In this document: one piece after another, positions 1 to 64,000 of the stretch
Layout: each line of letters opens with the position of its first letter
How positions within the stretch are numbered: position 1 is the first letter of the stretch
Source: Sipunculus nudus
Lineage: Eukaryota; Annelida; Sipuncula; Golfingiida; Sipunculidae
DNA: 64,000 nt
NCBI GenBank assembly: GCA_026874595.1
Contig: CM049322.1
Location: 45,875,340-45,939,339, forward strand
Direction of reading: 5' to 3'
Notes under the pieces: generated by a model
The model's database searches: none
The model's input: the letters and a program-made list of their open reading frames with translations, nothing else
Told to the model about the DNA's origin: nothing
Program-made: the position numbers and the translations under genes

Positions 1-288
1 AAGCTGATATAATGTGAATATTCCCTAGAGAGAACAAACCTTTTACTGTACTGTACATGCTTGATTCCTGATTTTTGATGGGGCACACATATCCTAACAT
101 GAGATCACATATGCCACCCTGGTACAGGTTGACTGCCCGGCACGTATACAGGTTGTTGCATCTACTCAGACAGTCGTAACGTCGTTCTGCTGTAGACAAC
201 TTGTGATTTAACTGTATACGTTGAAAGCGGGCCGCCACGGCTCTGGTTTCATTGAAACCCCAGTAAACATGACCTTTGCATGCATTAA
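1..288 (-). CDS. Partial exon with PAN/Apple-like cysteine pattern
   Basis: Read on the minus strand, the frame from 288 down to the window edge stays open for about 95 codons, entered through a good acceptor (a T-run followed by CAG at 291-289) in phase 1. The product is cysteine rich, with a C-x3-C-x5-C-x10-C run (YDCLSRC, then YTCRAVNLY, then GICDLM). That spacing and the aromatic/Ala-Val-Asn core are what PAN/Apple domains show (extracellular binding modules). No start codon or other exon is visible; the gene would continue beyond the left edge, with upstream exons at higher coordinates not identified. It points away from the esterase array and is probably a different gene. Domain assignment is by eye only. 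Confidence 0.45.
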
Positions 289-299
289 CTGAAAAAAAA

Positions 300-990
300 T
301 AACAATGCGTGTAATAATTGATCTAAAAGACGTTTTATAGTAATAAAAACTGGTTAATCTCCACACCCCCTTTATTAGAACATATCTATTTTAATCGAAT
401 ATATAAATGTTAAATTCTAAATTACTCATATCCAGTGTTTTCCACAGTCAGGCAAGGGTTTTTTGGTCCTCACTTTACAACTTATAGAGGCATAACAAAC
501 TACATACAGAGAAAGATTTTCGTATTGGGCCAAAATGTATCTTACACGTTGTACCTAAAACCTGATGTACATTAAGTGGGAAAACTGTGTTATAATGTTA
601 CATTTGTTTTTAAACGTGTTCGCCTCTCGCATGCATAATTTTCCTCTCTTGTTGGAACGGGGCTTAATCGGATACAAAGGCCCCTCTTATACGGAGGTGA
701 ACGCTCCCGCTGTCGTAGGTTATATTAATCCTAGTATGACTAGCATGTCTACTTGAGCTTCATTCTGTGGTTGCTGGTCCAGATAATAAACTTTTCTCTA
801 GAATAATTAGAATATGTCCTTAACACGATCGCATACTGAACAGTAAGGCTCAAACAGGGAAATAACCTCGTGCTCATTGTGGAATTAATCTTATTTGGTG
901 TGCATATATCGTAAAATGACTTGTAAATCGGAACTAATATACAATTCCTTCCATAAAAATAGGCAAATACTACTTTCAGTGTTTTTTTCA
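300..990. other. Gene-free stretch
   Basis: AT-rich sequence with only short chance reading frames. I see no splice-framed exon, repeat copy or RNA gene. It would be an intron if the PAN-like exon belongs to a gene extending to the right. Confidence 0.4.
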
Positions 991-2200
991 TGGTCGTAAT
1001 TCAACGGTGTCGGGAATGCAGTGGCCTTTCCGAAATAATAACAGCAATTAAACCACACATGCCTGATACAACACCGGGATAGGGTTCGGTCGAAATGTGA
1101 CAGTATGGTCCACAAGGAGAGGTAACAATTTCGTTCTTTGCCTTCGTACCGCTGAGGGATATCCGTGTCGCTTCGATTGTTGTGTGACTTTCACTAAATG
1201 GAAATATTTTTGGTTCCATTTGCGGTAGAATTTTACAGGTCCAAGAATAATGGATCGGTGATAATTAAGCAGTGCAATGTTTTCTCGAAACTTGGTAATG
1301 TCTCCTTCACGATAAGGTAGTGGCAAGGATTTAATCTCAGTGTGGGCAAACACTCTTATATCCACATGAACCTCTCCTTTCTCAAGTAGGTCTTCTAGTC
1401 GTTCCTTAAGAATAGTCTAACTGTAAAGTGTATCGTCCAGGAAGTTGGTCCTTCCTCGTAGATAAAAAATAATTGAACCTATCTGGGAAATGACCACTTG
1501 CATAGATTATGTCTGTTGAAAAGTCGCGCTTGAAGAAGGATTAAGGCTTTCGGGCAAACCGACCTATAGTTTCGCGTTGCCACCCTAAACTCGATTCGGT
1601 AGATTTTGATCATATGGTTCAATACTGATGAACAACACCAGGTTGAGGAATGGGATTGTTCGACTTGTGGCTACAGTTTATTATTGCCTTGTGGTCATAT
1701 ATGACCATATGAACCTGACCGGTTATTCAGCAGGGGTTTCGCCAGGTCAGCCGTTTTCTTTATCGCCGAAACACTTAACATACGTTTGCTTGAGGTAGCC
1801 CACATGGGTTAAATGACTGTCCATGATGACCTCCATACCTATATTCGTAAAAGGTTCAGTTCCGTTGAACATTCCTTTAAGCCCTGTTGTGGGGAAATAT
1901 TAATAAACTCTTTCTGCGCCATGTCTTGAATGCTGAACATATGTTCATTTATAAGGTCCAACATGTTATAACCGACCATCTGAATTACTCGTCGACCCAG
2001 ATATATGAAAAAACTTCACCAACACCAATGTTTACATCTGCATTTAGAAATACTTTGCAAGTGCAGCCCTACCAAGGAACGTGCCAAGGATTATCAGGAG
2101 GTGCCCCATGGCAAAAATGAAGTTGCAGTAAGCAGAGGGGAGCTTGGCCATTTCCTGTTTGTGAAAACTCTACTATCGGGATTCTCCATAGCAGTAATTT
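990..2200 (-). pseudogene. Decayed minus-strand coding-like region, unknown
   Basis: On the minus strand this stretch has several successive, fairly long open segments that hand over between frames at stops or one-base shifts. Examples are 1365-1048 (105 codons, open for about 20 more codons upstream) and the segments at about 1,540-1,420 and 1,880-1,700. Composition looks protein-like (aromatics, charged stretches), and a short hydrophobic run with GVVSGMCGLIAVI near 1,075-1,035 could be a membrane segment. I do not recognise the family. It may be a dead transposable-element or other large gene. The frame changes are real in the sequence as given; that it was ever one protein is inference. 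Confidence 0.3.
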
Positions 2201-3392
2201 CGTGGCTAGGTACATGTGGGAATGTACATCTCGTCAATTAACGTTAATGAATTTTTGTTTGCGAGTGCATAAGAGCTTATTAGTAATGGTGCTATTTGAT
2301 AGGAATATCTGCACATATTAATTTTTGGACCAAAATATCCAGTATCGCTTCATAATCTGACATAAAATGTTGCTACGCTTTGGACACGTGTAGCCGACGG
2401 TGAACTAACTGATTTTATTTTAGATTAAACCACGACTATTTGAATAGCATCATCTCTAGATTGCACTCCATATCTGGATGTATTGGGTTACTTAATATTC
2501 TATATGCTCAAAGTGGGCAATATTTCAGCTCCTCGACAGAGTTAAATGGCAGCAGTTTGTTCTTTCCTAGCAATTTCTGTTGCATATCACTATTATTTCA
2601 CGGCAGATATTACTACACACGACAATTTTGGGTCCTGGCGACTGTGGTTAATGTTATGATTTTTTTTTTCAGAAACGTGGTAAGGAGAAATCGAAATGGT
2701 GGAAAGTTAACCATTCTTTGATGTGTCAGCTGGTCACTATCTCTCATCGACTATGGACTCTTGATTTATTCATTAAATTTTCAGCCTCTTGTACCCCTTC
2801 ACATACACTTGGAAAAGTTTAATTATTTTTATGTCAATAGATATATATTTTGATATTTCTGCCCTTGTTATCTGCCTGCCACCGATTTAGAACCTGTGCA
2901 TAGTAAACTAACAATTGTAAAAACGTGCTTTTCATACCATGGTATGGTTTGTTTCGAGTTGATTGTGTTTCGAAAATTAAGAGACAGGACGTCCGTCTTT
3001 ATTTCTATGTTTTTACTTACCTGGTGTTGCCCAGAAGAGTATGAACGGACTGAAACTCCAAAACATGCCTCTGGAACTTATCCGCCCTGGAGAAAAAGGT
3101 TACATGCGACAAATCACTATTACTTGTTTTACTTTGCATAAAACTGCAGCATTGCTGCAACGTATAATGAAAGACCATAAAATAAAAAAAAGACATACTT
3201 GTACGTATATCCATGGAACAAGGGTATACACGTTGTGGTTTTTTACCATTAGCTCAATGCAATCACTACATGATATTAGCGCCCTTATATTGCTTAGGTT
3301 TCCCCGTAAAAAATTGTTGTAAATTTTTATCGATCATTGTTCGACCAATGTCATCATAGATTACCCACTGGTTTACTGGAACAAGAAACAAT

Positions 3393-3429
3393 CTCTCTCT
3401 TTCTCTGTCTCTATGTCTGTCTCTATGTA

Positions 3430-3497
<68 letters not shown>

Positions 3498-3500
3498 ATT
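3393..3500. repeat. Compound microsatellite (TC/TCTG/TA)
   Basis: A run of CT repeats passes into about seven TCTG units, then CT again, then (TA)n. The apparent reading frame across it is only repeat-encoded low complexity. Confidence 0.9.
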
Positions 3501-4581
3501 TATATATATATTTTGTTGTTAACACAGTTTACCTTCTCGCTTTTTACCTTATAGGAATCAGAAAATCCACCAGACATATGTGCTCTATAGTCTGCGAATG
3601 AACAGTGCCCAAGTCCCCTGGTGAAGGCGTACGTTAGTTATTAATATGTTTCAGATACTCTCAATCAATTTTTAGCCTAAATGAATACTATTTTTCATTT
3701 CAATATGTCATATAATGAAAATATGACTTTCTAAAGTTGTTCCTTAAATGGTAATTTTGTCAATATATACGTTTCACTTGAAAAATAGTTTTAGCTGATA
3801 CAAGACTGCATGCATTTTTTTATCAAACGTGCAAATAGTATTTCCCAGCTCAGAAACTAAAAAAAATATTCTTCTATCAACGTCTGCATATGCGAGGTAA
3901 AAGATGTTACAAGTGCCCCATTAATATGTGTGTATTTAAGGTGCCAAATGAATTTCTGTATACATTAAAAATACCTTTAAATTTACACACATTAACCTAA
4001 TATGAACACTTACATTAACAACGTGTCCCGCATTACCACCAGGAACTTAAGTAAAAGGGTTGACCATATTTTCTATTTTTAGGAAGTGGTTCATTTGTCA
4101 CTTGCAACAAATTATTCCCTGTGATATTTTAAATGACTACTATAATGCTTTCTTGCAGATTAACTACGGTTCTCATGGTATCCATTTAAAATACAATAAT
4201 GTTATCTAGTTAGACAACAAATAACCTATTACATCTCTCTCTGTAAAAACATATAGACTCATTTAGGGTCCTGATTCCCTTTCTGTATAACATAAGTTAA
4301 GTTTCTGTTTAAGAGTAATGCCCGACAGAACGGTATTAATATAACACGATTCACAGGATTTTGAAATTATAAAGACAACCCTCGTTTTGTGCAGAAAAAA
4401 GTTATTACACATACAGTGACAGCAGTGCTGTTTTTAATCAATATCGACAGATCCCATATTCACATTCTCTCTTGAAGTCCTCTCCGTTAATGGAACAGTT
4501 GAATGTTTTCCCATTCGTTTCAAATGTTCTTTGTTCCCGTATCATCTTTTTTCTTAACCTTCACATACAAACACACACACA

Positions 4582-4585
<4 letters not shown>

Positions 4586-4632
<47 letters not shown>
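4586..4632. repeat. (TA)n microsatellite
   Basis: Uninterrupted TA dinucleotides of about 46 bp after a short CA-rich leader. Confidence 0.9.
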
Positions 4633-4635
<3 letters not shown>

Positions 4636-5097
4636 TGAGTTCCAAAAGTTAAATTATCCTGCAACTGACCCGATGTGTCAGATGTATTCTATAAACAGCT
4701 TTAACCCTGTAGCGGGGTCCCAGACTTGTCCACTACTATATAGTCCGGGAGCGATTTATTTGTCTCAAGCAAGAGAGAACACGGTTTGAAAAAAAATGCT
4801 ATTAAATATGGATATTATCAGTGATCATTGGCATAATCATAACTGAGGCTTATTAATGAAATAATATATCCGTTTCATCATTTAAACAAGAGTCTACAAC
4901 AAACATATTTATACTTTTTCACCAACTTACATTATATATGCCTTTAGCTATATCATTCCCAGATTGACGTTGAGCAGCACGTTAATCGTCTTCTTCTGGG
5001 GGATTCTGTAGGACAATAAATTTTATGACGGCTTTATATAACCCTTGAAATATACTATAGGATTTTTTTTAAAATAAAAGGCAAAGTAAAAACATGG

Positions 5098-5330
5098 GGT
5101 TCAGAGCAGAGACATAAGGGGTTCCAATCTCCAAAGAGGAGCGGAGTTGTTTTATTTTTTTTTTTTACTGTTGGCCTCCATCCACGGTGGGCCCTCTGCA
5201 CGTTTCATATAATAATGTTTACATAGCAGGGGATTTCTCGGTTGTAGGACCATTTATTGGCTTGAGTACATATCCACGACCGGTAAGTGCGATAGTCACA
5301 GTGTCTGGTTAACCCCTACGGTTTTTTTAG
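5098..5330 (+). mobile_element. Old tRNA-derived SINE copy, degraded
   Basis: The body matches the SINE best preserved at 55,775-56,035: a GTGGGCCCTCTGCA stretch, a segment around the GGACC/GAGTAC region, then a tail reading TCTGGTTAACCCC, equivalent to GGGCCTGGTTAAC. The tRNA-like head near 5,100-5,140 is barely recognisable. Heavy divergence indicates an old insertion. Confidence 0.5.
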
Positions 5331-5359
5331 AAGTAGGCAACTTAAATCATGTTGAACAC

Positions 5360-6220
5360 TTGAACCAAGGGCCACTTGTGTAACCATTATGATGTGAATA
5401 AAATGTTATTGCAACATTCCCCACGTTATAATTGAGAGAAATCTACCGCTGTGTCACTTTATTCGAAACTGAAAAAAAAAACTCTGCACACACATTTAGT
5501 TTATATTGAGACAGTATACCTCCATTAAACAAACTTAAATCGGTTTTGATGACGCCACACGTCATTTTTATATAAAACGCATTAACCCAAACGATGATAC
5601 AAGACTCATAGAACTACCATTCAAACTATTTTTTCTGTATAATGAAAATACTGGGTAAATCTGATAAAACCTGCATCAGCTGTTTAGGGAAGGGGTTGTG
5701 TGAGGAATTATAATGACATTTGAATCTACTTAGGATACTATGAAAAAATAAGTAAGTTAAATATATCGATGGCAAAACATTATTCAAACATAGATAAGAT
5801 TCATATCTTTTGAAGTATTACTTTTTTATAAAAAATTCTTTAATATTATCTCTGAATGTTATCGCGTGTCAGGATATGTAAGATATGAAAGGTAGATAAC
5901 AACGGACCATCAATTACACTGATGTATGCTTTAATATAAGGAAAGGTTTATTCTGAGGGAGTTGCCCTTAACCTTAACATGAATAATATTCGCATCCTCT
6001 TATGTGAGTATGTTTTCGTTTCCCGGACTAAGAACGTTGCCCGTTTGATAAACTTGATCATTCATGAAATGTTCATGTGAAAGTTCAATGTATAAAATAG
6101 TAAATATATAGAAAGGAGAGATTTCATGACGACTAATCATAACCATAGTTACAAAAGAAACAATACACACAAATCTGTGTTCACTTTTTTTTAAGATGCT
6201 GCGAAACCCACGAAATCTCG
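5360..6220. repeat. Diverged copy of the array's far-upstream region
   Basis: Segments match, with many changes, the sequence upstream of copy 4 (about 23.3-24.3 kb): a CACACGTCATTTT block followed by AAACGCATTAACCC near 5,560, and a CAATTACACTGATG ... TTCTGAGGGAG block near 5,910-5,960. This shows that copy 1 carries the same flanking DNA as the later copies and that the duplicated module is larger than the gene. It contains no gene. Confidence 0.5.
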
Positions 6221-6900
6221 AGGCTCTGTATGATCGGTCAGAATCTCCATGAATTTTTCCATCACCTAACAGTATAGCTAAACATAATTTTCCCCGCCGT
6301 GGAGACAGACCGCCCGCGAACTACCTTTTTAATTCAATTTCTTTCTTAATAATTAATTATATAATAAATAATTCATGTACATCAAGAAGGTATATTAATA
6401 TAACTCTTTTGGGGTTTTCTGAATCCAGGTCTCTGCTCCACCGAGATCAAAACCTGGACCTCAGGAAGATAAAAAAGGTTGTTTAGTTACTATGCACAAA
6501 TTTGTTAAATATTTATTAATGCCTATTTTGAATATTGTCTTATATCACAGATTTTGTATTCATGATATATATGTTAACAAAATAATCAGCAACTAAGTTT
6601 CTCGCATATCTTTTAATAAATTAATTACAATATGTCATATTTTGTTCATCTATATAAAAAACACGCTATTACATATTGATATAGATGTACGTATAACTGT
6701 TGTCCTATATAACTTTTCGTCAATAGAGATTTAGGTTATCGGTAATCCCAATACGACAGCAATGAAATAGGTACTTTGATCGCACTCTTTGAAGCTGTTT
6801 TCATGTAGTCATATAAAGTGAAGCCTTCACATGACCAACAAGGGGTCGTAGTAGTACCGAAGTTATCAATTTAACACACTTGTTTCATTTTTTTTTTTTT
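6215..6900 (+). promoter_or_regulatory. Upstream region of copy 1 (diverged)
   Basis: Matches the shared upstream block of the other copies: GAGGCTCTGTATGATCGGTC near 6,220, a CCTCAGGAAGATAAA segment near 6,460, and the ATATAAAGTGAAG element at 6,811-6,823 followed by CACATG at 6,828-6,833, where the others read CACGTG. A SINE (6,890-7,317) now separates it from the rest of the promoter at about 7,390. Confidence 0.5.
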
Positions 6901-7317
6901 TTTGTGGAGGTAACCGCCTCCGTTTTTTAGTGCTCACTTATCTAATTCTTAAACTAAATATGTACATCTGCAGAGTTTCCATTTCGGTTTGGGACTACTT
7001 TAAAGGGCGGTAGCACTCGCTTCCTATCAATTTTTTTTGTATCCTGGTGTCAACGAGGCCCGGTGTCTACCCACCTGCGGGTCCTGGGTGTGCAATCATC
7101 CCCATTGCTGGGTTAAAACACCGAGGAACCCCCCAAAGACGCGCTCGTATGTGAATGATACACGGCTGTGGGGCACAGCCTTCCCATTTAGCCTGCAGAG
7201 CGCTCACCCTGGGTGGGGGGCGACCGTGAAAAACCTCACCGCCTCGGCTGAGCTTCGAACCCACGATCTCCCGGCTTTGAGTCCTGCGCTCTACCCCTGA
7301 GCCACAGAAGCCGGTAA
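6890..7317 (-). mobile_element. tRNA-derived SINE, near full length
   Basis: On the minus strand a tRNA-like head starts near 7,317, with an A-box-like GTGGCTCAGGGGTAGAGC and a B-box GTGGGTTCGAAGCTC. A body of about 230 bp follows, ending in an ACCGGGCCTCGTTGAC segment, and then a tail ending in the palindrome GGAGGCGGTTACCTCC. The head is too degenerate and unfolded on one side to call a tRNA gene. It has inserted inside the diverged promoter of copy 1. The other copies of this SINE in the window show the same body. Confidence 0.75.
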
Positions 7318-7879
7318 GGCACACTCTTTTCAGTTAATATACAGGAAGGTATTTACCATTACAATACAATTTATAGTTTTAGGGGTAGGTGTGAGCAGGT
7401 AATGGGCACGTAACTGACGTGAGGTGACAGTATATCATTGTAATTTTGTAGGACTTAATATTCTTATTCGATAACAAGTGGTTGAATATTCCCTACGTAT
7501 AAGCGACCAGCAGATAAATATTCTATTCGACTCGATGGAAGTATATGATGTTTGCTGTCAAATTCTCGTAAGATAAATATCATTATTCAGAACTATGGGA
7601 CAGGCATGTCTGTGCGTCACTCCATTAACCTGGTGCTTACGGAAGGTGGCTTGAGAGATATTTTATAGATGAATAAAAGCAAAAAGACTATTTTACATAA
7701 ATGCACTACATGTTAATATTTCAGTTGCTGCCAATTTACCATTGTGAGTGTGGAATACCGTCTGGCACCAGAGCATCCGTTAGCGGTAGGTTACTGGACC
7801 GTGACAACGCTGCCCGAAGGCCACAACAAAACAAATTTGATATTGGCATAATTATTCTGATGATTATATCATTGAAACG

Positions 7880-7942
7880 AAATATATATATATATATACT
7901 TTATTATATCTCTCTTCAATCTTGATATACATATACTTATTA

Positions 7943-7996
<54 letters not shown>
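7880..7996. repeat. (TA)n microsatellites in intron 3 of copy 1
   Basis: Two TA runs (7,881-7,900 and 7,945-7,996). Intron 3 of the related copy 4 carries a TA run at the matching position (27,498-27,554), so the tract predates duplication. Confidence 0.85.
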
Positions 7997-8001
<5 letters not shown>

Positions 8002-8239
8002 ATACATAATCTTATGTCTACAAGCTATTGTAGTCATTTTGATCATTGGTGGTAGTATATAGTATTATTATGGAATATTACCTTAAAGCATTCAGTAAAT
8101 GGTTGGCAGGCGGAACAAAGATTAGCGTGGTGGGAGAAGGCGGGGACGGTTGGGGAAGAAAGGCGCCGGCGTTGTGCCCTCATTACGTACTGGGAAACCT
8201 GTCAGTGTCCGAACAGAGTAATTAAAAATTTTATACAAA

Positions 8240-9000
8240 GCTCCAGTATTCTAATAAATGATGCATTGATCGCCATGGTTCCTTGCATGCATATTTGTCA
8301 TGATGTATTTCATCAGTTCCTGCAGACTGGTGGCGCAACCTGTATTTTTTTTCGCATTTTCCATCTGTTTTTAATATTTAAATGAAGCATTCATCTGTTA
8401 ACAGGGCAATAATTTTCACTTTTAGACCTAAAATCTTTTAAACTTGACATCCAGGGAATATCTCCTTGGAAACCTGAAAGTTGGTCTCTTTATCATATTC
8501 TTTGACATATGTGGCTCAGTAAATACCCCCAGAATAATCAATAATTGGATACAACAGGATCTAAATAACTTATGCATTAATCGCCAAGTTTATTTGCCTG
8601 CATAATGTTCCTGTAGCGTTTCATTAGTTCGTGTACAGTGGTGGCACCACCTGTTTTTAATCGATTTTTGCGCATTTTCTCTAATTTTGAGACCATTAAA
8701 TTAAGCAGTCATCTGTTAAAAGGGCACAAATTGTCACTGTTGGACCTAGAAATATTTTACTTGCCATCCTGGGAGGTCCATAAAATATCTATTTGGGGAC
8801 CTGAATAGGTCTCTGTTCCCCATATTCTTTGTGCAATGGAGCTATTTAAGACCCCAATGAATATTAAAAAATGGATACCATGGCTCCAGTGTCTCAATAA
8901 CTAATGCATTGATCGCCATGATTGATTGCGTGCCTGGTGATCATAGAGTGTTTCATCGGTTCCTGCAGAGTGGTGGCGCCATCTGCAGTTTTTTTTTTGT
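8240..9000 (+). repeat. About 320-bp repeat, three tandem units
   Basis: The phrase ATGCATTGATCGCCATG recurs near 8,261, 8,572 and 8,903 (intervals of about 311 and 331 bp). Each is followed by a TTTCATCAGTTCCTGCAGA.TGGTGGCGC-type segment, then CTGTTAACAGGGCA and a decayed remainder. The third unit is incomplete. One more copy lies in intron 6 of copy 4 near 30,573. No coding frame. It fills the space where exons 5-7 of copy 1 should be. Confidence 0.7.
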
Positions 9001-9489
9001 TATTTTAAGCATTCTTTCTGTATTTGTTTGAAACAAACATGTAATAATGCCTAGTATTATGATGATTTGTGTAAGACCAACAAGTCAAAGCATAAGGCAG
9101 GCGAGGATCAGTGTATAAAATCTTTTTGTTGCAGACTTCTATAAAGACCCCTTTGACAAGGTTTACTGTTCGATCGCTGATTTCATCAACAGAATTATGT
9201 TCAAAGTTTAGTGCAACAATAAGTTTGAAAAATGCATTCATTTATAGATAGTCAAAATATTTGAAGGAAATGTTTATTTCTTTTTTTTCTTTTATATACC
9301 GTATGTTGTATACCATACATCGTGTCTTTAATAGCAGTCCAGATGTTATAATTTATTTGGACGTGTTAAAATTACTATTTGGTCATTCATGAAATGAAAT
9401 TTTTTTAGCCAAACAGGATTTTTTTTACAAATATTGCGCATTGCAGGAGGGACTAAGTATTAATGGAATACAGAAATGTTGTAAAACTG

Positions 9490-9760
9490 ACATAGTATTC
9501 TGTGTTCCAAGCATATAACACAGGGATTATTGCATAGAAATCTCGAGTTCAAACTCAGCCGAGGAGCAGTGAGATGTTTCACTGTAAACCTCCACCTAAG
9601 GTGGGCGATTTCCAGGTTGAATATGAAGGATCTGTTTCCCTTTAAAAACGAGTACGCCTTTCGGGGTTCCTTCCATGGTAAGAAACAGCAATGGGGTTGA
9701 TCACTCATCCTGGGCAGTAAGTACGGTATTCACAGAGCCTGGATAACATGGTTCACACCA
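9490..9760 (+). mobile_element. tRNA-derived SINE copy
   Basis: B-box-like CGAGTTCAAACTCAGC near 9,543, then a body with AACGAGTACGCCTTTCGGGG and AGCAATGGGGTTGATCAC, and an end reading AGAGCCTGGATAAC. Same family as 59,480-59,690. It lies between copies 1 and 2. Confidence 0.65.
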
Positions 9761-9779
9761 ACCTTAAAGATGAGAGAAC

Positions 9780-10260
9780 CGCGGACCACTCTCACGAGAC
9801 ATAATTCGAAACTTGAAAAGATTTTGGAAGATACAAATAGTTAATATCAAGACAGCATGAAAAGAGATACAGTTACATCAATTTAAAATATTTGAAAAGA
9901 AAAGTTTTAATTGCATCAAACATTATTTGTAAATCAAGCGCGAGGATGATGACTTATGTACAAATTATTCATTGCTCACAATAAAAAAAAAGAAAATGCC
10001 TGATACTTCGATTGGTTGATCAGATTAGTGGTTGTGTTGGACGTGTGCCTTAATAAAAGGAATGTTTACTTATGGGGAGGGAAATACGGCACTAAATCTT
10101 AACATGAATTGATTTGGTATCCGCGATTTTTAGAAAGTTTCAGTTTCCTAACGAGGAGTATTCTCCTATTTTATAAACTTTTCCCTACTGACATATAATA
10201 CGGGCAAATTACTATTGGTTCATTGGTTTGTTCATTGAACGATTACATCAGAAACTATGG
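9780..10260. other. Intergenic, part of the duplicated flank
   Basis: Non-coding. The parts around 9,985-10,200 (ATTGGTTGATCAGA, TCTCCTATTTTATAAACTTTTCC) recur upstream of copies 5 and 8 (about 38.0-38.2 and 59.8-60.0 kb), so it belongs to the repeated module. Confidence 0.5.
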
Positions 10261-10582
10261 AGTTCTGCTTGTATATATGCCTATGTCCTGTACGGCCCCC
10301 CCTGTTATTTTTTGTGTATTCGGATAAAATGGCCGATTACATGTAATTGTTTGCCATCTTATTCATAACGTCATGACTGTGGCTTGCTACCACCTGCTAA
10401 GGTGAGTTTAGTTGGATCATCAGTGTTCAACACATAAACCATTTAGTTATATTTGCTTATCCTTACGGGGCTTTATATGATTGGTCAGATTCCCTATAAT
10501 GTCTCCCATCGCAAAATTGTTGTGCTAAAAATAATTCTGCCGCCACGTAGACTGACCTCACCTTATAAATTCAATTGCAGAT

Positions 10583-10603
10583 TTATATATACATATATAT
10601 ATA

Positions 10604-10662
<59 letters not shown>
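10583..10662. repeat. (TA)n microsatellite
   Basis: About 80 bp of nearly pure TA directly before the hairpin at 10,663. The same position carries TA tracts upstream of copies 4, 7 and 8. Confidence 0.9.
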
Positions 10663-10663
<1 letters not shown>

Positions 10664-10713
10664 CAGGGACCTGGCATCAGTGAATCTTGGAGTCACTGAT
10701 GCAAGGTCCCTGC
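10663..10713. repeat. Perfect-stem hairpin
   Basis: Arms GCAGGGACCTGGCATCAGTG.. and ..CACTGATGCAAGGTCCCTGC pair at 20 of 21 positions around a 9-base loop (ATCTTGGAG). Only copy 2 has both arms. Copy 8 keeps the right arm near 60,394, and copies 4 and 7 keep a GCAAGGTC.CTGCTCAACCGAG remnant. Confidence 0.8.
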
Positions 10714-11403
10714 TCAACCGAGCTTGAAATATGGCTCTTAGAAAGATAAATAAGGTTAATTTGTCATCAGGGACTTAAGCGCTCAAAGGAGTTTCACACT
10801 GATTTGTTTACATACTGTTCGAAATGATAATATTGTCTTTTATTAGAAGTTGACCACTCATGAATAAATGAATGAATGAACACCCAAGTAACTACTCACA
10901 ATATGTTAATTGAATAACCAGAGTCACTCAGAAACTAAGTTCCTCCCAGAGCTTTTAATAATCTGATTCAGATATAATTCATAGTTCATCGATATTAAAA
11001 GAACACACATATTGATATGGCTTTATGTATACCTGTCATAACCTTTGGTCTAGGTTATACGTCTTAACATGTCGAGCGCACACCTTGAACATGTTCCCCT
11101 GTATTCATATAAGGTGAAGCTGTCACGTGACCAGCAAGAGGTCGTCGTACTACCGTATATCACTTGTTATCTGTACAACAAATGTGTTATACGAGTTCAA
11201 AAACAGGAACTTATTAATTAATAACACACATATACAGTTGAAGGTACAAGTGATAAGCACTTATTATATAATATAAATTACATCGGCAAGCAATGGGCAC
11301 GCAACTGAAGTTAGGTGACAGTATATCTGGCAATTTTGTAGGACTTTGTATTCTTATTCGATATTTGGTTATCGAATGTTCCCTCCACAAAGACCGTATA
11401 GCC

Positions 11404-14400
11404 ATGGCTGCAGCTAAAGACCCATATTTTGAGTATCGCGTGCCGTTAGAACCTGAATCTGCTCGAATGAATGAGCTACGAAAGAAATTCCAAAGACGAA
11501 GTTACAGATCCATGAGTCTGGAAGAGGCGAGAAGCTCCCACCTTCAGTATGCCATTGCTCTACGTGGACATTATGACTTCAATGGCTCAGTCACAGATCT
11601 CCGGGTACCTTCAGATCAACCTCAAGGTAACATAATAAATAAGTCGTTTCAATTTCTTTAAAAATGACACGGTCATTTCCTTGACAACAATATTTTTCGA
11701 GCAATGAAATGTTTTTATACTTTTTATTAATAAACAATGTGAGGCCAGGATTTTTTTTTTTGCTCAGATTGACCATTTCCTTAGAATTGAAATTATATAT
11801 TATAGAGAGTTAATTCCTTTTTTATTTAGCAATTTTCATTTTTTTATTCAAAATAATCATTACCATGGCAACAAATCTCCATATTCTTTTAAAACCCCCT
11901 GTTATCAATTTGACATGCACATATTATCTCTACAACTGTAATATATTATTCCTTCAGGGGGCCATTTTAAAAAAAAGCAACTTTTTTAGCTAATACAAGC
12001 TCGTCTCATGTAGTATTTTAGTCAACATGTCTTAATCAACCTGAAGAAACACTTTGAAATCACAATTTCAAACTTTGATACCATTATTAAACAAAATACT
12101 AAGTTACCAGTCATAAATATTCATGTACTTTGATACCCTTAAATTTTCATGAATATCTTCTAGTATGCGTTCTAGTTGCGATCGAGTCCCAAGGGGTAAT
12201 TCTTAAAAAAATAGCTTTAAGCTGAAGGTTTGTTACCAAATGAAGCAGGACAGCCCGCTAATACTTATATTACTGTATCTATCTTAGAGCGTTAAAGGTA
12301 TTTTCAAAACGTAAAGTACTTTCAGATATCAATTGAAAAAACACCTAAAGTAAAAAAGTGTAGAGGACATTATTTAAATGAAAATCAGTCGTCAAATAGT
12401 TATGATAATGGAGTTAATAAGGAGCATATGCACATCACAATACATTTGAAGCATTGGGCTATGTCAATTGACTGAAATTAGATCATCTCCACTTATTTAT
12501 TCACGAAATCTTCTTCGTAAGTTATGCTCACTCTCTATCGTTGACTTGTATTCAATGTCATGTGGCCGATATGAACTTAGTTAGTTTTGTGTTTAGTGTT
12601 TAGTTTTTTTAGTTTAGTTTAGTGTCAGTTTTGACCATTTTCTAGACGGAATACCTATTCGAGTGTATAAACCAGCCAACATCAGACCTGATCCCGCAAT
12701 CTTGGTCTACTTTCACGGGGATGGAATGGTTCTGGGCTCCATCGAGGCTTATGATGTTTGCTGTCAAATGCTAGCAGAGTAAGAGAATAAAGTTTTTATA
12801 CCTGCAATCCATGTTAATAGAACAAGCGTCGCCTTCCATTAAAATATGAATAGCTGACGTCTCTTTGTAATTTACTTTTTTAAGTAATAAAATAGCAAAC
12901 AGTTAATCTCTTTATATGTATATATTATGAAAACAGTTGTTTAGATGTATATATACATATATTTCTCTATATATATACATATCTTTATATATTTCAGCCG
13001 CTCCAAATGTATAGTTGTGATTGTTGAGCACCGTCTGGCACCGGAACATCCGTTACCGGCAGGGTTAGAAGACTGTGACAATGTTGCCGGATGGATACTA
13101 AAAAACAAAGCAAATATTGGTAATTTCTTATAAAGACTTATTAGCAGAAGAAACATTAATATTCAATTACAGTACTATTTTCCTATACTTAAACATATAC
13201 TGAACCTCAGATTTTTGCCTCAGACATTCGCTCTAATCAAGTTATGACTTCTGTATTATTCCTAACCCCGTGCATATAAAACCTTAAATCCAGAAAGCAT
13301 AATAATAACATATAATTGTTATCGTATGGGTACCTTTATCCTCATTTAGATGAAAGTGCCCCTAACAGGCCATTTACCTAATTGAATATATGCTTCACTA
13401 ACATAACCTGTGTTCACATAGATTGTGCCGCGATAAGTCCAAATACCCCATTTATTATACACTTATAGTTGTTAATATTTATTGTTATAGTTATAGCATA
13501 TTATTGAGATGTCCTTCGTTTGGCAGCAGAGATTTAAACATATTAACTCACATATAATAACAACACAAACACACATGTATAAATCTTATTTATTTGTTAT
13601 ACATGGACTTTACAAATAAAAACGTAAACTTTATTTATTTTACATGGATAGTACAAATAGTTATAATAATACAAGGCATTCTCCATGGCTCGGATGTTGG
13701 CGCTCGGTAGTAGTGGTCATAACCACGCCAGGAATCGAACCCGGGTTGCCAGCGGAGAGGGCCGAACGTTTTACCACACAGCTGTCAAGCTGTCACTTTA
13801 CAAATGAAGACGTTCGGTAGTATTTAAGGATGGAGGAAACCGGAGGACCTTTAAAATGCATAGACCTTGCATAGGTTACTTCAACCAACTCTGTAAGGCA
13901 CGCCCGGAATCGAACAAGAGTGCATTACATCTTTTACATTTTTTTTTATTCTGCCAATGCATTGGAGATAAAATTATTTCACTGCATTCTTTGACTATTT
14001 GACAGGCGGAACAATGGATAGCGTGGTGGGAGTAGGCGGTGATGGCTGGGGTGGAAAGGCAGCGGCATTGTGCTCTCACTATGTAAGAGGACTCGGGTTT
14101 CAGGTAAAATTACCTATGAAACAAATGAATTACTAGTTATTTTTGATATTACTATCTAAGCCAGATTAGATTTATAAAAAAATCTCTTTATGAAATGACA
14201 AGGCTTATAATGTTCATTGTTTTAATAGGTATTGGTATACCCAAGCACAGATGAAAGCCTATCATTTAAGTCTTACAAGGAGTATATTTCAAAGAAGCGA
14301 GGAGATGACGATGATTGGTAAGATCTGAAATAACCCAACCAAAGGATTTCGTAATGTAGGACTGTGACGATACCTGTGATGTCATTTTCTATCTGTCTGA

Positions 14401-16606
14401 ACCACGCGTTCGTGCACACGCACACACACTCAAAGCTCACAGAAATAACAGAGACCATCATATAATATAAACGTATCCTTAATGCGTTTACCCTAACTAA
14501 TATAAAAAATCCCTTCTCTAAACTGTAAAATCACGAGGTCTGGTAGGATGTCTGAAGCGCCCACACGATCCCCTGCATACTGGTGTCAGCCAGGTTCTGC
14601 GTTGAAATCGTGTGCTATCAGTCCTCAGTTAAACCACTCAGCCGTCGGCCACACTTGAGCGCCCTCTCTCGCCCTATTGACGAACCCCACTGTGGGGTCC
14701 TGCGGTGCTGATCTGTGTATCATCAGACACCTTCCAGGATCCAGGGATGTCCGCTAATCCGTCAGCTAGACAGTAAATTCACTCCGCGCTCTGCGCTCAT
14801 CCGGGATAGAAAGCTATCAGGAAGAAAAATACACACAAACTCATAAAGCATACGGTCTTCTCAAGTACCACAGCACGTAAGCTATGAGGGCCTACTGCCT
14901 AGAAAGGTTCCTTCTCCGGGAACGTTACGTCATACTCCTTGGCTCTAGCTAGTTTTAAACAGTTAGCAAGTTATATTAATTGGCATTATAAACAAGGTTT
15001 TCGATAGCTGGCATATTGATATCATGAAAACACCGTATTTACCTCAAACTTATTATCCATACATGGAGAGGTCATGCCGGATTTAACGACAGAACCTACT
15101 CAAACTGTCAACACTAAACATTTAAGCTGTCTACTGCTTTACAATACATTTCCATAAATATTATGCTTCTCAACACAACTTTACACTGATGATTACAAAT
15201 ACGGTTCTCCAAGTTAAATCCAGCTAAAAAATTAAAAATAAAGTCTTCAAAGAGTCCTGCTTTTAATAGTCTGCTTAATTATTCACAATCTGTGTTCAAA
15301 CTTGGAGTTAAGACAAACTATCTGGAATTTAATTTAAAACAAAGTGTCAAATCAGAACAACTTACCGGTCTTCAATCCCAACCTTTTTGGTGACCAGCTT
15401 CAGTTCATGTTGGTTGTAATGTGAGGAGTGGGTGTAGTTTAGCCTTAACTGTCCAATTATACCCGAGCCTGCTGAAAGGTACTGAATATTCATAATATGT
15501 AGGAATAATAATATGTTCGTGGACAATACGAAAATAGCTTAGTAGCCCTGTAAATATCGATTAACTTCGACACGCAAGAAATGCCATTTATACACAAGCG
15601 TTTCCCCTCGCCTCGGAACGGGAAATCTTTTGAACTTCTAAACTGAGTGTCTGTCTCAGTTGGTGAAACGTAGTCAGCGCTTACACGCGAATGCGGCCGA
15701 ATTACATTAAGCACTTACTCAACCAGAACGTCAAAACAAACGAGTGAACGTGAAATAGTGTCAGTGCACCAGTTTGTGAATGAAAATTCTGGACATAATT
15801 CACATTATAGTTTGTCGTGTATTCAAAATGTCTCAAAATTAGATATGTTAATCGCTGACTATCATTAAATGCTGGGAGGCTCCAGGTTAATATTACACTT
15901 TTACCTGATGTTTATATCAACGTGTCCATACAGATCGATAATTCTCATAAGGTGAGATGAGCTCGTAGCAGTGCATTTCCATGGCCCATTTGATTCTGTG
16001 TTAACGGAATAATATGTTGTTTTTCTTGAACAACTAAAAGTAAAATACGACTTCTTTTACATTTTTAAGAAAATGAAATAATATTTAATTGAAATTGCTT
16101 TTAGGTATAGGAATTCATCGCAAAAAGAACATGATTAAAAATTAAATATTGTGAATAATCAAAACATGTGACAAAAGGGCTGTTTGTATTTTCCATTATT
16201 TCTCTGTTACAGGTTTCATCGATATCATCGAGAGACCATAAATCTTCAGGACGAAAGGTTTAGTCCTTACCAGAAGCCTCGTTTTGACCATCTTCCGCCA
16301 TCCCTTTTCATCGTGGCTGAATGTCACATCCGTCGTGATGACAGTATTGGTGGGTCCATGGTAACATTTTATAATATAACAAGGCCATTTGAAATAATCA
16401 TTTGATAATGGTACATTTTTCTCCAATATATTAAACATCTTAAAAAAGGATGTTATTGTAAATAAAGAACCATGTCAAGGGCAAAGTAGGAGGACTGAAG
16501 GTAAAATGTAGGAAACTTGTTTTAGTAATATATATATTCCCTGTTCAGTCAGTTCTTTCGTTTTTTTTTTTCTCGTTTAGAATCGCAATATATAATACTC
16601 GTGTTC

Positions 16607-16640
<34 letters not shown>

Positions 16641-17046
16641 TCGGTGTGTGTGTGTGTGTATAGAAGGTAGAGTTACCTTCCGTTGTAAAATGCTCTATGG
16701 CCTACAGACTAGGCCAGAGCGGTATAACTCTGAAGAAAAACAACACTGTAAATTCACAACAGTCTGTTTTACGGGATGCGACCTGATCATCAGGTTAAGG
16801 TGGTTAAAATGAAGCTAACGTGTAGCCCAACCAATCCTTTTGTGCCCCCGAGGACAATAGGATCAGTGTCAGTCTATAACATGGCTTCCGTCCCCCAATC
16901 GCACAAAGCATCATCACGTAATCTCGTCAAGTCTCGGCTTTTCAAACCACGCCGTTAGCTTCATTCTTATCACCTTCACCTGATGATCGGGTCGCATCCC
17001 GTGAAACAGACTGTTGTGAATTTACCGTGTTGTTTTTCTTCAGAGT

Positions 17047-17138
<92 letters not shown>

Positions 17139-18117
17139 TAGCGTTCCTTCGCCAGGTGTTTTTTACTACCTGTATGCAACCGATTGTGGATGGTGATGGA
17201 CAGCTGATAATGGCAGATCTTTCATTTCCTTTGTAACAAAGTAATACTCGATAGACATATGCAGAAGGTTGCTTAGCTTTGTTGACTAATCACTACGTCT
17301 TCACTTATTATATGACAGTACAAGTCAAAATACACTATGATTCCGGCAGTCAGTCATTATTAGATAAACTGATAGTACAAATGCTTTATACTTAAGGCTA
17401 TGTAAATCATCGGGGTCAATAATATAGTGAAAAAGCGGGCTCTACAATAAGTACTGATACCACTCCCGTCTTATACCTTGTGACGTTTATTCTCCGATGA
17501 AATGCCCTCGGAGAAAAGTAACATACGGAAGGTTATCTTTAAATTAAACAGAGTACGAGAAGAAACTAAAAGATGCAGGGGTCCAGACAGAGTTGCTCCT
17601 CATGAAGGGGGCGCTACACGATTTCTTTCACATCCCAGGTAACACCATATAAAACCATTTGTACCAGAACGTACAAAAATACACATAAAGCAGTTAACCT
17701 TATTTGTCCTAGCAAGCAAAGTATGTATATTCTTCTTCAATACCTTTTTTTCTAGATATATACACTGACCGGCTTTTGTATACTCAGTATTCCAATCCTA
17801 AAGCATGTAGGAACCGGGAATTTTTTTTATATGTTAATGATCGTTTTATTATATAAAATACAACGTTTGAATTATCAAGTCTGAAAATTTGTAAATTAAT
17901 CCGGGAGATGAGGAAAACCTTCAAATGATCTAAAGTTTTTTAAACGGACTTTTAATAGACCTGGTATTATTGTGACTTGTCTAAGCCCAATCTATCAAAG
18001 CATTTTGCAAAGTGCAGTGTATATTATGTTTCTGTTGCAGGCTTCTATAAAAACCTCTGTGACAAGGCATACGGCGCAGTCGCTGATTTCATCAACAGAT
18101 TTGTGTACAACCCTTAG
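11404..18117 (+). CDS. Copy 2 (type A): hydrolase-fold protein lacking the nucleophile, intact
   Basis: Eight exons: 11404-11626, 12646-12778, 12998-13119, 14006-14103, 14229-14317, 16213-16349, 17552-17638, 18041-18117. All junctions are GT-AG, the phases agree, and the 966-nt sum gives 321 aa. Family marks of Abhydrolase_3 (HSL/AADAC): [10 protein letters not shown] (75-84), oxyanion-hole region YFHGDG (96-101; usual HGGG), [13 protein letters not shown] (129-141), and the elbow [10 protein letters not shown] (170-179) where GDSAGG is expected, so the Ser is Gly173. [12 protein letters not shown] (254-265) has His260 where the catalytic Asp should be, and LHDFFH (289-294) keeps the His. An ester hydrolase role is therefore unlikely; binding or scaffolding is inference. 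The start is the gccATGG at 11,404; an in-frame ATG at 11,293 would add 37 residues but is not conserved in copy 5. No signal peptide is visible. A TAG ends it 8 codons earlier than copy 5. Confidence 0.85.
11627..12645 (+). other. Intron 1 of copy 2
   Basis: About 1 kb, AT-rich. Alignable over its length with intron 1 of copy 5 (39,184-40,220), for example TCGTCTCATGTAG and AACCTGAAGAAAC. No embedded gene or young repeat seen. Confidence 0.7.
13607..13805 (-). mobile_element. Young tRNA-derived SINE with target-site duplication (intron 3, copy 2)
   Basis: A 177-bp insertion (13,618-13,794) flanked by perfect 11-bp direct repeats ACTTTACAAAT (13,607-13,617 and 13,795-13,805). On the minus strand it has a tRNA-like head with a perfect B box (CCGGGTTCGATTCCTGG), a short body and an AAATAAATAAAG tail. 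Copies 5 and 8 have a single uninterrupted copy of the target (about 41,300 and 62,388), so it came in after the tandem duplication. The target itself is an older relative (TTCGATTCCGGGCGTG on the minus strand at about 13,895-13,912). Confidence 0.85.
14391..15760 (+). repeat. Dispersed repeat R1 (intron 5, copy 2)
   Basis: A stretch of about 1.4 kb starting TCTGTCTGAACCACG and ending near CCAGAACGTCAAAACAAACG. It recurs in intron 5 of copy 5, at 57,602-59,146 (fullest copy) and as truncated pieces at 31,383-31,735 and 62,975-63,130. Relative to the surroundings its middle is GC-richer. No reading frame, LTR ends or terminal inverted repeats could be recognised, so the class is unknown. Confidence 0.6.
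16614..16660. repeat. (TG)n microsatellite
   Basis: TG dinucleotides broken once by TTCGG, in intron 6 of copy 2. Confidence 0.9.
16725..17048. mobile_element. Foldback/MITE-like element, 96-bp terminal inverted repeats
   Basis: Left arm 16,725-16,820 begins TAACTCTGAAGAAAAACAAC; right arm 16,953-17,048 ends with the reverse complement (GTTGTTTTTCTTCAGAGTTA). The arms match at the large majority of positions. The element is flanked by TA on both sides, as TA-targeting (Tc1/mariner-like) elements would be, and the 130-bp middle has no coding capacity. It sits in intron 6. Intron 6 of copy 5 keeps only the middle and right arm. Confidence 0.75.
17049..17136. repeat. (TA)n/(TATG) microsatellite
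   Basis: Impure TA tract immediately after the foldback element; the matching tract in copy 5 is at 44,094-44,162. Confidence 0.85.
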
Positions 18118-19198
18118 AACACCACAAGGGATGCACCCTAATTGAAATGTTGTATTTTAAGAGAAAAATAAAACATGGGCATGGTCGGAAAAAGTTTCCG
18201 ACTTAATAAGAATAGAGTTGCCTGTAACGTCGTATCAATCACATAACACGACTGGTAATAAAATCGATACATCCTGACTGGAGTACAAACTATATATAAA
18301 TACTACTTTTGTCACGTTGGCCTTTTAAGACATAAATTCACTTGTAGTGTCAGGTAATAACTGATCCAATGTATGAGGAATGTACACTTATCATTGCTTC
18401 TATAACAAACTGGAACAGGTGACCGCTGAGAGAGGAACACAGGTATCCAGTACAAATTGTCTTTTCTTCTATTTCTTTTTGGTAGAGGTACACGCATCCA
18501 TTTGTACTTGTTCTCTTATCTAATTCTAAATCCAAGTCTGTACATCTGCATAGTTCCATTCCGGTGGAACGTAAATACTTGAATTTATTAAAAATAATTC
18601 TTTAATTATTTAAGATAATGCTTTCTTTTCTATGTTATAAGATGATTTTTCTCTTCATATTTTGCGTAAAGAATAATTAAACATATTGTTAATACGTTTC
18701 GCCTTAGTGTATTTCAATACACAGTGCAAGTTAGTTTTCTGACCGATACCCAATACTAGTTTGGAATAAAATTGGGAATGTCTGGTAAGGGTGGCGAACA
18801 GAACGTATGCTATAGAATAAACCCCGCAAATATTGGACACCTGGGTAATATCGGACACTTTTCTAAATTCCTCAGGAATCTATTATTCTTGGTAATCCCG
18901 GCTGACAGCATTTGAAAGAGTAAAATTTGTGATTTGATATTGCTTATAACTTACGTTAAATGCAGCCGAAATAAAAAAAAATAGGTCCATTTATTTGTTT
19001 AACAAAGCTACTACGGAACCAATGACCGGACTCAGCCATCCTGAAAAGTTTAGGCACGACACACGTGATCAGCGTGACCCCTACACTAGGTCAAATTTTT
19101 ACAGTTAATTCCCACCCTGTTTACTACTTTACAGTCAGACTGTTTATTTTTCATATGTGGCGTTTCACTTGACTATAAACAAAGACATTTATATATAT

Positions 19199-19241
<43 letters not shown>

Positions 19242-19870
19242 AATGTATGAAAAGTCTGGTATTACCAGGGTGTACATTTGTTTCAAATAGAAATCGGGTA
19301 ATATCGGACACTCGGCAATATGGACACTGGAAATTATTTAAAAAGGGGTTCTTTAAAGAATAAATTAAGGCACTTTGCCGCTCAACCACAGATAGTTAAT
19401 TGTTCTGATATATTCAGAGTTATTTTCAAAATAAATGAGCTTTATATATGTTCAAAGTACGCTTCGTCATAATGTTACATTTTTGATTATATCTGCATTT
19501 AGAGTTGCTTTGATACAACTTTTAAAATTGAATAGATAATTCAGTGAGAAATTCCAAATATTAAAAGTAAATCTTTTGTATGATCATAGAAATATACATT
19601 TACAATTTTTTTTTTTACCATTTAAATAATCACTTTATATTCACATAAGGTAAAGCTATGAGTGCCGGTATTTTGCCATGCATCAGACTTATGACAGAAG
19701 TAATTACACAATAGACACAAGCTCTTTAATGTACTTCACAAATTAAAATATGACTTATTATATACTGGGAATATACACATATTATGTCAGTATTTAATCT
19801 AAAGTGTTGGTATTATGGGCTTATGGGCTTGAGGGACCAACCTTGACTCCCCCCACCAATCAGTTAAACC
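18118..19870 (+). other. 3' region of copy 2 and intergenic spacer
   Basis: An AATAAA at 18,167-18,172, 50 bp past the stop, is the likely polyadenylation signal; a second AATAAA is at about 18,257. The spacer aligns closely with 45,133-46,840 behind copy 5. A decayed minus-strand SINE tail lies at about 18,480-18,560 (ACGCATCC..., TTCTCTTATCTAATTCTAAA) and a TA run at about 19,207-19,239. No gene. Confidence 0.6.
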
Positions 19871-19879
19871 TATTTTTTC

Positions 19880-21130
19880 TTATTGCTGTGAGCCTTTACT
19901 TTGATTTTAAGGATGTTAACATTGAATAGCTGGGACTCACTGGTGGTTCCGGGCTGTTTATTTTTCATACTATAACAACTTAAAATTTCGTCACCCATTT
20001 TAGGGGTAGGGAGATTTAAAATGATTATAACTCCATAACTATTTAATTCAGAAAAACAAAATACCCAGCAAATTGTTGCATTTATCAAGCCCGTTTAGTT
20101 GATACATAAAATTTGCACACATATTTTCTATGTATTGAGGACAACAGGGGTCAAAGGGTCATGACATTTTCCCCATGCCCAAAATCTAGAAACTGAAGAC
20201 TCATTATTCCTGTGCATGGCGGGATTAGATCAAATGGTCAATTTATGGGCTGATGTGGGTTTATATTACACACTTGGAATGTTATGGCTCACACATGTGC
20301 ATGGATTACTCAAAATAAGAGCACCTGAACAAAAGACATTGGTGCAATATTAAGGCTTTTGTGAGAAACGCCATATTAGGGGTAGGGGAAATTGAAATGA
20401 CCATAAGTATATGAATGTTTTACCTAAGTACCCAACATATTGTTGCAATGGCCATGCCGGTTAAGATTATATATATAAACTATGCAAATAAGGCCTATAA
20501 AGAGGTCAGGAATGGTCAATAGGTCCTGACATTTTAATCTCGGACAAAATATAAAAATTTTTGCGACTGCATTAGTCTGTATGGCCGAATTAGATCAAAC
20601 GATCAAATTATAACCTGGAAAAGGTGTGGACTATATTTTCAGACAGTTCTGTTTCACGTTTCCAAGGATAACTCAAAATAAATGCACATGAACAAATGAT
20701 ATAAATATTATAAATTTGGAGAAAAGTCATTTTAGGGTTAGGGCATAAAATAATGACCATAACTCTATAGCTTTTGATGAAGTACAATGATTATCGATCA
20801 AATTGCATGTCAATAAATATGATATATAACATATAAAAAATATTATAGGTTAATGTTGAGGTCAACAACGGTCAAAAGGTCATGAGATTTTCGTCTCGGG
20901 CCAAAATCTAATAACTAGATTCTACTCAATGCCCCTCAAAGTATGTAGATAGATTAAATGGTCAAATTATGGGCTGAAATCGGTTTGTAACATACATTCA
21001 GAGTAATAGATATTATGCTAAGTTTATTCTGATGATAAAAATATACAAGTTTAGTATGTATTGAGGTCAGCATGTGTCAAAGGTAATTAAACATTTACCT
21101 TGAGCAAATCTAGAAAGTAGTGGTTCATCA
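19880..21130 (+). repeat. About 365-bp satellite, three tandem units
   Basis: The phrase TTAGGGGTAGG (third unit TTAGGGTTAGGG) starts units near 20,000, 20,375 and 20,731. Each is followed by ATGA.CATAA, AAATTGTTGCA, a GGTCAA..GGTCATGAGATTTT segment and CTCAAAATAA..GCACCTGAACAAA. Units differ by many point changes, so the array is old. The same three-unit array follows copy 5 at 46,840-48,070. No coding frame. Confidence 0.75.
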
Positions 21131-21156
21131 ATACTTTGTATGTTTGAAATAAGTCA

Positions 21157-21159
<3 letters not shown>

Positions 21160-21205
<46 letters not shown>
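21160..21205. repeat. (TA)n microsatellite
   Basis: TA run at the right edge of the satellite array; the matching site behind copy 5 (48,086-48,115) is shorter and mixed with TG. Confidence 0.9.
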
Positions 21206-21727
21206 CAGGTACTTAAAATTAACGTTGTTTTAGCAGTCAGGTGTAGGTATATCAGCAGGCCTTTGACTAGTGTTTTGCGGTTCTTTTTAAAAAAAGCTAA
21301 CTAAACTGTAGGTCGGTTTCGCTAAAGGAGAGACAAGGTGGTGCATTAGTTCTCTATATAACTGCAAAACTCTTTTCGGTGAAACATTTCAGCTATTTCA
21401 CTAGCCCATCAAATGGCAAAATTAATTTAAGAACCAACTGCAGTTCATCACCTGATTTTGACAGCAAATGTTGTAAAAGGTTCTTTTTTATGCTAAATGA
21501 ATCATAATTATTTGCCTTTTTTCACTTTTTTGTGGCCAGCTATTTAAAATGATTTATGTTCGCCTTTGAACTTTAATTTGTTACAAAGTGTTAACATCCA
21601 AAATGCGATAAAGTACAATTTTAGGAAACTGTAACTGATTTGTTCAGTCACGGGATGCACACAACATGTAATGACATTCGACTAAGTTAATATTCTTCAT
21701 TTTTTTGTCATTGTGTTAATGAAACAG

Positions 21728-22263
21728 ACTATGAAAAGAAACTGAAAGCTGCAGGGGTTTAGACAGCGTTAATCCTTTTACATCCAAAGTAATATTAAGT
21801 TAATAAACAAAAGGTAACCTAACGTATACGTTACACATGTAGCATTTAAACATTATTTCTAAGCAAGCACGTTGACGCATTCTTGCTTATTTATTTTTAT
21901 TTTTACAAAAAATACAATGACCATTTAGTTTAATATTCCACTCCTTTAAAGTTGGAGGGATGAGAATATATTTTTTTCTGATATGCGAAAGCGACGGGTA
22001 TCATTTCATCTTATAATACAGTTTTTTTAAATCATACCAGGAGATCATAAGAAAATTAAATTTGATCCCAAACAAAGGAATTTTAGAAACGAACATGTTA
22101 AAATGCCTAGTATCATGATGATTTTTGCAAGGCCAACAAAACAAACATAAAGTTAAGTGCAGTGCTTAGTATATTTTTGTTGCAGGCTTCTATTAACACC
22201 TCTGTGACAAGGCATACGGATCAGTCGCTTATTTCATCAACAGACTTTTGTGAAACATTTCTG
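21728..22263 (+). pseudogene. Copy 3 (type B): exons 7-8 remnant
   Basis: Exon 7 relic at 21,728-21,789 keeps [10 protein letters not shown], then an in-frame TAG and a deletion that removes the GALHDFFH part. Exon 8 relic at 22,186-22,263 keeps its acceptor (TTGTTGCAG), but TAA is its third complete codon; the rest still resembles CDKAYGSVA.FIN. Exons 1-6 are absent: the left flank jumps directly from sequence matching 48,640 to sequence matching about 51,890, so about 3 kb including exon 6 was deleted here relative to copy 6. Confidence 0.75.
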
Positions 22264-22289
22264 ACAAAAATAAATGAGCATCCAGTTTG

Positions 22290-24460
22290 AAAAAGGCATT
22301 CATTTCTTTAATAGTAGAAATATTCGAAAGATATTGTCTGTTAATTTTTTTCTATAATATCTCATATGCTGTAAACCAGATATATCATGTCTCAAGTAGT
22401 AGTTCAGATATAAAGAAGGTACATGGACTTGTTTCATTTTTGTTTAGTAAAATGTGTTTCTGTATAATTCTTGAAATGACATGTTTGATCCAAAACAGGA
22501 TGTACTTTACATATATTACGATTTGCATGGGGAACAAAGTTATTGATTGGAATAATAAATAAATGTTGCAACACTGACATTTCATAACACTGACATGTTA
22601 GCCGACGGTAATCTGTTCGGTATTCAGTCATCAATCTTATTCAAATTCGTGTGATATATATTTCTTATAATATGTATTTTGTGTACAAACATTTATCATA
22701 AGTGGATTTATAAATTGATAATTAAAGTTTGAGAATACACATTTCACATTTTTTTTCTTTAATAGTATCTAGCAGCATAATATGTATCTGTGCTTACATT
22801 TATTTCAATACAAAAAAATGGATTATGTGTGTGTTGTAATGCAGTTAGGTGTACTATTTCGAATCAGAGAAATGTTGTATGGTTTAAATGTTGTAATAAG
22901 GTCATCTATAATGAAATGAGTGACATAAAATAATGATCCGTTGAAATCATAAATCATTATTCCATCCCTTTTCAGGATCGCCCATAGTCATAAATAAAAA
23001 ATAATTAAATACCGCTTTGTATTACTGCTTTGTGATACCCGTTGAAGATACAAGTTAAATGATACTTTAAAAGTACTTTGGTCGGCCTACACCTAGAGTT
23101 TGCACCTTGCAGGTGTTGAAAAAGGATGCGCCCGATAGCAGGATGCTTCACTCACAAACGAGTGCGCCTTTCTTGGTATCCTCAGTGGTATAACAAAGCA
23201 ATGAGTTGATGACATATCATAGACCTGTAAGTGCTTTAGTTACGGGGCCTGGTTAACACCAAGATATAAATCAGACAAAGGGCATGCTACCGCCGTGCAT
23301 CGATATTCGGAAAGTGACCGAAATTTTGCAGATGTGAATTGTTTATATTAGGATGGCACAAAAATACAATCAAATACCAAAACTTAACAAATTTGTAAAA
23401 ATAAAAGTATAAACGTAACCACACATCATTTTCCAAACAAACGCAAAAACCCAACCGATTAAATAAGGCACCGAGCTACAATACTGAAGCACGAATTATT
23501 TGTTTTCTACGAATAACATTGGTTGTTCAGTGTAGTAGTGTAAGTCTACAAGGATCATTTGGGAAATTTCATAAATCAAATCTGAAACAAATTATATAAA
23601 ACATTGGCAAACATTATTCTAGCATTATTAAGAATAAGACCTTTTTAATTATTACTTTAGATTTTCTACTAATTCCATTCAAATGTTTTAATGGGCCTGG
23701 CTCATGATTGATAAGTATGAAAGATGACTAACGATCGCACCAATTACACTAATAAACTCATTAACAGTAACAATACTTAACTCTGAGGGAGGAATGAAAT
23801 GGCACTAGGAATTAATATTGGGATCTGCAAAGTTTAGTAAGTTTACAGTTCCCTAACGAAGCATATTCTCCTATTTGTTTAACTTGTCAGTTCGCATGGT
23901 AATTTAAAGAGGGCAAATTGTTACTGTTAAATCGTTTACAATATTCAATGCGCTCTACTGAAAGACTTGTTAATTATTCTTCTTTCATTGTGTTATTATA
24001 TTGTAGGTTTGCTTATTTACTTAATAATTGGTATATGTAATAACGGGGTTACACTAATAAACTACTGAACTGCATTAGTAGGCATATGCACAATGTCCTT
24101 AGCGGAATCAATGTCATTTTGTTATGGATTGCACAGAGTTGTTTTACCTTCCTACTTGTAAGGACAGAACTGTGGTTTACAGTTACCTGCTAAGGTTAGT
24201 TTCGCTTGAACATGGGTGTTCAACAGCAGCGCCGTTTAATATTTCCTATCCTTACGAGGCTTTGTATGATTGGTCAGATTCTCCATAAAGCCTACAATCG
24301 CAAAACGTTTGAGCTAAATATAGTTTTCCCCTCCGTGAAGACGGACCTCGCCTTATTCATTCAACAGCCTTAATTATAATTGAAAATGTCTACATACCAC
24401 CACATGCGCTTCCGGGGAAAATAATGAATATGAATGTCAGTCCATTCATTACACGCTGCA
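22290..24460. other. Intergenic, duplicated flank
   Basis: Aligns with 52,480-54,050. No exons. Contains a body-only SINE copy at about 23,090-23,275 and otherwise unremarkable AT-rich DNA. Confidence 0.5.
23090..23280 (+). mobile_element. SINE body fragment
   Basis: GGTCGGCCTACACC through TTCACTCACAAACGAGTGCG to GGGGCCTGGTTAACACC, matching the SINE at 55,775-56,035 and lacking the tRNA-like head. The same insertion is in the other module (53,270-53,460), so it predates duplication. Confidence 0.7.
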
Positions 24461-24469
24461 TACATATAT

Positions 24470-24690
24470 TTTTTTGACAAAGAGGAGCCAGTTTGTGATT
24501 TTAAATAATGTAAGTTCAAGAGATATTCAAACTAATACAGAAGTTCCTCAGGAATGTGTTCTTTCACCCCACTTTATTTACCTTGTACACCAGAGACTGG
24601 AGACTTATATAACACCTTAGGGTCGGAAAAAAAAGTTAAAATCCAATGCAGAATACCAAGATACATTCATTTGGACCTGCCAGCATCAGA
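24470..24690 (+). mobile_element. Fossil LINE reverse-transcriptase fragment
   Basis: Translation around 24,530-24,600 gives the RT core motif of non-LTR retrotransposons (EVPQECVLSP, usual GVPQGCVLSP), then a one-base shift. The duplicate at 54,060-54,290 reads GVPQECVLSPTLFILYTRDW. Only this piece of RT survives, and the clade cannot be assigned. Confidence 0.6.
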
Positions 24691-24955
24691 ACTCTTAACG
24701 ATGTAAAAGTTCCTTTGATTTAATGTGAAATATTCATATATCCACTTATTCATTAATATATTTATTTATGCTTTGGATAGATCCTATGTATATGCAAAGT
24801 CTGTGATCTGCTTTTACTTATATGTGATTATGTATACATTTATATTTCTTTTGTTATTCTTAGTTGCAAGTAAAACAACTGTGCTGTGCTTACTACCTCT
24901 GCTGTAAATGATTGCAATTACAATGTCATACCTGCAAAAAAAGGCTTATCTTATA

Positions 24956-24956
<1 letters not shown>

Positions 24957-25000
<44 letters not shown>
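24957..25000. repeat. (TA)n microsatellite
   Basis: TA run upstream of copy 4, at the same relative place as 10,583, 54,546 and 60,347. Confidence 0.9.
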
Positions 25001-25001
<1 letters not shown>

Positions 25002-25429
25002 CATAACACTCTAGAGGGGGTTAGGGGTCGCTAAAGCAAGGTCGCTGCTCAACCGAGCTTGAAACCTGAATAAATATAGATATGTGCGCTATAAGGAGTT
25101 CCTTATTGATTTCTTTATCGTGTTTATATACCGTTCAAGATAATAATATTGCCTTATATCAGAGGTTGAGTAATCATAATATGTTGAATAAATAATCAAA
25201 GTCACTCAGATAAGAGGTTCCTCGCATATTAGTTTAATATTTTAATAAATATATAATATATTATGTTCAGACACATATTGGTATAAACATACCTATAAAT
25301 GTTGTCCTACACTTTACATGTTGTCAACCCTGAAATGAGGTTATCGGCAATACCATTTATTACACAAATATTGCGACAGCAAGGAAACAGATACTTTGAC
25401 CGTACACCTCGTACACGTTTGTATGTAGT

Positions 25430-25712
25430 CATATAAAGTGAAGCTGTCACGTGGTAAGCAAGGGGTCGTTGTAGTACCGTATTTCACTTGTTATATATTT
25501 AACAAACGTTTTTTACGAGTCAAGAAACAGGAACGTATTAATCATTAATACACAATTTAAAGTTGGAGGTACAGGTGTTAAGCACTTGAAGTGTATTATA
25601 AGGACAGACGAGTGGCACGAAACTGACGTCAAGTGATAGTTATTTTGTAGAACTCTGTATTCATATTCGATGTCATATGGTCGAATGTTTCCTCAACAAA
25701 GACCGTCGATCC
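25430..25712 (+). promoter_or_regulatory. Proximal promoter of copy 4
   Basis: CATATAAAGTGAAGCTGTCACGTGG: TATA-like element, then E-box CACGTG at 25,448-25,453. The block continues as AGCAAGGGGTCGTTGTAGTACCG, as in the other copies, 265 bp before the ATG. Confidence 0.5.
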
Positions 25713-27496
25713 ATGGCTCCAGATAAATACTCAACCTTTAATGGCGTGCCGTTACACCCTGAGTGTGCTCGAATGTATGAGTTACGACAGACGTTCCCCA
25801 GACCAGATTACAGATCCATGAGTCTGGAAGAGGCGAGAAGCTCACACCTTCAGTATGCCTTCGCTCTATGTGGACATTATGACTTCACTAGCTCAGTGAC
25901 AGATCTCCATGTTCCATCCGAAATACCAGAAGGTAACTTATTCATCATTACTTTCACTTAAATCATGCAATGACACACCACGTTTTTCATAATAAAGTAT
26001 TAGGCTAGTAAATTCAAAACATTTGTTTTGCGAAGATAAAATTTAAGAAACAAGTTACGGATGACGGTTTTGCTTCAACAAAGAAACCTAAATACTTTAC
26101 TTACGGTCACCTTAATATACCAGTCCCAGTGGTTGAGGTTCGAGTTCAAGTCTACCCCGTGGAGTCCGATGTTTCTTCAACACGATTTCAAGTCATAGTC
26201 AGAGTCAGATACAAATCTTCTTTTAAATAGAAATATAAGAATAATATTTGAGAAAATCATACAAATCCTATGTATAGGATACAAATCCTATTCTATAAGT
26301 GCACTTTACTCGAATGACTAATTACGTTTTACCCCTGAATTATAGGTAAAACTTGGTACGATTAGTATTATATTTAAAAATATTCTAATATTCATCCATA
26401 TGTTAAAAATATACAAACTGTGACACAGTTTTCCTTTTTAACACAATAAGTGCTCTGGGTGATTTCTAGGGTTCTTATTATGGAGTATTAGTGCAATTCC
26501 GAGTTCAAAACCCTGGAGTCCATGTCTAAATCAGAGTTCTTAAACAAGTGTACTCGAGTTCAGATTTGAGTCCAATTGCGGAGTCGAGTCCTATAAAACT
26601 GATTTACCATATATCTTTTGAAATTTTCTAACACAGACGGAGGAAACATAGATGATTAAGTAATTTGATCAACACAGTATGAAAAATATATTTTAATTGA
26701 AAGCGAGATAAAAGGATAAAAGGGCTGTTCCGAAGTAAACAAAATAATAATGAAATTATATTTGAACATCACTGTGCATTTCAAGGATTGTAAATAGATA
26801 TTCTGTCATAAGAAAACCAACGGAATAAGGGATGAAAAATAAACTGACCTTCACTCCACATTATAATTATATTTAGTAATGCGAGTTGAGTATTTGCAAT
26901 CATTCACAAATTCATATCATATTGACCCCTATAACTGTCAAGAGACGGCGCTAAACTAGAATTAGTTTCATTATTTTTTTGATTGAATATCCTATCCGAG
27001 TGTATAAACCAGAAAACGTTAGACCTGACCCAACCATCTTGTTCTACTTTCATTGGGATGGAATGGTTCTGGGCTCCATCGAAGCTTATGATGGCAGAGT
27101 AAGAAAACATCATTATTAAGTACTATGGAACAGGTATATATTTACGTCGCCGTTCTTATACCTGGTGTTAACGGAAGTTGGCTTGAGAGATATTTTATAA
27201 ATGAATAAAAGCAAAAAGACATACTTCATATAACCTATTTACGACTAATTTACATGAATTTATAACATTAAATAATTCAGTCGCTGCCAATGTATCATTG
27301 TGAGTGTAGATTACCGTCTGGCACCAGAGCATCCATTACCGGCGGGTTTAGAGGACTGTGAAAACGCTGCCCATTGGATACCTAAAAAACAAAACGGATA
27401 TTGGTATAATTATTCTGATAATTATATCATTGAAACGAAATATGTAAATACTTTATTATATTATTCTTTCATCTTAATATAAACATACTTGTTAAG

Positions 27497-27497
<1 letters not shown>

Positions 27498-27554
<57 letters not shown>
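27498..27554. repeat. (TA)n microsatellite
   Basis: TA run in intron 3 of copy 4. Confidence 0.9.
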
Positions 27555-28212
27555 TCATGATCTTAAGTCTGTAAGCTTTTGTAGTTATTTTTACCATGAT
27601 GGCTGAATATAGTAAAATTAAGGAAAAAGCAATTATCCTAATACATTTAATAAACGATTCCCAGGCGGATCAAAGGATAGCTTAGTCGGAGTAGGCGGGG
27701 ACGGCGGGGGAGGAAAGGCGGCTTCATTCTGCCCCCACTATGTACCGGGACTCGGGTTTCAGGCAAAAATGTCTCCCCTCAATGTGCCCCTGGGCATTTC
27801 AGAGAAACTTATTTGATACAAATGAACTATTTTTTCTTAAACTGTGTTTCGATCCAAACCCTTATCAGATTATGTTAAATTACCCTTAATATAAAACCAC
27901 GAATTAGCGTGCATTGTTTTTGTCGTAAAGGTTAAAATCACATTTTAAATTTTAATAAGTGGTTTTTAATGATGCATACTGCCATACAGTCAGTGGACAT
28001 GTTCTTATGAGGAAGTGAGTCTTTATATTTCATAGTGAGAGCCGTTGACGTGTATGATACATTAATGCGGTTTTTTAGAGAGCAACGTGCATAGATAAAA
28101 CGGATAACTGTGTTGTTTTATAGGTGTTGATATACCCCAGCACAGATGAACGTCTCTCCTTTCCCTTTTACAATGAATATAACAAACTGATGCGAGGAGA
28201 TGACGCGGAATG

Positions 28213-28237
28213 GTCAGTTCTGAAATCACCTAGTCAA

Positions 28238-28306
<69 letters not shown>

Positions 28307-29990
28307 TTCGTACTTAAAGTCATTTGTACTTCTCTGTTTCCGGAGTCAAAATACATTGTAAGTTTTCTTTGCATTTAAAATATTTCCCAATATTATTTTA
28401 AATCGCTGACTATAAAGTGTCGAAAGCCACTACATCTACTTTGCTCTGTCTGTTGGAGGATTATACAGCCTTGACGTATCGATCATGATGTATCGGAATC
28501 GTTAAAACCCATCACAACATGTTGAAATATTGAACCGGCATAATAGTTTGGATATTTATGAGCAAGCTATTAGTGTGGTTTCTATAAATATCAGATTAAT
28601 ACTGAATATATATATATAATATAATATAATATAGTATAATATAATATATTATATATACGTAATGTGCACCCCTGGGCCGTCACAATTTATTTTTTTTTAC
28701 AAATATTATTTACCCGATAAACCTCCCACCCTCATTCGCCTGATAAGTTCTGTTAGCTTCACGTCGTTTGATAGGCTGAAAATAACATATTTGTTTGACA
28801 TCGCAGCACATTCGCTGGGACCTAAAGAAGCGAATGGGCTCGAGTGATGATTGTATTATAGTATGAATTAACTTATCCCAGCTAGCTATATAATCAGTGT
28901 ATTCCTCATCATAGTACTGACATATTACATAGACACGGTACTTAAATAGCACATACACCTCTTATAATTACGAACAAGCCGACGTATTTTATTCTCAGGT
29001 GCCAACTGCCGATAATCACAGGACAGTTAATCCCAGAAAAGGATGTCAAGAACAAAAACATTTTATGAAATTATAAATTAAGTAATTCTCTTAATCAGGA
29101 TCTTTCACGATCTTTCACAAGATGCAAATGCAGTTTGACCAACTGTCCCAGTCTTTGCTGACCCGTAGAGTAGGACACGCTTTTTCATTGCTAACATATT
29201 TAAACAAGAAAGATTGAAAGACTTACGGTTTAGCTAATTATCTCCATCGGTTCAAAATCAAATAACAGGCTTGGTAACAGCAGAAGTTACCTAAATATGA
29301 GGTTTGTTGATGCGGTCAAAGAAAGGGGCAAGAGACCCTTATATTTATATCCTTCTATTTCTGTTTAACAATACAGTCTGATGTCAGCGGCTGTTATCTG
29401 ATGAAAAGCTGACACGGTTTAGTAGGGACAATGTTTATATGGCTTAGAGGGTGCTGGCAGGATTCAAACTTTATTGTTTTTAGTAAAAGCGGAATTTTTT
29501 CAATTAAGACAGTCAGGCCTCTCATATGCTGATGTTACACTCAAACTTTTCTCAAAGATATCTCTAAATAATCCGGGGGTAGGCTCTCATTTCGATCGGA
29601 GCACTTATTACGTCAATAACTGAATAAAAGTTCTTATTATTAGACTAAATAGCCAATCTATATGGTTTAGAGGTTTGATGTGTCATATTAGGAAAACTCA
29701 TATCAGTGATATGATCATAAATATAGATCTTATAATCGGGTTGTAGCTGAAAAAATACACTTTTGACTTCTTTGAGTCAAGTTGCAGAAGATTAAGGAGA
29801 ATAGCCAAAAAAAAAGACAATTTACTTACAAAATGTTTCAGTGAAGAGATACAAGATACAGAAGATAATAAAAGCTGTAGTTATTGGCAAAAGCAATAGA
29901 TAAGATCGGTTAGATGTTGGGTATGTGAAACATTGACAAAATTTGTTATATCTTCAAAGCAGTATTTCCATATACTTGTCTACATAACAG
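28213..29990 (+). other. Intron 5 of copy 4
   Basis: About 1.8 kb. Starts with a 63-bp (TA)n tract (28,241-28,303); a second TA/TATAA-rich patch is at 28,604-28,658. No exon or recognisable transposon in the remainder. Confidence 0.6.
28241..28303. repeat. (TA)n microsatellite
   Basis: Pure TA tract 28 bp after the exon 5 donor of copy 4. Confidence 0.95.
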
Positions 29991-30554
29991 GTTTCGTCAA
30001 TTTCACTTGATTAGCGAAACGCCAACCAGTACCATAGAAAAATACACTACAGACCCGAGGTTTAGTGCTAACCAGCAGCCTTGTTTTGACCAACTTCCAC
30101 CAGCCCTCTTCATTGTGGCTGAATGTCATATTCTTCGCGACGACAGCTTTGGTAAGTTCCTGAGAAAATAAAATTTGAAATAGCTATTAGAAATATTTTA
30201 AGAATTTACAGTCGGTTTTTACCTATCCATTATATTTAACAAAATAATTTAACAAAATTGCCTAAAAAAAGAGGAGATTTATAAAAATATACTAGTGAAA
30301 CATTGAAAAACCATAGAAAAGTAAAAGACCCGTACATGATGATCATTACAAGGAAATCTGTATCTCCTTTTAGCTTTTGAGTCCTCTGAGCTATAGCGAT
30401 CACCATTTATCCGTCATTAGTCCGGTAGTCTGTCCGTGAAAAGTACAAAAAATCGTAACTGAAAGACCAAGAAAAAAAAACACGGGAATTTCCTTTGAAA
30501 CATGAAATTAGGTCATCCTAGGTATGGGGCTGCGGCAAGAATAATTATACGTTT

Positions 30555-30720
30555 TTTTTTATCCAAATAACTAATGCATTGATCGCCATGATTTTCTTGC
30601 ATGTATACTGATCATGACGTATTTCATCAGTTCCTATAGACTGCTGACACCTGTATTTTTCCGATTTAAACGCATTTTCCCTCTATATCTTTACCGGGTG
30701 ACATATAATCTTCTGACCTG
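30555..30720 (+). repeat. Single copy of the 320-bp repeat
   Basis: AATGCATTGATCGCCATG followed by ATTTCATCAGTTCCTATAGACTG, matching the units at 8,240-9,000. Lies in intron 6 of copy 4; the corresponding part of copy 7 is deleted. Confidence 0.65.
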
Positions 30721-31382
30721 ACATCCACATTTTACACATTTTTTCTCTATTTTTATAACTTCAAATGATAATTTTTACGAAATGTTTAATGCTAGGTATC
30801 ATTCGCATATATATGTGTTGACACATACAATTTAAATGCTAGAGTCCAGGTTGCTTGCAACCTATTTCGGCTACTGATCGACAGCTTGTTCTGTCAGCTT
30901 ATTACATTCCTCTTCAACAAAGTATCTGTAAACAAACAAAAACAGAAAGAGGTCTTGTTTAGCTTTGCTGGATAACCTTAACCTGTAAACCTTTTCTATG
31001 TTATATGTCACTACAGTCTAAATATATTATGGTTTGGGCTGCCAGTTTACCGGTCAAGATAGAATGAACTAATGCCTTAAAGTAACTAATAACCTTGGCC
31101 AAAATGTAGTTATGAGAGGGTATGATAATAAATGGCAATACCACTCCCACGTGATACCCTGTTATGTATATTATCTTGTTATATATATCGGGAAAAAAAA
31201 TGTGGAACGTTGTCTTAACATGAAACAGAGTACGAGAAGAAACTAAAAGCTGCAGGGATCCCAACAGAGTTGGTCCTTATGAAGGGGGCTATGCACGATT
31301 TCTTTCACATCCCAGGTATTACCATGTTTACGAACCATTTTTGACCAACACTTACACAATACACATTTACCTGTTTAAATCT

Positions 31383-31735
31383 TTTTGTCTGTCTGAACCA
31401 CGTGCACACACACTCACTCAAGGCTCACAGTAATGACAGGGAGAAGCATATAAAATAACGTATGTTTAATGCGTTTACCCCAGCTATTAGAATTGAAGTA
31501 TTAACTCTTAATTCTAAAACACGAGATTCGTTGGAAACCTTGGAGCGGCCACACGATCCACTGCACTCTGAAGTCATTGCCTAGACTACCTATTCTTCTG
31601 TGCTTAAGTCCTAGGTCCTCGCCGGTCACCGCCTGGACCAGTCGTATCTCGCTTCCTCTCGTCTCTGACGAACCTCATTCTCCCATCGGCCACACTCGTG
31701 TTCCCTCTCTCGGCCTGCGTTTTTTTTATGCTGGT
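31383..31735 (+). repeat. Truncated repeat R1
   Basis: Starts TGTCTGAACCACGTGCAC and follows the 57,602 copy up to the TGCGTTTTTTTATGCTGGTGTG segment, where it breaks into unrelated sequence (GGATTTTGTTTGTC) that matches DNA downstream of exon 8 elsewhere. The break marks the deletion that removed exon 8 of copy 4. Confidence 0.65.
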
Positions 31736-32033
31736 GTGCTGGATTTTGTTTGTCTTTGTACATCTAAATGTAAATTTTTTAACTGTAGAAATGTTATATG
31801 ATTTAAGTGTTGTCATCTCTGCAGGCCATCTATAATGAAATGTGTGAATGACAATAACTACCTGTCGAAGTCATGTATCATTGGTGTTGCTTTTCGGTTT
31901 GTCCATATTTTACATTATTATAAAAGAATGAAATACGGCTTTGTATTACTGCTTTACAGTACCCATGGAAGACACATGTAAAAAACAAAGTAAAACTTAG
32001 AAAATTTTTGGTGAGTCGGCTCCTGCGTTCTCA

Positions 32034-32212
32034 GCATTGAGCACAGGGATTGAGACATAGAGATCGAGAATTCAAATCTTAGCAGAGGAGCCGTGAAGGA
32101 TGTGTTTCACTCTGAAACAAGAACGCCTTCCGGGGTTACTTCGGTGGTACGAATCAGCAATGGGTTGATCACACATCCTGGACCAGTGAGTGGGGTTGGC
32201 AACAGGGCCTGG
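32034..32212 (+). mobile_element. SINE, left part, split by the LINE
   Basis: TAGAGATCGAGAATTCAAAT (B-box-like), AAGAACGCCTTCCGGGG, CACACATCCTGGACCAGTGA, then ACAGGGCCTGG, where the LINE enters. It resumes after 37,860. The unbroken duplicate is at 59,480-59,690. Confidence 0.75.
32201..32212. repeat. LINE target-site duplication, left
   Basis: AACAGGGCCTGG, repeated at 37,860-37,871 right after the LINE poly(A). Confidence 0.85.
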
Positions 32213-32273
32213 AATCTTGAGTGACTCATCTGGGGATTCTTAAATTAAATATCAGGACAAAAAACGTACCAAT

Positions 32274-33122
32274 ATGAGTAGATTAGGACTTGAATCATCC
32301 TATGATGATCCTCCAGCTAGTTTAGAATTTAAGGACGACAAAGCTCCTATTATAATTGAGGATTCAGACAAATTTACCTTGTTTTTTACTCAAGCCTTAA
32401 CTTGTGAATCTGTACAAACAACACTAAAAAATATAATTGATGCAGCTGTTGAACAAAGACTCACAGTGTATGAACAAAAAATCGATGAACTCTCAAATCG
32501 GGTAGTACAGCTTGAGGACTCTGTTGTTAAAATGAAAGAGGAGCTGGATCAACAGCAACAGTATTCAAGAAGAAACTCTGTTCGCATTGTTAATTCTTGG
32601 ACTGAACAGAACGATGAGGACACAGAAAGTATGTTTGTAAAAATGGCCAGAGATCATATGGGACTGGAACTTTCTCATAGAGACATAGAGCGCTCCCACA
32701 GAGTTGGGCGACCAGGATTACAGGATAAACCCAGACAAATCCTGGTCAAGTTCCATTCACACAAAACAAAAGAGTTAGTGATGAAGGCAAAATCCAAGCT
32801 TAAAATGTCAGGTGAGAGAACGAAAGGGATCTATGTCAATGAGGACTTAACCCGAACACGATTAGGCATGTTGCAGTCAGGATTACGCCTCAAGCGCGAC
32901 AATCTCGTTAAAGACTGTTGGACCATCGACGGAGTTTTGTTCATAAGGGACCAGGCATCCAAGACGCACCGTTTCACGAGCCCGCGCAAACTACAGGCAT
33001 GGACTGAACACCTGGAACAAAACCCCCCGGCAACGTACAGTGAGGCAATCTGTAATTTCCCACAGATGGCCTCCACGCCGATTGTTAGTACTCTGAAATC
33101 TAGAGCAGCCCGCCCTGTTTAA
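32274..33122 (+). CDS. LINE ORF1 protein (L1-ORF1/Transposase_22-like)
   Basis: 282 aa, uninterrupted. A heptad-like coiled coil covers about residues 60-100 (EQKIDELSNRVVQLEDSVVK), which in L1 ORF1p drives trimerisation. After it comes an RRM-like and C-terminal basic region with RRNSVRI, ERSHRVGRPG, KPRQILVKFHSHKTKE and YVNEDLTRTR, motifs typical of L1-type ORF1 in invertebrates and fish. Such proteins bind the element RNA and form the RNP with ORF2p. The frame is intact although ORF2 is not. Confidence 0.85.
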   Translation: MSRLGLESSYDDPPASLEFKDDKAPIIIEDSDKFTLFFTQALTCESVQTTLKNIIDAAVEQRLTVYEQKIDELSNRVVQLEDSVVKMKEELDQQQQYSRRNSVRIVNSWTEQNDEDTESMFVKMARDHMGLELSHRDIERSHRVGRPGLQDKPRQILVKFHSHKTKELVMKAKSKLKMSGERTKGIYVNEDLTRTRLGMLQSGLRLKRDNLVKDCWTIDGVLFIRDQASKTHRFTSPRKLQAWTEHLEQNPPATYSEAICNFPQMASTPIVSTLKSRAARPV

Positions 33123-33710
33123 AGCAGGTACATTCATACTGGATTTTAAATAACCATTTGTTAATCATGTTATTGTTGTTGATATGAGAGTTTAGGATTG
33201 TTATATGTGTGCTGAATATCATAAAATAATAAAAATAATAAATGGATTATATACATATAATTAACATTCTTTTTAAAATATTCTGTATTAACAATAAAAT
33301 CCAATAGCCAATATAAAGAAGAACTACTCTTCATACCTTATAATTAACATCGGAGCCAGTCAACCATTTCGTGCCCCAAATTTTTTATCTATCTTTAAGA
33401 TTAGACATCTTATTTGAATTCCGAATAAGATTCCGGAATTCTGTCCTGATTGGACTTTTTTGGGAGTTACCTCGATTATCGCCAAGTGTCTTTTCATGGT
33501 TACACTAACATTTATGCTATTAATTGTGTTCACCATTGCAATCATACTACTTATGCATTCATTAATATCACAAAACATGGTTATTTATAGTGTAAGGACA
33601 AAAAGCCTGTCACAGGAGTTAAATGTAAAAAATAGTTCAAACTTATTAAGAGAACATAAAGACAAAGCAGATATGCAGAGGGGTTACTTTATCTTCATCA
33701 GTAATTATTT
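33123..33710 (+). other. LINE inter-ORF spacer
   Basis: AT-rich spacer between ORF1 and ORF2. A hydrophobic frame at 33,460-33,738 overlaps the ORF2 start but has no recognisable domain and is probably chance. Confidence 0.5.
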
Positions 33711-36700
33711 ATGTCTGGTTTCTCAGTTATTACCCTAAATGTAAGAGGGTTGCGAGGGTACAGGAAAAGGAGGAAGATACTCCAATGGCTACTTGATCAT
33801 GGTGGAGATAATAGTATTATTTTTTTACAAGAAGTCCACAGTTTAAAAAGTGATGAATATTCGTGGAGAAAGGAATGGCAGGGAGTTATTTATTATTCTC
33901 ATGGTACAAACCAGTCTAAAGGAGTTGCCATACTTGTCGGTAAATACTTAGACTGTACGGATATTATTGTGGAGAATGATAGGAGGGACGAAGTCTCTTC
34001 TTGAGAGCGAATTTAAATGGTCAACAATTCTTATTTATAAATACGTATGCACCAAACACTGAAAAGGGTCAAGTTGCATATTTAAAAGGCATTTCTGAAA
34101 AAATTACGAATTTTGATCTGGGTAATGATATTAAAATAATCTGGGGTGGAGATTTCAATTTTTGTTTCACTCGATCTGATACAGAAGGTGGAAATTATCA
34201 CCCGAAGGTTAAGTCTATTCAAACCATGAACAATATTATGCAGATGTATAGTTTAATAGACATTTGGAGGGTAAGGAATCCGACAAAGGAGAAGTTTACT
34301 TGGAGTAGTATGAGTCCCAGTATGAAAAGGAGGCTCGATTATATCTTTATATCAAGCGATTTAAACAGTCAAGTAAACCAAGTGGATATTTTTTCATCAA
34401 TATCAACTGATCACTGCGCTGTTAAATGTAATTTTTCTCCGTCCCATATGGTTAAACATGGTCCGTCCCACTGGAAGTTAAATGTATCGCTACTTGACGA
34501 TACAAATTATGTAATAGAACTACGACAGAATATCAAAAGATGGAAAAAAGAATATGAAAACATTGAAAACATTACAAAATGGTGGGAATATCTTAAATTT
34601 AAAATTAGAGAATTTTCCATCTGCTTCTCTAAAAGGAAACGCCAGAAAGAAAAACAGAAATTACACATACTGGAAAAACGATTGACGGAAGCTCAAAGTG
34701 TATCTTCCTTGCATGAATGTGAAATAATCCAACGGGAACTTGAGTCCTACTATGATAGAATAACAGATGGTCATATAATAAGATCCAGGGTTAATTGGTT
34801 TGAACATGGAGAACGTAACACGAAATATTTTTTAAACTTGGAAAAAAGAAATAAAACTAAATCCACAATACGAAAATTGTTATGTAATGAGAATAGAGAT
34901 CAGTGACCAAAAATTAATATTGGCTGAACTAAGAAGATTTTATGAAAATAAATATAAGAGTAATAACTGTCTATCTAAGGAAGAGTGTCATGAATTGTTA
35001 TCAAGTATGAACATCCCAAAATTAACTCCAGATGAGGCAGCCAGCTGCGAGGGTCCTGTCTCGCAAAACGAGATTTTACATGTTCTTAAGCAAATGAAAA
35101 ATAATAAATCTCCTGGAAACGATGGACTACCGAAAGAGTTCTACTTGAAATTCTTTGATTTGATCGGTAGTGATTTAGTTCTATGCTTAAATAAATGTTT
35201 TAAGGAAGGGAAACTCACTCCTTGTCAAAGGCAAGCAGTTGTGACCTTAATTGAAAAAACAGGTAAAGATAATCGCTTACTATCATCTTGGAGACATATA
35301 AGTTTGGTCAATGTAGACTGTAAAATAATAAGTAAAGTTATGGCGAACCGTATCAGAGCAGTTCTCCCTAATATAATAAATACGGATCAGACAGCCTTTG
35401 TGCCCGGTCGGAATATAAATGAAACAAATAGAATAATTAGTGATATTGTTAACTACTGTTTCCAAGAAAATAAGCCACATATACTGTTCGCAGTGGATTT
35501 TGCAGCTGCATTTGATTCGATTGGTCATAATTATTTGTTCAGTGTGTTAGAAAAGTTTGGCTTTGGAGAAAGTTTTATCGGATGGGTCAAACTCCTCCAC
35601 ACAGATATTCAAAGCTGTATTATAAATAACGGTTATACAACAGGTTACATAAAAGTGGCAAAGGGGACTAGACAAGGGGATCCTCTAGCGCCGTACCTGT
35701 TTGTATTAGCTATTGAAATATTGGCAATAATGGTACGCCAATCTGTTGATATAAAAGGAATTACTATTAACGGGAACGAGATAAAACAATGTATATTTGC
35801 GGATGATACCACGTATTTTCTAAAAGACATAAATTCCATGAATGTTTTATGTACTGTTTTGAAGAAATTCACGAGATTATCATCAGTCCAAGTGAATCAG
35901 GATAAATGTGAAGCCGCATGGATGGCAAATTATGATATTAATGAAACCTTAGACGGTTTCAAATGGGTTGACTTGACAACAGATGCATTGAAAATCCTTG
36001 GATTATGGTATACTTATGACAAGAGCTTATCGAACATGTTAAATTTCAATAGAGTGCTTGGAAAAATGAGAACACTTCTAAACATATGGAAACAACGTTC
36101 CTTGACTATATTTGGTAGAAATACGATTTTAAAGTCTTTAGGAATTTCAAAACTTACTTATATAACCAATGTTTTAGAACCACCGAAAGAATTCATCAAA
36201 TCAGTAAAAGACGTGATGACAGAATTTATATGGAACGGGAGAAAACCAAAAATAAAATATAATGTCATGATTAGTGGTTATGATAATGGGGGTATCAGGA
36301 TGCCTGATCTTGAAACGACCATAGAAACACAAAGATTAATGTGGATTAAGAAAATCATTTCTGAGAATACCGAAAAATACTGTGTAATACCTAACTTTTA
36401 TTTAAAAGCGTTTGGTGGCATAAGAAATATTAGTAGTAATACTGACCCTGTAGTATTCAGAGGAGGACTACCGGATTTTTATAGGCGCAGTTTTCACATA
36501 TGGCAGTCCTTTACCTCAGGAGAACCTGTTCTGGTTAAAACTGTTTTATCACAACAACTCTGGAATAATAAATATATTAAGATCGGAGGCAAGTCGGTTT
36601 ATTTTCGATATTTTGATGAACTGGGTATAAAATATATATATGATTTGTATAATACAAGTGGTGAAAAAAGGAAATTAAGTGAAATCATGTCGAAGGACCG

Positions 36701-37478
36701 TAGAAATTATTGTAACTTTTACATACACTGGATGGCATTGCGAAAAGCTATCCCCAAAAAATGGGTGAATATGATTGATGACCAAGGTATAACATCTAGG
36801 GATATGTTAGTACAAGAGCGTAATGTAATTGCTTTCAAAGATGTTATTTTAGATTTGAAGAACGTTTCATTCAGGAGTATATACGACAGAATTTTAACGA
36901 AGATAGTTTCAGTACCTACAAATGGAGAAAAACTGCTAAACAAATACGATTTTTTTAATTTGCAACAGGCTGTTGCTCTTGTTTACAGAACAACCTTGGA
37001 CATGTACCTCAGACAGTTTCAATTCAGATTTCTACATAATATACTTGCAGTAAATGTGAATCTATTTAAATGGAACATCGTTAATACAAAGAGGTGTTCT
37101 TATTGTTTTATTTCCAATGAATCTGTTCTTCACTTATTCTGTGAGTGTCATATATCAGTCACGTTTTATTTAAGAATAAAGTATTGGGCTGAAAAGGGAA
37201 AAATAACAATGCCAGTTCTAAGCCCAAAAATAATGTATATGGGTGTAGGTGAAGCTGAACACCAGAACATTATAAATTTAATTTTGTTGTTGTACAAATT
37301 CATTGTCTTTAGTAATAGATTAAACTTGGTGCCTCCATCATTGAACTTATTCATAAAAAAACTCATTAATATTGAGTGCCTGGAAAGTAAAGTCGCTCAA
37401 AAAGCTAATAAATATGTTTTACATGAGAAAAAATGGAAACCGATACTCCCGCTTATTGGGAAAAAGGGCTTTAACTAA
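33711..37478 (+). pseudogene. LINE ORF2 (endonuclease + reverse transcriptase), two frameshifts
   Basis: Three overlapping frames: 33,711-34,004, 34,001-34,906 and 34,887-37,478. The AP-endonuclease part shows SVITLNVRGLRG, FLQEVH, NTYAPN, GGDFNF, RRLDYIFIS and STDHCAV. The RT part, in the 863-codon frame, shows KSPGNDGLPKEFY, TAFVPGR, AVDFAAAFDSIG, GTRQGDPLAPYLF and the catalytic FADD box (IFADDTTYF). A C-terminal CSYC...HLFCEC looks like the CCHC zinc knuckle of L1-type ORF2. The first frameshift is near 33,998-34,004 inside the endonuclease, the second near 34,890-34,900 between endonuclease and RT. Both are single-base register changes, and the protein is otherwise complete, so the element died recently or contains assembly errors. 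Confidence 0.85.
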
Positions 37479-37794
37479 ATATTTTTTATCCATGTACCCT
37501 AATTTATGTCAAACTTCACTAGAACACGTGATTATATAGCCTCTTCTATTATAATTCATAACTTCTGACAGACATGTTACCTACATAAGTCATGGTTAAA
37601 TTTGAGGTTTCTGGAATCATATACATAAGTAGTTAAGATGTGAATGTTTTTTGTAACTTACATATTTTGTATATTTTGTATTTGTAAATATTGTGATCTG
37701 AAACGTAACCTTGTGATTTCTTTTTAATGATGTCGATGATGACAGAAAGGTCTTGAAAAAAATAAAATCAATATTCTGAGACATCATAAGAAAA

Positions 37795-37796
37795 AA

Positions 37797-37859
<63 letters not shown>
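37795..37859. repeat. LINE poly(A) tail
   Basis: About 65 A with one G/C and one TG interruption, followed directly by the right target-site duplication. Confidence 0.9.
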
Positions 37860-37862
<3 letters not shown>

Positions 37863-38960
37863 AGGGCCTGGTTTAAAACAACCTAAACGATGAGAGAAAC
37901 GCTAGCCACTGCCTCGACACATAATTGGACACTTGAAATAATTTCTGCAGATAAATGTACAAATATTTCGTTTCTTACAAGAAAACTACAAAAGAAAACC
38001 TATATTAATTATATTTACTAACAATTTCACCATCAATTACACTGATGTTTGCTTTAATTTAAGGAATGGTTAATTCGAGGAGTATTCTCCTATTTTATTA
38101 ACTTTTCCCTACCGACATATAATGACGCCAAATTACTATTGGTTGATTGGTTTGTTCATTGAACGGTTACACCAGAAACTATTGAGTTCCGCTTGTATGT
38201 ATGAACATGTCTTGAACGGCTACCCTGTTTTTATATGTATACAGATGAAATGGCCGTTTACATAGAATTGTTTGCCTTCTTATTCATAACGTCATGACTG
38301 TGGCTTGCTACTACCTGCTAATGTGAGTTAAGCTGGATTACCAGTGTTCAACACATCCGCCGTTTTGCTATATTTGCTATCAATTACGAGGCTTTATATA
38401 ATTGGTCAGATTCTCCATAAAGTCTCCCATCGCAAGATGATAATATTGTCTATTATAAGTGGTTTACTGCTCCAAAGTCATTCAGAAACTTAGTTCTTTC
38501 CATTTTTAATTATTTTATTCAGATATAATACATTGATCATCGATATTAAAAGAACAAACATGTACATATAGATATGGCTTTATGTATACCTGTCATAAAC
38601 TTTGGTCTAGGTGTACACCTTTATGTCGACCGCACACCTTGAACATGCTTTCGTGTATTCATATAAAGTTAAGCTGTCACGTGACTAGCAAGGGGTCGTC
38701 GTACTACCGTATATCACTTGTTATCTGTTCAACAAAAGTGTTTTACGAACCAAAAAAGCGAGGAACCTATTCATCATTAACATACATAGACAGTTGATTG
38801 TACAAGTGATAAGCACTTATTATATTATATAAATTACATCAGCAAGCAATGGGCACGCAACTGACGTCAGGTGACAGTATATCTGTGTAATTTTGTAGGA
38901 CTGTGTATTCTTATTCGATATCCAGTTGTCGAATGTTTCCTCCACAAAGACCGTATCGCC
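37860..38960 (+). promoter_or_regulatory. SINE right part, then upstream region of copy 5
   Basis: 37,860-37,950 is the resumed SINE (ACAGGGCCTGG, GCTAGCCACTGCCTCGACAC). From about 38,040 the shared upstream block begins. It lacks the (TA)n tract and hairpin of copy 2 (a deletion around 38,435). Elements: ATTGGTCAGATTC near 38,401, CATATAAAGTTAAG at 38,660, E-box CACGTG 38,678-38,683, GTACTACCGTATATCAC, a TATATTATATAAA stretch at 38,821-38,833, and the start at 38,961. Confidence 0.5.
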
Positions 38961-40527
38961 ATGGCTGCAGAGGAAGACTTATATTTTAAGTATAGCGTGC
39001 CGGTTGACCCTGAATCTGCTCGAATGAATAAGTTACGGCAGATATTCCCCAGACGAAGTTACAGATCCATGAGTCTGGAAGAGGCGAGAACCTCACACCT
39101 TCAGTATGCCATCGCTTTACGTGGACATAATGACTTCAATGGCTCAGTCACAGATCTCCGAGTACCTTCAGATCAACCTCATGGTAACATAATAAATAAG
39201 TCGTTTCATTTTTTTTTTAAATGACACACGGAATAAACATTTCATCGGTCATTTCCTTGACAACAATATTTTTCGAACAATAAATGTTTTTATATTTTTT
39301 ATTGATAAACACTGGGATGCCAAGATTTTTTTTGCTCAGAATGACACTTTCCTTAGAATTAAAATAATAAATTATAGAGAGATAATTCCTTTTTTTATTT
39401 AGCAATTTTGATTCTTTTTATTCAAAATAATAATTACTATGGCTACAAATCTCTATATTCTTTCAGAATCCTTTTGTTATCAATTGGCATGCACATTTTA
39501 CCTCTACAACTGTTATGTATTATTCCTTCAAGGGGCCATTTTTTTAAAATAACAACTTTTCTTTAGCTAATACCAGCTCGTCTCATGTAGAATTTTAGTC
39601 AACATGTCTTAATCAACCTGAAGAAACTCTTTGAAATCACATTTTCAAACTTTGATACCCTCATTATACAACACACTTAGTTACCAGCCTTCAATAATCA
39701 TGTACTTTGATACCCTCATTCAAAACACACAAAGTTACCGGTCGTAAATATTCATGACTATCTTCTAATCAGTGGCGATCGAGTCCCAAGAGGTAGCTTA
39801 AAAAAAGAGCTTTAAGCTGATGGTTTGATACCAAAGGAAGCAGAACAGACCCCAAATACTTATATAACTGTATCTATCTATCAGCATTAAAGGTATTTTC
39901 GAAACGTAAAGTACTTTCAGATATCAAATGTAAAAACACCTAATGATATGGTTAACAAAGTGAAGAGGACATTATCTAAATAAAAGTCAGTCGTCAAATA
40001 GTCGTGATAATGGAGTTGATAAGGAGCAAATGCACATTACAATACATTTCAAGGATAGGGCTATGTTCATTAGGGAAGAAAATTTACTGAAATGAGATCA
40101 TCTTCATTTATTTATTTAGGTAATCCTCTTATCATTTAATAATGATCACTCTCTATCGTTCACTTGTATCCAATGTCATGAGGCCGAGATGAACGTATGC
40201 TACTTTTGTCCATTTTCTAGACGGAATTCCTATTCGTGTGTATAAACCAGCCAACGTGAGACCTGACCCAGCCATCTTGGTCTACTTTCATGGGGATGGA
40301 ATGGTTCTGGGCTCCATGGAGGCTTATGATGTTTGCTGTCAAATGCTGGCAGAGTAAGAAAATAGTGTTTATACCTGAAATCTGTGTTGACAAAACATGT
40401 TTGTTTAAGCGTCGCCTTCCCTTAAAATTCGATTACCATGAGCTGACGTCTCTTTGTTATACACTTTACGTAAGAAAATAGCAAAAGTTAATTTCTTTAT
40501 ATATATTATGAAAACCGTTGTTTTTAG

Positions 40528-40599
<72 letters not shown>

Positions 40600-40851
40600 A
40601 AATATTTCAGCCGCTCCACTTGTATAGTTGTGATTGTTGAGCACCGTCTGGCACCAGAGCATCCGTTACCGGCAGGGTTCAAGGACTGTGACAATGTTGC
40701 CCTATGGATACTAAGAAACAAAACAAATATTGGTATTTTCTAAAAAAAACATATTAGCTAAAGAAACATTAATATTCAATTACAGTACTATTTTTGCTAT
40801 CCATTAATATAAATATATACGTACACAAAAACACACACATATATATTTATG

Positions 40852-40899
<48 letters not shown>

Positions 40900-43800
40900 T
40901 GAACCTCAGATTTTAGCCTCATTCGCTCTAATTAATTATGACTTCTGAATTTTTCCTAACCCCGTGTATATAAAACTTTAAATCCAGAAAGCATAATAAT
41001 AACATATAATTGTTATCGCATGTGTACCTTTATCCTCATTCAGATAACAGTGCCCCTAACAGGCCATTTGCCTAATATAAATATTTGCTTTACTAACATA
41101 AACTGTTTTTACATAGATTGTGCTCGCCATAAGCCCAAACACACCATTAATTATACACTTATAGTTGTTTGTATTTATTGTTATAGTTATACCACATTAT
41201 TGAAATGTCCTTAGCAGCAGACATTAACACATATAAACTCACATATAATAACAAACAAAAACACACATAAATGAAGCTTATTTATTTGTTATACATGGAC
41301 TTTACAAATATAAAAAGTATAAGACGTTCGGTATTCAGGGATGGAGGAAAGCGGAAGACCCTTAAAATATACAGACCCTGCACGGGTTACTTCAAGCCAC
41401 TCTGAAAGTCACACCTGGAATCAAACAAGAGTGCTTTGCATCTTTTACATGTTTCTTTTTATTCTGTCATTGCATCGGAGATAACATTATTTCACTGCAT
41501 TCTTTGACTAATGATAGGCGGGACAATGAATAGCGTGGTGGGAGTAGGTGGTGACGGCTGGGGCGGAAAGGCAGCCGCATTGTGCCCTCACTATGTACCA
41601 GGACTCGGGTTTCAGGTAAAATAACCTATGAAACAAATGATTTACTAGTTATTTTTGATATTACTATCTAAGCCAGATCAGATCTGTAAAAATCTCTTCG
41701 AGAAGTGACAAAGCTTATAATGTTCATCGTTTAATAGGTGTTGGTATACCCAAGCACAGATGAACGCCTCTCATTTCCGTCTCACGAGGAGTATAGTTCA
41801 AAGCAGCGAGGGGATGACGCTGCTTGGTAAGATCTGAAATAACCCAACCAAAGCATATCGTAAGGTAGGACTGTGACGATACCTGCGATGTCGTATTCTA
41901 TCAGTCTGAATCACGAGTTCGTGCACACGCATACAAACACTCAAAGCTCACAGTTATGACGGAGACCAGCCATATAAGATAAACGTATCTTTAATGCGTT
42001 TACCCTAACTAATACAAAAAAATCCCTTCTCTAAACTGTAAAATCACGAGGTCTGGTAGGATGTCTGAAGCGCCCACACGATCCCCTGCATACTGGTGTT
42101 AGCCAGGTCTTCAGCGTTGGAATCGAGCGCTATCAGTCGTCAGTTATCCCTCTCAGCCGTCGGCCACACTTGAACGCCCTCTCTCGCCCTATTGACGAAC
42201 CCTACTTCGACTGTGCGGACCTGCGGTGTTGGTCTGTGTATCATCAGACACCTTTCAGGATCCAGGGATGTCCGCTAATCCGTCAGCTGGACAGTAAATT
42301 CACTCTGCGCTCTTCGCTTATCCGGGAAAGAAAGCTATCAGGAAGAAAAAATACACACAAAAACTCATAAAGCATACGGTCTTCTCAAGTACCACAGCAT
42401 GTATGCCATGAGGGCCTACTGCTTAGAAAGGTCAATACTCCGGGAACGTTACGTCATACCCCTTGCCTTTTGCCCGTTGTAAACAGTTTGCAAGTCATAT
42501 TAATTGGCATTATTAACAAGATTTTCGATACCTCGCATATTGATATCATAAAAACACCGTATTTACCTCAAACTTATTATCCATGCATGGAGAGCAAATG
42601 CCGGATTTAACGACAGCCCCTACTCAAATTGTCCACACTAAACATTTAAGCTTTACAATACATTACCATAAATATTCAACACAACTTTACACTGGTGATT
42701 ACAAATACGATTCTCCAAATTGAATCCAGCTGAAAATTTAAAAATAAAGTCTTCAAAGAGCCCTGCTTACAGTTCTCTGAGTATTCACAATCTGTGTTCA
42801 GAAGAACAACTTACCGGTCTTCAACCCAACCTTTTCGGTGACCTGCTTTGGTTCATGTTGGTTGTAATGGGAGAAGTGGGCGTGGTTCAGCCTTTACTGT
42901 CCAATTATACCTGAACCTGCGGATAGGTACTGAATATTCATAATATGTAGGAATAATAATATGGTCGTGGACAATACGAGAACTGCTAGCTAGCCCTGTG
43001 AATATTGATTAACTTCGACAGGCAAGAAATGCCATTTATACACTAGCCGTTTCCCCTCGCCTCTGAACGGGAAATCTTTTGAACTACTAAACTGAGTGTA
43101 TGGTTTCAGTTGATGAAATAATATATTATTTTTCTTGAAAAACTAAAAGCCAAATACGACTTTTTTTACATTTTAAAGAAAATGAAGTAATATTTTTTTT
43201 AAATTGAAATGTCATTTAGATATAGGAGTTCATCTCAGAAAAGAACATGATTAAAAATTAAATATTGTGAATATTCAAAACATAAAAAGGCTATTGGTAT
43301 TTTCCATTATTTCTCTGTCACAGGTTTCATCGACATCATCGAGAGACCATCAATCATGAAGACAAAAGGTTTAGTCCTTATCAGCAGCCTCGTTTTGACC
43401 ATCTTCCGCCAGCCCTTTTCATCGTGGCTGAATGTCATATCCGTCGTGATGACAGTATTGGTGGGTCCATGGTAACATTTTAAATAAATTTAACAAGGCC
43501 ATTTGAAATAATAATTTGATAATGGTACATTTTTTTTTTGTAATTTATTAAATATCTTGAAAAAAGGATGTAATTGTGAATATAAAACCATGTCAAGAGC
43601 AAAGTAGGAGGACTGAAGGTAAAATGTATGAAATTCGTTTTAGTAAAATTGTTGTTTTAATATTTATATATAATACAAAGATATATTACCAGGATGCTCA
43701 ATTAGCATAGTAAACTGATAAGCAATAGGGTCCTGGAAAAAGCAACATATCAGTAGTATACATATGATATAAAATACACATATACTATGAAAATACACAA

Positions 43801-44092
43801 TATATTGTTCATATCAAACAGCAACAAACCTCTTTACCCTGTTATGTTCCAGTATCGCACGTGTAGCCCGACCAGTTCTATTGTGCCCCCGAGGACAATA
43901 TGATCAGTCTCAGTCTTTCACATACCCCCCCCCCCCAAAATTGCACAAAGCATCATCTCGTAATCTCATAAAGTCTCGGCTGTTCAAACCACGCCGTTAG
44001 CTTCATTCTAACCATATTCACCTGATGATCGGGTCGGATCCCGTGAAACAGACTGTTGTGAATTTAGAGTGTTGTTTTTCATCAGATTTTAT

Positions 44093-44152
<60 letters not shown>

Positions 44153-45132
44153 TATATATATAACCGATTGTGGATGGTATCGGACAGCTTATAATGTCAG
44201 ATTTTTCATTTCCCTTGTAACAAAGTAACTGTCAATAGACATATGCAGAAGGTTGCTGAGCTTTGTTGACTAATCACTACTTCTTCACTTATTATATGAC
44301 AGTACAGGCCAAAATTCACTATGATTCAGGCAGTCTGTCATTATTAGATAAACTGATAGTACAAATGCATCACATTTAAGGCTATGTAAATCATCGGGGT
44401 CAATAATAGAGTAAAAAGCGGACTCTACAATAAATAATGATACCACTCCCGTGTGATACCTTATTATGTTTATTCTCCGATGAAATGCACTCGGAGAAAA
44501 GAAACATACGGAAGGTTATCTTTAAATTAAACAGAGTACGAGAAGAAACTAAAAGCTGCAGGGGTCCAGACAGAGTTGGTCCTAATGAAGGGGGCGCTGC
44601 ACGATTTCTTTCACATCCCAGGTAACACCATATAAACCATTTGTACCAGAACGTACAAAAATACCATTAAGCAGTAAACCTCATTTGTCCTACCAAGCAA
44701 AGTATGTATATTCTTCTTCAATACCTTTTTTTTCTAGATATATACACTGACCGGCTTTTGGATACTCAGTATTCAAATCCTAAAGCATGTAGGAACCGAG
44801 ATTTTTTTTCATTCTTTTATATGTTAATGACCGTTTAATTTAATAAAATACAACGTTTGAATTATTAAGTCTGAAAATTTGTAAATTATGCCGGGAGACG
44901 ATGAGAAACTTCAAATGATCTAAAGTTTTTAAAACGGACTTTTTATAGACCTGGTATTATTGTGACTTACCTAAGCCCAATCCATCAAAGCATTGCACAA
45001 AGTGCAGTGTATATTATGTTTTCTGTTGCAGGCTTCTATAAAAACCTCTGTGACAAGGCATACGGCGCAGTCGCTGATTTCATCAACAGATTTGTGTACA
45101 ACCCTCAGAACAACACAAGGGATCCATCCTAA
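38961..45132 (+). CDS. Copy 5 (type A): hydrolase-fold protein lacking the nucleophile, intact
   Basis: Exons 38961-39183, 40221-40353, 40611-40732, 41518-41615, 41738-41826, 43324-43460, 44535-44621, 45032-45132; 990 nt, 329 aa, every junction GT-AG with the same phases as copy 2. Motifs: [10 protein letters not shown] (75-84), YFHGDG (96-101), [13 protein letters not shown] (129-141), [10 protein letters not shown] (170-179, Gly173 in place of Ser), [12 protein letters not shown] (254-265, His260 in place of Asp), [11 protein letters not shown] (289-299, His290 kept). The tail [10 protein letters not shown] is 8 residues longer than in copy 2. The start is a gccATGG; the upstream ATG of copy 2 is out of frame here because of one extra base in the leader, which supports 38,961. 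No membrane segment or signal peptide is seen. It is the most complete gene of the array. Catalysis by the usual Ser-Asp-His route looks impossible. Confidence 0.87.
40524..40595. repeat. (CA)n(TA)n microsatellite
   Basis: Compound tract ending 15 bp before the exon 3 acceptor of copy 5 (AG at 40,609-40,610). Length change here could affect the branch point/polypyrimidine region. Confidence 0.85.
40855..40900. repeat. (TA)n microsatellite
   Basis: Intron 3 of copy 5; copy 8 has a matching tract at 61,920-61,966, copy 2 has none. Confidence 0.9.
41901..43110 (+). repeat. Repeat R1 (intron 5, copy 5)
   Basis: Same insertion as in copy 2 (same intron position), shortened at its 3' side, where it jumps to TTGATGAAATAATATATTATT. 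Shared between copies 2, 5 and 8, so it predates their duplication. Confidence 0.6.
43860..44090. mobile_element. Foldback element, left arm lost (intron 6, copy 5)
   Basis: Matches the middle and right arm of 16,725-17,048 (GTGTAGCCCGACCAG, then CGTTAGCTTCATTCT through GACTGTTGTGAATTTA). The left arm is replaced by other sequence, and a C12 run interrupts the middle. Confidence 0.65.
44093..44162. repeat. (TA)n microsatellite
   Basis: About 70 bp TA tract following the foldback remnant in intron 6 of copy 5. Confidence 0.9.
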
Positions 45133-46835
45133 TTGAAATGTTGTATTTTAAGAGAAAAAACATGAACATGATCGGAAAAAGTTTCCGACTTAATAAGTAT
45201 AGAGTTGGCTGTAACGTCAGATCAAGGACATAACACGACTAGTAATAAAATCGATACATCCTGACTACTAAAGTACAAACAATTTGACACGTTGGCTTTT
45301 TAAGACATAAATTCACTTTTAGTGTCGTGTAATAATTGATCCAATGTATGAGGAATGTACACTTATCATTGCTTCTATAACAAACTGGAACAGGTGACCG
45401 CTGAGAGAGGAACATAGGTATTAAGTACAAATTGTTTTTTTTTCTATTTATTTTGAGTCCAGGTACACGCATCCATTTTTACTTGCTCTCTTATCTAATT
45501 CTAAATCCACGTATGTACATCTGAAGAGTATCATTCAGACGGAACGTGAATACTAAAATTTATTTCAGATAATACTTTATTTATTTAAAATGATGCTTTC
45601 TTTTTTTATGTTATAAGATATTTTTTCTCTTTATATTGTACGTTAAGAACAATTACACATATTGTTAATACGTTTCGCCTAAGTGTATTTCAATACATAT
45701 TGCAAGTTAGTTTTCTGACCGATACCCAGTACTAGTTTGTAATAACATTGGGATTGTCTGGTAGGAGTGGCGAACAGAACGTATGCTATAGAATAAACCC
45801 TACAAATTTTGGACACCTGGGTCATATCGGACACTTTTCTAAAGTTTCTCAGGAATCTGTCATTCTTGGTAATCCAGGCCGACAGCATGTGACAAAGTAA
45901 AATGTATGATTTGATATTGTTTATAACTAACGTTAAATACAGCCAAAATTAAAAAAAAAAATACATCTTTTTATTTCTTTAATAAAGCTAATACGGAACC
46001 AATGACCGGCCTCAGCCATTCTGAAAAGTTCAGGCACGACACACGTGATCAGCGTGACCCCAAAATTAGGTCAAATTTTTTCAGTCTGGAGTAATGTCAC
46101 AACCTGTCCTACTTTAAATCACAGCCAGACTGTTTATTTTTCATATGTGGCGTGTTACATGATAATAAACAAAGTCATTTTTTATATATTCTTTTATATA
46201 TGTGAAATGTCTGGCATTACAAGGGTGTACATTTGTTTCAAATAGAAACCGGGTAATATCGGATACTCGGCACCATGGACCCTGGCAATCTTTTTAAGGG
46301 GTTCTTTAAAGAATAAATAAAGGCACTTTGCCGCTCAACCACAGATAGTTAATTGTTCTGATATATTTAGAGTTATTTTCAAAATAAATGAGCTTTATAT
46401 ATGTTCAAAATACGTTACGCCATAATGTTACATATTTGCTTATATATGCATTTAGAGTTGCTTTGATACAACTTTTAAAATTGAATAGATAATTCAGCGA
46501 GAAATTACATATATAAAAAGTAAATCTTTTGTATAATCATGGAAATATACATTTACATTTTTCTCCATTTAAATAATCACTTAATTTACATATAAGGTAA
46601 AGCTATGAGTGCCGGTATTTTACCATGCATCAGACTTATGACAGAAGTAAATACACAATAGACACCAGATCTTTAATGTATTTTTCAGAAATTAAAATAT
46701 AAATATACTTATTATATACTGGGAATATACACATATTATGTTAGCATTTAATCTAGAGTGTTGATATTAATCCGTGGGCTGGAGTAACCCACCTTGACTC
46801 CCCCCACCAATCAGATAAACCTATTTTTTCTTATT
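45133..46835 (+). other. 3' region of copy 5 and spacer
   Basis: Aligns with 18,118-19,870. The proximal AATAAA of copy 2 is missing here (GAGAAAAAACATG, five A-T bases deleted); the next AATAAA is near 45,245. A decayed minus-strand SINE tail lies at about 45,455-45,545. No gene. Confidence 0.55.
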
Positions 46836-46839
46836 GCTG

Positions 46840-48070
46840 TGAGCCTATACTTTGATTTTAGGGATTTGAACTTTGAATAAACTTGGACATACTAGTGGTA
46901 TGTGGTGTATTTTTTTACACCATAACAACTGAAGATTTAGTCACACATTTTAGGGATAGGGTGAATTATAATGATCATAACTCCATAACTATTTAATCAA
47001 GAATAACAAAATACCAAGCAAATTGTTGCATTTATCACGCCCGTTCAGATGATATATAAAATATGCACATATCTTGTCAATATCGAGGTCAACAGGGGTC
47101 AAAAGGTCATGAGATTTTCTTATGCCCAAAATCTAGAAACTGACGACTCATTTTTCCTGTGCATGGCGGGATTAGATACAAGGGTCAATTTATGGCCTGA
47201 TATGGGTTTATATTACACACTTGGAATGCTATGGCTTACACGTGTGCATGGATTACTCAAAATAAAAGCACCTGAACAAAATACGTTGGTGCTATATTAA
47301 GGATTTTGTGAGAAACGGCATATTAGGGGTAGGGGAAATTGAAATGACCATAAGTATATGAATGTTTTACCTAAGTACCCAACATATTGTTGCATTGGCA
47401 CTGCCGGTTAAGATAATATATAAACTATGCAAATAAGGCCTATAAAGAGGTCAGGAGGGGTCAATTGGACCTGACATTTTAATCTCGGACAAAATAGACT
47501 CAATTAGTCTGTATGGCCAAATTAGATCAAACGATAAAATAATAACCTGGAATAGGTTTGAACTATATTTTCAGACAGTTCTGATTCACGTTTCCAAGGA
47601 TAACTCAAAATAAATGCACATGAACAAATGATATAAATATTAAAATTTTGAGAAAAGCCATTTTAGGGTTAGGGCATAAAATAATGACCATAATTCTATA
47701 GCTATTTATCTAGGACAATGATTATCGGTCGAATGGCATGTTAAAAAATATGATATATAACATATAAAAACAGGTTAATGTTGAGGTCAGCAAGGGTCAA
47801 AAGGTCATGAGATTTTCGTCTCGGTCAAAATCTAATAGCTAGAGACTACTCAATGCCCCTCGAAGTATGTAGATAGATTAAAAAGTAAAATTATGGACCG
47901 AAATCGGTTTGTAACATACATTCAGAGTAATATATATTTTGCTAAGCTTATTCTGATGATAAAAATATACAAGTTTAGTATGTATTGAGGTAAGCATGTG
48001 TCAAAGGTAATGATACATTCACCTTGAGCAAACCTAGAAAGTAGTGGTTCATCAAAACTTTGTATGTTGA
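46840..48070 (+). repeat. About 365-bp satellite, three units (second array)
   Basis: Duplicate of the 19,880-21,130 array, with unit starts TTAGGGATAGGG near 46,950, TTAGGGGTAGGGG near 47,324 and TTAGGGTTAGGG near 47,674. Confidence 0.75.
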
Positions 48071-48639
48071 AACAGATCAAAGGGATATATGTATATATAT
48101 ATATATACATATATAGCAGGTACTAGCATAAAATAACGTTGTTTTAGTCAGGTGTAGGTATATCAGCAGGCCTTTGACTGGTGTTTTGCAGTTCTTTTTT
48201 TTTAAAAAAACTAACTAAACTGTAGGTCAGTTTCGCTCAGTTTCGGGGGAGAGACAAGGTGGTGCATATGTTCTCTATATAACTGCAAAACTCTTTTCGG
48301 TGATACATTTCAGCTATTTCACTAGCCCATCAAATGGCCAGCTAAATTAATATGAGAACCAACTACAGTTCATCACCTGATTTTGACAGCCAATGTTGTA
48401 GAAGGTTCTTGTTGATGCAAAATGAAACAAAATTATTTGCCTTTTTTTCGCTATTTTAGTGGCCAGCTATTAAAAATGATGTTCGCCTTTGAACTTTAAT
48501 TTGTTACAAAGTGTTAACATCGAAAATGCGATAAAATACACTTTCAGGAAACTGTAACTGATTTGTTCAGTCACGGGGTGCACACAACATGTGATGACAT
48601 TCGACTAAGTTAATATTCTTCATTTTTGTCATTGTGGAC

Positions 48640-49860
48640 TCTCAATCATTTCCTTTCATTTGAAATGTAAAACATTGGTCAAAAGTCTGTTGATGCACAC
48701 ATCTGTCTACTAATACAATGTTTTATGAGCAATAACATGGTATGGTGGACATTCTACTAATACAATGTTTTATGAGCAATAACATGGTATGGAAGACATT
48801 TTAAAGAGAAGATCATTCTGCACTGCCAAATTGGTTACAATTTTAAATCGATTGCACATTATACGGCCACTAAGTTATTCTGTTAAAATCCAAAATGTGT
48901 TAATAAGATCAGTGGGTATCAAAACGTTTTGTTTTATTAAGTTATGCTGAGGACCATTACGCGCCAATTAGGTCTCCATCTTATTGAAAATACAGTTCCC
49001 TTGAGCTAGGCATGCAAGTCAATAGAGTAGACCATCCATGAATCAGCCACAATACTAATTCCGTTACTTGAACTGCAATAAGTTTACAATAAATTATTCA
49101 GAGTTACCGTATTCATACTGGAACATTCAATGTTCCGGTATTTAACATCTATACAATTCTTTACTTGAGATTATGTGACGACAAAAAATATAATGAAAGG
49201 AAATTCATTTACCGCCCGGAAGGCGTCATAATAAGCGCCATTTTTGTAAATATTTTTTTAACAAAAAAACGGAAAATATCAGTCATAGGCCACCTGCGAC
49301 TGACGCTTGATTATTAAAACAACTTTGTTGAAAGCAATAACCTGTTATATGTGGACCTTAGAGAAAAGATATCGTGACTAGTTTGGATTTTACAAAGCAC
49401 GATCTCATGCACTCATTTTCTTAACATTTAAAATGTGTTGAAGGACACTTAAGGACACCGAAAAAGAAAAATACTTTCGTTTAGCCCAGGGGAGTTCATA
49501 AGCCCCTTATAAATCAACCTCTAAGCTATTGCCAGCATACAAAGTACAGATGAATCACTACTCTCTATATAGCTATAGTTTTTTCCCCAAGGCAAACATT
49601 CCATGGCCGTTTGACCCCTGCTGACATCAGTAATGATATAATACTTCATATATCTCACACACATAAATAATATTTCATATATCAGCTAAACTGGCATGAC
49701 AAATCAAAAACAAATTTTTAATGGGCACATTATTCATTTATGTCATATACTTTTGGAGTTAGGAATATTTTAATTAACCCGACAACTAACAAGTTGTTTC
49801 TAAAAATATTTAACGTTGCCCCACGTCAATGTCGTTTGATAACGTTTATTTATTTTAAGT
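48640..49860. other. Spacer present only in this module
   Basis: Absent from the module around 21.7 kb (deleted there). Contains a 47-bp tandem duplication (48,707-48,753 and 48,754-48,797, CTACTAATACAATG...). No coding frame or known repeat otherwise. Confidence 0.5.
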
Positions 49861-49869
49861 TATCCTTAA

Positions 49870-51610
49870 ACATACATGATCAAGAACCTGTTCCAGGCCA
49901 TATTTTGATATATTGATCTATATTCAACACACAGAATAATAATGATTCGCTGGTTTCCTATATTTTCGCCCAGGGTAAAAGTCATGACCTTTATCCCTAC
50001 CCCTAATATGCCGTTTCTCACAAAATCCTTAATATTGCACCAACCTCTTTGGATCAGGTGCTTTTGAGTAAACCTTGAACATGTGGTACAAAGCCACATC
50101 AGGCCATAAATAGATCATGAAATTTGATCTAACATTTCCATGCAGAGGAATAATGGGTGTCAGTTTCTAGATGTCTAGATTTTCGGCATGGGAAAAATCT
50201 CATTACCTTTTGACTCCTGTTATATATTATCTAAACGGACCTGGTAAATGCAAAAATTTGGTGGGTATTTTATTGTTTCTAGGTTAAACATTGATGGAGT
50301 TATTGTATTTTTAATATTTACCCTACACCTAATATGGAGTTTCTCACAAAATCCTTAATATTGCTCCAATGTCTTTAGTTCAGGGGCCTTTAATTTGGGT
50401 AATCCTTGCACATGGGTGAGCTTAAACATTCCAAGTGTGTGATATAAAGCCACATCAGGCCATAAATTGACCATTTGAACTAATTCCGCCATGCACAGAA
50501 ATAAAAATAATAATAATAAATAATATACAGTATTTATATAGCGCAAATTCTTCGATGGTCGGACTCTTAGCGCAATTCACACACATACCCACACCATTTC
50601 ATGTAAATCTACTCCCTGTGCCTGACCCAGAAAAAAAAGATGCATATTAATTATCAAAAGCTTGCCGAAAGAGATACGTTTTAAAATTAGTTTATAAATG
50701 AAACAAGAGTTGGAGATTTTCTAAGTGTAATGGGAAGTGAATTCCAAACTTTTGGGGCTATGAAACTGAAGGAACGGTCACCGATTTTCATAGTACACTT
50801 TGGTACTTTAAGAAGATTTCCGCCAGCCGAGGGCAGCGTACGCAAAGGCCGAAAGGTTATTATCTTTTCAGTCAAATATGATGGAAGTGAGTCATTTAAA
50901 CATCGGTAAACAAAAACAGCCATTTTGTATTGTATGAGGTACTTGACGGGAAGCCAATGGAGCTGTTTGAGCAGCGGGGTGACGTGGTCGGTCTTACTTT
51001 CTCAAGAATGAGACGCGCAGCATTATTCTGGACCATCTGTAGCCGCGAGACTTATTCTGCAGGTAACCCAGCAAGAACTGAATTACAGTAATCCAGGAGA
51101 TATATTACTGTGGCGCAAATGAGCCGACAGCACGCATTAATTGAGAGGAAACGCCGGATTGAAGCTATACGGCGGAGCTCGAGAAAGGCCGCACGACTAT
51201 ACTACTAATATAATCATGCACTGAAAGATTACGATCAATCTTTACACCTAGATAATTCACTGAATTTGAACAGGAACAGTGCAGCCCCCAATGCTAATGG
51301 ACTCACTGTCAGTCATTCATAGAAGGGGTTTAGATCCGACAGGCATAATTCCAGTCTTTTCAGTATTCAATTTAAGTTTTTTGCTGGTCATCTATGAGAG
51401 TATATTCTATGAGTCGACAGTTTCTAGATTTTGGGCATGGGGAAAATATCATTACCTTTTGACCACTGTTGACCTCAATATTAACCTTATTTGCAAATTC
51501 TAAATATCATCTGAACGGGCTTGATAAATGCAATAATTTGATGGATACTTTGTTATTATAAGCATTTTAATTTCTCCTTCCCCTACTCGTTTTATATGTG
51601 CTTATGTTTG
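49870..51610 (-). repeat. Satellite units in inverted orientation, split by a LINE fragment
   Basis: The minus-strand sequence matches the 365-bp satellite: CCCTACCCCTAATATG near 49,997 and CCCTACACCTAATATGG near 50,321, plus the continuation TTTCTAGATTTTGGGCATGG at about 51,421. The block between 50,505 and 51,410 is a foreign insertion. Together with 46,840-48,070 this makes a large inverted pair. Confidence 0.65.
50505..51410 (-). mobile_element. 3' fragment of a CR1/L2-like LINE
   Basis: The minus-strand frame at 50,923-50,687 encodes a segment with FVYRCLNDSLPSYLTE, RPLRTLPSAGG and APKVWNSLP, the hallmark C-terminal end of CR1/L2/Rex-type RT proteins. Just upstream another piece reads HVTPLLKQLHWLPVKYLIQYK. 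The 3' end carries GCGCTATATAAATAC, a tail shared by L2-type LINEs and their SINEs, then TTA-type microsatellite. 5'-truncated and decayed. Confidence 0.75.
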
Positions 51611-51616
51611 TAACAG

Positions 51617-52466
51617 GTTTCGTCATTTCTACTTGAAAAGCGCAACCCCAACTGAAGGGCACCTCGCTTTAGATCATCTCACTACAAACCCAAGGTTTAG
51701 TGCTAACCAGCAGTCTCATTTTGACCAACTTCCACCCTCCCATATCATTGTGGCTGAATACCTTATTCTTCGTCACGCCACCTTTGTTAAGTTCCTAAGA
51801 AAATCCTTAAATGTGGAATGGCTATTGGAAATAACTCGACAAATTGGAGTTGGTTTATGCCTATTTTCAATATATTCAACATCTGTCCTAAATGAAACAG
51901 ACTACGGAAAAGAAACTTAGAGGTGCAGGGGTCCAGATAGGGTTATTCCTGATGAAAAGGCCGATTCACACTTTCTTTTAAATCCAAAGTAATATCAAGT
52001 AAATAAACAAAAGGTAACCTAACGTATACATTACACATGTAGAATTTAAACATTATTTTTAGGCAAGCACGTTGACGCATTCTTGCTTATTATTATTTTT
52101 TGGTTTTTTTTTTTGCAAAAAAATACAATACCCACTTTAATATTCCACTCCTATAAAAGGAGAGATGAGAATATATTATTTCCTGATATGCGAAAGCGAC
52201 GGGTATCATTTTATCTATTAATACAATTTTTTAAAATCATACCAGGAGATAATACGAAAAATAAATTTGATCCTAACAAAGGAGTTTTGGAAACGAGCAT
52301 GTTATAATGCCTAGTATCATGGTGATTTTTGCAAGGCCAACACATCAAACATTAAGCAAAGTGCAGTGCATAGTATATTTTTTTGCAGGCTTCTATTAAC
52401 ACCTCTGTGACAAGACATACGGATCAGTCGCTGATTTCATCAACAGAGTTGTGTGCAACGTATCTG
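51617..52466 (+). pseudogene. Copy 6 (type B): exons 6-8 remnant
   Basis: Exon 6 (51,617-51,786) is open: WFRHFYLKSATPTEG..., with VAEYLILRHATF in place of [12 protein letters not shown], so the Asp position is Leu and the RDD is lost. Its GT donor has become TT. Exon 7 (51,901-51,989) has a one-base insertion giving a stop after seven codons and lacks the HDFFH part. Exon 8 (52,389-52,466) has TAA as its third complete codon, the same lesion as copy 3, so type B died before duplication. Exons 1-5 are absent. Confidence 0.8.
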
Positions 52467-52479
52467 GCAAATATAAATG

Positions 52480-54050
52480 TGCATCCAGTTTAAAAAAAAA
52501 GCATTTCTTTAATAGTCGAAATATGCGAAAGAAATTGTTTGTTTATTTTTTTCTTTAATATCTCATTTGTGTAAACCAGATATATCAAGTCTCAAGTAGT
52601 AGTTCAGATGTAGGGAAGTATATGGACTTGTTTTATTTTTGTTTTGAATAAAATGTGTTTCTGTATAATTCTTGAAATGACATGCTTGATCCAAAACAGG
52701 ATATACTTTACATATATTACGATTTGCAAGAGGGACAAAGTTATTGAGCGGAATAATTAATAAATGTTGCAACACTGAAATTTCATAACACTGACATGTT
52801 AGTCTGTTCGGTCTTCAGTCCTCAACATAATCGAGTTCGTGTGATATATATTTCTTATAATATGAATTTGTGTAAAAACATATATCATAAGTGGATTTAT
52901 GAATTGATAATTAAAGTTTGAGAATAGATATTTTATCATTTTGTTTTCTTTTATTGTATCTAGCAGCATATGTATCTGTTCCAACATTCATTTACAATAC
53001 AAAAGAATGGATTATGTGTGTGTTGTAATACAATTAAGTGTACTATTTTGAATCAGAAAAATGATGTGTGGTTTCAATGTTGTAATAAGGTAATCTATAA
53101 TGAAATGAGTAACATAAAATCATGAACCGTTGAAATCATGAATCATTGTTCCGTCCCTTTTCAGGATCGCCCATAATCATAAATAAAAAATAATTAAATA
53201 CCGTTTTGTATTACTGCTTTGTAATACCCATTGAAGATACAAGATAAATGATACTTTAAAAGTACTTTAGTCGGCCTACCCCTAAAGTTTGCACCTTGCG
53301 GGTGTTAACTCAAGGATATGCCCGATAACAGGATGCTTCACTCACAAACGAGTGCGCCTTTCTTGGTATCCTCAGTGGTATAACTAAGCAATGGGTTGAT
53401 GACATATCATAGACCTGTAAGCGCTTTAGTTCCCGGGCCTGGTTAACACCAAGATATAAATAAAACAAAGGGCATGCTACCGCCCTGCCACGACATTCGG
53501 AAAGTGACCGAAATTTTGCAGATGTGAATTGTTTATATTAGGAAGGCACAAAAAAAGAGTCAGTTACCAAAACTTAACAAATTTGTAAAAAAGGTATAAA
53601 CGTAACCACACATCCTTTTTTCAAACAAACGCAAAAACCCAACCGATGAAATAAGGCACCGAGCTAAAATAAATTCCATTCAAACTTTTTTACACTAATA
53701 AACTACTGAACTGCATATGCACAATGTCCTTAGCGGAACCAATGTCGTTTTGTTATGTATTGCACAGAGTTGTTTTTCTTTCTTACTTGTAAGGACAAAA
53801 CTGTCGCTTACTGTTACCTGCTTGAATATGTGTGATCAACAGCAGCGCCGTTTAATATTGCCTATCCTTACGAGGCTTTGTATGATTGGTCAGATTCTCC
53901 AAAAAGTCTACCATCGCAAAACGTTTGAGCTAAATATAATTTTCGCCTTATTCATTCAATTGCCTTAATTATAATTGAAAATATCTACATACAACCACAT
54001 GCGCTTCTGGGGGAACTAATGAATATGAATGTCAATCCATTCATTATACG
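52480..54050. other. Intergenic, duplicated flank
   Basis: Aligns with 22,290-24,460 minus a deletion of about 440 bp around 53,680. Contains a SINE body at 53,270-53,460. No gene. Confidence 0.5.
53270..53460 (+). mobile_element. SINE body fragment (duplicate)
   Basis: GTCGGCCTACCCC, TTCACTCACAAACGAGTGCG, GGGCCTGGTTAACACC; the same insertion as at 23,090. Confidence 0.7.
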
Positions 54051-54059
54051 CTGCATAGT

Positions 54060-54290
54060 TTTTGTAACAAAGAGAGGCCATTTGTAATGTTAAATAATGT
54101 AAGTTCAAGAGCTATTCAGATTAATACAGGAGTTCCTCAGGAATGTGTTCTTTCGCCCACTTTATTTATCTTGTACACTAGAGACTGGAGACTTATATAA
54201 CACCTTAGGGTCGGAAAAAAAGTTAAAATCCAATGCCGAACACCAAGATACATTTATTCGGACCTGCTAGCATCAGAATTCTGAAGGATG
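54060..54290 (+). mobile_element. Fossil LINE reverse-transcriptase fragment (duplicate)
   Basis: Frame around 54,112-54,185 reads QINTGVPQECVLSPTLFILY, the RT motif 'GVPQG.VLSP.LF.LY' with Gly replaced by Glu. Better preserved than the copy at 24,470. Confidence 0.7.
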
Positions 54291-54543
54291 TAAAAGCTGC
54301 TGTGATTTAATGTGAAATATTCTTATATCCACTTATTCATTAATATATTTATTTTAGGCTTAGGATAGATCCTATGTATATGTAAAGTCTGTGATTTGCT
54401 TTTACTTATGTGTGATTATGTATACATTTATATTTCTTTTGTTATTCTTAGTTGCATGTACAATAACTGTGCTGTGCTTATTACCTCTGCTGTAAATGAT
54501 TGCAATCACTATGTCATACCTGCGAAAAAAGGCTTATCTTATA

Positions 54544-54545
<2 letters not shown>

Positions 54546-54585
<40 letters not shown>
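54546..54585. repeat. (TA)n microsatellite
   Basis: TA run upstream of copy 7. Confidence 0.9.
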
Positions 54586-54587
<2 letters not shown>

Positions 54588-55014
54588 CATAACACTCAAG
54601 AGGGGGTTGGGTGTCGCTAAAGCAAGGTCTCTGCTCAACCGAGCTTGAAACCTGAATAAATATAGATATTTGCGCTATAAAGAGTTCCTTATTGATTTCT
54701 TTATCGTGCTTATATACCGTTCAAAATAATATCAGAGGTTGAGTAATCATAATATGTTAATTAAATAATCAAAGTCACTTAGATAAGAGGTTCCTCGCAT
54801 ATTTTCTAAAAATATTTTAATAAATATATTATAAATATATTTAAATAATATATTATGTTCAGACACATATTGGTACAAACATACGTATAAATGTTGCCCT
54901 ACACTTTACATACTGTCAACACTGAAATGAGGTTATCGGCAATACCATTTATTGCACAAACATTGCGACAGCAATGAAACAGATACTTTGACCGTACACC
55001 TCGTACACGTTTGC

Positions 55015-55310
55015 GTGTAGTCAGATAAAGTGAAGCTGTGACGTGGCCAGCAAGCGGTCGTTGTAGTACCGTATTTCACTTGTTCACTTGTATTTTCACT
55101 TTTACGAGTCAAGAAACAGGAACGTATTAACCATTAATACACAATTTAAAGTTGGAGGTACAGGTGTAAAACACTTGAAGTGTATTATAAGGGCAGGCAA
55201 GTGGCACGAAACTGACGTCAAGTGATAGTTATCTTTGTAATTTTGTAGGACTCTGTATTCATATTCGATGTCAGGTGGTCGAATGTTCCCTCCACAAAGA
55301 CCGTCCAGCC
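55015..55310 (+). promoter_or_regulatory. Proximal promoter of copy 7
   Basis: AGATAAAGTGAAGCTGTGACGTGG: both the TATA-like element and the E-box (CACGTG to GACGTG, about 55,040-55,045) carry one change relative to the other copies. The following AGCAAGCGGTCGTTGTAGTACCG is kept. Confidence 0.45.
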
Positions 55311-57532
55311 ATGGCTACAGATAAATACTCAACCTTTAATGGTTATAGAAGTATAAGTATAGTATTTTAGAAAAGCATACAAATCCTATGTTATTGTATA
55401 AGTGCACTTTATTCGAATGATTAATTACGTTTTACCCCTGAATTATAGCTAAAACTTGGTACGATTAAGCTTATATTTTAAAATATTCTATTGTTCATCT
55501 ATATGTTAAATATGTACAATCTGTAACACAGTTTTCCTTTTTAACTCAAGATGTGCCCTGGCTGATTTCTAGGGTCCTTACTATGGAGTATAAGTGCAAT
55601 TCCGAGTTCAGAACCCTGGAGTCCGAATCAGAGTCCGAAAACAAGTGGACTCGAGTCCAGATTTTTTAGCCCAATTGCGGAGTCAATTCATATAAAACTG
55701 ATATACCATATATCTGTGGAAATATTCTAACACAGACGGAGGAAACATAGATGAACAAATAATTTGTTACGGTCGGCCCCAACCCAGGGTGAGCGCTCTG
55801 CAGGCTTTATGGGAAGGCCGTGCCCAACGGCCGTGTTTCACTCACAAACGAGTGCGCCTTTCGGGGGCTCCTCGGTGGTATGACCCAGCAATGGGGACGA
55901 TTACACACCCAGGGCCCGCAGGTGCACTAGTCACCGGGCCTGGTTAACGCCAGGATATAAAATGAGAGGAAGCGTGTGATACTGTAGTATAGTTAAGTAA
56001 GCATTAAAAAATGGAGGCGGTTACCTCCACCATAAAAATATTTAAAGAAAAAAAGTAATTTGTTCAACAGGGTATGAATAATATATATTTTAATTGAAAG
56101 CGAGATAAATAGGATGCTGCGAAGTAAACGATATAATAAGGAAATTAAATTTGAACATAACTGTGCATTTTAGGGATTATAAATAACTATTCTGTCATAT
56201 CAAAACCAACGGAATAAGGGATGCAAAAAATTGAATGATAAACTCATATAATATTGACCCCTATAACTGTCAAGAGGCGGCGCCAAACTAGAATTAGTTT
56301 CATTATTTTTAGATAGAATTCCTATCCGAGTGTATAAACCAGAAAACGTAAGACCTGATCCAGCCATCTTGGTCTACTTTCATGGGAATGGAATGGTTCT
56401 GGGCTCCATCGAGGCTTCTGATGTTTGCTGTAAAATGTTGGCAGAGTAAGAAATATATCATTATTCATTACTATGGAAGAGGCATGTCTTAACGTCGCTC
56501 CCTATACCTGGTGTTTACGGAAGGTGGTTTGAGAGATATTTTATTAATGAATAAAAGCAAAAGGACATACTTCATATAATCTATTTACGACTTATTTACA
56601 TGAATTTATTACATGTAAATATTTCAGTCGCTGCCAATGTTTCAATGTGGGTGTAGTGTACCGTCTGGCACCAGAGCATCCGTTACTGGCGGGGTTAGAG
56701 GACTGTGAAAACGCTGCCCAATGGATACTGAAAAAAAAAACGGATATTGGTATAATTATTCTGATAATTATATCATTGAAACGAAATATATAAATACTTT
56801 ATTATATCGTTCTTCCATCTTAATATAAACATGCTTGTTAAGGTACATATTATATATACATATAAAATAAATGGCGGATCAAAGGATAGCGTAGTGGGAG
56901 TAAGCGGGGACGGTGGGGGAGGAAAGGCGGCGTCATTGTGCCCCCACTATAGACCGGGACTCCGGTTTCAGGTAAAAATGTCTCCCCTCAATGTGCCCCT
57001 GGGTATTTCAGAGAAAATTATTTGAAGCAAATGAACTAATTGTTTTTATAGGTGTTGATATACCCAAGCACAGATGAACGTCTCTCATTTCCCTCCTGCA
57101 ATGAATATAACAAAAATGACATGTTTCGTCAGCTTGTTATATTTCTCTTCAACAAAGTAGCTGTAAAAAGACAAAAGCAGAAAGAGGCCTTGTTTAGCTT
57201 TGTATGTTATATGTCACTACAGTCTAAATATATTATGGTTTGGGCTGCCAGTATACCCGTCAAGATAGAATGAACTAATGCCTTAAAGTTTGATGTATGC
57301 TAATAACCTTGGCCAAAAATGTAGTTATGAGAGGGTATGATAATAAATGGCAATACCACTCCCACGTGATACCCTGTTATGTTTATTATCTTATTATATA
57401 TATCGGAAAAAAGAAAATATGGAACGTTGTCTTAACATGAAGCAGAGTACGAGAAGAAACTGAAAGCTGCAGGGATCCCAACAGAGTTGGTCCTAATGAA
57501 GGGGGCGATGCACGATTTCTTTCACATTCCAG
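55311..57532 (+). pseudogene. Copy 7 (type C): hydrolase-like pseudogene, three deletions
   Basis: Exon 1 stops after 32 nt (55,311-55,342, MATDKYSTFNG) at a deletion that takes its 3' part and the start of intron 1. Exon 2 (56,313-56,445) is intact and reads HGNG. Exon 3 (56,628-56,749) is intact with [10 protein letters not shown]. Exon 4 (56,874-56,971) reads SGDGGGG, but its acceptor AG has been deleted (ATG precedes it). Exon 5 starts at 57,052 and breaks off near 57,113, joining sequence that in copy 4 lies beyond exon 6. Exon 7 (57,446-57,532) is intact. Exon 8 is absent, apparently displaced around the SINE at 59,480. It shares the type C character GDGGGG with copy 4 but carries different lesions, so the two died independently. 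Confidence 0.85.
55775..56035 (+). mobile_element. SINE with best-preserved body
   Basis: GGTCGGCCCCAACCCAGGGT, GAGCGCTCTGCAGGC, CACAAACGAGTGCGCC, GGGCCTGGTTAACGCCAGG, then the 3' palindrome GGAGGCGGTTACCTCC (56,012-56,027). The tRNA head is missing. It is in intron 1 of copy 7 and absent at the matching place in copy 4, so it inserted after duplication. Confidence 0.8.
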
Positions 57533-57601
57533 GTATTACCATGTTTACGAACCATTTTTGACCAAAACTTACACAATACACATTAACCAGTTTAAATCTT
57601 A

Positions 57602-59146
57602 TTGTCTGTCTGAACCACCTGCACACACACTCACTCAAGGTACACAGTAATAACGGAGAGAAGCATATAAAATAACGTATGTTTAATGCGTTTACCCTAG
57701 CTATTACAATTGAAGTATGAAATCTAAATTCGAAAACACGAGATTTGTTGGAAACCCTTTGAGCGGCCACACGATCCGCTGCACTCTGACGTCATTGCCC
57801 AGACTACCTATTCTTCTGTGCTTAAGTCCTATGTCCTCACCAGTCACAGCCTGGACCAGTCGTATCTCGCGTCCTCTCGTCTCTGACGAACCTCACTCTC
57901 CCGCCGGCCACACTCGTGCTCCCTCTCTCGGTCTCGTTCGCGAACCCTGCGTCAACCATGCGTTTTTTTTCGATGCTGGTGTGCGTCTCACCAGTTTTCC
58001 ATCATCCCGGGATTTTCGCTACTCCGTCAGCCGGACATGTAGTACACCTACTCTGCGCCCGTGCACTTTTGGTCTCGCCGATAAGGTCTCACCCGGCGTA
58101 GAAAAAACTATCAGGAAAAAAATGCAGAAAATATTCAAAACTTCTATAGCCATGTCAAATACCACGGCACGTATTCCATGAGGACTTACTTCGTAGAAAG
58201 GTTCCTATATCGGGAACGTTATCCCATACTCGTGGGCTTATACCCGTTATACACAGTTTAAAGTCAAACATCCATAATACGTTTTACCAGCGCTGCACGC
58301 GCCAAACGAAATAATATTGGCACTGTTGTCTGTGATGCCCTAACTGTAGGTAGCATTATTAACAATACTAGCGATAACTCATGTTTCAACATAAAAACCC
58401 TGTAGTTCCCTTACAATTATGATCCGTGCATGGAGAGCACGTTACGGATTTTTTTCTGACAGCACCGACTAAAACTGCTCACCAAAATATTTAAGCTGCC
58501 TTCTTCTGGATAAAACAATACCATTAAAGTTTAGCCTCTCAATACTACTGTACACTGGCGCTTACATATACATTTACTCTACATAACATTAAGCTAACCA
58601 TTTTTAAATAAAGTCTATAACAAGTCCCCATATAACATGTCTGATGAATGTATTGAGAATCTGTGTTCATATTGTGAGTTAAGACAAGCTATCTAGAGTT
58701 ACATTTACAAGGAAGTAGCAAGGGAGAACAACTTACGGGTCTTCAACCCTTACCGTTTGATGACACTCGGATTTGCTGCTTCTGCTGGAGATCCCTTCTC
58801 TTTGGTTGCTGTGGACCGAGTGTATAGGACCAAAGCCTTGGAGTCCCTTTTATCCCGGACCCTGCTGTTAGGTACTTAATATTCATATGATGCAAGAATA
58901 ACAATAAGTAAACAATACGAAAAGTGCTTTGGAGCCCTATGAATATTCATTATCTTAGACACGCCAGTTAAACCGTTTACACACATGTCGTGACCCTATC
59001 ATCTCTTAACTGGTGACCTATGAACTTACTGACCCGAGCGATTAGTCTCAGGTGGTAACAAAAGTATACCTACAAACGGAGGCGATCTTTTTTACAATAT
59101 GCGCCTACTCGACCAGAACGGCGAAAACAAGCGAGTGACATGAGCC
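57602..59146 (+). repeat. Repeat R1, fullest copy
   Basis: From TGTCTGAACCACCTGCAC to CCAGAACGGCGAAAACAAGCG. Homologous to 14,391-15,760 over its whole length, but here it lies after exon 7 of a type C gene instead of in intron 5 of a type A gene. The GC-rich middle (57,770-58,110) opens by chance in two frames (154 and 61 codons); no domain is recognisable in them. Confidence 0.6.
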
Positions 59147-59479
59147 TCTGTGTATTTATGGGTAATTTTGTTTGGGGAAATTTTTAACGCGTCACATATT
59201 TAACCACGTTAACACCTTGTTTATTTATTTTGTTTTCTGAATAAATAAAATGAATAGCTTGATTTAAATTTCACTCCTATAAAAAGTAGAGACTGGGTAT
59301 ATTGTTTTTCTCATATACGAAGTTATGGGTATCATTTTATTTATTAATAACATTTTGTTAATCATGCAAGGACATCAGGAAAAAATGGATATTGTCAAGA
59401 CAAATGAGTTTTGGAAAAAATATGTAATAATGCCTAGTATTATGATTATTCGTGTAAGACCAACTCATCAAAGTCTAAG

Positions 59480-59690
59480 CATACAGCACAGGGATTGAGG
59501 CATAGAGATCGAGAGTTCAAATCTCAGCCGAGGAGCCGGGAAGGATGTGTTTCACTCTCACACAAGTACGCCTTCCGGGGTTTCTTCGGTGTTATAAATC
59601 AGCAATAGGTTGATCACACATCCTGGACCAGTAAGTGGGGTAGTCACAGGGCCTGGTTAACCCAACTTAAAAGATGAGAGAACCGCTAGC
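59480..59690 (+). mobile_element. SINE, unbroken (LINE-empty site)
   Basis: AGAGATCGAGAGTTCAAATC (B-box region), CAAGTACGCCTTCCGGGG, CACACATCCTGGACCAGTAA, CACAGGGCCTGGTTAACCC. This is the duplicate of the SINE that carries the LINE at 32,213-37,859, with an uninterrupted target at 59,656-59,666. Confidence 0.75.
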
Positions 59691-59799
59691 CACTGCCTCG
59701 ACACATAATTTGAAACTTGAAAGAATTTCTGCAGATAATTGTACAAATGTACAAATATATCGTTTCTTACAATAAATTACAATAGAAAACCTATATTAC

Positions 59800-60342
59800 T
59801 TTCATTGGTTGATCAGAGTAGTAGTGGTGATGGACTTGTGAGTTTAATAAGATCATATATTTTTACAAATTGCATTGATAAATTTAAATTGACCAACAAT
59901 CTCACCATCAATTATACTGATGTACGCTTTATTATAAGGAATGGTTAATTCGAGGGGTATTCTCCTATTTTATGAATTTTTCCCTATTGACATATAATGA
60001 CGCCAAATTACCCTTCGTTGATTGATTTGCTTATTGAACGGTTACACCAGAAACTATTGAGTTCTGCTTGTATGTATGAACATGTCCTGAACGGCCTCCC
60101 TGTTTTTATGTGTATACGGATAATATGGCCGATTACATAGAATTGTTTGCCTTCTTATTCATAACGTCATGACTGTGGCTTGCTACGACCTGCTAATGTG
60201 AGTTTAGTTGGATTACCAGTATTCAACACATTCGCCGTTTAGTTATATTTTCAATTTATCACGAGGCTTTATATAATTGGTTCATATACAGAACATAGTT
60301 CTGCTCGCCACGTAGACTGAACTCACCTTATTAAAACAACTG

Positions 60343-60380
<38 letters not shown>

Positions 60381-61074
60381 ACTTTTGGAGTCACTGATGC
60401 AAGGTCACTGATAAACCGAGCTCGAAACCTGGCTCTTAGGAAGATAAATAAGGTTGATTTGACATCAGGTACTTCTTAGCTCTAAGGAGATCCTCGCTGA
60501 TTTGTTAACATACTGTTAACGATGAAACTATTGTCTTTTATAAGATGTTGACTGCTCCAAAGTCACTCAGAAACTTGATTTAATTCAGAGATAATACATT
60601 GATCAACGATATTAAAAGAACACACATGTACATATTGATATGGCTTTATGTATACCTGTCATAAATTTTGGTCTAGGGCATACGTCTTAATGTCGAGCGC
60701 ACTGTCATAAACTTTGGTCTACGTTATACGTTTTAACGTCGAGCGCACACCTTGAACTTGTCACCGTGTATTCATGTAAAGTGTAGCAGTCACGTGACCA
60801 GCAAGTGCTCGTTGTACTACCGTATATAAATTGTTATCTGTTCAACAAATGTGTTTTACGAGTTCAAAAAAGCGAAGAACCTATTTATCATTAACACACA
60901 TATATAGTTTGAAGGTATAAGTGATAAGAACTTATTATATTATATAAATTACATCAGCAAGCAATGGGCACGCAACTGACGTCAGGTAATAGTATATCAG
61001 TGTAATTTGTAGGATTTTATATTCTTATTCGATATCTAGTTGTCGAATGTTCCCTCCAAAAAGACCGTATAGCC
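59800..61074 (+). promoter_or_regulatory. Upstream region of copy 8
   Basis: Shared block as in copies 2 and 5: TTCTCCTATTTTATGAA near 59,960, a (TA)n at 60,347-60,378, the right arm of the hairpin (60,394 on), CATGTAAAGTGTAG at about 60,774, and E-box CACGTG 60,791-60,796. A local duplication of about 60 bp (CATAAA.TTTGGTCTA...GTCGAGCGCAC, 60,659-60,703 and 60,705-60,748) is unique to this copy. Confidence 0.5.
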
Positions 61075-61921
61075 ATGGCTGCACATGAAGACTTATATTT
61101 TAAGTATAACGTGCCGGTAGACCCTGAATCTGCTCGAATGAATAAGTTACGGCAGATATTCCCCAGGATTGGGCTTAATTCATTACGGAAGAATATTGAC
61201 TGAAATGGGATCATCTTCACTTATTTATTCACGTAATCGTCTTTGTAATGTATGCGTTCTCTCTATCGTTCACTTGGGTCCAATGTCATGAGGCCGAGAT
61301 GAACGTGTGTTAGTTTTGTCCATTTTCTAGACGGAATTCCTATTCGAGTGTATAAGCCAGCCAACATCATACCTGACCAAGCCATCTTGGTTTACTTTCA
61401 TGGGGATGGAATGGTTCTGGGCTCCATCGAGGCTTATGATGTTTGCTGTCAAATGCTGGCAGAGTAAGAAAATAAAGGGTGTTTTTACCTGCAATCCATG
61501 TTTGTTTAAGCGTCGCATTCAATTAAAATTCGGTTACCGTGAGCAGACATCTCTTTATTACATACCTTTTTTATGTAAGAAAATGACAAACAGTTATTTC
61601 TTATGTATATAATATGAAACAGTTGTTTATAGATACACACACATACATATATATATATATACCTTTAAATATTTCAGTCGCTCCAAATATATAGTTGTGA
61701 TTGTGGAGCATCGTCTGGCACCAGAACATCCGTTACCGGCAGGGTTGGAGGACTGTGACAATGTTGCCCGATGGATACTAAGAAACAAAACAGATCATGG
61801 CATTTTCTTACAAAGACATATTAGCTAACGAAACATTAATATTTAATTACAGTATTTTTTCCTATACATAAATATATATATATATATACGTACACAAAAC
61901 ACACAATATATTTATGCTTCG

Positions 61922-61968
<47 letters not shown>

Positions 61969-62901
61969 TGCGACATATACTGAACATCAGTTTTAGCCTC
62001 ACAAAATTTGGTCTAAATAAGTTGTGACTACTGTATTATTCCTAACCCCGTGCATATAAAACTTTAAATCAAGCAAGAATAATAATAACATATTATGTTA
62101 TTGTATGATTACCTTTGTCCTCATTGTGATGACAGTGCCCCTAACAGGGGCCTAATATAGATATATGCTTTACTTAAATAAACTTTGTTCACTTAGCTTG
62201 TGCTCGCGATAAGCCCAAATACCCCATGTATTATACTTATAGTTGTTTATATTTATGGTTATAGTTATAGCATATTATTGTGATATCCTTCGTTTGGCAG
62301 CAGACATTAACATATATTAAGTCACATATAATAACAAACAAAAACACATACATAAATCTTATTTATTTGTTGTACATGGAGTTTACAAATGAAGACGTTC
62401 TGTAGTATTTAGGGATGGAGGAAACCGGGGATCCTTAAAATACTTAGACCTTACATTGGTTCCTTCAAGCCACTCTGAAACTCACGCCCGGAGTCGAACA
62501 AGAGTGCTTTAAATCCTTTACGTGTTTTTTTTTGTCCTGCCATTGCATAGGAGATAACATAATTTTACTGCATTCTTTGACTAATTGACAGGCGGGACAA
62601 TGAATAGCGTGGTGGGAGTAGGCGGTGACGACTGGCGCGGAAAGGCAGCGGCATTGTGCCCTCACTATGTAATAGGACTCGGGTTTCAGGTAAAATTACC
62701 TATGAAACAAAGACATTACTAGTTATTTTCGATATTACTATCTTAGCCAGATCAGATCTGTAAAAATCTCTTCATCAAATGACAAAACTTATAATGTTCA
62801 TCGTTTTAATAGGTGTTGGTATACCCAAGCACAGATGAACGCCTACCATTTCTGTCTTACGAGAAGTATAGTTCATAGGAGAGAGGAGATGACGCTGCTT
62901 G
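61075..62901 (+). pseudogene. Copy 8 (type A): hydrolase-like pseudogene, exons 1-5 visible
   Basis: Exon 1 (61,075-61,166) is cut off after 30 codons by a deletion of about 1 kb that also removes its donor and most of intron 1. Exon 2 (61,331-61,463) is intact with HGDG. Exon 3 (61,678-61,799) is followed by GC in place of the GT donor. Exon 4 (62,592-62,689) reads GGDDWRGK at the elbow, so the nucleophile position is Asp and a conserved Gly is Arg. Exon 5 (62,813-62,901) has an in-frame TAG where copy 5 has AAG. Exons 6-8 would lie beyond the window or are lost. Four independent lesions make it clearly dead although it is close in sequence to copy 5. Confidence 0.85.
61920..61966. repeat. 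(TA)n microsatellite
   Basis: TA run in intron 3 of copy 8, matching 40,855 in copy 5. Confidence 0.9.
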
Positions 62902-62974
62902 GTAAGATCTGAAATAACCCAACCAAAGCATATCGTAAAGTAGGACTGTGACGATACCTGCGATGTCGTACTCT

Positions 62975-63135
62975 ATCTGTATGAACCACGCGTTCATGCA
63001 CACGCAAACACACTCAAAGGTCACACGAATGACGGAGACCAGCATATAAGATAAACGTATCTTTAATGCGTTTACCCTAACCTAATACAAAAAAATCCCT
63101 TCTCTAAAACTGTAAAATCACAAGGTCTGGTAGGA
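62975..63135 (+). repeat. Repeat R1, left stub (intron 5, copy 8)
   Basis: Follows the R1 copies of copies 2 and 5 up to AAGGTCTGGTAGGATG, then is broken by the LTR-like insertion. R1-derived sequence resumes at about 63,770 (CAACACAACTGTACACTGG), so some 600 bp of R1 was replaced. Confidence 0.65.
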
Positions 63136-63765
63136 TGTTGTTACAGGTGTCTGTTTTATTGTGCGCAGGAGTGTTACATGTTTCTGTTTAAATTCTGATT
63201 ATTGTGTAGCGCAGGCATGGTTCGTTGCTATGGGAACCTCGCTAATTGGGCGCTGGCTCGCGTGTTGGTTCTGAAGCGTAGAGACACAGCGTTCTTTGTT
63301 CTAGATATTTCGGGTCTGTTCATGTGCGTGTGTATTGTTCTTTGGAATTTTTCCTAGAATTTTCGGATGAGAGCTATAAATTAGGGGTTGTGTTTAGAGC
63401 CAGCAGAAAGGAAAATACCAGCGAGCACTATGAGTGTTACCTTTTCGTCAGTTCTGGACCTTACCGATAATTGCATTGGTGTCAGATACGGACTTAATAA
63501 AGATTTAATAGGGACTGTCTCCAGTTTGCCTTTGGATTATTACTATTTACCTGGATTATTGGTGCTTAAGGACTCTTGCGGAGCTGTGACAGTAATACTA
63601 TCCGGAAATCAAAGCCTAGGTTCCGGACACGCTGGTACTGTACATTTTATTGTTATACTGTGTAATTGTATTGGTTTAGTGTATTGTAATGTTACGATTG
63701 CTTAATGAATAAATTATAATTATTTGTTAGCAAAATACCACTGACTTCTTTATTCATTCCCAACA
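63136..63765 (+). mobile_element. Probable solo LTR
   Basis: About 630 bp found in none of the other copies. It begins TGTTG(TTAC) and ends CCCAACA, giving short inverted ends TGTTG/CAACA. It has a TATA box (AGCTATAAATTAGG, about 63,370) and AATAAA at about 63,707, in the order expected of U3-R-U5. No target-site duplication was found, and the flanks show an associated deletion. An open frame of 105 codons (63,388-63,705) has no recognisable domain. The superfamily is unknown. Confidence 0.45.
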
Positions 63766-64000
63766 CTTCTCAACACAACTGTACACTGGTTATTACGAAT
63801 ACGCTTCTCCAAGTTATATCGAGCGGAAAATTTTAAAATAAATCTTCAAAGAACTTTGCTTTTAAAGTATAATTTAATTAGAATTTAATTTAATCTAGAA
63901 TTTAATTTAAAACAAAGTGGCAAGTTAGAACAACATACCGGTCTTCAATCCCAACCTTTTCGGTGACCCTCGAAGATCTGGTTCCTCTCGATCCGATCAT
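63766..64000 (+). repeat. Repeat R1, right part
   Basis: Matches 15,170-15,400 (intron 5 of copy 2): ACACTGGTTATTACGAATACG and ACCGGTCTTCAATCCCAACC. Runs to the window end. Confidence 0.6.

Follow-up and report, generated by a model that had tools for sequence, protein, structure and literature searches.

Neuroligins and NDRG are non-catalytic animal proteins of the alpha/beta-hydrolase kind. GID1, which is placed near the HSL family, has a small-molecule hormone as its ligand and also binds a partner protein. In the sections of PMC10873640 on which we draw, GID1 is described as a protein of the alpha/beta-hydrolase fold, presumably descended from a catalytic carboxylesterase whose activity it no longer has; most of the canonical residues are kept, and the catalytic His has become Ile or Val. 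The same sections describe carboxylesterase-like cyclases of plants that carry HGAG and have Tyr or Phe for the catalytic His, one of 16 cyclase-like sequences having Gly for Ser, and legume dehydratases that have Thr in place of Ser (PMC10873640). As told there, both a hormone receptor and alkaloid cyclases arose in plants from alpha/beta-hydrolase proteins of the carboxylesterase kind that lack a working triad (PMC10873640).

Here, we have analysed a 64,000-base stretch of DNA without any N (the window) and found on its forward strand a single gene repeated in tandem as eight copies or remnants, of which only copies 2 and 5, about 27 kb apart, are intact; the other six are broken or remnant. 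We propose that the two intact copies encode an HSL-type alpha/beta-hydrolase fold that would be unable to hydrolyse esters by the mechanism of the family, that this catalytic loss would, in the simplest order, precede the separation of the type A and type C copies, and that the gene would then have been held by purifying selection as the array expanded and six of the eight copies decayed. The old substrate pocket would bind a small, probably lipophilic, ligand without turnover, and the protein would act as a carrier, sink or sensor. We give about an even chance to this reading as a whole, that of a retained, esterase-dead family of HSL fold whose role is most likely ligand binding.

Table. 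Copies and remnants of the gene in the window, with the exons of the two intact copies. Copy borders come from exon matching across the window; those of copies 2 and 5 were checked by hand.
Feature	Position	Strand	Content	Basis
Copy 1	7520..9204	+	broken; fragments of exons 2, 3, 4, 8; GDGWGR	
Copy 2, whole gene	11404-18117	+	intact	exon matching and hand-checked borders
Copy 2, exon 1	11404..11626	+	start codon and N-terminal region	GCCATGG start context, GT donor
Copy 2, exon 2	12646..12778	+	oxyanion motif HGGG changed to HGDG, Asp100	
Copy 2, exon 3	12998..13119	+	EHRLAPE (His130); relatives mostly DYRLAPE	
Copy 2, exon 4	14006..14103	+	nucleophile elbow GDGWGG (Gly173, Trp174)	
Copy 2, exon 5	14229..14317	+		hand-checked borders
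Copy 2, exon 6	16213..16349	+	His260 at the catalytic Asp position, AECHIRRD	
Copy 2, exon 7	17552..17638	+	His290, the retained catalytic His, HDFF	
Copy 2, exon 8	18041..18117	+	includes stop codon	
Copy 3	21718..22252	+	remnant; exons 7 and 8 only, stops within both	
Copy 4 (type C)	25713..31317	+	broken; exons 1-7 at least partly there	
Copy 5	38961..45108	+	intact, to the position of the copy 2 stop	
Copy 5, exons 1-4	38961-39183, 40221-40353, 40611-40732, 41518-41615	+		
Copy 5, exons 5-8	41738-41826, 43324-43460, 44535-44621, 45032-45108	+		
Copy 6	51692..52459	+	remnant; parts of exons 6, 7, 8	
Copy 7 (type C)	55311..57534	+	broken; truncated exon 1, exons 2-4, part of 5, and 7	
Copy 8 (type A)	61075..62902	+	broken; truncated exon 1, exons 2-5, stop in exon 5; GDDWRG	

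Copies 2 and 5 are each split into eight exons whose lengths agree between the two (223, 133, 122, 98, 89, 137, 87 and 77 bases), and every intron shows AG before the next exon and GT after the exon, in agreement with a sequence-only reading of this locus that had described two copies with eight clean exons. Copy 2 has 321 codons and ends at its own stop, and both copies are stop-free up to there; copy 5 has CAG at that position, and its frame runs on through NNTRDPS to its own stop (328 residues). Among the damaged copies, copy 4 has lost 17 bases of exon 2 by deletion, lacks a match to exon 8, and reads HWDG, GDGGGG and AECHILRDD at its motifs; copy 7 reads HGNG and GDGGGG and lacks exon 6. 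Exon matching found no exon 4 in the remnant copies 3 and 6, and the latter has Leu at position 260 and His at 290.

The start ATG is aligned in five copies (2, 5, 4, 7 and 8). A hydrophobic stretch lies in frame upstream of the copy 2 start; a start further upstream in that frame was considered and rejected, because the corresponding ATG of copy 5 is not in frame. AADAC carries an N-terminal membrane anchor, and no such anchor is visible by eye downstream of the best start codon, at 11404. An out-of-frame ATG, 28 bases 5' of the main start of copy 2, has an aligned counterpart in each of the five copies under comparison (11376-11417 and counterparts); in copy 2 it opens a 13-codon frame that overlaps the main start and is a possible short upstream ORF. 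Copies also resemble each other 5' of their first coding exon, at about 73-86% in the matches (9956-11403, 38076-38960 and 59747-61074), so that the duplicated unit probably takes in a promoter or a 5' untranslated exon.

Several other elements lie in the window. A non-LTR retrotransposon (LINE) occupies 32244-37478 on the forward strand; its first ORF, of 292 aa, matches no Pfam family, two overlapping frames at 33705-34906 carry endonuclease pieces (PF03372, with one of the pair slightly below the cut-off), and a reverse transcriptase ORF of 880 aa carries PF00078 and zf-RVT. LINE sequences, introns and microsatellites are in keeping with an animal host. Intron 6 of copy 2 contains a 98-base inverted repeat with arms 93% identical (16723-16820 and 16953-17050), one arm of which recurs in copy 5 at 43995-44089; it resembles a small inverted-repeat element. 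On the reverse strand, 13680-13800 is a tRNA-like stretch with the B-box-like GGTTCGATTCC, possibly the head of a SINE; the window has a single occurrence of the motif GGTTCGANTCC, and in it ARAGORN found no tRNA and Rfam, at its gathering threshold, gave no match. A further repeat family with direct and inverted relatives lies outside the gene, 3' of copies 2 and 5, at 19995-20989, 46946-47835 and 49995-50504.

As judged by sequence, copies 2 and 5 belong to the HSL (Abhydrolase_3) family by descent: PF07859 matches them with 140.9 and 141.3 bits, against a cut-off of 25, over residues 94-293. The similarity extends to solved structures, among which 128 distinct sequences were matched, the best being Est8 (4ypv) with an E-value of 9.7e-39, and the best 60 of the 128 are named esterases, lipases, carboxylesterases or hydrolases or carry laboratory names; this similarity points to an HSL fold for both proteins. 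The best NCBIfam model, LipP1 (residues 26-311), scored 193 bits, below its cut-off of 350. COesterase (PF00135) scored 22.7 and 22.3, below its cut-off of 27, and the two proteins do not fall among the type B carboxylesterases. What marks an active esterase is lost from both at the Ser nucleophile, the catalytic Asp and HGGG, and is kept at the catalytic His.

The comparison set comprised the best 80 of at least 582 relatives from a genome scan; all 80 have prokaryotic titles, and they are 28-39% identical in the best segment. The two patterns of the scan touch positions 100 and 130, with both letters allowed, and not 173 or 260. In a FastTree tree of these 80 relatives with copies 2 and 5, the two copies sit on a long branch whose placement is weak (0.059 and 0.839), and we therefore claim no origin for them. 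Viral contigs scanned with both proteins gave 33 pattern matches and no relatives, and plasmid records contained relatives in 701 records, all at less than 60% identity. Among the open-licence papers listed by literature searches, no title or abstract opening concerned a nucleophile-less HSL family of molluscs or other invertebrates.

We take the roles of the alignment columns (nucleophile, catalytic Asp, catalytic His and oxyanion) from the established assignment for the HSL family. The family motif (PF07859) at the nucleophile elbow is GDSAG, and Ser stands at the nucleophile position in 80 of the 80 aligned relatives. The elbow of the array copies reads exactly as, and where, the sequence-only reading had it: GDGWGG in copies 2 (14008-14103) and 5 (41520-41615), GDGWGR in copy 1, GDGGGG in copies 4 and 7, and GDDWRG in copy 8. 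Position 173 is Gly in five of the six copies with exon 4, encoded by GGC in copies 2, 4 and 5 and by GGT in copies 1 and 7; the sixth, the broken copy 8, has GAC for Asp, and none has Ser. The claim that every surviving copy has lost its Ser has two intact genes and four broken copies as its basis. That an artefact of assembly or annotation has produced this pattern is scarcely credible, since Gly recurs at five of six separate places by two synonymous codons, and since the same clean exon borders are found in two distant copies.

The loss had been seen as one of the nucleophile Ser alone, and it proved wider. The catalytic Asp position is Asp in all 79 relatives with a residue there and His260 in copies 2 and 5; the third Gly of HGGG, also present in 79 of 79, is Asp100 (HGDG); and the Tyr of YRLAPE, found in 80 of 80 and also in copies 1, 4 and 7, is His130. 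The catalytic His (79 of 79) is retained as His290, and so are RLAPE and GDxxGG. Counting as near-invariant the 35 positions that are at least 95% conserved in the 80 relatives, 27 are kept and the other 8 differ, identically in copies 2 and 5: G100D, Y130H, S173G, A174W, L178A, Y227H, D260H and L262R. Y227H is doubtful, as it depends on a one-residue alignment choice and copy 2 has Tyr one residue earlier. Of the other seven changes, six belong to YRLAPE, the motif of the catalytic Asp, the nucleophile elbow or the oxyanion loop, and L178A lies four residues beyond Trp174. The relatives themselves are changed at 0-3 of the 35 positions, which is partly by construction, the columns having been defined on the same 80 sequences. 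With the nucleophile and the Asp partner of His gone, and an Asp in the oxyanion loop, hydrolysis by the established mechanism of the family should not run.

The neighbouring copies suggest the order in which these changes arose. The type C copies 4 and 7 have Gly173 and Tyr130; copy 4 has in addition His260, Asp100 and Leu262, and copy 7 has Asn100. Copy 1 combines Gly173 and Trp174 with Tyr130, and the type A copies 2, 5 and 8 have Trp174 and His130, copy 8 with Asp at 173. His260 is found in three of the four copies that have the stretch, the exception being the remnant copy 6. In an unrooted tree of exon pieces, type A (support 100) stands apart from type C (93). Since Gly173 is common to both types, its origin is most simply placed before their split, as the earlier reading had also argued, and on the simplest reading of the array the Ser, the Asp and the third Gly would all have been lost by then. 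Alternatively, gene conversion between copies may have spread the changes.

Was the gene maintained after this loss, or is it merely decaying? Copies 2 and 5 differ at 41 of 321 amino acids. Their dN/dS, which the sequence-only reading had singled out as a check, with a value near 1 together with no expression speaking against its view, is 0.40 (dN 0.066, dS 0.164; bootstrap 0.26-0.65); it lies below 1 and so does not refute that view. Divergence in their introns is 0.106 (0.115 corrected). The 963 coding bases contain no indel, whereas the introns have 92 events in 4893 aligned columns. Were indels as frequent in the coding sequence as in the introns, 18 would be expected and the chance of zero would be 1.4e-8; even at a third of that rate the chance of zero is 0.0024. 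Substitutions between the two copies avoid columns conserved at 85% or more, with 2 of 61 such columns changed compared with 39 of 260 others (Fisher p 0.010). Freedom from stops is by itself modest evidence, since both copies stayed stop-free in 3.6% of neutral runs at a divergence of 0.115 and in 1.2% at 0.164 (5000 runs each).

The pieces of the broken copies were picked by similarity and are stop-free, so that their dN/dS, spanning 0.26-0.85 over the pairs, may be too low; read in this way, the six pairs of type A with type C, broken copies included, give 0.27-0.53 (copies 2-4 0.27 and 4-5 0.31 over 162 codons, the longest; 2-7 0.38 and 5-7 0.46 over 135 codons; 4-8 0.40 over 104 codons and 7-8 0.53 over 107 codons), other pairs give 0.30 (2-8), 0.48 (4-7) and 0.60 (5-8), and copy 1 against the rest gives 0.32-0.85 over 50 codons, the highest being with copy 7 (0.85). 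The ratios between types A and C suggest that constraint continued past the catalytic loss, and, with the results for copies 2 and 5, they support purifying selection persisting after the nucleophile was gone.

That the family is decaying, its constraint relaxed once the nucleophile was lost and copies 2 and 5 being simply the last to break, is in our judgement unlikely, although several observations fit it. Six of the eight copies are broken or remnants, and because of this the family as a whole may be disappearing. By exon, dN/dS between copies 2 and 5 ranges from 0.10 in exon 2 to 0.92 in exon 5, with 0.61 and 0.65 in exons 1 and 3; exon 8 is unchanged. When the substitutions in the aligned pieces are split by branch with type C as the outgroup, 11 synonymous and 9 non-synonymous changes fall on copy 2 and, respectively, 4 and 7 on copy 5, with 6 unresolved, so that constraint on copy 5 by itself appears weakly resolved. 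Against decay stand the overall ratio, whose upper bound is 0.65, the lack of coding indels amid abundant intron indels, and the low ratios between types A and C even with broken copies included.

The evidence for selection leaves the retained function to be considered. The sequence-only reading had concluded that a non-catalytic fold is retained, and this stands in so far as the Ser nucleophile is absent and dN/dS is below 1; a non-hydrolytic enzyme fits the sequence as well. The most economical function, and the most likely one, would be that the former substrate pocket binds a small molecule, but the retained His290 counts against it, as pure binding does not explain this residue. The main rival is that the protein may still be an enzyme that uses His290 and the new polar residues for a reaction without a serine nucleophile, such as cyclisation, dehydration or isomerisation, and we regard this as possible, if somewhat unlikely. 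In its favour, His290 is present in all four copies compared and in the remnant copy 6, although its retention over so little divergence is uninformative by itself. Five of the eight changes at conserved sites, or four of seven without position 227, are to His, Asp or Arg. Moreover, the plant carboxylesterase-like cyclases, in the sections of PMC10873640 that we use, catalyse despite a disrupted triad and HGAG for HGGG.

The same polar residues allow two more specific proposals. Asp100, His130, His260 and His290, together with the conserved His98 and Asp172, might form a His/Asp cluster that serves as a metal-binding or acid-base site, whether to catalyse some new reaction other than hydrolysis or to bind a charged ligand; we think this improbable. 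If so, the array would display stepwise states on the way to the cluster, from the six of six exon-4 copies without Ser through Tyr130 in type C, joined by Leu262 in copy 4, and Trp174 with Tyr130 in copy 1, to Trp174 with His130 in type A. Still more improbable is another catalytic arrangement that would go on hydrolysing esters, for example with water activated by His290 and Asp100 or His260: polar residues have indeed been gained at the active-site motifs, but no such arrangement occurs among the 80 relatives examined, and the oxyanion loop is altered too. If the family were restricted to this species and not expressed, its importance would be small.

Compared with the HSL or family IV esterases (Est8 4ypv, 3aio and LipP1), copies 2 and 5 are of the same family by sequence and share RLAPE, GDxxGG and the catalytic His, but have the Ser, the Asp and the third oxyanion Gly replaced. 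Neuroligins and NDRG are similar in having the wider fold without ester hydrolysis; they are, however, of other families, and PF00135 remains below its cut-off here. The comparison with GID1 that the sequence-only reading had drawn holds in principle, while the residue pattern is the opposite according to the sections of PMC10873640 drawn on here: GID1 has kept the Ser and lost the His, whereas copies 2 and 5 have lost the Ser and the Asp and kept the His. The HID-like cyclases of plant monoterpene indole alkaloids, as those sections present them, likewise have a disrupted triad and a replaced third Gly of HGGG, but with HGAG, His changed to Tyr or Phe, and a known reaction, in contrast to HGDG, Ser to Gly, Asp to His and a kept His at this locus. 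As far as these accounts go, the residue pattern of copies 2 and 5 matches none of the plant proteins exactly.

The plant relatives of the fold are precedents for ligand binding and for a non-hydrolytic enzyme alike, and such genes would call for caution before they are annotated as esterases. As catalytically dead or repurposed proteins of the hydrolase fold are already known, the conversion of several active-site residues seen here would be a new variation on them. It would add a further independent loss of the triad, in an apparently animal lineage, reached by a different route and with the fold under selection, and the partly changed and broken neighbouring copies would reveal the sequence in which the changes came about.
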